A stretch of DNA of 40,905 bases from Candidatus Rokuibacteriota bacterium (lineage in GTDB: Bacteria > Methylomirabilota > Methylomirabilia > Rokubacteriales > CSP1-6): contig JACPCG010000167.1 in assembly GCA_016179925.1 (NCBI GenBank), positions 1-40,905 on the forward strand. The letters are read 5' to 3'. A program made the translations under genes and the position numbers. Below the pieces are notes generated by a model. The model had not been told where the DNA came from. It searched no databases and saw only the letters and a program-made list of their open reading frames with translations. Of this stretch, positions 1 through 40,905 are shown in pieces. Numbering within the stretch: position 1 is the first letter of the stretch; each line of letters opens with the position of its first letter.

Positions 1-1908
1 GATAAGAAGGACAAGAAGGACAACCACATCTGGCACTGGGAGTGGGGCGACCGGGCCGCCACCGATCGCGTCGTGGCCGAAGCCGATGTCACCGTCAAGC
101 AGGACATCTACCTCCCGCGCATTCACGTGGCGTCCATCGAGACGTGCGGCTGCGTCGCCCACTTCGACAGGGTCAACGAGAAGCTCACCGTCTGGATGAC
201 CACCCAGGCCCCCCACGCGATCCGGACGGTGTTCGCGCTGGTGGCCGGGCATGTCGGGCTGGCCGAGCACAAGATCCGGATCATCTCCCCCGACATCGGC
301 GGCGGATTCGGCGGCAAGGTCCCGGTCTACCCGGGCTACGTCATCGCCGTCGCCGCCTCCGTGCTCACCGGGAAGCCGGTGAAATGGATCGAAGACCGGA
401 TGGAGAACCTCCAGGCGGACTCGTTCGCCCGCGACTACCACATCACCGCCGAGCTGGCGGCGAAGAAGGACGGCACGCTCACCGCGCTCCGGATCAAGAC
501 GCTCGCCGACCACGGGTACGCCGACGCCGCGGCGAACCCGTCCAAGTTCCCGGCCGGGCTGTTCCACATCTGCACGGGCTCGTACGATTTCAAGGCCGCC
601 CACGTCGAGGTGGACGGCGTGTACACCAACAAGCCGCCGGGAGGGATCGCCTACCGCTGCTCCTTCCGCGTGACCGAGGCGGTGCACACGATCGAGCGCA
701 TGGTCGACCTCATGGCCCACCAGCTCGGCGTGGACCCCGCCGACTTCCGGCTCAAGAACTTCGTCAAGCCGGAGCAGTTCCCGTACAAGTCGGCGCTCGG
801 CTGGGAGTACGACAGCGGGAACTACGCGGGCGCCCTCCGGAAGGCCATGGACAAGATCGGCTACGCGGAGCTCCGGCGCGAGCAGGCCGAGAAGCGGGCG
901 GGCGGCGAGTTGATGGGGATCGGCATCTCGAGCTTCACCGAGATCGTCGGGGCCGGCCCGTCCAAGCACTTCGACATCCTCGGCCTCAAGATGTTCGACA
1001 GCTGCGAGATCCGGATCCACCCCACGGGCAAGGCCATCGCCCGGTTCGGGACGAAGTCCCAGGGCCAGGGTCACGAGACCACCTACGCTCAGATCCTGGC
1101 GGAAGAGCTCGGCATCCCTGCCACGGATATTCAGGTCGAGGAGGGCGACACCGACACCGCGCCCTACGGCCTCGGCACCTACGCGAGCCGCTCCACGCCC
1201 GTCGCCGGCGCCGCGGCGGCGGTCGCCGCGCGGAAGGTGCGCGACAAGGCCCGGAAGATCGCGGCGCACCTGCTCGAAGCCGCCGAGGAGGACCTCGTGT
1301 GGGAGCCGGGGAAGTTCTCGGTCAAGGGCGCGCCCGGCCAGGCCAAGACCATCCAGGAGATCGCCTTCGCCGCCTACACCAACCATCCGCAGGGGATGGA
1401 GGCGGGACTGGAGGCCGTCAGCTACTACGATCCGCCGAATCTCACGTTCCCCTTCGGGAGCTACGTCTGCGTCGTGGACATCGACAAGGGCACGGGTGAA
1501 GTGAAGGTGCGGCGATTCGTCGCGGTGGACGACTGCGGCAACATCATCAATCCCATGATCGTCGACGGACAGATCCACGGGGGCCTGACGATGGGGTTCG
1601 CCCCGGCGCTGATGGAGGAGATCTCCTACGACGAGATCGGCAACATCCAGGGCGGGAGCTTCATCGACTACCTGCTGCCGACCGCCGTCGAAACGCCGAA
1701 GTGGGAAACCGACAAGACCTGCACGCCGTCGCCGCATCACCCGCTCGGCGCCAAGGGCGTCGGCGAGTCCGCGACGGTCGGCGCTCCGGCCGCCATCGCC
1801 AATGCGGTCGTGGACGCGCTCTGGCACCTCGGCGTGCGCCACGTCGACATCCCGATCACGCCGCCGAAGGTGTGGAAGCTCCTCCGCGAGAATGGCGTCA
1901 CGGAATGA
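1..1908 (+). CDS. coxL: Aerobic CO dehydrogenase large subunit (form I CoxL), 5' end cut by the window
   Basis: This is the molybdenum-copper catalytic subunit that oxidises CO to CO2 and passes electrons on through the FeS and FAD subunits (CoxS, CoxM). The frame is open from base 1, so the N-terminus lies outside; 635 codons remain of a family of about 800. The form I active-site motif AYRCSFR is encoded at 649-669, with the copper-ligand Cys at 658-660. The catalytic Glu of GVGES is at 1765-1767. The MCD-binding segments (GQGHETTYAQ, GTYASRSTPVAGAAAA) closely follow characterised form I enzymes. The stop overlaps the start of the next gene (XdhC-like) by 4 nt, so the two are likely co-translated. 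The AYxCSFR signature separates form I from form II (AYxGAGR) homologues. Family assignment is firm; physiological use for CO scavenging is inference. Confidence 0.95.
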   Translation, partial: DKKDKKDNHIWHWEWGDRAATDRVVAEADVTVKQDIYLPRIHVASIETCGCVAHFDRVNEKLTVWMTTQAPHAIRTVFALVAGHVGLAEHKIRIISPDIGGGFGGKVPVYPGYVIAVAASVLTGKPVKWIEDRMENLQADSFARDYHITAELAAKKDGTLTALRIKTLADHGYADAAANPSKFPAGLFHICTGSYDFKAAHVEVDGVYTNKPPGGIAYRCSFRVTEAVHTIERMVDLMAHQLGVDPADFRLKNFVKPEQFPYKSALGWEYDSGNYAGALRKAMDKIGYAELRREQAEKRAGGELMGIGISSFTEIVGAGPSKHFDILGLKMFDSCEIRIHPTGKAIARFGTKSQGQGHETTYAQILAEELGIPATDIQVEEGDTDTAPYGLGTYASRSTPVAGAAAAVAARKVRDKARKIAAHLLEAAEEDLVWEPGKFSVKGAPGQAKTIQEIAFAAYTNHPQGMEAGLEAVSYYDPPNLTFPFGSYVCVVDIDKGTGEVKVRRFVAVDDCGNIINPMIVDGQIHGGLTMGFAPALMEEISYDEIGNIQGGSFIDYLLPTAVETPKWETDKTCTPSPHHPLGAKGVGESATVGAPAAIANAVVDALWHLGVRHVDIPITPPKVWKLLRENGVTE

Positions 1909-2828
1909 GTGAAGCGCTGCTCGCCCTCGCCGCGGAGTTCGAGCGCCGCGGGGAGCCGTTCGCGCTGGCGACGGTCGTCCGCTGCGAGCCGCCGACCTCC
2001 GCGAAGCCCGGGGCGAAGGCGCTGATCCGCGAGGACGGCACGGTCTCCGGGTGGGTGGGCGGCGCCTGCGCCGAGCCGGTCGTCGTGCGCGAGGCCCTCA
2101 ACGCCATTCGAGACGGCCGGCCGCGACTCATCGGGCTCGTCGGCGAAGGCGGACGAAGCCCAGGCCGGACGGAAGGGATGCGCGAGTACCCGATGTCGTG
2201 CCACAGCGGCGGCACGCTGGAGATCTACGTGGAGCCCTACCTGCCGAAGCCGCTCCTGGTGCTCGTGGGCCACGGGCCGGTTGTCGAGACGCTCGCGACC
2301 CTCGGTCGCGCCGCCGGCTACTCGGTCGTGGTTGCCGGCGCGGACGCCATGGCCGTGGAGCTCGGCCAGCGCGCCCTGACGCCACGGGCCTCCGTGATCG
2401 TGGCCACGCACGGGGACTCCGACGAGGATGCGCTGGAGCGCGTGCTCGCGACCGAGGCGGGCTACGTCAGTCTCGTCGCGAGCCGCCGGCGGGCCGCCGT
2501 CATCCTCGAGCGGCTGAGGCACCGGGGCGTGCCGGCCGAGCGCCTGGATCGGCTGAAGGCGCCGGCGGGGCTCGACATCGGCGCGGTGACCCCCGAGGAG
2601 ATCGCCGTCAGCATTCTCGCCGAGGTCATCCACCACCACCGGAGTGAAAAGACCGCCTCGCTCGAGGCCGAGATCCGCCCGGCGGCGCCGGCGGTGACCG
2701 AGGCGACGGACCCCATCTGCGGGATGCTCGTCGAGGTCGCCACCGCGAAGTATCGCTCCGAGGTGTCGGGACAGCCCGTGTACTTCTGCTGCCGTCACTG
2801 CAAGGAGACCTTCGACCGCGGCCGATGA
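1905..2828 (+). CDS. XdhC/CoxI-family molybdoenzyme maturation factor fused to a C-terminal YHS domain
   Basis: 307 aa. The ATG at 1905 overlaps the coxL stop (TGA 1906-1908). Residues 1-75 form the XdhC/CoxI N-terminal domain, with GWVGGACAEPVV typical of the family. MSCHSGGTLEIYVEP (97-111) leads into the Rossmann-type XdhC_C domain (about 116-245, VGHGPVVETLA). Such proteins bind and sulfurate molybdenum cofactor before insertion into CO or xanthine dehydrogenases; the position behind coxL fits that job. Unusually, a proline/alanine linker (about 250-267) is followed by a YHS domain at 269-306: DPICGM, then YFCCRHCKETF, with Cys272, Cys295/296 and Cys299 as probable metal ligands. YHS domains are found in metal-handling proteins, so a copper role in Mo-Cu site assembly is an attractive inference. 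Thirty-three nt of the YHS coding sequence recur at 9381-9413. Confidence 0.9.
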   Translation: MSEALLALAAEFERRGEPFALATVVRCEPPTSAKPGAKALIREDGTVSGWVGGACAEPVVVREALNAIRDGRPRLIGLVGEGGRSPGRTEGMREYPMSCHSGGTLEIYVEPYLPKPLLVLVGHGPVVETLATLGRAAGYSVVVAGADAMAVELGQRALTPRASVIVATHGDSDEDALERVLATEAGYVSLVASRRRAAVILERLRHRGVPAERLDRLKAPAGLDIGAVTPEEIAVSILAEVIHHHRSEKTASLEAEIRPAAPAVTEATDPICGMLVEVATAKYRSEVSGQPVYFCCRHCKETFDRGR

Positions 2829-2894
2829 GACCGGCGGGTGTCTCCGTTCGTGGACATTGACGCTGGGTCGGGGATCGGGCACGCTTCGCGGCGG

Positions 2895-3362
2895 ATGAGT
2901 GAAGGTCTGGACCCGGAGGTGACGCTCGGGACGCTGCACCGGGACCTGGGCGAGGTCAAGAGTGACCTGCGCGAGGTCAAGACCGACATCCGCGAGGTCA
3001 AGACCGACATGCGCGAGGTCAAGGTCGACATGCGCGAGGTCAAGGTGCTGCTCACCACGAGGCTGCCCGCGCCGGACTGGCCCGGCGAGATGCTGCGGAC
3101 GCTCCGCGAGAACACCCAGCTTTCCCGTGAGAACACCCAGCTCCTGCGCGAGAGCAATCGGCTCAGCGAGGAGCGGTTCGCGCGGCTCGATGCCACCCTG
3201 CGCGAGCAGGCGATCGAGACCCACACGATCCTGCGCGCCCTTGTGGAAGGCCAACGCCAGCTCGCCGAGGGCCTGCGCCAGGTGGCGGCGGAGCTGCGCG
3301 CCCTCGTCGCGCGAATCGACGCGCTCATCCGCGGTCGCGGCGACAGCTCGCTCGCCGGGTAG
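2895..3362 (+). CDS. Heptad-repeat coiled-coil protein of unknown function
   Basis: 155 aa from the ATG at 2895; a GTG at 2838 would add 19 residues that look non-conserved. The N-terminal third holds five near-identical seven-residue units of the form DxREVKT, one per 21-nt DNA repeat, a classic parallel coiled-coil pattern. The C-terminal half (from about residue 85) is a second long amphipathic helix rich in E, R, L and Q (RENTQLSRENTQLLRESNRL). There is no signal peptide, membrane segment or catalytic motif. It lies 66 nt after the XdhC-YHS gene on the same strand and converges on the cyclase gene 9 nt downstream. Similar small coiled-coil proteins often act as scaffolds, but I do not recognise a named family. 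Confidence 0.6.
   Translation: MSEGLDPEVTLGTLHRDLGEVKSDLREVKTDIREVKTDMREVKVDMREVKVLLTTRLPAPDWPGEMLRTLRENTQLSRENTQLLRESNRLSEERFARLDATLREQAIETHTILRALVEGQRQLAEGLRQVAAELRALVARIDALIRGRGDSSLAG
2952..3044 (+). repeat. Five in-frame 21-nt tandem units encoding coiled-coil heptads
   Basis: The nonamer GAGGTCAAG recurs at 2952, 2973, 2994, 3015 and 3036, exactly 21 nt apart. Intervening codons vary only slightly (GACCTGCGC, GACATCCGC, GACATGCGC). The period is seven codons, so copy-number change would lengthen or shorten the coiled coil by whole heptads without a frameshift. Confidence 0.9.
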
Positions 3363-3371
3363 TCGCGCGCC

Positions 3372-6044
3372 TCAGGAAATCTCGTCGAGAAGTGCCTTCG
3401 CCGCGCGGAGGTCGGCCGTGGCGAAGCCCTCGGTGAACCATCCGTGGACGTCGCCGAGCAGGCGCCGCGCGTCTTCGCGCTTGCCCTGCCGCTGCCAGAG
3501 TCGCGCCAGGCTCGTCGCCGCGCGAAGCTCGAGGGACTTCTCGGCTCGCCCGCGGGCGAGGTCGATCGCCGTGCGGAAGCAGCGCTCGGCGGTGTCTGTG
3601 GACGCGTCCGAGCGCTGCAACAGCAGCTCGCCCTCGATCCGGTGAATCTCGGACGCGTAGAAGGCGCTGCGGTGCTCGTTGGGGATCGACGCGAGCGCCT
3701 TGAGTCCCCCGTCGACGTGGCCGGCTTCGGCGTACAGTTCGGCAAGCACGCAGAGACAGAATACCTGTCGCCAGATGGCTCCCCCGGCCCAGCCCGACAC
3801 CAGCCGGCGGTGCGGCTCGGCCAGCGCCTGCGCGTCCAGGCGCACACCGGGTCTCACGTGTGGAATCAACAAGGCGGCGTCGACCCACACAGAGAACGCG
3901 TGCTCCGTCGCGAGCGCGACAAGGCGGTCTGCGGTGGCGGCCGCAGTCTCGCGGTCACCGCGCTGGCAATGGACGCAGGCGGCGAACCAGAGCGCAATGG
4001 CCGTCGAAAGCGGGTGCTTCAGCTCCTCCGCGAGGCGGAGCGCGTCCTGCAGGGCGCTGAGCGAGCGGTCGGGGTAGCCGAGCAGCCAGTGCATCAGCGC
4101 CAGGTGGTAGCGGCAGCAGGTTCCTGCATCGTGGCCGCCGTACAGGAAGGCCTGCGAGGCGTGTCGGGTGCGGTCGTAGAGCGCGAAGCCCCGTTCCGCA
4201 TGGAGGATTGCTGCAGCCGGCTGACCCATCGCCGAGAGCGTCGGCCACAGAGCGTGATGGGCTTCGAGGAGCTGCCCGGTGTCGTCACCCTGCTGCGCAG
4301 CCTCGAGCAGTCGCTCGCCGATCTCGCGTGCGGCAGCGTAGCGGCCCCGGCTGTAGTTGATGTACCAGAGGCCCCACAGCACCGGGAACAGGCGCGAGCC
4401 GTCGGCGAGCCGATCGACCAACTCCCGCGCGCGCAAGTACGAACCTTCGGTCTCCGAGGATCCGGCACCGTGGAGCGCCATGAGAGCAGGACCGAGGGCG
4501 ATGCGGGTGTCGAGGGTTTCGACCAGGACCTCCGTCGTCTCCGGAAGATCTTCCAGGAGCGCCAGCGCTTGCTCGAAGAACCCGACAGCCTCGCGATTGG
4601 CCGAGCGAGCCACGGCCTTCGCCCCGGACTGACGGAGATACCGCGCGGCCTTGACGGCGAGACCACCTCTCACCGCGTGGTGGGCGAGGATCTCGACCTG
4701 TTCGGCGAGGCGGTCGGCATGGAACCGCTCGATCGCCTCCACCAGCGCGGCGTGGAGCGCGCGTCGTCGGTCCTGGAGCACGCTCCCGTACGCGACCTCG
4801 TGGGTGAGCGCGTGCTTGAACGTGTACTCGAGATCGGGGAAGAGGCGCGCCTCGTAGAGGAACTCGGCCGTCTGAAGCTCGGCGAGGGACCGCCGGAGCT
4901 CGTCCTCGGGCAGCTCCGCGATCGCCTCGAGGAGCGCGACGGGCACGTCCTTGCCGACGACGGAAGCGGCCTGGAGCAGCCGCTTCATCTCGGGACGCAG
5001 GCGGTCGATGCGCGCGGCCAGGATCGCCTGGACGCTCGCCGGCACCTGGACGGTTTCCACGGACTTCGCCAGTCGGTACGCACCTGGCTCGCCGACGAGC
5101 ACCTGCGTCTCGACGAGCGTGCGCACGCTCTCCTCGAGGAAGAGCGGGTTCCCCTCCGTCCGCTCGATCAGCACCGGCTTGAGCGGTTCGACGGAGCGGT
5201 CGTCGCCGAGGAGCGTCTGCAGCAGCTCGTCGGCGCTCTCGGGGGGCAGGGGATCGATACGCGCCTGACGGTAATAGGTCTTGCTGCCCCAGTCGTGCCG
5301 GTACTCGGGACGGTAGTTCACGGCCAGGAGCACGGCGGCGGTCGGCAGGCTCTCCACCAGGCCGTCGAGGACCCGCTGGGTCTCCGCGTCGATCCAGTGG
5401 AGGTCTTCGAAGACCAGCAGCAAGGGCTGGACCTGGCTCTCGCGCAACAAGAGACGCTTGACGCCGTCGAGCGCGCGCCGGCGGCGCTGCGCCGGCTCGA
5501 GCGCGAGAAACGCGTCGTCAGGGCCGAGGGCGTCGAGCAGCCAGAGCACGGCGGGCAGCGCGTCCTCGAGGGTCCGGTCGAGCGTCAGCAGCGTGCCCGT
5601 CACCTTGGCACGAACGCTCCGGGTCTCGTCGCGGTCGTCGATGCGGAAATACGCGCGCAGGAGATCGGCGAGCGGCAGGAACGGGGTCGCCTTGCCGTAG
5701 GAGACGGAGCTCGACTCGAGCACGAGCCAGCCGCCGGGGGAGCCCGAGGCGGAAGCATCCCCCCTCGAACCCTGAACGTGGTGTGAGTGAATGAACTCGT
5801 AGAAGAGCCGGGACTTGCCCACACCCGGCTCCCCCACCACGGCGAACACCTGCCCGCGGCCGCGCCGGGCCTGCTGCGCGGCCAGCCGGAGCTGCTCCAT
5901 CTCGGCGTCGCGGCCGACGAACCGCGTGAGCCCGCGCGCCCGCGCGGCCTGGAGCCGCGTCCGGATCGCGGAGGCGCCGGTCAACTCGAAGACCTCCACG
6001 GGCTCGGTGAGCCCCTTGACCGGAATCGGACCGAGCGGTTTCAC
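3372..6044 (-). CDS. AAA-ATPase/TPR half of a cyclase-coupled signalling protein (separated from its N-terminus by a frameshift)
   Basis: 890 codons from a GTG at 6044. The first residues (VKPLGPIPVKGLTEPVEVFEL) are the usual tail of a class III cyclase domain, so this is the C-terminal part of a larger gene that begins at 6763. FVGRDAEMEQL (42-53) opens an AAA_16-type ATPase, with Walker A GEPGVGKS at 71-78 and Walker B LLLVFEDLHWID at 208-219. From about residue 430 onward the protein is alpha-helical and TPR-like (repeated A/L-rich helix pairs such as YLRQSGAKAVARSANREAVGFFEQALALLEDL in pieces). Full-length relatives are soluble, multidomain regulators of about 1,100 aa whose signals are mostly unknown. 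The long open frame suggests the ATPase/TPR part is, or was until recently, under selection. It converges on the coiled-coil gene, with 9 nt between stops. Confidence 0.8.
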   Translation of the reverse strand: MKPLGPIPVKGLTEPVEVFELTGASAIRTRLQAARARGLTRFVGRDAEMEQLRLAAQQARRGRGQVFAVVGEPGVGKSRLFYEFIHSHHVQGSRGDASASGSPGGWLVLESSSVSYGKATPFLPLADLLRAYFRIDDRDETRSVRAKVTGTLLTLDRTLEDALPAVLWLLDALGPDDAFLALEPAQRRRRALDGVKRLLLRESQVQPLLLVFEDLHWIDAETQRVLDGLVESLPTAAVLLAVNYRPEYRHDWGSKTYYRQARIDPLPPESADELLQTLLGDDRSVEPLKPVLIERTEGNPLFLEESVRTLVETQVLVGEPGAYRLAKSVETVQVPASVQAILAARIDRLRPEMKRLLQAASVVGKDVPVALLEAIAELPEDELRRSLAELQTAEFLYEARLFPDLEYTFKHALTHEVAYGSVLQDRRRALHAALVEAIERFHADRLAEQVEILAHHAVRGGLAVKAARYLRQSGAKAVARSANREAVGFFEQALALLEDLPETTEVLVETLDTRIALGPALMALHGAGSSETEGSYLRARELVDRLADGSRLFPVLWGLWYINYSRGRYAAAREIGERLLEAAQQGDDTGQLLEAHHALWPTLSAMGQPAAAILHAERGFALYDRTRHASQAFLYGGHDAGTCCRYHLALMHWLLGYPDRSLSALQDALRLAEELKHPLSTAIALWFAACVHCQRGDRETAAATADRLVALATEHAFSVWVDAALLIPHVRPGVRLDAQALAEPHRRLVSGWAGGAIWRQVFCLCVLAELYAEAGHVDGGLKALASIPNEHRSAFYASEIHRIEGELLLQRSDASTDTAERCFRTAIDLARGRAEKSLELRAATSLARLWQRQGKREDARRLLGDVHGWFTEGFATADLRAAKALLDEIS

Positions 6045-6763
6045 CTGCAGCGAGCCCTAGCGTCTCGGCCGCCAGGCGAATCGTCCCCGGCGTGGCGAGC
6101 TGCTCCATGCGCGCCGCCAGGTGCGTCGTCTGGCCCACCGCCGTGTAGTCCATCCTCAGATCGCTCCCGATCGACCGGACGACGACCTCGCCGGAGTTGA
6201 GGCCCACGCGGATCTGCACCTCCAGCCCCTGGGCGCGCCGAAGCTCGTCGGTGTACCGCCGGATCGCGTCCTGCATCCGGAGCGCGGCGTAGCAGGCACG
6301 CACCGCGTGGTCCTCGTGGGCGATCGGGGCGCCGAAGAGCGCCATGATGCCGTCGCCCATCACCTGGTTGACCGTGCCCTCGTAGCGATGGACGGCCTCC
6401 ATCATCCGCTCGAGCACGGGGTCGAGAATCCGTTTTCCTTCCTCGGGATCGCGGTCGGCCAGGAGCTCCATGGAGCCCTTCAGGTCCGCGAAGAGGACGG
6501 TGACCTGCTTGCGCTCGCCCTCCAGGACGGCTCGCGAGGTCAGGATCTTCTCGGCGAGGTGCCGCGGGGTATAGACCTCGGGCGCCGCGAACCGCGCTGA
6601 TCCCGCGGCCGGGCTGCTGACCGCCTGCCCGCACTGCACAGAAGCGCGCGTCGTGCGGAAGCTCGGTCCCACAACTGCCGCAAGTCTGGGCCAAGCGGGT
6701 GCCACAGCCGAGGCAGAACCGGGCGTGGGCTGGGTTTTCCTGCTGGCACCGCGGGCACGTCAT
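6045..6763 (-). pseudogene. Zinc-ribbon and class III adenylate/guanylate cyclase half, frameshifted twice
   Basis: Translation should start at the ATG at 6763, 14 nt after the flavin reductase stop: MTCPRCQQENPAHARFC then CGSCGTELPHDARFC, a double zinc ribbon. At about 6638-6642 the frame breaks: the expected FCAxCGQAV continues only in another frame, consistent with a 2-nt loss. The cyclase domain follows (VTVLFADLKGSMELL, VMGDGIMALFGAP, DYTAVGQTTHLAARM), with both metal-binding Asp residues (in FAD and GDG) present. At about 6045-6060 the frame breaks again, just before VKPLGPIPVKGL of the ATPase half; the missing bases fit a 2-nt or 11-nt deletion. Two independent breaks argue for a decaying gene, but assembly indels are possible. 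Confidence 0.75.
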
Positions 6764-6777
6764 GGCTGGTCCGCCGG

Positions 6778-7281
6778 CTAGCCGCCGTAGAAGACCTTCT
6801 CGCCGAGATCCTTCAGCCAGAGCGTGGCGTCGTCGGCCCGACCCTCGGGCGCCCTGGCGAGCCCGACCTCGACCACTCTGCCGACGAAGAGCGAGTGATC
6901 GCCTTTCTCCACCGTCGCCTCGAGCGTGCATTCGATGAACGCGGGCGTGTTCGTCAGGATCGGCGCTCCCGTCGTGCCGGGACGAAACGGCTCGCCGGAG
7001 ATCGTCTGGCCTTGCCGCTCGGCGGGCTTGAAGAAGGTGTAGGCCAGGGCCTGCTGCCCCTTGCCGAGGACGTTCAGGGCGAAGGCCTTCGTGTCCCTGA
7101 TGAGGGCGTGCGCGTGGGAGTCGGCCTTGACCCCGACGGCGACCAGGGGCGGCTCGAACGACGCCTGGGTCACCCAGTTGACGGTGCCCGCCGCCACGCG
7201 GCCGTCCACGTGGGCCGCGGTCAGGACGTACAGGCCGTAGGGAATCATCCGGAGCGTGGTTTTCCTGGCGTTCGGGTCCAT
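6778..7281 (-). CDS. Flavin reductase family protein (HpaC/HsaB-like)
   Basis: 167 aa. The ATG at 7281 is chosen because AGGAGG lies 6 nt upstream and homology begins there (RMIPYGLYVLTAA); longer in-frame extensions upstream look non-coding. The body has the FMN-binding split-barrel pattern: GTVNWVTQASFEPPLVAVGV (about 34-53), FALNVLGKGQQALAYTFF, and FIECTLEATVEKGDHSLFVGRVVEV near the C-terminus. Such enzymes use NAD(P)H to reduce FMN or FAD, which diffuses to a partner oxygenase. A group D flavin monooxygenase is encoded divergently at 7881, the likely partner. The cyclase gene follows 14 nt after the stop. Confidence 0.88.
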   Translation of the reverse strand: MDPNARKTTLRMIPYGLYVLTAAHVDGRVAAGTVNWVTQASFEPPLVAVGVKADSHAHALIRDTKAFALNVLGKGQQALAYTFFKPAERQGQTISGEPFRPGTTGAPILTNTPAFIECTLEATVEKGDHSLFVGRVVEVGLARAPEGRADDATLWLKDLGEKVFYGG

Positions 7282-7410
7282 CGGATCCTCCTCGCGGCGT
7301 GCGCCGCCGGCCGCAGGCTCGGAGCATACACCCGCGGACGGGCTTTGCGGTCCCCACGCCCTTTCGCGTACCATCACCCACGATAAATGGAGGCTCGCGA
7401 GGAGGACCCC

Positions 7411-7884
7411 ATGCCGATAACAGAGCTGAATCACTACTTCGTCCGGGCGAACGATCTCGAGAAGACCCGGGACTTCTACTGCGACGTGCTCGGCTTCTCG
7501 GTGATGCCGCGGCCGACCTTTCCATTCCCGGGCTACTGGCTCGGCGTGAACGGCAAGATCCAGGTGCACATGGGCCAGGCCGGCATCCCCAACGCCGAGC
7601 TCTATTACCTCGGCACGCCGAAGGGCGCCGCGACCGACCACGCGGGGGTCGTGGATCACATCGCCTTCCTCGCCACCGACCCGGGCGGCTTCATCCGGCG
7701 CTTCAAGGAGCGCGGGATCGACTTTCAGCCGCGGTCGCTCCCGGAGTTCGACCTCTACCAGATCTTCCTCAAGGACCCGAACGGTCTCACCATCGAGCTG
7801 AACTTCTTCGGACTCAAGGATGTCAAGGACTGGGGCGGCGAGGACTACGCCACGATGCCCCAGGTCGCCGGAATGCGGGCATGA
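7411..7884 (+). CDS. VOC-superfamily (glyoxalase/extradiol dioxygenase-fold) protein
   Basis: 157 aa. The ATG at 7411 has GAGGAGG just upstream; an ATG at 7387 is less likely. The two beta-alpha-beta-beta-beta halves are visible: NHYFVRANDLEKTRDFYCDVLGF (7-29) and VDHIAFLATDPGGFIRRFKERGI (81-103). The probable metal triad is His8, His83 and Glu129 (in TIELNFF). DPNGLTIELNFF is the usual VOC ending. One-domain VOC proteins include glyoxalases, isomerases and ring-cleaving enzymes. The 4-nt overlap with the following flavin monooxygenase and the divergent flavin reductase suggest it acts on the product of that monooxygenase. It is too short to be a classical two-domain HsaC/BphC dioxygenase. 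Confidence 0.9.
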   Translation: MPITELNHYFVRANDLEKTRDFYCDVLGFSVMPRPTFPFPGYWLGVNGKIQVHMGQAGIPNAELYYLGTPKGAATDHAGVVDHIAFLATDPGGFIRRFKERGIDFQPRSLPEFDLYQIFLKDPNGLTIELNFFGLKDVKDWGGEDYATMPQVAGMRA

Positions 7885-9089
7885 GCCGGGCCGGCGGCGG
7901 CGCGCGCGGCTTCGCGGACGTGAGCTACGACGAGGCGATGCGCCGGGCGCGGGCCCTGGTGCCGGTCCTGCGCGAGCGGGCCGACCCGGCCGAAGCCGTG
8001 CGCGAGATGCCGAAGGAGACGATCGACGATCTCCATCGCACGGGGTTGCTCAGATTTCACCAGCCCCGGCGCTGGGGCGGGATGGAGCTCGATTTCGTGT
8101 CGCTGTTCGACATCCCCGCCGAGATCGCGCGCGGCTGCCCTTCGACGGGCTGGAACGTCGCGAACCTCGGCGTCCACCACTGGATGCTCGCGCTCTACGA
8201 CGAGCGTGCCCAGGACGAGGTGTGGGGCAAGAACCCCGACGCCCTGATCGCCTCGGGCATCGCCTATCCGCAGGGCCGCGGGCGCCGGGTCGACGGCGGC
8301 TTCGTCGTCAGCGGCTTCTGGAACTTCTCGAGCGGCGTCGACGCGGCCGACTGGAACATGCTGGCGGTGACGGTCCGCGACGGTGAGCGCGTCGTCGATC
8401 ACCGGATGTGCCTCGTGCCGCGGAGCGACTACGAGATCGTCGACGACTGGCACGTGCTCGGCATGCGGAGCACCGGCTCCAAGTCGGTGCGCGCCACGGA
8501 CGTCTTCGTCCCGGAGCACCGGGCGCTCTGCATGTACCTCGCGCGCGGCGGCGGCGACTTTCCCGGCGCGCGGGTCAATCCGAATCCGCTCTACCGCGTG
8601 CCCCTCGCGGCCCTCGGCTCGCACTGCCTGGCGGCGGCCGGCGTGGGCAACGCCCAGGCCGCGATCGAGCTGACGATCGAGGCGATCCGGGAGCGGAGCA
8701 CGAGCTACACGGCCATGCGCATGCGCGATTTCCAGGCGGTCCAGCTCCGCGTCGCCGGCGCGGGAGCGAAGGTCGACGCGGCGCGGCTCGTCATCCGGAC
8801 GGACTGCCTGGAGGCCGCGCGGATCGCGGCGGAGAACCGCGCGCCCACGGTCGAGGAGAAGCTCCGGTTCAAGCGGAACGTGGCGTACGCGATGGAGCTG
8901 TCCACGGAGGCGGTCGACGCGCTCCACGCCCTGGCGGGCGCCAACGGCATCTACGATCGGTATCCGATCCAGCGGCTCTTCCGGGACCAGCACGCGCTCA
9001 CGGGCCACATCGGCTTCAGCTGGGACGCGCAGGGCGCTCCGTGGGGGCTGGTCGTCCTCGGGGGCGAGTTCTCGAGCCCGACGCTTTGA
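7881..9089 (+). CDS. Group D flavin-dependent monooxygenase (HsaA/HpaB-like, acyl-CoA dehydrogenase fold)
   Basis: 402 aa; the ATG overlaps the VOC stop (ATGA). The fold is that of acyl-CoA dehydrogenase: an N-terminal helical domain (AEAVREMPKETIDDLHRTGLLRFHQPRRWGG in pieces), a middle beta domain (VVSGFWNFSSGVDAADWNML, WHVLGMRSTGSKSV), and a C-terminal helical domain ending NGIYDRYPIQRLFRDQHALTGH. FWxFSSGVxxADW and GMRSTGSxxV are typical of the HsaA-type oxygenases, which use reduced flavin from a separate reductase to hydroxylate phenolic substrates. The catalytic Glu of true acyl-CoA dehydrogenases is not evident. Together with the flavin reductase at 6778-7281 it probably forms a two-component hydroxylase; the substrate cannot be told from the sequence. 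Confidence 0.87.
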   Translation: MSRAGGGARGFADVSYDEAMRRARALVPVLRERADPAEAVREMPKETIDDLHRTGLLRFHQPRRWGGMELDFVSLFDIPAEIARGCPSTGWNVANLGVHHWMLALYDERAQDEVWGKNPDALIASGIAYPQGRGRRVDGGFVVSGFWNFSSGVDAADWNMLAVTVRDGERVVDHRMCLVPRSDYEIVDDWHVLGMRSTGSKSVRATDVFVPEHRALCMYLARGGGDFPGARVNPNPLYRVPLAALGSHCLAAAGVGNAQAAIELTIEAIRERSTSYTAMRMRDFQAVQLRVAGAGAKVDAARLVIRTDCLEAARIAAENRAPTVEEKLRFKRNVAYAMELSTEAVDALHALAGANGIYDRYPIQRLFRDQHALTGHIGFSWDAQGAPWGLVVLGGEFSSPTL

Positions 9090-9124
9090 CGTCGGGCGCC
9101 CCCCGACACCCCCAAAGCTTCGTT

Positions 9125-9143
9125 GCGCCGGCAAAGCCGGCGC
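9125..9143 (+). terminator. Perfect 8-bp stem hairpin after the monooxygenase gene
   Basis: GCGCCGGC (9125-9132), loop AAA, GCCGGCGC (9136-9143), starting 36 nt after the monooxygenase stop. No T-run follows, so it is at best a weak or Rho-assisted terminator. It marks the start of a non-coding debris stretch. Confidence 0.35.
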
Positions 9144-9167
9144 TCGAACGGTGTCACGCGACGGCCC

Positions 9168-9318
9168 AGCGCCTCGCACTTCTACCGCAACGCGGAGACG
9201 CGCCAGCCCGTCCAGATCATCATGAGCCTGCCCGAGATGCTCAAGGCCTTCGAGAGGATCCATGCTCTCGCAGGCCCGGAACGCCTTATCGTCGCGGGCC
9301 ACGACCCGCAGGTCGCGG
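9168..9318 (+). pseudogene. C-terminal fragment of a metallo-beta-lactamase-fold hydrolase
   Basis: About 50 codons in one frame read like the end of an AHL-lactonase-type metallo-beta-lactamase protein: HFYRNAETRQPVQIIMSLPEM, then LKAFERIHALAGPERLIVAGHDPQV. The final GHDP motif includes the distal metal-binding His of that family. No N-terminal two-thirds, no HxHxDH motif and no plausible start are present, and the frame runs on into unrelated sequence. It is best read as a deletion remnant. Confidence 0.6.
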
Positions 9319-9374
9319 ACACCCGGCGGCGCGCCGGCAACTTCGCACTTGACATGCCGGGGACCGGCCACGGG

Positions 9375-9420
9375 CCCCACCTGCGGGATGCTCGTCGAGG
9401 TCGCCACCGCGAAATATCGA
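9375..9420 (+). pseudogene. YHS-domain fragment nearly identical to the XdhC-YHS gene
   Basis: Thirty-three nt at 9381-9413 are identical to 2717-2749, and the match extends imperfectly on both sides. Both copies read P(I/T)CGMLVEVATAKYRS in the same register. The downstream CxxC half of the YHS domain is missing here. It is a decayed paralogous copy or the scar of a local duplication. Confidence 0.65.
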
Positions 9421-9430
9421 TCGCGTCTAC

Positions 9431-9489
9431 CCCGCCGCCAGGGGGTGCAAGACGTCGATCGCCCAGCCCACGTCCAGCGGCTCTCCCAC
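9431..9489 (-). pseudogene. C-terminal fragment of a DUF222/HNH endonuclease, inverted
   Basis: On the minus strand, 9489 to 9431 reads GEPLDVGWAIDVLHPLA. This matches the last residues of the intact HNH protein at 27437-28834 (GEPLDVGYAIDVLHPLA, encoded around 28770-28813), with roughly four of five nucleotides identical. Its upstream neighbour in this direction is a different gene fragment, so the join is a rearrangement scar. Confidence 0.6.
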
Positions 9490-9595
9490 TGCACTCGCCC
9501 CAGCCGACGAGGCCGTCGTCGGTCTCGATGCGCACGAACGTCCACGGCCGCCAGCCGCCGTCGCAATGGAGCGCCTCCACGCGCGCGATCTTCAT
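9490..9595 (-). pseudogene. N-terminal fragment of a mandelate racemase/muconate lactonizing-type enzyme
   Basis: From an ATG at 9595 the minus strand reads MKIARVEALHCDGGWRP, then WTFVRIETDDGLVGWGEC, the start of the enolase-superfamily capping domain. The frame leaves the family abruptly at about 9490, where the inverted HNH fragment begins in another frame. The barrel domain with its catalytic residues is absent. Confidence 0.65.
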
Positions 9596-9679
9596 GGCGC
9601 CTCTTCTCCGAGACCGAGCGCAAGTAGAGCGTCTGCGGCGGCGCCGAAAGCTGGCCCGGCCATTCCGACCCGCCGCGCC

Positions 9680-9708
9680 TTGACATGACCCGGTGCGCGG
9701 CCTAGAGT
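9680..9708 (+). promoter_or_regulatory. Sigma-70-type promoter for the IorA/IorB-like operon
   Basis: TTGACA (9680-9685), 17-nt spacer, TAGAGT (9703-9708). The expected transcription start near 9715 gives a leader of about 65 nt before the ATG at 9781, with GGGAGGG just upstream of that ATG. This is the best promoter match in the window. Confidence 0.7.
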
Positions 9709-9780
9709 GCCGCCGTCCTCGCGCGGCGTCCGCCTCGCAAAGACGGCTTCTGTCCCCCAAGGGCGCGAGAGGGAGGGCCT

Positions 9781-10248
9781 ATGGTCACGCTTGTGGTCAA
9801 CGGCAAGTCCCACCGGCTCGACGTCGAGCCTGACACCCCGCTGCTCTATGTCCTGCGCGACAACCTCGGGCTCCACGGCCCGAAGTTCGGCTGCGGGCTG
9901 GCGCAGTGCGGCTCATGTACTGTGCTGATGGACGGCAAGGCCGTGCGCTCCTGCACCTTCGCCGTCAGCAAGGTCGGGCAGGGGAAGATCGTCACGCTCG
10001 AGGGCCTGGGGACTCCCGCTAAGCCCCACCCGATCCAGCAGGCCTTCATCGACGAGCAGGCCGCCCAGTGTGGCTACTGCGTCAACGGCATGATCATGCA
10101 GACGGCTGCCTTCCTCGGCGCCCGGCGCAACCCGAGCGAGCGCGACATCCGCCAGGCGCTCGCCGACAACCTCTGCCGCTGCGGCACCCACCAGCGCATC
10201 ATCGCCGCCGTGAAGCGGGCCGCGGTCCTCATGGGAAAGGGGGCCTGA
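9781..10248 (+). CDS. (2Fe-2S) small subunit of a molybdenum hydroxylase (IorA-type)
   Basis: 155 aa. The N-terminal plant-type ferredoxin domain has ligands Cys38, Cys43, Cys46 and Cys58 (GCGLAQCGSC...RSC). The C-terminal helical [2Fe-2S] domain has Cys97, Cys100, Cys132 and Cys134 (QCGYCVNGM...LCRCGTHQRI). The GLAQCGSC form and the length fit small subunits of two-subunit hydroxylases such as isoquinoline 1-oxidoreductase alpha (IorA). It relays electrons from the molybdopterin subunit encoded 1 nt downstream. There is no signal peptide; the Tat signal on the partner probably carries the complex out. No FAD subunit gene is present, which also fits the Ior type, whose electron acceptor is often a cytochrome. 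Confidence 0.92.
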   Translation: MVTLVVNGKSHRLDVEPDTPLLYVLRDNLGLHGPKFGCGLAQCGSCTVLMDGKAVRSCTFAVSKVGQGKIVTLEGLGTPAKPHPIQQAFIDEQAAQCGYCVNGMIMQTAAFLGARRNPSERDIRQALADNLCRCGTHQRIIAAVKRAAVLMGKGA

Positions 10249-10249
10249 C

Positions 10250-12457
10250 ATGGCGACTCTCGTAACGACCCGACGCGAGTTCCTCGTCGGCACCGGCGCC
10301 CTCGTCGTCAGCTTCAGCCTGACCCCCGGGGCCCTCGCCCAGACAGCCGGCAAGAAGAAGCCCGTCGCCCCGACCGAGGTTGACACCTTCCTCGCCATCG
10401 CCCGGGACGGCACCGTGACCATGTACACGGGCAAGGTGGACATCGGCACCGGCATCCGCGCGGCCCTGCCGCAGATGGTGGCCGAGGAGCTGGACGTGCG
10501 CCTGGACCGCGTGAAGATGGTCGAGGGCGACACCGCGCTCACGCCCGACCAGGGGCCGACGTGGGGGAGCCTCTCCATCCAGATCGCCGGCGTGCAGATC
10601 CGCCAGGCCGCGGCCACGGCGCGCAAGGCGCTGATCGAGCTGGCCGTGCAGAAGCTCGGCATGCCCTCGGCCGACCTCGCCGTGAGGGAGGGCGTGGTCT
10701 TCGTCCGGGCCGAGCCGCATCGGCGGGTCGCCTACGGCGACCTGATCGGCGACCAGGACTTCAACCTCAAGGTGGACCCGGCGGCGCCCCTCAAGAACCC
10801 GAAGGACTACACGATCGTCAGCCAGCCGGTGCCGCGGCCGGACATCCCCGGGAAGGTCACCGGCACCCACACCTACATGCACGACTTCCGCGTGCCCGGT
10901 ATGCTCCACGCGCGCGTGGTGCGGCCGCCGGCCATCGGCGCCACGCTCGAGCGCGTGGACGAGGCCTCGGTGCGCAGGATCAAGGGCGTCAAGGTTGTCC
11001 GGCAGAACGACTTCCTCGCCGTCGTGGCCGAGAGCGAGTGGGCGGCGGTGAAGGCGGCGCGGGCACTCAAGGCGACGTGGTCCAAGTGGGAGGGGCTCCC
11101 CGAGCCGGCCAAGCTCTGGGAGCACGTGCGCAACACGCCTGTCGCCAAGGACGACGTCGCCGCGAACGTCGGCAACGCGAAGACGGCGATGGCGGGTGCC
11201 GCGAAGACGCTCAAGGCGACTTACGACTTCGCCATCCACACCCACGGCTCGATGGGCCCGGCCTGCGCCGTGGCCGACGTGCGCGACGGCAAGGCCGAGA
11301 TCTGGTCGCCCTCGCAGGCGCCGCACTGGCTCAAGCGCGAGGTGGCGGTCACGCTCCAGATGGACCCGGCGAACGTCCACATCCAGTACCTCGACGGCGC
11401 CGGGTGCTACGGCCGGAACGGCCACGAGGACTGCACGGCCGACGCCGCGCTCATCTCCAAGCTGATCGGCAAGCCCGTGCGCGTCCAGTGGTCGCGCGAG
11501 GACGAGCACGGCTGGGACCCGAAGGGCCCGCCCACGCTGCTCGAGCTGCGGGCGGGGCTCGATGCGGCGGGCAGTGTGGTCGCGTGGGAGTCCGAGCTGT
11601 GGGTGCCCAAGGCGGACCTCACCGAGTGGCCGCGCACGCTGGCGGCGACGCACGCCCGGATCCCGCAGAAGGAAGCCATCAACCCGGGCAATATCCACCG
11701 CAACCTGGACGTGTCGTACCCGTTCCCGAACCAGCACTCGGTGGCGCATCGGCTCGCGTCCACGCCGTTCAGGCCCTCGTGGATCCGGACGCCGGGGCGC
11801 ATGCAGAACAGCTACGCGAACGAAGCGTTCCTGGACGAGTGCGCCGCCGCTGTGGGCGCCGACCCGGTGGAGTACCGGCTGCGCCACCTCACCGACCCGC
11901 GCGGGATCGCCGTGCTGCGCGCCGCCGCGATGCGCGCCAACTGGCAGCCGCGGCCGGCGCCCAACCGGGACCAGTCCGGCCCGATCGCCAAGGGCCGGGG
12001 CGTCGCCTACGTGAAGTACGAGAACACCCGCACCTACGTCGCCGGCGTCGCCGAGGTGGAAGTGAACAAGCAGACGGGGGCGATCCGCTGCACGCGCTTC
12101 GTCGTCGCCCACGACTGCGGCCTCATCATCAACCCCGACGGCGTGCGCGCCCAGGTCGAGGGCAACATCATCCAGACGGTCTCGCGGACGCTCAAGGAAG
12201 AGGTGAAGTGGAACCGCTCGCGGGTGACGAGCGTGGACTGGGCGAGCTACCCGATCCTGAGGTTCCCCGAGGTGCCCGAGGTCGTGATCGAGCTGATCAA
12301 TCGGCTCAACGAGCCGCCGTGGGGCGTGGGCGAGCCGGCCGCGTGCCTGCCGCCGCCGGCGATCTCCAACGCCGTCTTCGACGCCATCGGCGTGCGCCTC
12401 CGCAGCGTGCCCTACACGCCGGCCAAGGTGAAGGCGGCGCTGGGGGCGAAGGCCTGA
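10250..12457 (+). CDS. Molybdopterin-binding large subunit of an exported molybdenum hydroxylase (IorB-type)
   Basis: 735 aa. The N-terminus has a twin-arginine signal: TTRREFLVGTGALVVSFSL, then a likely cleavage after GALAQ near residue 30. The mature protein has the Ior-type molybdopterin domains: GKVDIGTGIRAALPQMVAEEL (about 60-80), GSMGPACAVADV, GCYGRNGHEDCTADA, and NSYANEAFLDECAAAVGADPVEYRLRHL. The catalytic Glu of GVGEP is at about 695. Its segment order differs from xanthine dehydrogenase, as is usual for IorB. Such enzymes hydroxylate N-heteroaromatics or oxidise aldehydes in the periplasm; the substrate is not predictable here. A strong hairpin follows the stop. Confidence 0.92.
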   Translation: MATLVTTRREFLVGTGALVVSFSLTPGALAQTAGKKKPVAPTEVDTFLAIARDGTVTMYTGKVDIGTGIRAALPQMVAEELDVRLDRVKMVEGDTALTPDQGPTWGSLSIQIAGVQIRQAAATARKALIELAVQKLGMPSADLAVREGVVFVRAEPHRRVAYGDLIGDQDFNLKVDPAAPLKNPKDYTIVSQPVPRPDIPGKVTGTHTYMHDFRVPGMLHARVVRPPAIGATLERVDEASVRRIKGVKVVRQNDFLAVVAESEWAAVKAARALKATWSKWEGLPEPAKLWEHVRNTPVAKDDVAANVGNAKTAMAGAAKTLKATYDFAIHTHGSMGPACAVADVRDGKAEIWSPSQAPHWLKREVAVTLQMDPANVHIQYLDGAGCYGRNGHEDCTADAALISKLIGKPVRVQWSREDEHGWDPKGPPTLLELRAGLDAAGSVVAWESELWVPKADLTEWPRTLAATHARIPQKEAINPGNIHRNLDVSYPFPNQHSVAHRLASTPFRPSWIRTPGRMQNSYANEAFLDECAAAVGADPVEYRLRHLTDPRGIAVLRAAAMRANWQPRPAPNRDQSGPIAKGRGVAYVKYENTRTYVAGVAEVEVNKQTGAIRCTRFVVAHDCGLIINPDGVRAQVEGNIIQTVSRTLKEEVKWNRSRVTSVDWASYPILRFPEVPEVVIELINRLNEPPWGVGEPAACLPPPAISNAVFDAIGVRLRSVPYTPAKVKAALGAKA

Positions 12458-12470
12458 CCGTTCGGCTTCA

Positions 12471-12505
12471 CCCCGGGCGCTCGCCGTCCTGGCGGGCGCC
12501 CGGGG
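12471..12505. terminator. 15-bp stem hairpin between convergent genes
   Basis: Arms 12471-12485 and 12491-12505 pair over 15 positions, with a single T-G wobble and a 5-nt loop (GTCCT). It starts 13 nt after the IorB-like stop and lies 46 nt before the end of the convergent tctB gene, so it could stop transcription from both sides. No clear T-run follows in either direction. Confidence 0.6.
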
Positions 12506-12550
12506 CCTGACCGCCCGAGCGCTACTTCCGGATGCCCTGAATACCCCGGG

Positions 12551-12970
12551 CTACGGGAGCGGCATGCCGAGCCAGCGCTTGAAGACGACGTGGCTCGCGA
12601 TCGCGATCGCCCCCGTCAGCACGATCGTCGCCGCCCACGAGAAGGCGCCGAGGGTCCGCAGGAGGACGAGGACGAACAGCGCGGTCGCGGGCAGGAAGCC
12701 GAGGGGCGGCAGCACCGCCACGTAGAGCACGAGCACGCCGAACACGAAGGCGACGCGGCGCCGGGGCGACGCGTCGGGCCACGCGGGGAGCTCGGCCGGT
12801 GTCATGGCCGGCACGAAATGGCCCGCCCCCAGCACGGCGAGCACGAGGGCGAGGGCGGCGGGCATGAGCTTGGCGCCCGGCCAGTCGTCCCGGATGCGGA
12901 GGGCTTCGAAGAGGGAGATCGCGCCGAGCGCGACGAGGACCCCGCCACACAGAAGGTTCGCGCGCCGCAT
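12551..12970 (-). CDS. TctB-family small membrane subunit of a tripartite tricarboxylate transporter, orphan
   Basis: 139 aa, starting at the ATG at 12970. Four hydrophobic segments are visible: about 5-22 (LLCGGVLVALGAISLFEAL), 36-55 (LMPAALALVLAVLGAGHFV), 73-92 (VAFVFGVLVLYVAVLPPLGF) and 93-130, split by TLGAFSW. That four-helix arrangement with RIRDDWPGAKLMP in the first loop is the TctB pattern. TctB works with the 12-helix TctA and a binding protein TctC. Neither is here: downstream on this strand is the end of the IorB-like gene, and upstream is a deleted SDR. It may serve a TctA elsewhere or be a leftover of a lost operon. Confidence 0.8.
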   Translation of the reverse strand: MRRANLLCGGVLVALGAISLFEALRIRDDWPGAKLMPAALALVLAVLGAGHFVPAMTPAELPAWPDASPRRRVAFVFGVLVLYVAVLPPLGFLPATALFVLVLLRTLGAFSWAATIVLTGAIAIASHVVFKRWLGMPLP

Positions 12971-12977
12971 CGTGCGG

Positions 12978-13112
12978 TCAGATCCCGCCGGTCACGTCGA
13001 TGGTCACGCCCGTGACGAAGTCCGCGTCGCGGGAGGCCAGGAAGCAGGCCGTGGCCAGGCCGATCCCGCTCGCCGCCGCCGTGATGAGCGCCACCTGGTC
13101 CGCGAATCGCAT
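12978..13112 (-). pseudogene. Short-chain dehydrogenase/reductase reduced to 44 codons by an in-frame internal deletion
   Basis: The frame starts at the ATG at 13112 with the normal SDR N-terminus MRFADQVALITAAASGIGLA (cofactor-loop residues included). It passes directly to a normal SDR C-terminus, FLASRDADFVTGVTIDVTGGI, before TGA. About 200 residues, including Asn-Ser-Tyr-Lys catalysis, are missing, yet the frame is preserved and the stop is intact. Its stop lies 7 nt before the TctB start. It cannot be an active dehydrogenase. Confidence 0.75.
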
Positions 13113-13148
13113 CGTCCGCTTCAGCCGGCGGCGGCGCGGTGACGCATC

Positions 13149-14198
13149 TCAGCGAAGCCCGGCCGCGCGCAAACGCGGGAACACGACGTCGCGGAAGGCG
13201 CGGATCTCCGGCTCGGGTCCGACGAAGGTCTGGCACGGCATCAGGTAGATGTTCCGGACGCCGAGCTTCGTCATCTCGGCGATCCGTCCGGCGCAGTCCT
13301 CGGGCGTCCCGATGAGGCCCAGCGCGTCACAGAGCTGCGCGACGGTCTCGTCCGGCACGAAGGAGGTCGCCGCGATGGCCGCCTCCCAGTCGTGGGCGTG
13401 CGAGAGGTCGGGATAGATCTTCCACACGGCGTCGGGGATCTCGAGCGGCGGCAGGCGGAGCCCGGCGGGCCCGAGCCACTGGCCGCCCCAGCGGAGGATC
13501 CCCCAGTGGACCGCGGTCGGCCGCGCGGCACGACGCGCCTCTTCGGTGGTCGCCGCCGTCCCCGTCCGCACCGCCCAGATGATCTCGAGGTCCTCGACGC
13601 GGCGGCCGGCCCGCCGTGCGCCGCGCTCGAGATGCGCCAGCGCGGTCTCCACGATGCCCCGGTTGAACCCCACCAGGAGGAGCGCGCCGTCGGCGATCTC
13701 GCCGGCGACCTCGATCGCCTTCGGTCCCGACGCCGCCATCAGCACCGGGATGCGCCGGCCCGCGGCATAGCCGAGCCGCCCGCGCGTGCCGCTGAAGTCG
13801 ACGGTCTCGCCGGCCAGCAGGGCCTTCACGGTGGCGATGCACGCGCGCATCTCGGCGAGCGTGGCGGGCCGGCGTCCGATCGTGCTCGCGGAGGTGTAGC
13901 CGGTGCCGATGACGAACTTCACGCGGCCCGGGGCCAGCTCTTCGACCGTCTGGATCGTGCCCGCGAGCACGGAGGCGTGCCGCGTGAACGGATTCGTCAC
14001 CGCGGGGAACAGCGCCAAGCGTGACGTGCAGGCGGCCGCCTGTCCGAGGATGACGAAGGCATCGCGGCTGAGCATCTGGCTGTCGAGGATCCCGACGCCG
14101 TCGAAGCCCGCGGCTTCGATGGACTGGATCAGCCGCATCAACTCGGGCATCGGGGCGGTACCGGGGACACGCAGATGGACGCGAACAGGCTCGGTCAT
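13149..14198 (-). CDS. LLM-class flavin-dependent oxidoreductase (luciferase-like, F420- or FMN-dependent)
   Basis: 349 aa from the ATG at 14198, preceded by GGGGAG. The luciferase-like TIM barrel is clear: IEAAGFDGVGILDSQML (about 28-44), RLALFPAVTNPFTRHASVLAGTIQTVEEL, GRVKFVIGTGYTSASTIGRRPA, and GRRIPVLMAASGPKAIEVAGEIADGALLLVG in pieces. GxGYTSxxTIGR and PVLMAASGPKAxEVAGE resemble 5,10-methylenetetrahydromethanopterin reductase-like members, many of which use F420. The C-terminus (GTPEDCAGRIAEMTKLGV) is typical. It is divergent from the UGSC selenoprotein gene across 83 bp, and TAGAAT (14218 to 14213, minus) is a probable -10. Shared promoter space suggests possible co-regulation; the substrate is unknown. 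Confidence 0.88.
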   Translation of the reverse strand: MTEPVRVHLRVPGTAPMPELMRLIQSIEAAGFDGVGILDSQMLSRDAFVILGQAAACTSRLALFPAVTNPFTRHASVLAGTIQTVEELAPGRVKFVIGTGYTSASTIGRRPATLAEMRACIATVKALLAGETVDFSGTRGRLGYAAGRRIPVLMAASGPKAIEVAGEIADGALLLVGFNRGIVETALAHLERGARRAGRRVEDLEIIWAVRTGTAATTEEARRAARPTAVHWGILRWGGQWLGPAGLRLPPLEIPDAVWKIYPDLSHAHDWEAAIAATSFVPDETVAQLCDALGLIGTPEDCAGRIAEMTKLGVRNIYLMPCQTFVGPEPEIRAFRDVVFPRLRAAGLR

Positions 14199-14245
14199 GA
14201 TGGGCTCCCCGGATTCTATCGCGAACCCGGGATCCCGGCCCGGCC

Positions 14246-14274
14246 TTGACAGCGCCGGGACGAACGCCCAGAGT
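14246..14274 (+). promoter_or_regulatory. Promoter of the UGSC selenoprotein gene, predicting a leaderless mRNA
   Basis: TTGACA (14246-14251), 17-nt spacer, CAGAGT (14269-14274). Only 7 nt separate the -10 element from the ATG at 14282, so transcription should begin at or within a base or two of the start codon. No Shine-Dalgarno sequence is visible, which fits leaderless translation. Confidence 0.55.
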
Positions 14275-14281
14275 CGTGCCC

Positions 14282-15985
14282 ATGACACCCTCCAGTCGAG
14301 AGCCCGTCTTCGAGGTGGTGTGGCCGCTCGCGCCCTCGGCGGCCGCGGCTCAGGCGCTGGCCGCGCGCATTCCCGACCTTTCCGGCAAGACGGTCGGTGA
14401 GCTGTGGGACTACCTCTTCAAGGGCGAGGAGATCTTCCCGCTCATCCGGCGCGCGCTCGCGTGGCGCTACCCCGGCATCCGCTTCGTCGAGTACGAGACG
14501 CTCGGCACGATCCACGGCCGCGACGAAGCGGAGCTGGCGGCGACCCTGCCGGACCAGCTCCGCAAGCACGGCTGCGACGCCGTCATCTCGGCCGTCGGCG
14601 CCTGAGGGAGCTGCACGCCCGCCGTGCTGCGGGCCGCGGCGATCGCCGAGCGGGCCGGCCTGCCGAGCGTCTCGATCGTCACCACGCCGTTCATGCAGCA
14701 GGCCGCCGTCGTCATGAAGGGCGTCGGCATGCCGGGGCTGCCGATCGCCGAGTATCCCGGCGTCCCGATGACCGACGGGTCCGACACCGTGCGCGCGAAG
14801 GTCGAGGCGCTGATCGAGCCGATCGTCGCGGGCCTGGCGAGGCCGGTGGCGACGACGGCGACGGCGTCCGTCGAGCCGGGGCCGCGCGACGTCGTCTTCA
14901 GCGGGACGCTCGACGAGGTCCAGGACTTCTTCTACCGGAACCTCTGGACCGACGGCCTGCCGGTGATCCCGCCCACGATTCCGAGGGTGGAACGCTTTCT
15001 CGAGTTCACGAAGCGCTCGCCCGGCGAGGTGATCGGACACCTCTTGCCCGAGAACCGCGCCGCCACCGTCTGGAGCATCGCGGTCAACGGCGTGATGGCC
15101 GGCTGCCGTCCGGAGTACATGCCGCTCCTCGTCGCCCTCGTCCAGGCCATCGCTGAGCCGGAGTTCCGCGTGCAGGACGCGGGCTCGACCCCGGGCTGGG
15201 AGCCGCTCGTGATCGTGAGCGGTCCCGTCGTGAGGGCGCTCGATCTCAACCACGGCCAGGGCGTGATGCGCGTGGGCCGCCAGGCCAACACGAGCCTCGG
15301 GCGGTTCCTGCGCCTCTATCTGAGGAACATCGCCGGGCTCCGCATTCCTCCCGGCGCCGGCGACAAGGGGAGCATCGCGTCCACCTTCAACGTGGCGCTC
15401 GCCGAGGACGAGGCGGCGGCGGCCGAGATGGGCTGGACGACGTTCGGCCAGGACCAGGGCTTCGCCCGCGACGACAGCGTCGTCACCGTCCAGAGCGTGG
15501 TGAGCGCGAGCCCGCCGATCTACACGGCGGGCACGCGCGCCCTCGACCACGTCCAGGTGCTGGCCGAGGTCTTCGGGCGGGCGTGCGCTTACTGGTCGTG
15601 CACGGGGATGAAGTACGCGCGGTGGCAGCCGCTGCTCGTGATCGGCCCGAGCATCGCGAAGGTCATCGCGGCCGACGGCTGGAGCAAGGACGACGTGCGC
15701 AAGTATCTCCACGAGCACGTCACGATCCCCGCGCGCGAGGCCGAGAAGTATGCCTGGCACCTCGGAAGCACGGCGTTCAGCCTGCGGGCTCAGGTGGAAG
15801 CGGGCGTGCTGCCCCCGGAGTACGCGGCGTCCGGCGATCCCGACCGGCCGGTGCCGGTCTTCGTCAAACCCGAGTGGATCGGCATCGTCGTCGCGGGCGA
15901 TCCCGGCCGCAACCAGTCGAAGGGCTACTGCAACAACCACATCCAGGGCGGGCGCGTCAGCAAGCGAGTGGCCCTGACGCTATAG
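14282..15985 (+). CDS. UGSC-family selenoprotein with in-frame TGA (Sec108) and a fused second domain
   Basis: 567 residues from the ATG at 14282 if the TGA at 14603-14605 is read as selenocysteine. Before it the protein reads KTVGELWDYLFKGEEIFPLI and CDAVISAVGA. Immediately after the TGA, in the same frame, comes GSCTPAVLRAAAIAERAGLPS, the UGSC motif that names this family; some members have Cys in place of Sec. The UGSC domain spans about 1-185. From about 200 on lies a second domain with TDGLPVIPPT (about 223-232), NGVMAGCRPEYMPLL and a Cys in YWSCTGMKYARW; I recall it as a widespread uncharacterised family often encoded beside UGSC genes. Sec next to Cys suggests thiol/selenol redox or peroxidase-like chemistry, but no activity is established. 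The 3' end overlaps the convergent ABC gene by 6 nt. Sel genes are not in the window. Confidence 0.87.
14603..14648 (+). promoter_or_regulatory. Selenocysteine TGA codon and candidate bacterial SECIS hairpins
   Basis: TGA is at 14603-14605. Two hairpins lie in the next 45 nt. The first (14610-14630) pairs GC, one T-T mismatch and GCACG/CGTGC around the loop CCCGC. The second (14637-14648) pairs CGGC/GCCG around GATC; its loop begins 36 nt after the TGA with a G, as bacterial SECIS loops usually do. Either could recruit SelB; base pairing alone does not decide between them. Confidence 0.5.
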
Positions 15986-16717
15986 CCCGAGGGCCCCCCG
16001 GTCGCTGCCGAGGTATACGTCGACGACGGCCGGATCGGCGGCGACGGCCGCGGGCGGCCCCTCGGCGATCTTCTCTCCGGCGCTGAGCACGATGAGCCGG
16101 CGCGAGAGGTCCATGAGGGCCCACACGATGTGCTCGACCATGAGGAGGGTCAATCCCCCGGCCACGAGCCTGCGGATGAGCGTCATGGCGCTCGCCGTCT
16201 CGGCGGGGTTGAGGCCGGCCATGAACTCGTCGAGCAGCAGGAGCTGCGGGGAGGTCGCCAGCGCCCGCGCCAGCTCGAGGCGCTTCCGGTCGATGAGCGT
16301 GAGCTGGGCGGCCGGCACGCCCGCCCGGGCCTCGAGCCCGACGAGGGCGAGCAGCCGCTCGGCCTCCGCGAGCGCTTCGGCGGTCGTCCCCCGGGCGCGG
16401 CCGTAGAGGCGCCCGACGAGGACGTTCTCCAGCGCCGAGAGCCCGGCGAAGGGCCGGACGAGCTGGAAGGTGCGCGCGACGCCGCGGGCGCAGATCCGGT
16501 GGGGCGTGAGCCCGGCGATGTCGTGGCCGCGAAGGCGGATGCGCCCCGCGTCGGGGGAGAGGGCGCCGGCGATCAGGTTGAAGAGCGTCGTCTTGCCCGA
16601 CCCGTTCGGGCCCATGATGCCGAGCAGCTCGCCCTCCTCGAGCGTGAAGCTGACGTCGTGGACGGCGCGGACCCCGCCGAAGCTCTTCGACACCCGCTCC
16701 ACCTCGAGGAGGGGCAT
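15980..16717 (-). CDS. Branched-chain amino-acid-type ABC transporter ATP-binding protein (LivG-like)
   Basis: 245 aa from the ATG at 16717, with GAGG upstream. Walker A GPNGSGKT is at 36-43 and Walker B LLLLDE at 159-164. The signature is LTLIDRKRLELARAL (139-153), a LivG variant lacking the usual SGGQ. TFQLVRPFAGLSALENVLVG is also characteristic of LivG. It energises uptake of amino acids or amides with LivH/LivM permeases, but no permease genes adjoin it. A Liv-type binding protein is encoded 1.8 kb upstream on the same strand (18497-19678), so the two may be remains of one operon interrupted by the debris between them. It overlaps the UGSC gene end by 6 nt. Confidence 0.88.
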   Translation of the reverse strand: MPLLEVERVSKSFGGVRAVHDVSFTLEEGELLGIMGPNGSGKTTLFNLIAGALSPDAGRIRLRGHDIAGLTPHRICARGVARTFQLVRPFAGLSALENVLVGRLYGRARGTTAEALAEAERLLALVGLEARAGVPAAQLTLIDRKRLELARALATSPQLLLLDEFMAGLNPAETASAMTLIRRLVAGGLTLLMVEHIVWALMDLSRRLIVLSAGEKIAEGPPAAVAADPAVVDVYLGSDRGALGL

Positions 16718-16726
16718 GGCGCGGGG

Positions 16727-16870
16727 CTACGGCCCCGGGTACAGCAGGCGGAATCGTCGGCAGAGAATCGGGGTGGTGTCGTCGAGCTGCCCGCCGAGGC
16801 GCCCGCACACGCGACCGAAGTAGGCCCGGTGCGCCGAGCGCCACCAGGTCAGCGAGCCATCGCCTTCCAT
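16727..16870 (-). pseudogene. C-terminal remnant of an ASCH-domain protein
   Basis: The 47 codons from the ATG at 16870 read MEGDGSLTWWRSAHRAYFGR and end in a segment (LDDTTPILCRRFRLLYP) that resembles the last third of ASCH domains, where an EGDGSLxxWRxxHxxYF helix is followed by a final beta strand with CxRFRL. The N-terminal RNA-binding part of the domain is missing. A stop codon 2 codons upstream in the same frame ends the previous ORF. It lies 10 nt from the LivG-like start. Confidence 0.5.
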
Positions 16871-16876
16871 GCGAGG

Positions 16877-17134
16877 CTATGGCTTACCGGTCGCAAGCTC
16901 TTCCGCGATATAGATCTCCGGCTTCTCGGCCACTCCTGCCCGCTCCATCGCGAGAAACTTCTTCGCCACGCTCTGCCACTCGAAGAAGAGGCAGAGATTG
17001 TTGGGTTCCCCGGAAGCACTCGCCAGCTTGAATGCTATCCGGGACGCTACCGATTTGACATCCCCGCGTGCGAGTGCGGCCCAAGTGTTCGACACCAGCT
17101 CCCTGTTCTCGTCGTTGGCCACTGCTTCCTCCAA
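16877..17134 (-). CDS. Small hypothetical protein, probably a C-terminal remnant
   Basis: 85 codons from a TTG at 17134; the frame is open some 15 codons further upstream without an ATG. It contains VSNTWAALARGDVKSVASRIAF and ends EKPEIYIAEELATGKP. I do not recognise the family. Lower GC and less biased codon use than the neighbouring operons, no proper start, and HEPN fragments in other frames just upstream suggest a truncated or imported gene. An intact 85-aa protein cannot be excluded. Confidence 0.35.
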   Translation of the reverse strand: MEEAVANDENRELVSNTWAALARGDVKSVASRIAFKLASASGEPNNLCLFFEWQSVAKKFLAMERAGVAEKPEIYIAEELATGKP

Positions 17135-17159
17135 TGCTGCGTCGGGAGTTGCGAGGCGG

Positions 17160-17391
17160 AAAGTGGTTCTGCTTGATCCGCGCCTCCTGCCCCGAAAGGC
17201 GCAGCAGGACGTCGAGTTCGTGGGTCTGGAAGCTTCTGTAGGCCTGGAACTCGCTGCCAGTGCTGGGGAACTCTGTCCAGTTGAGAGTCAGATCCGAGCC
17301 TTGAGCCGTCAAAGCGGCCGGCCCTGAGGAGCGCCTTGGCGTCCTCGATACGGGCACGAGCGATGTTGTCGAGTTCCGCGACCGAGATCAT
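17160..17391 (-). pseudogene. HEPN-domain protein broken by deletion and frameshift
   Basis: From the ATG at 17391 the minus strand reads ISVAELDNIARARIEDAKAL, then LRAGRFDG, a normal HEPN N-terminus. The next expected stretch (a GYAVE-type helix) is absent. The family resumes in another frame with LTLNWTEFPSTGSEFQAYRS, then FQTHELDVLLRLSGQEARIK, down to about 17160. So roughly 20 codons are lost with a frame change. HEPN proteins of this type are often toxins or nucleotide-binding partners; this copy is dead. Confidence 0.6.
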
Positions 17392-17467
17392 AAAGACGAG
17401 GGACTACTCTTGACAACCGGGGGCCTGATAAGTGTTGGGCGGCGAAAGTTGGGCCGCCGCGGCGGCG

Positions 17468-17760
17468 TCACTCGCGACCCACCCAGTAGGTAGGACGCCG
17501 CTTGAGATTCATGACCGCCAGAATCCGGATCCGCTTGGCTTGATCTTGTAGAGGAGAGCGTAGGGAAATCGGCGGAGAAGGCGACGACGAACGGAACCAC
17601 GGAGAATCACCCCCGCTTCGGGATGGTCCTCAATAGACTGTAAGCACCGGTCGACCTCCTTGAGGAAGGAGGATCCCAGCCCAGGGTTCTCGAGATCGTA
17701 GTACTGCGCCGCCTCGTTCAGTTCTCGATCGGCGAGCCGGTGAAACTCGGGTCGATCCAT
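17468..17760 (-). pseudogene. ParE/RelE-type toxin with a late frameshift
   Basis: The ATG at 17760 directly follows the antitoxin stop (TGAATG). It reads FHRLADRELNEAAQYYDLEN, FLKEVDRCLQSIEDHPEAG and RRRLLRRFPYALLYKIKP, a ParE/RelE fold. At about 17533-17537 the frame slips: in place it ends after 83 residues at 17509, while the family ending RIRILAVMNLKRRPTYWVGR continues in another frame to TGA at 17468-17470. The missing strand carries the usual C-terminal residues of these toxins. A loss of one base (or 3n+1) explains it. A dead toxin beside a live antitoxin is tolerable; an assembly error is the alternative. Confidence 0.75.
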
Positions 17761-17985
17761 TCATTTCAGCTTGGCCCGAGCGTCCCGAAGCACGTCGGCT
17801 GCTGGACGGGCAGAATCTGGCGCTGAGTCCCAGTTGGCGTCGCGCCGATCGGCCTCCTCCGCCCAGAGCCGTTCATTCTCTTCGTCCGAGAGGGCCTCAA
17901 GACTCTCAAGGAGCTTTTCGGCCAACCGTGCTCGCGCCCGAGGGTCCAGCTTGAGAGCCTCGGCTTCGATTTCTTCGATGCTCAT
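17761..17985 (-). CDS. Addiction-module antitoxin partner of the ParE-type toxin
   Basis: 74 aa from the ATG at 17985. MSIEEIEAEALKLDPRARAR, then LAEKLLESLEALSDEENERL, matches the small putative addiction module component family, always found before a RelE/ParE toxin. The acidic helical C-terminus (LWAEEADRRDANW) is the probable toxin-wrapping region. The stop abuts the toxin ATG, so translation is coupled. TAGAAT lies exactly 7 nt before the ATG, suggesting a leaderless transcript. The antitoxin looks intact. Confidence 0.82.
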   Translation of the reverse strand: MSIEEIEAEALKLDPRARARLAEKLLESLEALSDEENERLWAEEADRRDANWDSAPDSARPAADVLRDARAKLK

Positions 17986-17992
17986 GCCCCAG

Positions 17993-17998
17993 ATTCTA
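17993..17998 (-). promoter_or_regulatory. -10 element of the antitoxin-toxin pair
   Basis: TAGAAT on the minus strand, 7 nt before the antitoxin ATG at 17985. No convincing -35 is seen at 16-18 nt. The spacing predicts transcription starting at the ATG. Confidence 0.4.
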
Positions 17999-18496
17999 CC
18001 ATCAGGCTGCCGGCCAAAGTGTTGTCGGCCCAACGTGCGCATCGTAGCGATAGCGCACGCAGATGAGGCGGTCACCGTACTGGGCGAGAAGCTGCTTCGT
18101 GCCCTTCTGGCCCGGCTTGAGATGCAGCCGTACTCGCGAGGTAGAAGACTCGGGCGAGCGCCGGGATGGCGTGGCGCGGGCGGAGGGGCCGGCGGGCGCG
18201 ATCGATGAGGCGCGGTAAGGCGGGCCGGCAGGGCTTGGCTCGTGGACCGCGGACGCGGATCCGCACCGGCGGCCCTCCGACAGCACCGCGTCCGAGAGCG
18301 GAAGCTCCCTGAGAACGCTGGTCATGCGGCGGCTCGCTCTCTGTCAGCCAACAAGGTCGGCGACGAGCCTGGGTCACGCAATGTCCCATTCCCATACGTC
18401 GGCCGGGCTGACCCGCGCGCCGCTAGCCAGCGCTTGAGCGATTCTTGGCTCTCACTGGAGCGCCGCCCGGCCAGACGGATGCCTGGCGCGTCAGCG
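17999..18496 (-). other. Gene-poor stretch with toxin-antitoxin-like and conserved-protein remnants
   Basis: No intact gene is visible. On the minus strand, 18140 to 18002 reads RVRLHLKPGQKGTKQLLAQY, then GDRLICVRYRYDA, which looks like the body of a small conserved hypothetical protein. It lacks a proper start and runs into unrelated residues. Further upstream, 18445 to 18324 reads like a short protein end (ESLKRWLAARG...LLADRERAAA) whose TGA overlaps an ATG at 18325 (MTSVLRELPLSDAVLSEG), an antitoxin/toxin-like arrangement whose second gene quickly degenerates. Identification of the last pair is tentative. Confidence 0.35.
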
Positions 18497-19678
18497 TCAG
18501 CGCTTCGCGAACGGCGGAGCCGGATAGCCGAGCGGCGCCGTCGCCGACTCCTTGGGCCAGACCAGCTCCTGCTTGCCGTTGAGCCACTGCACGAACACCG
18601 ACTGGACGATGCCCGTGCCGTCGGGGCGGAACTTCAGGGGCCCGACGACGGTGGTCATGCTGGTGGCGGCGATCGCGTCGCGCAGCTTCTCGCGGTCGAG
18701 GGAGCCGGCGCGCGTGACGGCGGCGGCCAGGATCTGCACGCACGCGTACGCGGGGCCGGCGATGGGATCGGCGGGGCGGCCGATCTTCTTCACGTGCGCC
18801 TCGTTCAGCTCCTTCACGCCGGGCGCCTTCACGGCGTAGTGCCAGCCGGGCGCGAGCAAGACGAAATCGCCGTCCTTGCCCAGATTCTTCGACCAGATCG
18901 GCGGATCAGGGGCTCGGATGAACAGCGTGAGCTTCGGAGTGTAGCCCAGCTCCTTCATCTGCTTGATCATCGTCATGCCGTCGGGAGGCGTGGGCAGCGC
19001 GAAGACGGCATCCGCGTTCGCGGCCTTGGCTTTCAAGATCACGTCGGAGAAGTCCTTCGCTCCCGGGGCGTACTCGCCCTGCACGACCACCTGGTAGCCC
19101 GCGGCCTTGCCGGCCTCGACCCAGGCCAGGGCCATCTCGCGCCCCCAGTCCGTCTTCTCCTGGAGGATCGCGACGGTCTTCGGGCGCTCGGCGGCGGCGA
19201 TGGTGGAGAGCAGCCCCTGCACGGCCTGGCCGATGTCGGGCGATTTCCAGAAGGGCGAGAAGAGGTAGCGGAACCCCTGCTGGTGGACCTTGTTCAGCGC
19301 GAAGGCCACGCCGAGGTAGGGGATCCGGTTCTTCTCGGCCACGGAGGCGGCCGCGGCGTGGAGGTCCGAGCCGAATCCGCCGAGGTAGACGGCCACGCCT
19401 TGCGCGGCCAGCGTCTCGAGGCGGCTCACCGTCTTGGTGGCGTCGGACTCGTCGTCGAGCAGGACCAACTCCAGCGGCATCTTCTTGCCGCCCACGGTGA
19501 CGCCCCCGGCGGCGTTCAGGTGCTCGACCGCGATCTCGTAGCCCGCCCGCACCTGGGCGCCCCCGGCGCCGTAGCGGCCGGTGAGGGGGACCACGGCGCC
19601 GAGCTTGATGGATTGCGCCGCCGCGGGAAGCGGACCGATGCCGACGACCGCGAGTACCAGCAGGGCGAGGAATCTCAT
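18497..19678 (-). CDS. Liv-type ABC transporter substrate-binding protein
   Basis: 393 aa. The ATG at 19678 has AGGAGGAG 5 nt upstream and begins a classic Sec signal peptide (MRFLALLVLAVVGIGPLPAAA, cut near AAAQS). The mature protein is a type I periplasmic binding protein: IKLGAVVPLTGRYGAGGAQV (about 24-43), the LDDESDATKTVSRLETLAAQ segment, and GFGSDLHAAAASVAEKNRIPYLGV. It should capture a branched amino acid, amide or aromatic acid outside the membrane. No permease genes follow on this strand; an orphan LivG-like ATPase lies 1.8 kb downstream. A DinB gene lies 14 nt upstream. Confidence 0.9.
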   Translation of the reverse strand: MRFLALLVLAVVGIGPLPAAAQSIKLGAVVPLTGRYGAGGAQVRAGYEIAVEHLNAAGGVTVGGKKMPLELVLLDDESDATKTVSRLETLAAQGVAVYLGGFGSDLHAAAASVAEKNRIPYLGVAFALNKVHQQGFRYLFSPFWKSPDIGQAVQGLLSTIAAAERPKTVAILQEKTDWGREMALAWVEAGKAAGYQVVVQGEYAPGAKDFSDVILKAKAANADAVFALPTPPDGMTMIKQMKELGYTPKLTLFIRAPDPPIWSKNLGKDGDFVLLAPGWHYAVKAPGVKELNEAHVKKIGRPADPIAGPAYACVQILAAAVTRAGSLDREKLRDAIAATSMTTVVGPLKFRPDGTGIVQSVFVQWLNGKQELVWPKESATAPLGYPAPPFAKR

Positions 19679-19692
19679 GGGTCTCCTCCTAT

Positions 19693-20097
19693 TCATGGTT
19701 CTGTCGGGCCCCACAGGCGTCCAGCCGTCGCCGCGATCTGCGCCGCGTGGTCCTCGGCGTGATCGGCCGCCCAGCGGGCGAGGAGCTCGATGGACATCGC
19801 TCCGCGCTCGGGGTGACGGCCGGCGCGTTGCCAGTCCGCATCCGGTAGTGCTCGCAGGAGGCGCGCGATCTGTTCGTGCTCGGCGACGATCATGTCGAGC
19901 ACTTCGTTGAGGGGCTCCGGTTCCTGGAGGTTGGCGCGGCGAACGGGGCGCGCGTGCACCAGCGTCTCCTGCACGGACCACTCGCCGGGGACCGGCGTCT
20001 GCGTCTCCTTGCCCGCCGGAACCGTCCGCACCGCGGCGGCCAGCACCGCGGCCGAGGACCTGACGCGACCGACCAGCTGCGCGTGCTCTGGACTCAT
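19693..20097 (-). CDS. DinB-family protein, shorter than usual
   Basis: 134 aa from the ATG at 20097. VPGEWSVQETLVHARPV, then IVAEHEQIARLLRALPDADW and SIELLARWAADHAEDHAAQI, matches the four-helix DinB/YfiT-like fold with metal-binding His residues (one near residue 48, others in HAEDHAAQI). Relatives run to about 160-170 aa; the segment between ETLVHAR and EPEPLNEVLDMI seems to lack about 30 residues, perhaps by an in-frame deletion. Known relatives are thiol transferases or of unknown function. It sits between a transporter binding protein and a MetE-like gene on the same strand, with short gaps (6 and 14 nt). Confidence 0.75.
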   Translation of the reverse strand: MSPEHAQLVGRVRSSAAVLAAAVRTVPAGKETQTPVPGEWSVQETLVHARPVRRANLQEPEPLNEVLDMIVAEHEQIARLLRALPDADWQRAGRHPERGAMSIELLARWAADHAEDHAAQIAATAGRLWGPTEP

Positions 20098-20103
20098 CTT
20101 CGG

Positions 20104-21189
20104 TCAGCGGCCCCAGACCAGGCGGGCCGTCTCCGCCACGCGGTGGAGCTTCATGCGCTGATCCTCCGGGGTGACGCGGTTACCCTCCATGGTGGAGGCG
20201 AAGCCACACTGGGGGCTCAACGCCAGCCGCTCCAGGGGGACGAACTTCGCCGCCTCGTCGATGCGCCGGCGCAGCTCGTCCACGGACTCCAGGCGCGGCT
20301 TTTTCGTCGTAACCAGCCCGAGCACGACCACGCGGTCCCCGGGCATCGCGCGCAGCGGCTCGAAGCCTCCCGAGCGCTCGTCGTCGTACTCGAGGAGGAA
20401 ACGCTGGAAGCGGCTCCGGCCGAACACGCGGGCGATGGGCTCGTACCCGCCGCTCGCGTAGAACATCGACTGGTTGTTGCCGCGGCAGATGTGGAGCCCG
20501 AAGGTGACGCCGGGGTGGTTGCCGATGACCGCGTTATCCATCTCGATGCAGGCGTCGATGAGCCGGTCGGGGTCGCTGCCCCGCTTCCGGTATCCCTCGC
20601 GGAGATCGGGGTCCAGCAGCGCCGCGTACTGGGGCGCGTCAATCTGGATGTACGCGCAGCCGAGCCTCACCAGCTCCTCCACCTCGCGGCGCGTGAGGTC
20701 CACGACGTCCGCGAGGTAGGCGTCGCGCGTCGGGTAGGCGCCGGCCGACTTCTCGGGGTCGTAGTAGGCCGCCGCCTGCTGGCTGCTGATGAGCGTCACC
20801 TTCGTGGGCCGCGCGGTGCGCGCGCGCAGGTAGACGAACTCCTCGGCGCACATGCTTCGCCGCCAGCGGAGCTTGTCCACCACCACCGGCCGTTTGAAGA
20901 CGAGCTCGCCGCCCTGCTCGTCGTGGAACGGGATGGCCCAGCCGCCGAACTTGTCGAAGCCGTCGAGGGCGTCGATGAGGTGGCCGAAGAAGGCGTAGCG
21001 CCTGAGCTCGCCGTCGGTGAGCACGTCCAGCCCCGCCTCTTCCTGGAGCCGGACCGCCTCGTCCACCGCGCGGTCCTCGATGCGCTTGAACTCGGCCGCG
21101 CCGATCGTCCCCGCGTCCCACCGCTGGCGCGCCTCTTTCAGGGACTCCGGCCGCAGCAAGCTTCCGACCACGTCGCTCCGGACGTTCAC
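20104..21189 (-). CDS. MetE-core-like zinc methyltransferase (cobalamin-independent methionine synthase II family)
   Basis: 361 aa if started at the GTG at 21189, which has GAGGAGG 5 nt upstream; a GTG at 21195 is too close to that site. SDVVGSLLRPESLKEARQ and AGLDVLTDGELRR open the TIM barrel. The zinc ligands of the MetE C-terminal domain are recognisable as His233 and Cys235 (HICRGNN), Glu267 and Cys328 (SPQCGF). Full MetE has an N-terminal duplicate domain missing here. Such one-domain proteins transfer methyl groups from unknown donors, or act on non-methionine substrates. A second family member closes the Liv operon at 26165-27205. A good promoter lies upstream (21231-21259). Confidence 0.88.
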   Translation of the reverse strand: MNVRSDVVGSLLRPESLKEARQRWDAGTIGAAEFKRIEDRAVDEAVRLQEEAGLDVLTDGELRRYAFFGHLIDALDGFDKFGGWAIPFHDEQGGELVFKRPVVVDKLRWRRSMCAEEFVYLRARTARPTKVTLISSQQAAAYYDPEKSAGAYPTRDAYLADVVDLTRREVEELVRLGCAYIQIDAPQYAALLDPDLREGYRKRGSDPDRLIDACIEMDNAVIGNHPGVTFGLHICRGNNQSMFYASGGYEPIARVFGRSRFQRFLLEYDDERSGGFEPLRAMPGDRVVVLGLVTTKKPRLESVDELRRRIDEAAKFVPLERLALSPQCGFASTMEGNRVTPEDQRMKLHRVAETARLVWGR

Positions 21190-21230
21190 GGGCACCTCCT
21201 CACGAAAAATCGCGCCGCCGCCGTGCGCTG

Positions 21231-21259
21231 TTGATACTGGCAGACCTGACGGTTGTCAA
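21231..21259 (-). promoter_or_regulatory. Promoter of the MetE-like, DinB, binding-protein group
   Basis: On the minus strand TTGACA (21259 to 21254), 17-nt spacer, TATCAA (21236 to 21231). The start of transcription near 21224 gives a leader of about 35 nt before the GTG at 21189. The -35 lies at the very end of the truncated ATPase frame. Confidence 0.55.
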
Positions 21260-21570
21260 GGTGCGCTCTCAGCGCCGGCCGAGCTCCCGGAGGGCGCGGT
21301 CGCGGTGGGCGAAGGTGAAGAGCTTGTCGCGGTCAGCGGCGTCCCCGGCCGGTCGGCCGCGATGCGCACCTCGCCGGCGCTCTGGCGGAGAAGGCCGGCG
21401 AGCACCCGGAGCAGCGTGGACTTGCCGCTGCCGCTCGGCCCGACGATGCAGAGGAACTCGCCGGCGGCGACCTCGAGCGAGACCCGGTCGAGGGCCAGGA
21501 CCGCGTGGCCGTGGCTCTCGAAGGTCACGCTGACCTCGTTCATGAGGACCTTGGGGGAGTGCGTCTGCAT
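21256..21570 (-). pseudogene. Truncated ABC transporter ATPase (nitrate/sulfonate type N-terminus only)
   Basis: From the ATG at 21570 the minus strand reads [20 protein letters not shown] and [20 protein letters not shown], an SsuB/TauB-like start with Walker A. After [11 protein letters not shown] the family stops: no Q-loop, signature, Walker B or switch His follows. The frame then runs through low-complexity residues to a stop at 21256. In another frame the same DNA reads [20 protein letters not shown] to a stop, perhaps the end of a second gene. So an ATPase head is joined to a foreign tail. Confidence 0.65.
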
Positions 21571-21718
21571 TAGGGCTCCGTGGGTCGCATGGCCGGCCCC
21601 GACGGCGGGGCGATTCTGCCTGAGCGCCCTCGGCGGTTCAAGGGGATCGGCGCTCGACACGGCGCCCGGGCCGTTCCATCTGATCTATAATCCGCATATC
21701 TCAGCAAGGAGGCTCGTG

Positions 21719-22810
21719 ATGACGACGCATCGACTGACCCGTCGCAAGCTCCTCACGACCGCGGCCGGCGCCGCCGTCCTCGGATTTCCGCTCCCACTCC
21801 GCGCCCAGCCGAAGACGTTCAAGGTCGGCGCGATCCATCCGGTGACGGGCCCGCTCGCCGAGCCCGGCCAGGCGTGCCGCCTCGGTGCGCAGATGGCGGC
21901 CGAGGCGATCAACGCGGCGGGCGGCATCAAGTCCAAGGGCGGCATCAAGCTCGAGCTGCTGGTCGGCGACACGCAGACCAAGCCCGAGAACGGCCGCGTC
22001 GAGGCCGAGCGCGTCGTCCAGCAGGGCGCGCAGATGCTCCTGGGGTCGTTCGATTCCGGCTCGACCAACGCGATGGTGTCCGTCGCCCAGCAGCGGAGGG
22101 TGCCGTTCCTGGTGGACATCGCCGCGGCCGACCCGATCACCGCCAATGTCGCGAAGGCGGTGAGGGAGGGCCAGCAGAAGGTCCAGTACGTCTACCGCAA
22201 CTTCCCGACGGGCTCGAGCTTCGGCCGCAAGGCCGTCCAGTACTTCACCGAGATCTTCAGGGAGGCCGGGGTGTCGCCGAAGCGCGTCGTCCCGATCACG
22301 CGGCCGGCCTCCGCGCAGCTCCTGCTGCCGGAGATCCGGAAGCAGAAGGTCGAGATCCTGGGCGTCGTCAGCCCGGGGAGCCCGGGCCTCTACGAGGCCG
22401 GCCAGATCGCGGCGCTCAAGGAAGACCTCGAGTACGTGATGGCGAGCGTGCCGTGGCCCAACTTCAAGAACCCGAAGACGAAGACGCTCGCCGAGGAATA
22501 CCAGAAGCGCTCCGGCGGCAAGACCTTCGACACGAACTCCGGCTACTCGTACGACGCCATGTTCGTCATCGCCGACATCCTCGAGCGCGCGGCGCGGCTG
22601 GACGACCCCGACACGATCGTCGACGCGATGAGGAAGACGAACTACACGGCCGGCCTGATGCAGTACGGTGGCCCCATCCTCTTCAACGAGATCGGGGACA
22701 ACCCGAACGCCATCCCGACGATGATCCAGATCCTCGGTCAGAAGCCTGTGGCCGTGTGGCCCAAGGAGGCCGCGCTCCAGAAGTTCGTCTTCCCGCGACC
22801 CAAGGCCTAG
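21719..22810 (+). CDS. Liv-type ABC transporter substrate-binding protein with Tat-like signal
   Basis: 363 aa. The ATG at 21719 has AAGGAGG 6 nt upstream; TATAAT at 21686-21691 may be the -10. The N-terminus (THRLTRRKLLTTAAGAAVLG) is a twin-arginine-type signal, cut near LRAQP. The mature protein is a type I binding protein: FKVGAIHPVTGPLAEPGQAC, LLVGDTQTKPENGRVEAERV, LLGSFDSGSTNAMVSVAQQR. It opens the cassette binding protein-LivH-LivM-LivG-LivF-MetE-like, all on the plus strand. A perfect 32-bp inverted repeat separates it from the permease gene, which probably allows higher expression of the binding protein than of the membrane parts. Confidence 0.93.
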   Translation: MTTHRLTRRKLLTTAAGAAVLGFPLPLRAQPKTFKVGAIHPVTGPLAEPGQACRLGAQMAAEAINAAGGIKSKGGIKLELLVGDTQTKPENGRVEAERVVQQGAQMLLGSFDSGSTNAMVSVAQQRRVPFLVDIAAADPITANVAKAVREGQQKVQYVYRNFPTGSSFGRKAVQYFTEIFREAGVSPKRVVPITRPASAQLLLPEIRKQKVEILGVVSPGSPGLYEAGQIAALKEDLEYVMASVPWPNFKNPKTKTLAEEYQKRSGGKTFDTNSGYSYDAMFVIADILERAARLDDPDTIVDAMRKTNYTAGLMQYGGPILFNEIGDNPNAIPTMIQILGQKPVAVWPKEAALQKFVFPRPKA

Positions 22811-22816
22811 GACACC

Positions 22817-22899
22817 AGGGCAGCGGGGGCCGGAGCCCCTCCGAGACCACGTCGACAACAGCTTACGGGTCTCGGAGGGGCTCCGGCCCCCGCTGCCCT
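22817..22899. repeat. Perfect 32-bp inverted repeat between binding-protein and permease genes
   Basis: Arm 22817-22848 is the exact reverse complement of 22868-22899, with a 19-nt loop. The arms are GC-rich (core GGGGCCGGAGCCCC) and begin 7 nt after the binding-protein stop and end 14 nt before the LivH ATG. As RNA it would form a very stable hairpin. Possible roles are stabilising the upstream message, partial termination, or a mobile REP/MITE-like element; no target-site duplication was recognised. Confidence 0.9.
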
Positions 22900-22912
22900 C
22901 CAGTCGCTTCCC

Positions 22913-23782
22913 ATGGATCCGACACTCGTTTTGCAGGGCGTGCTGAGCGGCTTGCTGTTCGGCGGGGTGTACAGTCTCATGGCCGTCGGCCTCACGCTGA
23001 TCTTCGGCGTGATGCGCGTCGTGAACTTCGCCCACGGCGACATGATGGTCTGGGGCATGTACCTCGCGCTCCTGCTCTCGACGCGCGCCGGCCTCGACCC
23101 CTACCTCGCGTTCGTCGCCTGCGCCGCGGCGCTCTTCGCGCTCGGGCTCGCCGTCCAGCGCGGGCTCGTGGACCGCATCGTGGACGCGCCCCACGAGATG
23201 CAGATCCTCCTCATGCTCGGCGTGGCCCTCGTGCTCGAGAACCTCGCCCTCGTGGCCTTCGGGCCCGAGCCGGCGCGTGTCCGGTCGGCGCTCTCCACCG
23301 CGACGGTGTGGCTCGGCCCCGTGTTCGTGGACGTCGCCCGGCTCGTGACGTTCGCCGTCGCGGTGGTGCTGACGCTCGCGCTCTACCTGTTCCTCTTCCG
23401 GACCGACGTCGGCCGGACGGTCCGCGCCGCCGCCGACAACACCTACGGTGCGCTCGTGATCGGCACCGACGTGCGGCGCGTCTACGCGGTCGCGTTCGGC
23501 GTCGGCGCGGCGTGTGTGGGCGCGGCGGGCGCGCTCGTCTCGCCGATCCTCCCGTTCCAGCCGGCCACCGGGCTCTCGCTCTCGGTGGCGTCGTTCAACA
23601 TCGTGATCATCGGCGGCATGGGGAGCCTGCTCGGCGCCTTCATCGGGGGGCTCCTCGTCTCGGTCGCCGAGTCGCTGGGCGCCGTCTTCCTCAAGCCCTC
23701 GCTGAAAGAGCTCTTCAGCTTCTCGCTGCTGATCGTGATCCTCCTGTTCCGCCCCGCCGGCCTCTTCGGCAAGCGCCTGTAA
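22913..23782 (+). CDS. livH: Branched-chain amino-acid-type ABC permease (LivH family)
   Basis: 289 aa from the ATG at 22913. About eight hydrophobic helices are visible, starting with LLFGGVYSLMAVGLTLIFGV (about 14-33). The family segment VVNFAHGDMMVWGMYLAL follows, and ADNTYGALVIGTDVRRVYAV is the cytoplasmic EAA-like loop that docks the ATPases. GGMGSLLGAFIGGLLVSVAE near 225-245 is also diagnostic. It forms the channel with LivM. The stop overlaps the livM start by one base (TAATG), so the pair is co-translated. Confidence 0.93.
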   Translation: MDPTLVLQGVLSGLLFGGVYSLMAVGLTLIFGVMRVVNFAHGDMMVWGMYLALLLSTRAGLDPYLAFVACAAALFALGLAVQRGLVDRIVDAPHEMQILLMLGVALVLENLALVAFGPEPARVRSALSTATVWLGPVFVDVARLVTFAVAVVLTLALYLFLFRTDVGRTVRAAADNTYGALVIGTDVRRVYAVAFGVGAACVGAAGALVSPILPFQPATGLSLSVASFNIVIIGGMGSLLGAFIGGLLVSVAESLGAVFLKPSLKELFSFSLLIVILLFRPAGLFGKRL

Positions 23783-24735
23783 TGGGCCCGTGGCTCTGGC
23801 TCGCGGCCCTCGCCGTGCTGCTGGCGCTGCCGGCGGTGCTGAGCGGCTACGTCGTGACCATCTTCATCCTCATCTTCTTCTACGGCTTCCTCGGCCAGGC
23901 GTGGAACATCGTCGGCGGCTACACGGGCCAGCTCTCGGTGGGCCACGCGGCCTTCGTCGGGATCGGCGGCTACACGGCCGCGATGCTCTCGATCGAGGCC
24001 GGCCTGACGCCGTGGATCGGCATGTTCATCGGCGGCGCGCTCGCGGCCGTACTCGGGGCGATCATCGCCTACCTCGGCTTCCGCTTCGGTCTGCGGGGCT
24101 TCTACTTCGTGCTGCTCACGGTCGCGTTCGCCGAGGTGTGCCGGATCCTCGCGTCGAACATCGACGCGATCGGCGGCGCGCTCGGGCTCTACATCACGTT
24201 CACGGGCAACCCACGCCAGTTCCAGTTCCAGGACCAGCGCGCCTACTACTACGTGGCGCTCGCGCTCATGATGGCGGCGACCGGCGTGGTGGCGGTGATC
24301 GAGCGCCGGCGCTTCGGGATCTACCTCACCGCGATCCGCGAGGACGAGGCGGCGTGCGAGGCGCTCGGCGTCAACACGTTCAAGTACAAGATGCTCGCGA
24401 TGCTCGTGTCGTCGTTCCTCACGGGGATCGGCGGCACGTTCTACGCCTACTACCTCTTCTCGCTCCAGCCGAGCACAGTGTTCGGGATCCCGCTCTCGGT
24501 CGAGATCATCATTCGGCCGATCGTCGGCGGTGCCGGCACGCTGCTCGGGCCGATCCTCGGCTCGTTCATCCTGACGCCGCTCGGCGAGCTGTCGCGGTCC
24601 TACTTCGGGCAGGGCGGGATGTACGGCGTGCACCTCATCGCCTACGGGGTCCTCTTGATCGCGGTCGTGCTGTTCCTGCCGCACGGCGCGTATCCGTATC
24701 TCACGCGCCTGTTCGGCGGCCGGCCCCGGGCATGA
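23782..24735 (+). CDS. livM: Branched-chain amino-acid-type ABC permease (LivM family)
   Basis: 317 aa from the ATG at 23782. It has several hydrophobic helices and the LivM signature region AWNIVGGYTGQLSVGHAAFV (about 45-64), followed by GIGGYTAAML. The docking loop is IREDEAACEALGVNTFKYKM (about 190-209). GGAGTLLGPILGSFILTPLGEL mirrors LivH's GGMGSLLGAF. The TGA lies within the ATGATG start of livG, so translation of channel and ATPase genes is coupled. Confidence 0.93.
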   Translation: MGPWLWLAALAVLLALPAVLSGYVVTIFILIFFYGFLGQAWNIVGGYTGQLSVGHAAFVGIGGYTAAMLSIEAGLTPWIGMFIGGALAAVLGAIIAYLGFRFGLRGFYFVLLTVAFAEVCRILASNIDAIGGALGLYITFTGNPRQFQFQDQRAYYYVALALMMAATGVVAVIERRRFGIYLTAIREDEAACEALGVNTFKYKMLAMLVSSFLTGIGGTFYAYYLFSLQPSTVFGIPLSVEIIIRPIVGGAGTLLGPILGSFILTPLGELSRSYFGQGGMYGVHLIAYGVLLIAVVLFLPHGAYPYLTRLFGGRPRA

Positions 24736-25472
24736 TGGCGCCGCTCCTCGAGGTCTCCGGGCTCTCGAAGCGGTTCGGCGGGCTCCAGGCCGTGAAGGAC
24801 CTCTCGCTCGCCGTCGCGGAAGGGGAGATCGTGGGGCTGATCGGCCCGAACGGCGCCGGCAAGACGACCGCGTTCGGCCTGATCTCCGGCTTCCTCGCGC
24901 CGGATTCCGGCGCAGTCCGCTTCCGCGGACGCTCCACCCTCGGGCTCTCGCCCCACGAGCTGTGCGCGCTCGGCATGGCGCGGACGTTCCAGATCATGCG
25001 CCCGTTCCCGCGCCTCTCCGTCGTCCGCAACGTGATGATCGGCGCGCTGGGCCGCCACGCCGACCCGCGCGATGCCGAAGCGCGGGCGCGCGCCGTCCTG
25101 GACGAGCTGGGGCTCGCCGCGAAGAGCGGGCAGCCCGCCGGGAGCCTCACGCTGGCCGAGCGCAAGCGCCTGGAGCTGGCGCGGGCGCTCGCGACCGAGC
25201 CCGTCCTGCTCCTGCTCGACGAGGTGATGTCGGGCCTCAACGAGGTCGAGACCGAGCGGCTCGTCGAGGAGGTGCGCGCGATCAACGGGCGCGGCGTCGC
25301 GATCCTCCTGATCGAGCACGTCATGCGCGCCGTCATGTCGCTCGCCGGGCGCATCGTCGTCCTCAACTACGGCGAGCGGATCGCCGAGGGGCGGCCCCAG
25401 GCGGTCGCCAACGACCCGAAGGTCGTCGAGGCGTATCTGGGAGACGAGAGTGTCGGCGCTGCTCCGGCTTGA
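24732..25472 (+). CDS. livG: Branched-chain amino-acid-type ABC ATPase (LivG family)
   Basis: 246 aa from the first of two ATGs at 24732 and 24735. Walker A is GPNGAGKT (about 38-45). TFQIMRPFPRLSVVRNVMIG is the LivG Q-loop region, and LTLAERKRLELARAL replaces the common LSGGQ signature, as in the orphan LivG at 15980-16717. Walker B is LLLLDEVMSGLN and the switch His lies in LLIEHVM. The last 23 nt overlap livF. LivG and LivF form the heterodimeric motor of the transporter. Confidence 0.93.
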   Translation: MMAPLLEVSGLSKRFGGLQAVKDLSLAVAEGEIVGLIGPNGAGKTTAFGLISGFLAPDSGAVRFRGRSTLGLSPHELCALGMARTFQIMRPFPRLSVVRNVMIGALGRHADPRDAEARARAVLDELGLAAKSGQPAGSLTLAERKRLELARALATEPVLLLLDEVMSGLNEVETERLVEEVRAINGRGVAILLIEHVMRAVMSLAGRIVVLNYGERIAEGRPQAVANDPKVVEAYLGDESVGAAPA

Positions 25473-26163
25473 CGGGCTCGAGGCGGGGTACGGCGACATG
25501 ACCGCCATCCGCGGCGTCTCGCTCGAGGTCCGCCAGGGCGAGATCGTCGCGCTCATCGGCTCGAACGGCGCGGGCAAGACGACGACGCTCCGCGCGATCT
25601 GCGGCCTCCTCCCGCTCCGCCGCGGCACCGTCGAGCTCGACGGGCGGCGGATCAGCGGGCTCAGGTCCGCGGCCGTCGTGGCGGGCGGGATCGCCCACGT
25701 GCCGGAGGGCCGCCAGCTCTTCCCCACGATGACCGTGCTCGAGAACCTCGAGCTGGGCGCCCGCAGCACCGAGAGCCGGCGCCGGCGGGGGGAGACGCTC
25801 GAGCGGGTGTTCGCGCTCTTCCCGCTCCTGGCCGAACGCCGCGGGCAGCTCGCCGGGACGCTCTCCGGCGGCGAGCAGCAGATGACCGCGATCGGGCGCG
25901 CGCTGATGGCGCGCCCGCGGCTCCTCATGCTCGACGAGCCCTCGCTCGGCCTGGCGCCGGTCACCGTCTCGTCCATCTTCGCCAACCTCGCGGCGATCAA
26001 CCGCGACGGCGTGACGATCCTCCTCGTCGAGCAAAACGTGCTCCGCGCGCTCCGCCTCTCCCACCGCGCCTACGTGCTCGAGAACGGCACGATCGCGCTC
26101 GAGGGCGCGAGCCAGCGCCTCCTGGTGGACGAGGGCATCAAGCGCGCATACTTCGGTCGCTGA
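25450..26163 (+). CDS. livF: Branched-chain amino-acid-type ABC ATPase (LivF family)
   Basis: 237 aa from a GTG at 25450, inside the end of livG. Walker A is GSNGAGKT (about 38-45), the signature LSGGEQQMTAIGRAL (about 140-154), Walker B RLLMLDEPSLGLAP, and switch His is replaced by Gln in LLVEQNV, normal for LivF. AHVPEGRQLFPTMTVLENLELG is the family-specific Q-loop stretch. The stop is 1 nt before the ATG of the MetE-like gene. Confidence 0.93.
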   Translation: MSALLRLDGLEAGYGDMTAIRGVSLEVRQGEIVALIGSNGAGKTTTLRAICGLLPLRRGTVELDGRRISGLRSAAVVAGGIAHVPEGRQLFPTMTVLENLELGARSTESRRRRGETLERVFALFPLLAERRGQLAGTLSGGEQQMTAIGRALMARPRLLMLDEPSLGLAPVTVSSIFANLAAINRDGVTILLVEQNVLRALRLSHRAYVLENGTIALEGASQRLLVDEGIKRAYFGR

Positions 26164-26164
26164 G

Positions 26165-27205
26165 ATGACCGCGACCAGCCGGCTGCCGCTCTTGCCGACC
26201 ATGGGGGTGGGGAGCTACGCCTCCCCGAGCTGGCTCGTCGCCGCGCGGGAAAAGATCCGCGACCGCACCTTCGGCCCTCAGGATATCGAGGAGACGCTCG
26301 AGGACGCCACCCGCATCGCCGTGGCCGATCAGCTCGAGGCCGGGCTCGACGTCATCTCCGACGGCGAGATGCGCCGGCAGCGCTTCGTGTACGAGATGTT
26401 CGACCGCCTCAGCGGCCTCGAGCGCGTGCCGCCCGGGCGCCGCGTCGGCGTGCCGGGCTACGACATGGCGCCCCACTTCAGGGTCGTGGAGCGCGTCGCG
26501 TCGCCCCACGGGCTCGGCGTCGTCGCCGACTTCCAGCTCCTTCAGCGGCTCGCGCCCGGGCGCGCGCTGAAGGTGGCGCTCCCGGGCCCCGTCACCTTCG
26601 CGCGCCCCCTCGAGCCCGGCGTGTACGGCCCCGGCGGCGTCGCGCGCCTGATCGGCGATCTCGTCGCGATCGTCCGCGCCGAGCTGCTGGCACTCGCCCG
26701 GGCCGGCGCCGGCTGGATCCAGCTCGACGAGCCGTCGTTGGCGCGGCTGCCCGCCGGCCTCTCGCTCGACCAGGCTGCAGCCGCGATCGACGAGACGCTT
26801 GACGGCGTTCCCGGGAGGCTCGCCGTCCACGTCTGCTACGGCAACAACGCCGGCCGGCCGAATGCCGAGCGCGGGCTCGCGCGTCTGGTCCCCGCGCTGC
26901 GGCGCTTCAAGTGCCGGCAGCTCGTCCTCGAGTTCGCCAACCGCGAGATGGCCGAAGTCGAGCTGCTGCGCGAGCTGTCGGACGCGTTCGAGATCGCAGC
27001 GGGCGTCGTGGACGTGAAGTCCTTCTACGAGGAGACGCCCGCCGACGTTGCGGCGCGCATCCGCCGCGTGCTCGAGCACGTGCCGGCGCCGCGCCTCACC
27101 GTGACCGCCGACTGCGGCTTCTCGGCGCTGCCGCGCTGGCTCGCGCGCGCCAAGATGCGCGCGCTGGTCGAGGGCGCCCGGCTCGCCCGCGCGACCCTTC
27201 CGTAG
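26165..27205 (+). CDS. MetE-core-like zinc methyltransferase at the end of the Liv operon
   Basis: 346 aa from the ATG at 26165, 1 nt after livF, so expressed with the transporter. PTMGVGSYASPSWLVAAREK and AGLDVISDGEMRRQRFVYEM open the barrel. The MetE-type zinc ligands appear as His222 and Cys224 (HVCYGNN), Glu256 and Cys317 (ADCGF). WIQLDEPSLARLP is the conserved active-site strand. Like the paralogue at 20104-21189, it lacks the MetE N-terminal domain, so a role other than the usual methyltetrahydrofolate:homocysteine transfer is likely. The operon link suggests the transported compound feeds this enzyme, for example as a methyl donor. Confidence 0.88.
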   Translation: MTATSRLPLLPTMGVGSYASPSWLVAAREKIRDRTFGPQDIEETLEDATRIAVADQLEAGLDVISDGEMRRQRFVYEMFDRLSGLERVPPGRRVGVPGYDMAPHFRVVERVASPHGLGVVADFQLLQRLAPGRALKVALPGPVTFARPLEPGVYGPGGVARLIGDLVAIVRAELLALARAGAGWIQLDEPSLARLPAGLSLDQAAAAIDETLDGVPGRLAVHVCYGNNAGRPNAERGLARLVPALRRFKCRQLVLEFANREMAEVELLRELSDAFEIAAGVVDVKSFYEETPADVAARIRRVLEHVPAPRLTVTADCGFSALPRWLARAKMRALVEGARLARATLP

Positions 27206-27240
27206 GGCGCGAGGTCACGCCGTGGGCTGAAAGATTTCGC

Positions 27241-27345
27241 TTGACACCTTTCAGCATGGGGCATGGCTACGTTCCCGCAGTCTCTCGCGAATGCCCCCCC
27301 AGCGCTCCGCGCTGGCCCGGCGAGGCCCGCAAAGGCGGGCTCGCC
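27241..27345 (+). promoter_or_regulatory. Intergenic region before the HNH gene: -35-like box and a bulged hairpin
   Basis: TTGACA at 27241-27246 is a perfect -35, but the sequence 17 nt on (TGGCTA) is a poor -10. A hairpin at 27319-27345 pairs GGCGAG-CCCGC with GCGGGCTCGCC around an AAAG loop, with one bulged G. Neither is certain. TAGAGT at 27415-27420 is another -10 candidate for the HNH gene, without a matching -35. Confidence 0.3.
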
Positions 27346-27436
27346 ACGAAAAATCATGGCCCGCGGCGCGATCGCCAGTTCTTGAGGCTCCACGGGGGCG
27401 CGAAAACCCGGGTGTAGAGTCGCCCCCAGAGAAGAA

Positions 27437-28834
27437 ATGGGGGGCTCACTCATGGAACTCCGTACGGCCGACATTCCCACCGCGCTCGAGCCCGCCGCGG
27501 AGCTGGATCGGTTGGGTCACGAGATCGCCGAGCTCTCGGCGCACCTGGATGCCGCCACCGCCCACCTCCTCGACCTGATCCGCGAGTTCGACGCCCGCGG
27601 CGGCTGGAACACGGGCTTCCGCTCCTGTGCCGCGTGGCTGACCTGGCGCGTGGGCCTCAGTCCAGGCCCCGCGCGGGAGCACGTCCGCGTCGCCCGCGCC
27701 CTGGGCACCCTCCCGCTGCTGCGCCAGGCGCTCGCTCGGGGCGAACTCTCGTACTCCAAGGTACGCGAGCTCACCCGCGTGGCCACGCCGGAGACCGAAG
27801 AGCGGCTGCTGGCGGTGGGGCGAGCCGGCACGGCCGAGCACGTCGAGCGCATCGTCCGTGGCTGGCGCCGGGTGGACGCCAAGGCCGAGGCCCGGGAGAG
27901 CGCGCGGCGGCACGCGTGCCGCGGGCTGCACGTGTATCGCGGCGAGGACGGCATGGTGACGCTCAGGGGGAGACTGGAGCCCGAGGTCGGGGCGGTGCTG
28001 GTGCAGGCGCTGGCGGCGGCGCGCGAGGCGCTCTATCAGCGGCGGCGTGCCACGGGCGGGGCCGATGGGACGGAGGGCGTTCCAGCTGGAACGCCCCGGG
28101 CCGACATCTCCGCGGAACCGCCCTCCCTGGCGCAGCAGCAGGCAGACGCTCTCGCCCTGCTCGCTGAGACAGTTCTCCATCACGGGATCGATCCCGGCGC
28201 CCCGGGCGAGCGCTATCAGGTGGTCGTCCATGTCGATGCCCCGGTGCTCGCGGACCCGGACGCGCCCGGCCAGTCCGTCCTCGAGGACGGCACGCATGTC
28301 TCCGCGGAAACGTCCCGGCGCCTCGCGTGCGACGCGAGCCGTGTGGTGATGCGGCACGCGCCGGATGGCCAGCTCCTCGAGGTCGGCGCCCGCACCCGGA
28401 CCATTCCGCCGGCGCTTCGGCGCGCGCTCCACCACCGGGACCAGGGGTGCCGCTTCCCCGGCTGCGGGCTTCCGTCCGGTCAGGGGCATCACATTCGCCA
28501 CTGGGCGCAGGGCGGGCCGACGACGCTCTCCAACCTTTTGTCGCTCTGCCGCGCTCACCACCGCGCGGTTCACGAGGAGGGCTACCAGGTGGATCGACGA
28601 TCAGACGGCGTACTCCAGTTCCGGCGCCCCACCGGGCAGCTCCTACCCGAGGTGCCGCCGCCCGCGGCGATCCCCGCCGATCCCGTGCAGGCGCTGCGGG
28701 CGCAGCACGAGGCGCAGGGGCTTCACATTCACGCGCGGACGGCGATGCCTGGGTGGCTGGGCGAGCCCCTGGACGTGGGCTATGCGATCGACGTCCTGCA
28801 CCCGTTGGCCCTACAAACCCACCCGACTTCCTGA
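27437..28834 (+). CDS. DUF222-HNH endonuclease family protein
   Basis: 465 aa from the ATG at 27437 (an ATG at 27452 is equally possible). The N-terminal DUF222 region (about 20-230) is helical and includes GWNTGFRSCAAWLTWRVGLS. A flexible linker (about 205-230) contains a DNA palindrome. The C-terminal HNH nuclease is at about 335-380: CRFPGCGLPSGQGHHIRHWA, then GGPTTLSNLLSLCRAHHRAV, with the Cys pairs and the His residues of the beta-beta-alpha-metal site all present. Such proteins occur in many copies in some bacteria and may be mobile or defence-related; their targets are unknown. The final GEPLDVGYAIDVLHPLAL is echoed by an inverted fragment at 9431-9489, evidence for other copies in this genome's history. 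Confidence 0.88.
   Translation: MGGSLMELRTADIPTALEPAAELDRLGHEIAELSAHLDAATAHLLDLIREFDARGGWNTGFRSCAAWLTWRVGLSPGPAREHVRVARALGTLPLLRQALARGELSYSKVRELTRVATPETEERLLAVGRAGTAEHVERIVRGWRRVDAKAEARESARRHACRGLHVYRGEDGMVTLRGRLEPEVGAVLVQALAAAREALYQRRRATGGADGTEGVPAGTPRADISAEPPSLAQQQADALALLAETVLHHGIDPGAPGERYQVVVHVDAPVLADPDAPGQSVLEDGTHVSAETSRRLACDASRVVMRHAPDGQLLEVGARTRTIPPALRRALHHRDQGCRFPGCGLPSGQGHHIRHWAQGGPTTLSNLLSLCRAHHRAVHEEGYQVDRRSDGVLQFRRPTGQLLPEVPPPAAIPADPVQALRAQHEAQGLHIHARTAMPGWLGEPLDVGYAIDVLHPLALQTHPTS
28075..28096. repeat. Perfect 22-bp palindrome inside the HNH gene
   Basis: GGGCGTTCCAG followed directly by its reverse complement CTGGAACGCCC, no spacer. It lies in the linker between the DUF222 and HNH parts (protein EGVPAGTP). 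It could form a hairpin in mRNA or bind a dimeric protein; it may also be a small in-frame insertion. Confidence 0.7.
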
Positions 28835-28839
28835 AGAGC

Positions 28840-28986
28840 ATGAGAACTGTTGCGATAGCCGTTGACGACGCCTTCCTGAAGCTCCTTGACGAGCTGGCTG
28901 CCTGCGGACGCCGGACTCGCTCCGCCCTCCGCAAGCGACTCGCGCGCGAAGCACGCCTCCTCATCGAGGAGCAGGCGCGGTCGTGA
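28840..28986 (+). CDS. Small ribbon-helix-helix-like protein
   Basis: 48 aa from the ATG at 28840, 5 nt after the HNH stop. MRTVAIAVDDAFLKLLDELA is an RHH-type strand and first helix; the second helix region RTRSALRKRLAREARLLIEEQ is basic and slightly irregular. RHH proteins are DNA-binding antitoxins or regulators. The TGA overlaps the GTG of the acyl-CoA ligase (GTGA), so it is translationally coupled to an enzyme gene rather than to a toxin. It might regulate that gene, or be an antitoxin whose toxin was replaced. Confidence 0.55.
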   Translation: MRTVAIAVDDAFLKLLDELAACGRRTRSALRKRLAREARLLIEEQARS

Positions 28987-30494
28987 ACGTCGCCCACCTG
29001 CTCGACCTGCACGCGCACGAGCGGCCCGACGCGCCCGCCGTCGTCGGTGGCGGCGGTCCGCTTTCCTGGCGCGCACTCCGCGAGCGCGTGACGCGGCTGG
29101 CGGGCGGTCTCGCGGCCCGCGGCGTCGCACGCGGCGATCGCGTGGCGGTCCTCGCCGCCAACGACGCGCGCTACTTCGAGATCTACCTGGCGCTCGCCTG
29201 GCTCGGCGCGCTCGTGGTCCCGCTCAACACTCGCCTCGCCCCCGCGGAGATCGCCCTTCAGCTCGCGGACGCGGAGGCGCGGCTCTGGCTCGTGGGCGAC
29301 TCACTCGCCGCGCTCGCCGATGCGGTGACGCCGCAGCCAGCGCGGCTGGCGCTCGGCGATCCGTCGCTGCTCGCCGGCGTGCCCGTGGACACTTCCGCGG
29401 CCCTCGTCCCCGAGGACACGCTCGGCATCTTCTACACCGGCGGCACGACGGGCCTCCCCAAGGGCGTGATGCTCACCCACGGCAACGCGCTGGCGAACTC
29501 GCGCCACGTGATGCGCGCGATCGGCTACCGCGCGGAGGACCTCCACCTCCACGCCGCGCCCATCTTCCACCTGGCCGATCTCGGCCATCTGTGGGCGGTC
29601 GCGCTGGCGGGCGGCGCGCACGCCTTCGTGCCGTCGTACTCGCCCGAGACCTTCTGCGAGGCGATGGAGCGGACGCGCGCGACCGTGGGCGTGCTCGCGC
29701 CCGCCATGGTCACCGCGCTCGTGCGGTTCGCGGACCTCGGGATGTACGACCTCTCGCGCTGGCGCGTGCTGGTCTACGGCGGCTCGCCGATCACCGAGGA
29801 GACGCTGCGCCGGGCCCTCGCGGTGCTCCCGTGCCGCCTCTGGCAGGGGTACGGCCAGACGGAGGCCACGCACACCGTCTGCTTCATGACGCCCGAGATG
29901 CACGACTTGGCACTCGCGCGCCCGGCGCTCGCGCGCTCGTGCGGGCGCCCGATCGCGGGCGTCGAGGTGAGGGTGGTGGATGCGGACCTCGACCCGGTGA
30001 AGCCGGGCGAGTCGGGCGAGATCGTCGTCCGGGGTCCGACGGTGATGAAGGGCTACTGGAAGCGGCCGGCGGAGACGGCGGAGGCCCTCGCCGGCGGCTG
30101 GCTCAGGACGGGCGACGTCGCGACCGTGGACGCCGACGGCTTCGTCTACATCCTCGACCGGAAGAAGGACATGGTCATCACGGGCGGCGAGAACGTCTAC
30201 TCGGTCGAGGTCGAGAACGCGCTCGCGAGCCATCCCGCCGTGGCGGACGCGGGCGTCATCGGCGTGCCCGACGAGACCTGGGGAGAGCGCGTCCACGCGG
30301 TGGTCGTGTTGCGCCCGGGCAGTCGAGCGACGCCCGAGGAGCTTCAGGCGCACTGCCGGAGGCTGATCGGCGGCTACAAGGTGCCGAAGACCGTCGAGTT
30401 CGCGGAGGCGCTCCCCCGCACGCCGAGCGGTAAGATCCAGAAGGCCACGCTGCGCGAGCCCTACTGGCGCGGGCTCTCGCGGAAGGTATCGTGA
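28983..30494 (+). CDS. AMP-forming acyl-CoA synthetase/ligase
   Basis: 503 aa from a GTG at 28983. It activates a carboxylic acid to acyl-AMP and then acyl-CoA. Motifs in order: FYTGGTTGLPKGVMLTH (150-166), the phosphate-binding loop; YGQTEATHTVCF (about 297-308); GEIVVRGPTVMKGYW; GWLRTGDVATVDADGFVYIL with the ribose-binding Asp; DRKKDMVITGGENVYSVEVE, the hinge; and RTPSGKIQK with the catalytic Lys near 484. This is the complete set for a fatty-acyl or aryl-CoA ligase; substrate is not evident. It lies behind the RHH-like gene and before an unrelated toxin-antitoxin pair. Confidence 0.93.
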   Translation: MNVAHLLDLHAHERPDAPAVVGGGGPLSWRALRERVTRLAGGLAARGVARGDRVAVLAANDARYFEIYLALAWLGALVVPLNTRLAPAEIALQLADAEARLWLVGDSLAALADAVTPQPARLALGDPSLLAGVPVDTSAALVPEDTLGIFYTGGTTGLPKGVMLTHGNALANSRHVMRAIGYRAEDLHLHAAPIFHLADLGHLWAVALAGGAHAFVPSYSPETFCEAMERTRATVGVLAPAMVTALVRFADLGMYDLSRWRVLVYGGSPITEETLRRALAVLPCRLWQGYGQTEATHTVCFMTPEMHDLALARPALARSCGRPIAGVEVRVVDADLDPVKPGESGEIVVRGPTVMKGYWKRPAETAEALAGGWLRTGDVATVDADGFVYILDRKKDMVITGGENVYSVEVENALASHPAVADAGVIGVPDETWGERVHAVVVLRPGSRATPEELQAHCRRLIGGYKVPKTVEFAEALPRTPSGKIQKATLREPYWRGLSRKVS

Positions 30495-30554
30495 GGTAAG
30501 CTGAACGCCGGCCCAGGGAACGAAGCCCACCCGGCGTATCGGCGCGATCACCCG

Positions 30555-30560
30555 TATAAT
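30555..30560 (+). promoter_or_regulatory. -10 element of the mntA-hepT pair
   Basis: A perfect TATAAT, 7 nt before the ATG at 30568. The -35 region (CGGCGT at 17 nt) is poor. Transcription starting at the ATG would give a leaderless mRNA. Confidence 0.45.
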
Positions 30561-30567
30561 CGGCGCT

Positions 30568-30972
30568 ATGGCCACCGATGCCGACTTCGACCGGATCGCG
30601 CGTGCATACGGGATCCGCCTGCTCGTGCAGTTCGGGTCGTCCGTCACCGGGAAGGTCCATCCGCGCAGCGACGTCGATCTCGGGGTGTTGCTCGAGCGAC
30701 CCGGCCTCACCCCGGCGGAGCACGCCGGACTCCTCCATGATCTGCAGGGTCTCTTTCCCGACCACGAGGTGGATCTCGCCATCCTGAACCACGCGGACCC
30801 CCTCTTCCTCAGGAAAGTTACCGAGCATTGCTGGCTGCTGCACGGGCCGCCGACGGACTTCCAGCGTCTCAAGCTCCATGCCTTCAAGCGCTACCAGGAT
30901 CACCGGCGTTACCTCGACCTCGAGCGGCAGTACGTCGCCCGAGCCCTGAGCGACCCGGGGGCACGTGGTTGA
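30568..30972 (+). CDS. mntA: MntA-type nucleotidyltransferase antitoxin
   Basis: 134 aa from the ATG at 30568. GSSVTGKVHPRSDVDLGVL is a perfect GSx10DxD nucleotidyltransferase motif (about 24-38), with a third carboxylate in HEVDLAIL (about 69). In type VII toxin-antitoxin systems MntA inactivates HepT by adding AMP units to a Tyr near the HepT active site. The last 8 nt overlap the hepT-like gene, as is usual for this pair. Antitoxin identity is by family and neighbour. Confidence 0.9.
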   Translation: MATDADFDRIARAYGIRLLVQFGSSVTGKVHPRSDVDLGVLLERPGLTPAEHAGLLHDLQGLFPDHEVDLAILNHADPLFLRKVTEHCWLLHGPPTDFQRLKLHAFKRYQDHRRYLDLERQYVARALSDPGARG

Positions 30973-31390
30973 CCGCGACCTCGTCACCCGCAAGATGGCG
31001 CTGATCCTGGCCGACCTGCGCGCCGTCGTGCCGGTCGCCGAGAAGCCGCTGGAGGAGTACCTCGCAAGCGCGAACGATGAGATCCTGGCTGAGCGCTACC
31101 TGGAGCGGATGATCGGCCGAATGATCGACATCAACTACCACCTGATCACGGAGGCCGGCCACGCGCCGCCGCGGGACTACTACGAGTCATTCACACAGCT
31201 CGCGAAGCTGCGGGTCCTGCCGCCGGCGTTCGCCTCCCAGATCGCGGCCTGCGCGGGTCTCAGGAACCGGCTCGTCCACGAGTACGACGAGATCGACCCG
31301 CGGCGCGTCCACGAGGGTCTCCAGGCCGCCGTCCGCGACATTCCCGAGTATCTGCGGCGCGTCCAAGAGCATCTAGAGAGCGCGCCGTAG
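30965..31390 (+). CDS. hepT: HepT-type HEPN ribonuclease toxin
   Basis: 141 aa from a GTG at 30965, overlapping mntA by 8 nt. It is all-helical, of the DUF86/HepT family: ERYLERMIGRMIDINYHLIT (about 43-62) and the nuclease motif RNRLVHEY (about 99-106), a full Rx4HxY. The Arg and His form the RNase site, and the Tyr is the residue AMPylated by MntA in studied systems. All required residues are present, so the pair looks functional, unlike the ParE pair at 17468-17985. Confidence 0.9.
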   Translation: MVDRDLVTRKMALILADLRAVVPVAEKPLEEYLASANDEILAERYLERMIGRMIDINYHLITEAGHAPPRDYYESFTQLAKLRVLPPAFASQIAACAGLRNRLVHEYDEIDPRRVHEGLQAAVRDIPEYLRRVQEHLESAP

Positions 31391-31567
31391 CCGCGCTCGG
31401 CGTGGGCGGGTCCTCGCTCGCTCGAGAAGTGCCGGCGGGCTGCAAGCTCTCGTGCAGCCTGAGTCGACCTGGCCCGATGAGCAGTCGGTGTGCGTGAAAG
31501 CACAGCCGGGAGCAGTCGGTCACCGAGCAATAGGCTCTCGTAGTCAGCCGACCACTTTCGTCCGCGA

Positions 31568-31867
31568 TACCCGATCCTCGACATCGTGCGCGCCAACTGC
31601 GGCGTCGGCGAGGCCGACACGCCCGAGACCGTCGCCGACAAGGTGCGCGTCGCCCTCCACGAGCTGGGGATGGACGCGGAGGCGGCCGCGCCCTACGTGC
31701 TGTCCCTCGATCTCACCGCCGTGGCCCACGCCGAGGGCGATGCGGCCGCCACGCGGTCGAGCCTGCGCGAGGCGCACGCCCTGTTCGCCTCGCTCGGGGC
31801 CTCGAGGGACGTCGCGCGCGCCGAAGCGCTCGCGCGATCCTTGGGCATCCCGGACGCGATGGGGTAG
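31568..31867 (+). pseudogene. Internally deleted remnant of a cyclase/AAA-ATPase/TPR protein
   Basis: The frame reads RYPILDIVRANCGVGEADTP, then ETVADKVRVALHELGMDAEA and APYVLSL, matching the middle of AAA/TPR regulators like that at 3372-6763. It then jumps to LREAHALFASLGASRDVARA, EALARSLG and stop, the usual TPR C-terminus. No ATG or N-terminal domains exist; the first possible start is a GTG at 31586. The join is in frame, so a product of about 93 aa could be made but would lack the ATPase and cyclase. The 177 nt before it (31391-31567) hold nothing I recognise. Confidence 0.6.
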
Positions 31868-31894
31868 GATGAGAGCCTTCGAGGAGGCAGAGCG

Positions 31895-32965
31895 ATGACG
31901 AGCCCCATCATCACCGAGGCGGTCCGGGCGCTGATCGAGCGGCGGGACCTGACGCGCATCGAGGCTGCCGCCGCGATGGACGCGATCATGTCGGGCGCGG
32001 CGACGAACGCCCAGATCGCCGCCTTCCTGACGGCGCTGCGCATGAAGGGCGAGACCGTCGAGGAGCTGATCGGCTTCGCCCAGGTGATGCGCCAGAAGGC
32101 GGTCAAGATCCGCACCCACGTGGACGAGGTCGCGGGCCTCACCGGCACCGACCGCGACATGCTCATCGACACGTGCGGCACGGGCGGTGACGCCGCGGGG
32201 ACGTTCAACGTCTCGACGGCGACCGCCTTCGTCGTGGCGGGCTCGGGGCTCCGCGTCGCCAAGCACGGCAACCGCTCGGTGTCCTCGCTCTGCGGCTCGG
32301 CCGACGTGGTCGAGACGCTCGGCATCAACCTCGACCTCGCCCCGCCAAAGGTCGCGCGCTGCGTGGACGAGGTCGGCATCGGCTTCCTCTACGCGCCGCT
32401 GCTGCACACGGCGATGAAGCACGTCATGGCGGCGCGGCGCGAGATGGGCGTGCGCACGGTGTTCAACATGCTGGGGCCCCTCACCAACCCCGCCGGCGCC
32501 AACGCCCAGGTCATCGGCGTCTACGCCGCCGCGCTCACCGAGCCCCTCGCGCGCGTCCTGGCCGAGCTGGGCACCCACCGCGCCTTCGTCGTCCACGGCG
32601 CCGACGGCCTCGACGAGATCTCCAACACGGGCGAGAGCCGGATCTCGGAGGTGCGCGAGGGCGTCGTGCGGACCTTCACCGTGCGGCCCGAGGACTTCGG
32701 GATGCCGCGCGCGTCCATCGGCGATCTGCTCGGCGGCGACCGCGAGCAGAACGCCGAGATCATCCGCGCGATCCTCGGCGGCGAGCCCGGCCCCAAGCGC
32801 GACATCGTGCTCATGAACGCCTCCGCGGCGCTCGTCGCCGGCGGCCGGGCGCGCGATCTGAAGGAAGGCGTGGAGCTGGCCGCCCGCTCGATCGATTCCG
32901 GGGCGGCGCGCGGCAAGCTCGAGCGCCTCATCACGCTCAGCCGGGAGCTCGCCCAGGAGAAGTAG
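31895..32965 (+). CDS. trpD: Anthranilate phosphoribosyltransferase
   Basis: 356 aa. The ATG at 31895 has GAGGAGG 9 nt upstream; TAGGAT at 31865-31870 may be its -10. It transfers phosphoribosyl from PRPP to anthranilate, the second step of tryptophan synthesis. DTCGTGGDAAGTFNVST (about 92-108) is the PRPP diphosphate loop and KHGNRSVSSLCGSADVVETLG (in pieces, 123-143) the anthranilate side. FNMLGPLTNPAGANAQVIGV and the DExxxxGxSxxxE-like region DEISNTGESRISEVREG are also intact. No other trp gene is near, so it is an isolated copy. Confidence 0.93.
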   Translation: MTSPIITEAVRALIERRDLTRIEAAAAMDAIMSGAATNAQIAAFLTALRMKGETVEELIGFAQVMRQKAVKIRTHVDEVAGLTGTDRDMLIDTCGTGGDAAGTFNVSTATAFVVAGSGLRVAKHGNRSVSSLCGSADVVETLGINLDLAPPKVARCVDEVGIGFLYAPLLHTAMKHVMAARREMGVRTVFNMLGPLTNPAGANAQVIGVYAAALTEPLARVLAELGTHRAFVVHGADGLDEISNTGESRISEVREGVVRTFTVRPEDFGMPRASIGDLLGGDREQNAEIIRAILGGEPGPKRDIVLMNASAALVAGGRARDLKEGVELAARSIDSGAARGKLERLITLSRELAQEK

Positions 32966-33090
32966 CCCCGGCCCTTGCGCCGACGCGGCTCCCGGCCCTA
33001 GAATGGGGCCGTCGCGGCGCGCTTGGCCGCGTTGCCGTTCGAGTCTTTTCCCGTGCTCCAGCGCTCCCGCGACGCGCCTGGCGCGGTAGA

Positions 33091-33100
33091 GTTCTAGAAC
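33091..33100. promoter_or_regulatory. Palindrome GTTCTAGAAC upstream of the GntR gene
   Basis: A perfect 10-bp palindrome 67 bp before the GTG at 33168, overlapping a -10-like TAGAGT (33088-33093). GntR-family dimers bind short palindromes of this kind, so it is a candidate autoregulatory operator. TTGCGC (32975-32980), 18-nt spacer, TAGAAT (32999-33004) is a second possible promoter further upstream. Confidence 0.35.
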
Positions 33101-33167
33101 ACCGTGGCAGTGCGAACTGAGCGGCTCGCGGCGCGAGTTCGAGCGGTGAAATGGTCCGGATGATGAG

Positions 33168-33926
33168 GTGGGTGGCGTCAGGGTGAACGGCAAGATCAAC
33201 GGTCGGGTGCCCCGCTACCACCGGATCGCCGAAGCGCTGCGCGGGCGGATCCGCGGTGGCGAGCTCCAGCCCGGCGCCCGGCTCGACAACCAGCGGCGGC
33301 TCGCGAAGAGCTTCGGCGTGACGCTGATGACCCTGCGCCAGGCGCTCGAGCTGCTCGATCGCGAACACCTGATCACCCGCCGTCACGGCCTCGGCACGTT
33401 CGTCGCCGCGCCGTCCATCGACTACGACATCCTCAATCTCCGCCGCTTTGCAGGCGATCTCCAGGCCAAGGGCGAGCACGTGGCGACGCGGCTCCTCGGG
33501 ACGCGCTTCGCCGTCCCCGACCGTCGCATCACGGACGCCCTCGGTCTTGCGCCGCGGGCGCGGGTGCTCGTCGTCGAACGCCTGCGCCTCGTGGACGGCC
33601 ATCCGATGAGTCTCCAGCGCTCGTTCCTGCCCGGCCGTATCGGCGACGAGGTCATCCGCGCGGACCTGGTGCACACGCCCCTCCACCAGGTGCTCGAGTT
33701 CAAGCTGGGCCTCGTCATCGAGCGCGCGAGCGAGACGGTCTCGGCGGTGCGCCTCGGCCGCAGTGAGGCGCGCGAGCTCGGCTGCCGCGCCGGGGCCCCG
33801 GCGTTCGAGTCCGAACGGGTGTCCTACGACGCCGGCGGCGCGTCCGTTGTCTTCGACCGCGTGTTCATCCCGGGCGACCGGTTCCGGATCACCCGGGAAC
33901 TCCACTACGAAGGAGCGACTTCATGA
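33168..33926 (+). CDS. GntR-family (HutC/UTRA) transcriptional regulator of the downstream catabolic operon
   Basis: 252 aa from a GTG at 33168 (GTG at 33183 also possible; no good ribosome site for either). The winged helix is at about 15-75: YHRIAEALRGRIRGGELQPG, NQRRLAKSFGVTLMTLRQAL, HLITRRHGLGTFVA. The C-terminal UTRA ligand domain spans about 95-245, with LVVERLRLVDGHPMSLQRSF and SYDAGGASVVFDRVFIPGDR. Ligands of such regulators are small acids or acyl-type metabolites. The stop overlaps the etfB start (ATGA), so it is part of the operon it probably controls. Confidence 0.9.
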   Translation: MGGVRVNGKINGRVPRYHRIAEALRGRIRGGELQPGARLDNQRRLAKSFGVTLMTLRQALELLDREHLITRRHGLGTFVAAPSIDYDILNLRRFAGDLQAKGEHVATRLLGTRFAVPDRRITDALGLAPRARVLVVERLRLVDGHPMSLQRSFLPGRIGDEVIRADLVHTPLHQVLEFKLGLVIERASETVSAVRLGRSEARELGCRAGAPAFESERVSYDAGGASVVFDRVFIPGDRFRITRELHYEGATS

Positions 33927-34702
33927 AGATCCTGGTCGCCATCAAGCAAGTGCCCGACACGGCGACGCAGGTGAAGATCGGCGCCGACCCGCGCGCGATC
34001 GACACCGCGGGCATCACGTGGATCGTCTCGCCCTATGACGAGTTCGCCGTCGAGGAGGCCCTGCGCGTCAAGGAAAAGCGCGGCCAGGGCGAGGTGGTCG
34101 CGGTCTCGCTCGGTCCCGACCGCGTGAAGGAGGCGCTGCGCTCCTGCCTCGCGATGGGCTGCGACCGCGCGATCCACCTGAACGATCCCGCGTGGAACGG
34201 CGCCGACACGCTCGCGACGGCGAAGGCCCTCGCGGCGGTCATCAAGCAGGAGGCGCCGCAGCTCGTGCTCTCCGGGCGCCAGGCGATCGACGACGACATG
34301 GGCGCGGTGACGGCGCAGCTCGCGGAGCTGCTCGGCTGGCCCTGCGCGTACTGGATCATGGAGGAGGCCATCGACGCCGACGGCAAGACGGTCCGCGCCG
34401 CGCGCCAGATGGAAGGCGGGGTCGAGGTCTTCGACCTCCCGCTGCCCGCGATCCTCGCCGCTCAGAAGGGGCTGAACGAGCCCAGGTACCCGACGCTGAA
34501 GGGCATCATGGGTGCCAAGAAAAAGGAGATCCGGGACGTGAAGGCCGCCGACCTCGGGCTCGCGGCCGAGCCGGCGCAGCTCTCGATCGTCGGACTCGAG
34601 GCGCCCCCGCCCCGGCCCCCGGGGCGCGTCATCCAGGGCGACGTGCCGACGGCGGTCAAGGAGCTCGTGCGCGCGCTTCGCGAAGACGCGAAGGCCATTT
34701 GA
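33923..34702 (+). CDS. etfB: Electron transfer flavoprotein beta subunit
   Basis: 259 aa from the ATG at 33923, with AGGAG upstream inside the GntR gene. MKILVAIKQVPDTATQVKIG is the invariant ETF-beta start. It also has DEFAVEEALRVKE, GADTLATAKALAA, SGRQAIDDDMGAVTAQLAEL (AMP site) and the beta-subunit signature around LPAILAAQKGLNEPRYPTLK, followed by GIMGAKKKEI, the recognition loop that contacts acyl-CoA dehydrogenases. With EtfA it carries electrons from the two acyl-CoA dehydrogenases of this operon to the quinone pool. Confidence 0.95.
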   Translation: MKILVAIKQVPDTATQVKIGADPRAIDTAGITWIVSPYDEFAVEEALRVKEKRGQGEVVAVSLGPDRVKEALRSCLAMGCDRAIHLNDPAWNGADTLATAKALAAVIKQEAPQLVLSGRQAIDDDMGAVTAQLAELLGWPCAYWIMEEAIDADGKTVRAARQMEGGVEVFDLPLPAILAAQKGLNEPRYPTLKGIMGAKKKEIRDVKAADLGLAAEPAQLSIVGLEAPPPRPPGRVIQGDVPTAVKELVRALREDAKAI

Positions 34703-34711
34703 GAGGGGACC

Positions 34712-35673
34712 ATGCCGAACGCATTCTGGTGCATCGTTGAGGACGACCGGCAGGGGATGCCGAAGAAGGTGATGTCGGAGGTGATTGGAGAGGCCGCGCG
34801 CCTTGCGGGCGGCCAGGTCGAGGCCGTGTGGCTCACCGACAGGGCGAGCGCCGCCGGGCTCAAGCAGCTCGGCGAGTGGGGCGCCACCCGCGTGTGGCTC
34901 CTCGAGAACGCGGCGTACGCGCCGTACCGCAGCGAGGTGTGGGCGGGCGCCGTCGCCGAGCTGGCGGCGAAGGAGTCGCCGAAGGCGATCTTCGGCCCGG
35001 TGACGAGCCGCGGCTCGCCGCGCGGCTCGGCGTCGGCCTCGCGGCCGACTGCGTCGGCTTCGCGATGGAGGGCGACAGGCTCGTCGCGACCCGCCCGATC
35101 TACGCGGGCAAGCTTCTGTCGAAGGTGGCGTGGGCGAAGGAGCCGTGGGTCGCCACGCTCCGGCCGAACGTCTTCCGCCCGGCGGAGGCCCAGCCGGGCA
35201 GGACCGCCGCGGTCGAGCGCCCGTCCCCGTCGGCACCGGCGGCGATCATGAAGTTCGTCGAGCGGCGCGAGGACGTCTCCACGGGACTGCCCGAGCTGGC
35301 CGAGGCGGAGACCGTCGTCTCCGGCGGCCGCGGCATGAAGGGCCCCGAGAACTACGTCATCCTCGAGGACCTCGCGCGCGTCATCGGCGCCGCCGTCGGC
35401 GCCTCGCGCGCGGCGGTGGACGCGGGGTGGCGGCCGCACCGCTTCCAGATCGGCCAGACGGGCCGGACGATCTCGCCGAAGCTCTACCTCGGCTTCGGGG
35501 TCTCCGGCGCGATCCAGCACCTCGCGGGCATGCGGACCTCCAAGGTCATCGTCGCGGTGAACAAGGATCCCGAGGCGCCGATCTTCAAGGTCGCCGACTA
35601 CGGCATCGTCGCGGACCTCTTCGAGGTGGTGCCGGCGCTGACGGCGGAATTCAAGAAGCTGTTGGAGAAATGA
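34712..35673 (+). CDS. etfA: Electron transfer flavoprotein alpha subunit, interrupted by a frameshift
   Basis: Starts at the ATG at 34712 with GAGAGGGG upstream. The first frame carries [20 protein letters not shown] to AIFGPVTSR, ending at about 35009-35014. The protein resumes in another frame with [20 protein letters not shown] and continues to TGA at 35673. That half has the FAD-binding core: [54 protein letters not shown], and [15 protein letters not shown]. Loss of 3n+1 nt at the join (perhaps about five residues plus one base) would explain it. The rest is well conserved and etfB and the dehydrogenase are intact, so an assembly error or a very recent mutation is likely. Its last 4 nt overlap the next gene. 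Confidence 0.88.
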
Positions 35674-36812
35674 AGCTCGAGCTCAGCGACGAGCAGCAGA
35701 TGATCCAGGCGATGGCGCGGGAGTTCGCCGAGACGGCGATCCGTCCCATTGCCGCCGAGATCGACCGCGAGGCGCGCTTTCCGCACGAGACGGTGAAGCG
35801 CATGGGCGAGCTCGGCCTCATGGGGATCGCGATCCCCGAGCAGTGGGGCGGGAGCGGGAGCGACACGGTGGCGTACGTCGTGGCCCTCGAGGAGATCGCG
35901 AAGGCGTGCGCGAGCCACGCCGTCATCATGTCGGTCAACAACTCGCTCTACGGGGACCCCGTGCTGAAGTACGGCACGGACGCCCAGCGCGAGCGCTTCC
36001 TCCGGCCCGTGGCGTCCGGCCACGCGCAGGGCTGCTTCGCGCTCACCGAGCCGCAGGCGGGCTCGGACGCGACGAACCAGCACACGCTCGCGGTCCGGGA
36101 CGGCGACCACTACGTGCTGAACGGCCGGAAGCTTTTCATCACCACCGGCCGGGAGGCGTCCTTCGCGCTGGTGTTCGGCCAGACCGACCGGACCAAGGGC
36201 GCCCGCGGCATCTCGGCCTTCGTCGTCGAGAAGGGCGCGCCCGGCTTCACGGTGTCGAAGACGGAGGACAAGCTCGGCATCCGCGCCTCGGACACCGCCG
36301 AGCTCGTCTTCGACGACTGCCGCGTGCCGGCGGCGAACCGCCTCGGTGAGGAGGGCATGGGGTTCAAGATCGCGATGGCGGCGCTCGACGGCGGGCGGAT
36401 CGGCATCGCCGCCCAGGCCCTCGGCATCGCGGCCGGCGCCTACGAGCGGTCGCTCGCCTACGCGCGCGAGAGGAAATCGTTCGGCGTGCCGATCGGCGAG
36501 CACCAGATGGTCCAGTGGATGCTCGCCGACATGGCGACGGCGATCGAGGGGGCGCGCCTCCTCACGCTGCGTGCCGCCGCGCTGAAGGACGCCGGCAAGC
36601 CCTTCGGCACCGCGGCGGCGATGGCGAAGCTCTTCGCCGCCGAGACCGCCATGAAGGTGACGACCGACGCCATCCAGGTGCACGGCGGCTACGGCTTCAT
36701 CAAGGAGTACGAGGTGGAGCGCTACTTTCGCGACGCGAAGATCACGCAGATCTACGAGGGCACCTCCCAGATCCAGAAGCTCGTGATCGCGCGCGAGGTG
36801 CTGGGCCGGTGA
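35670..36812 (+). CDS. Short-chain acyl-CoA dehydrogenase
   Basis: 380 aa; the ATG at 35670 overlaps the etfA stop (ATGA). It introduces a trans double bond into a short acyl-CoA, with FAD as cofactor and ETF as acceptor. [19 protein letters not shown] (about 123-141) and [19 protein letters not shown] are the FAD/substrate strands; [20 protein letters not shown] and [20 protein letters not shown] follow. IHGGYGF-type [20 protein letters not shown] is present, and the catalytic Glu363 lies in [10 protein letters not shown], the butyryl/short-branched-chain position. Between etf and the acyl-CoA mutase, butyryl-CoA or isobutyryl-CoA are the likely substrates. Confidence 0.93.
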
Positions 36813-36825
36813 GCCGGAGGCGGGG

Positions 36826-38475
36826 ATGAGCGACAAGCGCGAGTGGGAAGAGAGGACGTACAGGCCGTTCGTGGCGAAGTCGCCCGAGCGGCCGGTGCGG
36901 TTCGAATCGCTCTCGGGCCTGCCCCTCCAGCCCCTCTACACGCCGGAGGATCTCGAGGGCACGTCCTACGCGGAGCGGCTCGGCCATCCGGGCGAGTACC
37001 CGTTCACGCGCGGCGTGTACCCGACGATGTACCGCGGGAAGCTCTGGACCATGCGCATGTTCGCGGGCTTCGGCCGCCCCGAGGACACGAACGCCCGCTT
37101 CAAGTACCTCCTCGAGCAGGGCCAGACGGGCCTCTCGACCGCGTTCGACATGCCCGCGCTCATGGGCTACGACGCGGACCACCCGCGCGCCCGCGGCGAG
37201 GTCGGCAAGGAGGGCGTCTCGATCTCGACGCTCGACGACTTCGCGCGCCTCTTCGCCGACATCCCGCTCGGCGAGGTGACGACGTCGATGACGATCAACT
37301 GCACGGCGTCCGTCGCGCTCGCGATGTACCTCGCCATCGCGGAGAAGCAGGGCGTCGCGTGGGACCGGGTCGGCGGGACGATGCAGAACGACATGCTGAA
37401 GGAGTTCATCGCGCAGAAGGAATGGATCTGCCCGCCTACGCCCGCGGTGCGCATCGTCACCGACATGATCGAGTTCACGGCGAAGCACGTTCCGCGGTTC
37501 AATCCCGTGTCGATCTCGGGCTACCACATCCGCGAGGCGGGCTCGACGGCGGTGCAGGAGCTGGCCTTCACGCTGGCCGACGGCCTCGGGTACGTGGAGG
37601 CGGCCCTGGCACGAGGGCTGGCGATCGACAGCTTTGCGCCGAGACTCTCGTTCTTCTTCGACATCCACAACGACTTCTTCGAGGAGATCGCGAAGCTTCG
37701 CGCCGCGCGGCGGATGTGGGCGCGCTTCATGAAGGAGCGGTACGGGGCGAAGAAGGCCGAGTCTATGCGGCTCCGGACCCACACCCAGACCGCGGGGGTC
37801 TCCGCCACGGCGCAGCAGCCGCTCAACAACATCGCGCGCGTCGCCGTCCAGGCGCTCGCCGCGGTGCTGGGCGGCGCCCAGTCGCTCCACACCAACTCCT
37901 ATGATGAAACGTGGGCGCTGCCGACCGAAGAGGCGGTGACGGTCGCGCTGCGGACCCAGCAGATCCTCGCCGAGGAGACCGGCGTCGCGCTCACGATCGA
38001 CCCGCTCGGCGGCTCGTACTACCTCGAGACGCTCACCGATCAGATGGAGGCGGCGGCGCTCGAGTACATCCGGAAGATCGACGCGATGGGCGGCATCGTG
38101 CGCGCGATCGACGCGGGCTATCCGCAAAAGGAGATCGCCGACGCGGCGTACCGGTACCAGCTGATGGACGACCGGAACGAGAAGGTGGTCGTCGGCGTCA
38201 ACAGGCACGTGATGAAGGAAGAGCGGCCGATCAAGTTCTTGAAGATCGACGAGGCCGTCGAGCTCGAGCAGATCGAGAAGGTGAAGGCCTTCAAGGCCGC
38301 GCGCGACGTCGGGAAGGTGGAAAAGCGTCTGAAGCACCTCGCGGAGGCGTGCCGGCGCGGACAGAACGTGATGCCCGTCCTCATCGACGCCGTGAAGGAC
38401 TACGTGAGCCTGGGCGAGGTCTCCGACGTGTACCGTCAGGTGTTCGGCCTGTACCGCGAGCCGATCATTTTCTAG
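36826..38475 (+). CDS. icmA: B12-dependent acyl-CoA mutase large subunit, isobutyryl-CoA mutase type
   Basis: 549 aa from the ATG at 36826. It is the catalytic TIM-barrel subunit of the methylmalonyl-CoA mutase superfamily without its own B12 domain. [19 protein letters not shown] (65-83) has Phe79 where methylmalonyl-CoA mutase has the substrate-binding Tyr89. [14 protein letters not shown] (187-200) has Gln197 where that enzyme has Arg207. The Phe/Gln pair is the isobutyryl-CoA mutase signature (IcmA of Streptomyces), which lacks the charge needed to bind the methylmalonyl carboxylate. [20 protein letters not shown] and [20 protein letters not shown] are conserved. The B12 subunit is encoded at 39990. 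It should interconvert isobutyryl-CoA and n-butyryl-CoA. Automated annotation would probably call it methylmalonyl-CoA mutase. Confidence 0.85.
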
Positions 38476-38489
38476 GAGCGAGGAGAGCC

Positions 38490-39557
38490 ATGAGCGAGCC
38501 GATCAGGATCAGCAGGGCGGCGGTGAAGAAGGCGAGGCCGAAGGACAAGGACCTGACCTTCGGGACCGTCTTCACCGACCACATGTTCGTCATGGACTTC
38601 CAGGAGGAGAAGGGCTGGTACGACCCGCGGATCGAGCCGTACGGGCCGCTCAGCCTGGACCCGGCCGCGGCGGTGCTCCACTACGCGCAGGCCGTCTTCG
38701 ACGGGCTGAAGGCGTTCCGGGGAAAGGACGGGAGGGTCCGCCTCTTCCGGCCGCAGAAGCACATCGAGCGGATGAACAACTCCGCGAGGCGCATGTGCAT
38801 CCCGCCGCTCGATCCGGAGACGGCGCTGCGATCGCTCGTGGAGCTGGTCGGGCTCGAGAAGGAGTGGGTGCCGTCCACGGTCGGGACGTCGCTCTACGTG
38901 CGGCCGACGATCATCGCGAACGAGGCGTTCCTCGGCGTGCGGCCGGCGCACTCCTACATCTACTACGTCATCCTCTCGCCCGTCGGCGCGTACTACCCCG
39001 AGGGGATGAACCCGGTGAAGATCCTCGTCGTGGACAAGTATGTCCGCGCCGTCGAGGGCGGTGTCGGCGCGGCGAAGACCGCCGGCAACTACGCGGCGAG
39101 CCTCTACGCGGCGGAGGAGGCCAAGCACGCGGGCTTCACGCAGGTGCTCTGGCTCGACGGGCGCGAGCGGAAGTACCTCGACGAGGTCGGCACGATGAAC
39201 ATCATGCTGAAGATCGGCGACGAGGTGATCACGCCGCCGCTCACGGGCACGATCCTGCCCGGCGTCACGCGCGACTCGGCGCTCACGCTCATGCGCGAGT
39301 GGGGGCTCCGCGTCGCCGAGCGCCAGGTCTCGATCGACGAGGTCGCCCAGGCCGCCCACCGGGGGACGCTCAAGGAGGTGTGGGGCACGGGGACGGCGGC
39401 GGTCATCTCGCCCGTCGGTGAGCTCGCGTACAAGGGCGAGCGGATCGTGATCAACGAGGGCAAGATCGGCGCGCTGACGCAGAAGCTCTACGACGCGATC
39501 GTCGGGATCCAGTACGCCACGGCGCCGGATACCCACGGCTGGACCGTCCCGGTCTAG
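38490..39557 (+). CDS. ilvE: Branched-chain amino-acid aminotransferase
   Basis: 355 aa from the ATG at 38490, with GAGGAGAG upstream. A PLP class IV transaminase of the large (eukaryotic/BCAT-like) type: FGTVFTDHMFVMDFQEEKGW (about 24-43), YAQAVFDGLKAFRGKDGRVR, LYVRPTIIANEAFLGVRPAH, GGVGAAKTAGNYAASLYA with the PLP Lys196, and YLDEVGTMNIMLKIGD. It converts valine, leucine and isoleucine to 2-oxo acids, or the reverse. Its place between the two mutase subunit genes suggests a catabolic role: valine to 2-oxoisovalerate, the source of isobutyryl-CoA. No branched-chain oxo-acid dehydrogenase is visible in the window. Confidence 0.93.
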   Translation: MSEPIRISRAAVKKARPKDKDLTFGTVFTDHMFVMDFQEEKGWYDPRIEPYGPLSLDPAAAVLHYAQAVFDGLKAFRGKDGRVRLFRPQKHIERMNNSARRMCIPPLDPETALRSLVELVGLEKEWVPSTVGTSLYVRPTIIANEAFLGVRPAHSYIYYVILSPVGAYYPEGMNPVKILVVDKYVRAVEGGVGAAKTAGNYAASLYAAEEAKHAGFTQVLWLDGRERKYLDEVGTMNIMLKIGDEVITPPLTGTILPGVTRDSALTLMREWGLRVAERQVSIDEVAQAAHRGTLKEVWGTGTAAVISPVGELAYKGERIVINEGKIGALTQKLYDAIVGIQYATAPDTHGWTVPV

Positions 39558-39570
39558 AGGAGGCCGCGCG

Positions 39571-39993
39571 ATGAACGACTGCGTCTTCTGCAAGATTCGC
39601 GACGGGCAGATCCCCTCGCTGAAGGTCTACGAGGACGAGCAGACCCTGTGCATCATGGACATCAACCCGCTCACCCGGGGGCACTGTCTCGTGCTCACCA
39701 AGTCGCACGCGCCGACGATCTGGGACGCCGACGTCGAGGACCTCCAGGCGGCGATCGCCACGGCCAAGCGCGTCGCGGAGGCGTTGAAGGCGGCGGTGCA
39801 GCCCGACGGCCTCAACATGCTCCAGGCCAACGGCACGGCGGCGTTCCAGTCGGTGTTTCACTACCACCTCCACCTGATCCCGCGCTGGAACAACGACGGC
39901 AAGGGCTTCGACTGGAAGCTCGTGCCGGGCGACCGCGAGCAGATCATGAAGATCGGCGACAAGCTGCGGACGCACCTCGGAGGCGAGACATGA
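39571..39993 (+). CDS. HIT-family nucleotide hydrolase/transferase
   Basis: 140 aa from the ATG at 39571, with GAGG upstream. The histidine triad HYHLHLIPR is at 98-106 region (His97, His99, His101), with the second His as nucleophile. CVFCKI (4-9) provides the CxxC of the zinc site with His46. [19 protein letters not shown] is typical of Hint/HinT-like proteins, which split phosphoramidate or acyl bonds of AMP. It overlaps the B12-subunit gene by 4 nt. Such a gene could deal with acyl-adenylate side products, but that is speculation. Confidence 0.92.
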
Positions 39994-40397
39994 CGGCCGC
40001 CCGCACGGTGCGCGTCGTCGTCGCGAAGCCCGGCCTCGACGGGCACGACCGCGGGGCCAAGATCGTCGCGCGCGCGCTGCGCGACGCCGGGTTCGAGGTG
40101 ATCTACACCGGCCTCCACCAGACGCCCGAGCAGATCGTCGCGACGGCGATCCAGGAGGACGCCGACGCGATCGGGCTCAGCGTGCTGTCGGGCGCCCACA
40201 ACTACCTCTTCAAGCGCGTCCTCGAGCTCCTGAAGGAGAAGGGCGCCGGGGACGTCGCGGTCTTCGGCGGCGGCATCATCCCGCCCGAGGACATCGCCGC
40301 GCTCAAGGCGATGGGCGTGCGGGAGCTGTTCACACCCGGCACGTCGACCCAGGACATCATCCGCTTCGTCCGCGAGAACATCCGCGCGGCGGCCTGA
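39990..40397 (+). CDS. icmB: B12-binding small subunit of the acyl-CoA mutase
   Basis: 135 aa from the ATG at 39990, overlapping the HIT stop. The base-off/His-on cobalamin motif is complete: DxHxxG at 17-22 (Asp17, His19 as lower axial ligand, Gly22), SVL at 64-66, and FGGGIIP at 92-98. [20 protein letters not shown] is the usual start. It pairs with the large subunit encoded at 36826, from which it is separated by ilvE and the HIT gene. Length and form fit IcmB-type small subunits. No MeaB/ArgK-type GTPase chaperone gene is seen here. Confidence 0.9.
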
Positions 40398-40431
40398 CGC
40401 GGCGGCATAATCCTTCGTCAAGGAAACGGCG

Positions 40432-40593
40432 ATGATCAAGAAGATCGGCGGCAAGTACGTGGTGCTGTCCGAGACGACGGGGCGGCGCTTCGGAACGTAC
40501 GAGACGCGGGAAGAGGCCGAGAAACGGCTGCGCCAGCTCGAGATGTTCAAGCACATGCGGAAAAGCGGCGCGCGCCCGCGGCGTCGCGGGTAG
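40432..40593 (+). CDS. Small basic conserved-looking protein (53 aa)
   Basis: From the ATG at 40432, with AAGGAAA 8 nt upstream and a possible -10 (CATAAT) before it. It reads MIKKIGGKYVVLSETTGRRF, then GTYETREEAEKRLRQLEMFK and a basic tail. A beta hairpin (KYVVLSETTGRRFGTY) followed by an amphipathic helix is suggested. Similar mini-proteins with a K/R-x-FGTY...A-EKRLRQ pattern occur in several bacteria and phages; function unknown. It is in the operon between the B12 subunit and the second acyl-CoA dehydrogenase, 6 nt before the latter. Confidence 0.7.
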   Translation: MIKKIGGKYVVLSETTGRRFGTYETREEAEKRLRQLEMFKHMRKSGARPRRRG

Positions 40594-40599
40594 GCAAGC

Positions 40600-40905
40600 A
40601 TGGACTTCGAGCTGACCGACGACCAGCAGCGCGTCCGCGCGGTCGCGCGCGAGTTCGCGGAGGCCGAGCTGGGCGACAAGATCGCGCCCTACGACGAGCG
40701 CCAGGAATTCCCGTGGGCGATCGTGAGGAAGCTCGGGCCGCTGGGCTTCCTCGGCGCGCTCGTGGACGAGGAGTACGGGGGCGCGGGGCTCGACTATGTC
40801 TCCTACGCGCTGATCGTCGAGGAGCTGAACCGGGGCGACGCCTCGGTCGGCATCACGATGTGGGCGCACAACTCGCTCTGCACGAGCCACATCGCCCTGT
40901 TCGCC
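40600..40905 (+). CDS. Acyl-CoA dehydrogenase, 3' end outside the window
   Basis: 102 codons from the ATG at 40600. FELTDDQQRVRAVAREFAEA, then the EFPWAIVRKLGPLGFLGALV and EEYGGAGLDYVSYALIVEEL segments form the N-terminal helical domain of the acyl-CoA dehydrogenase family. The protein runs to the window end at AHNSLCTSHIALFA, before the FAD and catalytic regions. It resembles but is distinct from the dehydrogenase at 35670-36812, so the operon has two. They may handle different acyl chains, for example isobutyryl- and butyryl- or glutaryl-type CoA. Confidence 0.9.
   Translation, partial: MDFELTDDQQRVRAVAREFAEAELGDKIAPYDERQEFPWAIVRKLGPLGFLGALVDEEYGGAGLDYVSYALIVEELNRGDASVGITMWAHNSLCTSHIALFA

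Follow-up and report, generated by a model that had tools for sequence, protein, structure and literature searches.

A fused UGSC-U1 selenoprotein gene in a Rokubacteriales genome and its relation to the selenocysteine domain of GrdB and PrdB

Introduction

The UGSC proteins raise the question of what selenocysteine (Sec) does in a family that is among the most abundant metagenome selenoproteins, that has stood without a function since 2008 in the portions of the literature covered, and whose genes are cut in two by gene callers. In the available passages of their 2008 study, Zhang and Gladyshev reported 255 UGSC sequences in GOS and, in Fig. S1A, a UGSC/Unknown_1 fusion from aquatic metagenomes (PMC2398784); the selenoprotein, the UGSC family (now PF24696) and the fusion are to that extent already known. 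Here we examine a 40,905-nucleotide stretch of DNA (the window), which forms contig C80 in a metagenome-assembled genome (3.57 Mb, 81% complete) of Candidatus Rokuibacteriota bacterium (genome G000; hereafter the source MAG). An original prediction, made from the letters of the window, had placed a UGSC-family protein with Sec at codon 108 and a second C-terminal domain at positions 14282-15985. We ask whether this TGA is read as Sec, how the second domain is related to the first and which chemistry the two may perform together.

The gene and its selenocysteine codon

On the forward strand, a 567-codon frame starts at ATG 14282, meets TGA as codon 108 (14603-14605) and ends at the TAG at 15983-15985. 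The sequence bears out the prediction that the frame stays open beyond the TGA and that the residues directly 3′ of it are GSCT, with the correction that the open part counts 459 sense codons before the TAG and not 460. Translation by the standard code splits the frame, again as foreseen, into a 107-residue stub from ATG 14282 (119 residues if started at TTG 14246) and a 453-residue open reading frame from GTG 14624. Third-position GC content is 0.90 in the half before the TGA and 0.95 in the half after it, a strong bias as in real genes. An antisense frame on the reverse strand (14216-15940) was taken as a GC-rich shadow.

The Pfam family PF24696 matches residues 11-185 (14312-14836, forward strand) across the TGA with 101.3 bits (E 8.5e-29; gathering cut-off 25 bits), and this assignment of the UGSC domain agrees with an AlphaFold2 model and with a profile match to the Sec domain of GrdB. 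The protein shares with the family the domain match across the TGA, the UGSC motif and the presence of Sec or Cys at the site. It differs in carrying a further domain, U1, at residues about 204-567, and in scoring only 56.3 bits against the NF041046 equivalog, below the curated cut-off of 125, and is filed under the broader Pfam entry only. Automatic annotation that relied on NF041046 would likely miss this branch of UGSC.

Comparison of homologues bears most directly on the TGA. The motif UGSCT occupies residues 108-112, and the columns of Sec108, Gly109, Cys111 and Thr112 are invariant in an alignment of 24 homologues, Sec108 forming the UxxC pair with Cys111. All 29 same-class homologues that cover the site, the window included, show TGA with G-[SGV]-C-[TV] directly after it; orthologues of 44-85% identity retain the codon; and each of about 150 UGSC matches among the matches listed from 95 genomes of the class has exactly one TGA. 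Two apparent exceptions with a second TGA (L031 and L033) carry the additional codon 5′ of a plausible start, and homologue frames of 700-980 residues, in the cases examined (L018, L032 and L039), owe their length to a GC-rich extension 5′ of such a start. Across phyla, TGA is found in 42 of the 43 named-genome loci with a readable site, and the Sec-type homologues read come from Rokubacteria, Chloroflexi, Betaproteobacteria and Binatia. The remaining locus, from Chelativorans (L100), has Cys (TGT) in the same two-domain architecture, and Cys forms with TGC occur on plasmids of cultured strains, as a fusion in Variovorax boronicumulans (WP_319362312.1) and as separate genes in two Natrinema, which brings the Cys-type homologues in cultured organisms to four. 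The replacement by Cys that the prediction had proposed looking for is therefore found, and the pattern that would have spoken against Sec, a site that is consistently a stop, was not seen, every homologue read having TGA or Cys. On either side of the TGA, dN/dS among close orthologues lies at 0.2-0.36, reflecting purifying selection of similar strength on the two sides.

The frame across the TGA is far from chance because PF24696 spans the codon, orthologues keep it and dN/dS is low on both sides. These comparisons also bear on the idea that the TGA is a sequencing error, lies in a pseudogene or is read throughout as another amino acid, for which we found no supporting point. The same TGA recurs in independent assemblies from several phyla, the residue that replaces it is Cys and not Trp, and orthologues L012-L014 end on TGA as their stop; a reading of UGA as some other sense codon was rejected on the Cys substitution, and we consider the whole explanation barely credible. 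Codon 108 is instead well supported, by homologue comparison, as a genuine Sec site, and with the intact frame and orthologues of the same architecture, positions 14282-15985 are confirmed as one complete UGSC-U1 selenoprotein gene encoding 567 residues with Sec108.

A putative SECIS element

Directly 3′ of the TGA, positions 14617-14634 of the forward strand may form a bacterial SECIS, in which a 6-bp stem (GCCCGC at 14617-14622 with GCGGGC at 14629-14634) closes the loop CGUGCU (14623-14628). The folding energy of the window sequence alone shows no excess stability over shuffles (z +0.7), and because this GC-rich sequence folds no better than they do, the case uses comparative evidence only. 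In 41 window-type sequences 96% of the pairs are kept, as against a mean of 58% after resampling of synonymous codons drawn with each gene's own usage; for a second SECIS type, whose stem is displaced by one base, the figures are 98% and 65%. The same resampling applied to the window sequence alone gave p=0.024. Among the compensatory changes, U-A replaces G-C, and the second type has C-G and A-U in place of G-C; sliding the partners lowers pairing to 29-53% in an alignment of 16 diverse sequences picked by hand. The Cys homologue L100 has two of the six stem pairs broken. Rfam gave no match above gathering score near the gene. Conservation of the stem-loop beyond the expectation from codon usage thus supports a putative SECIS.

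Selenium machinery

The original prediction had suggested a search for selA, selB, selC and selD, and the outcome was divided. The source MAG has selD (contig C102, L040:1531) with an in-frame TGA of its own (AACAG-U-ASKM), and at 81% completeness it yielded no selA, selB or tRNASec (selC) above cut-off. Its nearest relative, the near-complete genome G003, carries tRNASec, selA and selB on one contig within 4.7 kb. SelB is above cut-off in all other family genomes examined, and tRNASec is found in nearly all of them. The 17-kb region around the G003 sel locus finds only short scattered matches in the source MAG, without a syntenic match. An assembly gap is the simplest explanation of the absent genes, and gene order may differ between genera.

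The missing selA, selB and tRNASec, together with the GTG at 14624, are what could be said for TGA 14603 as a normal stop that ends a 107-residue protein ahead of a separately initiated 453-residue one. That GTG, which a gene caller takes as the start, sits in the apical loop of the putative hairpin. Against this reading stand the SECIS evidence, the TGA or Cys in every homologue read, the purifying selection before and after the codon, the Sec-containing SelD of the genome and the sel locus of near relatives. We regard it as very improbable.

At two betaproteobacterial loci, L072 and L087 (the latter from a Comamonadaceae MAG), the fused gene adjoins selA, selB, the thioredoxin reductase gene trxB and tRNASec. 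This selA-selB-trxB-tRNASec arrangement next to UGSC-U1 (L072:3064-7733, and L087) looks like a self-contained cassette.

The U1 domain as a partner of UGSC

The second domain proposed in the original prediction is present as U1, which homologue comparison and an AlphaFold2 model (pLDDT 92.9) place at 14891-15982 on the forward strand. It has no Pfam family and no sequence relative in the PDB. Sequence searches of the PDB with alignments A1 and A5 gave no match, and PDB fold searches with the whole chain and with U1 yielded no convincing match, the U1 model giving weak matches to class I fumarases and cyanuric acid hydrolase. In the passages covered, the 2008 study too has a UGSC selenoprotein joined to a conserved domain of unassigned function, and its Unknown_1 is likely U1 (PMC2398784). 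The fusion on which the prediction remarked is real and, having been reported in 2008, not unusual.

Whether the second domain is normally a separate neighbor had been left as a matter to check, and often it is. U1 lies immediately upstream in eight of eight Binatia/Desulfurellaceae-type loci that have a separate UGSC gene and upstream sequence (L110, whose locus is cut by a contig end, was left out of the count). Within the same class as the window, two listings read together give 20 cases, spread over 19 genomes, of separate U1 and UGSC genes paired in the same direction, and in Natrinema the separate genes stand in the order UGSC-U1. The source MAG has eight UGSC genes, with separate U1-UGSC pairs on contigs C96 and C16 and a further fusion on C136. 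Genome architecture shows U1 to be a regular partner of UGSC, encoded next to it by a gene of its own or joined to it in one protein, on either side, and both are multicopy.

Several loci outside the class have arrangements of their own. In a Chloroflexi MAG the two domains are fused in reverse order, U1-UGSC, the TGA lying within the UGSC portion (L085:4296-6050). The Chloroflexi MAG NC_groundwater_644 (L073-L101, JACPQD01 contigs) has at least 20 UGSC-U1 loci, many of which adjoin multiple SBP_bac_5 binding proteins, MmgE/PrpD and, in some cases, glycyl radical enzymes. On haloarchaeal plasmids (L128:5914-8460 and L130:5905-8438) UGSC in its Cys form, U1 and DUF6282 make up a conserved gene set, and DUF6282 may be a third component alongside the two.

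Relation of the UGSC domain to GrdB and PrdB

The Sec domain of UGSC has detectable relatives. The GrdB model TIGR01917 (NCBIfam) weakly matches 19 of the 24 homologues (best E 7e-5), and hhalign aligns the UGSC domain with the C-terminal domain of GrdB at 96% (E 2.8e-9, 96 columns) with Sec on Sec, compared with 0.9% for an unrelated Rossmann dehydrogenase family (SDR) and 4.9% for GrdE as controls. GrdB-like proteins of the same phylum likewise carry, where the PF07355 region ends, a U that is encoded by TGA and precedes G-[TS]. In common with GrdB, GrdF and GrdH of glycine, betaine and sarcosine reductase and with PrdB, UGSC has the motif U-G-[TS]-x-[TN] and an 'ER.G.P' helix. Homology of the UGSC domain to the Sec-bearing domain of GrdB and PrdB, Sec on Sec, is on this profile evidence well supported, and extends over the Sec domain only, about 100 residues.

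Beyond that domain the systems diverge. UGSC-U1 lacks the PF07355 N-terminal region (the window protein has no Pfam match to it, and the comparison of profiles A1 and A3 was not significant) and has no pyruvoyl-forming GrdE/PrdA partner. U1 as GrdE/PrdA (PF09338) was ruled out by profile comparison, hhalign giving 0.1% against a GrdE-like profile. Unlike glycine reductase, UGSC-U1 is found without GrdA in the genomes that carry its closest orthologues (G000, G001, G003, G018, G066 and G067), and the near-complete G003 has neither GrdA nor GrdB. Acyl transfer to GrdA would therefore not be needed. In the literature searched, of which passages were covered, we found no statement of a link between UGSC and GrdB/PrdB; as far as found, this homology, U1 as a regular partner and the multicopy state of both are new.

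GrdA with TGA occurs in 16 of the 95 genomes of the class. Several of the GrdB-like selenoproteins of Methylomirabilota (L044-L062) read UGTS or UGTG, the second Cys of UxxC not being conserved.

The same evidence bears on the proposal that UGSC is a general thiol/selenol oxidoreductase of thioredoxin-like kind, with U1 handling a protein or small molecule that it keeps reduced. The UxxC motif fits such a role, as do the Trx-like fold predicted in the available part of the 2008 study (PMC2398784), the thioredoxin reductase within the L072 sel cluster and a peroxidase activity of GrdB named in the title of reference B55 in PMC3091704. The AlphaFold2 model (pLDDT 86.9), however, shows alternating strands and helices in a Rossmann-like arrangement, strand 100-106 preceding Sec108 and helix 111-124 following it; this predicted topology of repeated strand-helix units is not that of thioredoxin, and no thioredoxin appears among the best 50 PDB matches. 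With sequence relatives that are GrdB and PrdB, and with multicopy paralogues beside uptake and catabolic genes, a setting more in keeping with a substrate enzyme than with a housekeeping reductase, we judge a general oxidoreductase unlikely.

Genomic context and proposed reaction

The neighbors of UGSC-U1 are carboxylate-uptake and catabolic genes. In the window these neighbors are only loosely linked, neither flanking gene being co-directional with it: a luciferase-like (LLM) flavin oxidoreductase (PF00296, by domain match) lies divergently at 13149-14288 and a LivG-type branched-chain amino acid ABC transporter ATPase convergently at 15980-16717, both on the reverse strand. A tripartite tricarboxylate transporter is represented on that strand by a TctB-like membrane subunit (PF07331) at 12551-12970. 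TctC and TctA recur beside homologues. Across loci we counted 46 peptide-type ABC binding proteins of the SBP_bac_5 family at 16 loci, 18 TctC-type proteins at 10 and 13 MmgE/PrpD proteins at 10, with CaiB, acyl-CoA dehydrogenase, HyuA/HyuB, TctA, CitE-like, ornithine-cyclodeaminase-like (OCD) and glycyl radical proteins as further neighbors. No single neighbor is common to all loci, and hence no substrate is pinned down.

Taken with the GrdB/PrdB homology, the recurrence of uptake and catabolic genes leads us to lean modestly towards UGSC-U1 being a thiol-dependent reductive cleavage enzyme for small carboxylates, with U1 replacing GrdE/PrdA. In D-proline reductase, as described in the passages covered of PMC3091704, PrdB uses its Sec to attack the bound substrate at the alpha carbon, forming a selenoether, and a PrdB cysteine then frees the product and leaves a mixed selenide-sulphide. 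By analogy, U1 would hold and activate a small carboxylate-type substrate in the place of GrdE/PrdA, and Sec108, which heads a helix of the predicted Rossmann-like fold, would attack the carbon bearing the leaving group, giving a selenoether. The leaving group would most likely be an amine, with sulfur, oxygen or halide possible, making C-N cleavage the likeliest reaction. Cys111 would release the reduced product, and thioredoxin would re-reduce the resulting Sec108-Cys111 selenenylsulfide. Judging by the neighbors, the reaction may belong to the breakdown of organic acids taken up by the cell, and different substrates may account for the large number of UGSC-U1 paralogues. Recruitment of GrdB-type proteins to other small carboxylates has a precedent in the GrdB-like fluoroacetate-degrading system of Cloacibacillus, which, in the parts of the report covered, is an operon of GrdB-complex homologues and not UGSC-U1 (PMC10838667). 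Against this explanation stands U1 itself, whose role we only infer because it has no detectable homology to GrdE/PrdA and no assigned fold. The original prediction had left the function of UGSC proteins unassigned; the GrdB/PrdB homology narrows it, and reaction and substrate are still a matter of inference.

The MmgE/PrpD and CitE-like neighbors would also suit non-reductive Sec chemistry, such as a lyase, hydratase or isomerase reaction on dicarboxylates, and class I fumarases are the best PDB match of both models (E about 1e-3). These fumarase matches have TM-scores of only 0.19-0.25 and rmsd values of 14-18 Å, however. Class I fumarases need an Fe-S cluster, for which U1 lacks an invariant Cys as ligand; the near-invariant UxxC pair in turn argues for redox chemistry. 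We think non-reductive chemistry improbable.

More tentatively, and with some doubt, we propose that UGSC-U1 is a separate and widespread class of Sec-dependent reductive-cleavage enzymes, which would combine the Sec domain of GrdB/PrdB with a new substrate domain, U1, would dispense with a pyruvoyl subunit, and would have diversified into numerous paralogues among bacteria of soil and groundwater. Cultured Variovorax, Chelativorans and haloarchaea would carry the enzyme in its Cys form. The link of the Sec site to GrdB/PrdB and the U1 partner together give a concrete chemical hypothesis, the first testable function for the family, and the Cys versions in cultured strains allow it to be tested without selenium machinery.

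Two other gene groups were seen in the window. A two-subunit molybdenum oxidoreductase of the aldehyde/xanthine type, with a 2Fe-2S subunit and a MoCo subunit, lies at 9781-12457, and at 18497-27205 branched-chain amino acid-type ABC transporter genes are interleaved with those of two short MetE-like (Meth_synt_2) proteins.

Follow-up and report, generated by a model that had tools for sequence, protein, structure and literature searches.

A perfect inverted repeat in a rokubacterial transporter operon looks like a short-cap copy of a dispersed palindromic repeat family

Why should a perfect inverted repeat lie between the binding-protein gene and the permease gene of a bacterial transporter operon? 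The question arises from a window of 40,905 nt, the whole stretch of DNA analysed here, which is an entire contig (C80) of a Candidatus Rokuibacteriota genome. A first-pass annotation had described a 32-bp inverted repeat with no mismatches between a binding-protein gene and a permease gene, and both the repeat and its gene context are confirmed. The repeat at 22817-22899 consists of 32 + 19 + 32 nt, and its arms are 100% complementary. At the composition of the window, the expected number of perfect arm pairs of at least 32 nt with a loop of up to 200 nt is 5.6e-11. The hairpin ranks first among the 25 inverted-repeat pairs listed of the 46 in the window, and once it is removed, the longest perfect arm left is 14. 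As RNA, it folds with −89 kcal/mol, compared with −45.6 (sd 3.6) for 200 shuffles (z −12). It occupies most of a 102 nt spacer that runs from the TAG stop of the binding-protein gene to the permease start. The operon encodes, in order, a branched-chain amino-acid binding protein (Peripla_BP_6), a permease (BPD_transp_2), a second permease and two ABC ATPases; the closest permeases among named relatives belong to Candidatus Rokuibacteriota MAGs. The features discussed below are as follows.

21716..22810, + strand: binding-protein gene (Peripla_BP_6)
22808..22810, + strand: TAG stop of the binding-protein gene, within the word CTAG (22807-22810)
22817..22848, + strand: 5' arm, ending CCTCC-GA-GACC, with GA at 22843-22844 in place of the usual TC
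22825..22891, + strand: match to R2, the family model for short loops (72.6 bits, with the window as 1 of 15 training rows; leave-out profile E 1.2e-6)
22849..22867, + strand: short cap, a 19-nt loop ACG...ACG, with a bulged A at 22849 and CG at 22850-22851 that could pair with CG at 22866-22867 as in the family structure
22868..22899, + strand: 3' arm, starting GGTC-TC-GGAGG like the family
22913..23782, + strand: permease gene (BPD_transp_2)

No T-run follows the stem on either strand: the bases that come next are CCAGTCG on the + strand and GGTGTCC on the opposite one. The hairpin has 0 matches in Rfam at the gathering threshold.

Copies of the arms and of the apex

Is the hairpin confined to this operon? 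The first-pass annotation had raised the possibility of a dispersed element, on the grounds that the two arms share a core, and had proposed searching the genome with one arm. Neither arm has a second copy on either strand of the genome (3.57 Mb in 223 contigs, 81% complete), an outcome that, taken alone, would have led to the idea being dropped by the annotation's own test. Nor is the shared 15-base core dispersed: with at most 1 mismatch allowed, GGGGGCCGGAGCCCC is found at 5 places in the genome, of which the window arms account for 2, and this is the level of the reversed control pattern (4). A 17-base pattern with 3 mismatches was discarded, with 136 matches against 167 for its control. 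The whole hairpin as query finds itself and one weak match on contig C72 (E 6.1e-4, 71%), a decayed hairpin within a called gene that, by eye, we take to resemble a gamma-glutamyltransferase gene. What supports the idea of a dispersed element is the apex motif together with the overall architecture; neither the GGGGCCGGAGCCCC core nor the arms, which have no other copy, contribute to it.

The apex in question reads CCTCC-UC-GACC-A-CG...CG-GGUC-UC-GGAGG and sits atop paired arms that are specific to each copy. The family that shares it comes with three kinds of cap, short (as in the window), medium (~66 nt; 63-68 nt in this genome) and long (~79 nt), and with many copies per genome. Within the sample, it is found in a single bacterial family, and its long- and medium-cap copies are frequently positioned behind stop codons. 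As a DNA query, the long cap has matches in 26 of 60 genomes at E 0.01. At 4e-21 or better there are 11 of 60, all from the bacterial family of the window and mostly with many copies; matches in the remaining genomes are weak. Model R1, built from eight long-cap copies at the orthologous junctions described below, has at least 64 matches in this genome at E 0.001 among the 150 of 4315 candidates that were scored. Its best E against the window is 0.67, not a convincing match. The 53 long-cap matches that were read (the 64 listed less 11 whose loci were not fetched) are mostly near-perfect hairpins, many of them ~300 nt from CTAG to CTAG.

The pattern CGACCACG-N3..30-ACGGGTCTCG occurs at 13 places in 5 of 40 genomes, compared with 0 for the reversed control; most of these places fold into long hairpins and two are decayed. 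The window does not fit the pattern because of its GA. Model R2, built from 15 short-loop copies including the window, yields 115 matches, a number that includes some places on both strands, from 16 of 60 genomes, again all from the same bacterial family. In this genome, it matches 12 places, namely the window, the C72 hairpin and ten hairpins with a 63-68 nt cap. The layout of short- and medium-cap copies comes from 45 of the 115 matches, comprising all 12 places here and mainly short-span matches elsewhere, with 70 left out. The medium cap starts with ACGCTAGC in 7 of 10 copies and ends with CAGAAGC-N-ACG in 8 of 10.

Does the window belong to this family? A sequence profile built without the window scores its hairpin at 23.8 bits (E 1.2e-6), and the apex alone at 17.1 bits (E 1.9e-4). 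The best score in 20 other genome stretches (~263 kb) is 12.1 bits (E 0.038) and the next is 10.6 bits. Because both scores exceed this background, the window is taken as a family member. The hairpin aligns in register with other short-cap copies, except for GA instead of TC in the 5' arm, and carries GACC-A-CG...CG-GGTC-TC-GGAGG in register on a paired stem. It lacks the UC/UC internal loop beside GACC and has a paired GA/UC there. This feature is variable: the ten medium-cap copies have UC/UC (4), GA/UC (3), GC/GC (2) and UC/GA (1). The hairpin looks like a short-cap copy of a dispersed palindromic repeat family rather than a switch particular to the operon.

The family is apparently one of palindromic DNA repeats in uncultured Rokubacteria that lacks a catalogue entry. 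Five long-cap loci have 0 Rfam matches at E 1; seven loci with short, medium and long caps have one, at E 0.3 and outside the hairpin. Among the titles listed in a search of the open-licence literature, none was on such repeats in Rokubacteria or on matching interspersed hairpin repeats. The possibility that the long cap contains a structured RNA domain was considered and set aside as too weak, with 86.2% of bases paired compared with 84.2% in shuffles, stem included, in a model-fitted alignment. The medium cap has no consensus pair lying within it.

Several loci are of separate interest. A medium-cap copy (L316, G000:C22:11129-11242) and a short-cap copy (L329, G013:C117:12342-12404) are preceded by almost identical words, CTCATGGCGTCCCC, which could reflect an exchange of caps or two hits at one site. 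At L248 (G000:C61:11980-12324), two long-cap copies, each from a different subfamily, are oriented oppositely ~130 nt apart. Another dispersed-looking hairpin, GCGCCGGC...GCCGGCGC followed by GGGGGGAGG, is seen in the L095 spacer and in the right flanks of L254 and L275.

Position in operons and genomes

How did the hairpin come to lie in this spacer? The junction between the binding-protein and permease genes is readable in 35 of 38 relatives (L099, L105 and L106 are excluded for an unreadable binding-protein end). At 15 of the 35, the spacer is at most 16 nt, leaving no room for the hairpin. Eight junctions (L069-L074, L087, L089) hold a long hairpin with the conserved ~79 nt cap, L086 holds a hairpin with a short loop, L084 gives a match to the short-loop model on its reverse strand (G009:C11:8284-8345, E 6.7e-4), and ten have other spacer sequence. 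Since the two genes abut in many relatives, the hairpin probably came in by insertion behind the binding-protein TAG. In a tree built from the binding protein together with both permeases (omitting L103, a near copy of L104), the eight long-hairpin taxa form one supported clade (SH-aLRT 99), and the window groups with six hairpin-free taxa at an SH-aLRT of 91, under the 95 mark. Parsimony gives three hairpin gains, with L084 scored as without. By eye, the window and part of the long-cap clade have flank words in common, TAGGAC on the left and a CGACTGG-like word on the right, and so the two hairpins, instead of inserting separately, may have a common origin followed by cap loss.

The same junction holds other hairpins elsewhere. 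Three other Rokubacteria (L097, L100, L036) have a different short hairpin, TCGGAGGGGGYC-TCGAC-GRCCCCCTCCGA, and hence the place behind the binding-protein stop holds unlike hairpins across lineages. In three distant NC10-type relatives (L101, L103, L104), the spacers contain repeated GAGAGCCGA-like words along with an imperfect, terminator-like hairpin, GTCAGAAG...CTTCTGAC, followed by a T-run.

Placement across genomes was scored with a gene caller that uses a simple codon score (limit 40 for background genes, 25 beside hairpins). Long-cap copies lie between genes in 52 of 53 cases: 22 between tandem genes with the motif in the direction of transcription, 14 between tandem genes against it, 11 between convergent and 2 between divergent genes, with one side unread for 3. 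Nine of 35 short-cap copies and 1 of 10 medium-cap copies lie inside called genes. Between tandem genes, copies of all caps follow transcription 39 times and oppose it 20 times (p 0.018); the split is 22 to 14 for long caps (p 0.24) and 17 to 6 for short and medium caps together (p 0.035). This modest sense-strand bias speaks for some transcript role or for preferential insertion, and no other result weighs as much against reading the family purely at the DNA level.

Stop codons beside the copies are skewed in a cap-specific manner: CTAG accounts for 29 of 54 stops beside long-cap copies (background 23/187), and GTAG for 8 of 11 beside medium-cap copies (background 18/187). Beside short-cap copies, enrichment is weak, with TAG of any kind at 8 of 19 compared with 45 of 187. 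CTAG flanks 52 long-cap copies on both sides in 14 cases, on one side in 17 and on neither in 21; in the control, 0.1% have both and 3.2% one. The window copy has CTAG at its left side only, and no target duplication or terminal repeat was seen there. The ends of the long class have 41 matches in this genome (81% complete). Among the loci with such ends, seven that lack a listed core were read, and all have both ends within ~350 nt and no gene between; four are ends only, one has its core reversed and two keep part of the core. As candidate movers, RAYT (PF01797) and DDE_3 (PF13358) were each searched for and number 0 in this genome, at its 81% completeness. PF01797 is found in 5 of 15 genomes searched, including one that carries short-cap copies (G009), so a tyrosine transposase may be the mover there; the PF01797 locus read in that genome does not contain the apex with ACGGGTCTCG.

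Likeness of the arms

What keeps the two arms of a copy alike? In ten medium-cap copies, the mean likeness of the two arms of a copy is 97.8% (median 100%), that of arms from different copies 63% and that of shuffled arms 36.7%. For 28 short-cap copies (7 of 35 could not be anchored and were left out), the values are 78.6% within (median 88.9%) and 59% between. The arms are thus related between copies, yet they match within a copy far better than inheritance alone would leave them. Since short-cap copies are often imperfect, arm repair, if it exists, is not general. Covariation is strong: over 15 short-cap copies, 14 pairs have changed on both sides, a level reached in 0 of 500 shuffles.

Perfect covarying stems are usually read as proof of a functional RNA. 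If pairing in the RNA is under selection, G-U intermediates are expected on the strand that is transcribed; an A-C mismatch is the same mutation viewed on the opposite strand. With 98 copies read in the orientation of the motif, there are 54 G-U and 89 A-C (p 0.004), which argues against an RNA read in motif sense. In transcript orientation, 59 copies between tandem genes have 40 G-U and 43 A-C (p 0.83), and the eight long-cap junction copies have 7 G-U vs 13 A-C. Long-class cores lie in one orientation between their two unlike ends in 12 cases and in the other in 6, for the 18 resolvable of 28 classifiable of 53 copies. Because the bases beside GACC vary as described above and the long-class cores flip, copying of one arm onto the other at the DNA level appears to fit better than RNA selection. 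Overall, the lack of a G-U excess, the CTAG ends, the flipped cores and arms that are alike within but not between copies make the family lean towards a DNA-level repeat. The first-pass annotation had offered recent origin or strong selection for the perfect arms; selection on RNA loses ground with the missing G-U excess, and the family suggests a third way, likeness of arms arising at the DNA level. A known process of this kind is template switching, for which homogenised arms, multi-base changes and inverted spacers are among the effects reported in PMC8604942 and PMC8794818. At L270/L274 (G011:C127) and L280 (G011:C218), a second copy of the hairpin's 3' half lies ~60-110 nt downstream, possibly a scar of template switching.

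Explanations and known systems

Taken as a whole, the observations are best explained, with somewhat more confidence than doubt, by the hairpin being a short-cap copy of dispersed, non-coding palindromic DNA repeats of Rokubacteria. The hairpin would have been acquired by insertion after the TAG that ends the binding-protein gene, and replication template switching within the DNA hairpin would copy one arm onto the other and so keep the arms alike. In the window, such an event would have turned the usual UC/UC mismatch beside GACC into a paired GA/UC. When transcribed, the repeat would form a very stable stem without a U-run, and a by-product may be more binding-protein than permease mRNA. There are several points against this explanation. 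The window copy has CTAG on one side only and no duplication or terminal repeat, neither candidate mover is found in the 81% complete genome, over a quarter of short-cap copies (9/35) fall within called genes, and the excess of TAG next to short-cap copies is slight. The orientation bias is more than a purely DNA-level repeat would require. In addition, cap loss competes with separate insertion, and the tree fork between the window and the long-cap clade has an SH-aLRT of 91 only.

Alternatively, selection could have favoured the hairpin as an intercistronic stabiliser of mRNA, as at malE-malF, in which the stem halts 3'-5' exonucleases after the permease part is cut, yielding more binding protein than permease, and compensatory selection on RNA keeps the arms paired. 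The site, the great stability, the missing T-run after either arm, the covariation and the sense bias all agree with this, as does the protection of the substrate-binding gene of ABC operons by E. coli hairpins without U-tracts, reported in PMC5927463. The G-U excess is missing on either strand reading, 15 of 35 orthologous junctions lack the hairpin, the family lies behind many unrelated genes with 11 of 53 long-cap copies between convergent ones, and the conserved UC/UC and bulged-A apex is superfluous for mere stability; we consider a selected stabiliser rather unlikely. A milder version fits with the preferred reading of a repeat copy: once inserted, the hairpin could possibly have a malE-malF-like effect on mRNA, and mRNA protection may be a reason why a hairpin that is not conserved at the junction is tolerated. 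The differential expression of binding protein and membrane parts that the first-pass annotation had proposed would then be a possible by-product.

An intrinsic terminator or attenuator between the two genes would also be a stable, GC-rich stem in this position. The stem has no T-run on either strand, and this explanation is the least probable; the terminator scan takes loops of 3-8 only, and the window hairpin lies beyond its reach, so that the absence of a listed site is uninformative. Finally, the palindrome could have arisen once, in place, by a snap-back template switch, its likeness to the family being due to chance. The arms are perfect and private to the window copy, and template switching is reported in PMC8794818 to create perfect stems in a single event. 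The apex match obtained without the window in training (the leave-out scores above) and the register shared with other short-cap copies make such a coincidence improbable.

What are the implications if the hairpin is a repeat copy? A broader and quite tentative proposal is that the apex alone is faithfully inherited, with arms that drift in concert through template switching, caps that are swapped, cores that flip, and insertion that favours TAG stops (CTAG for long caps, GTAG for medium). If only the apex is inherited, natural copies could be used to measure arm-to-arm copying of DNA. If the stop-codon preference holds, it would bear on how palindromic repeats find harmless sites in compact, GC-rich genomes. 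More generally, strong covariation without support from wobble pairs makes the family a cautionary case, and also a place to test how selection on RNA pairing can be distinguished from template switching in DNA.

Which known systems does the family resemble? The REPs (repetitive extragenic palindromes) described in PMC3733652 are 20-40 bp long; their stems span 5-13 bp, and their GTAG or CGTC tag is unpaired. Like these REPs, the family consists of dispersed palindromes with varying loops, mostly downstream of genes, in tandem or convergent settings and sometimes intragenic, and GTAG adjoins medium-cap copies at 8 of 11 stops. Unlike REPs, it has stems of 18 bp to over 40 bp (32 bp in the window), copy-specific arms and its conserved part at the apex, and this genome yielded no RAYT; in place of an unpaired end tag, the window has CTAG at its left, as a stop codon. 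The long-cap class resembles MITEs in being ~300 nt long and geneless, with inverted ends at CTAG and some copies reduced to the ends. Unlike a MITE, the element is almost wholly one palindrome, its core flips relative to its ends and no matching transposase was found; the window copy has neither the terminal inverted repeats nor the target duplication of a MITE. The E. coli malE-malF intercistronic hairpin, whose effect on mRNA decay has been measured (PMC5927463), is likewise stable, lacks a U-run and lies at a binding-protein/permease junction; the window hairpin differs in not being conserved at its junction and is known from its sequence. Template switching, as described in PMC8794818 and PMC8604942, is reported for RNA genes and yeast coding genes. 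Here, it would act across a whole repeat family, where homogenised arms, multi-base changes and inverted spacers resemble those described for mutation of inverted repeats.
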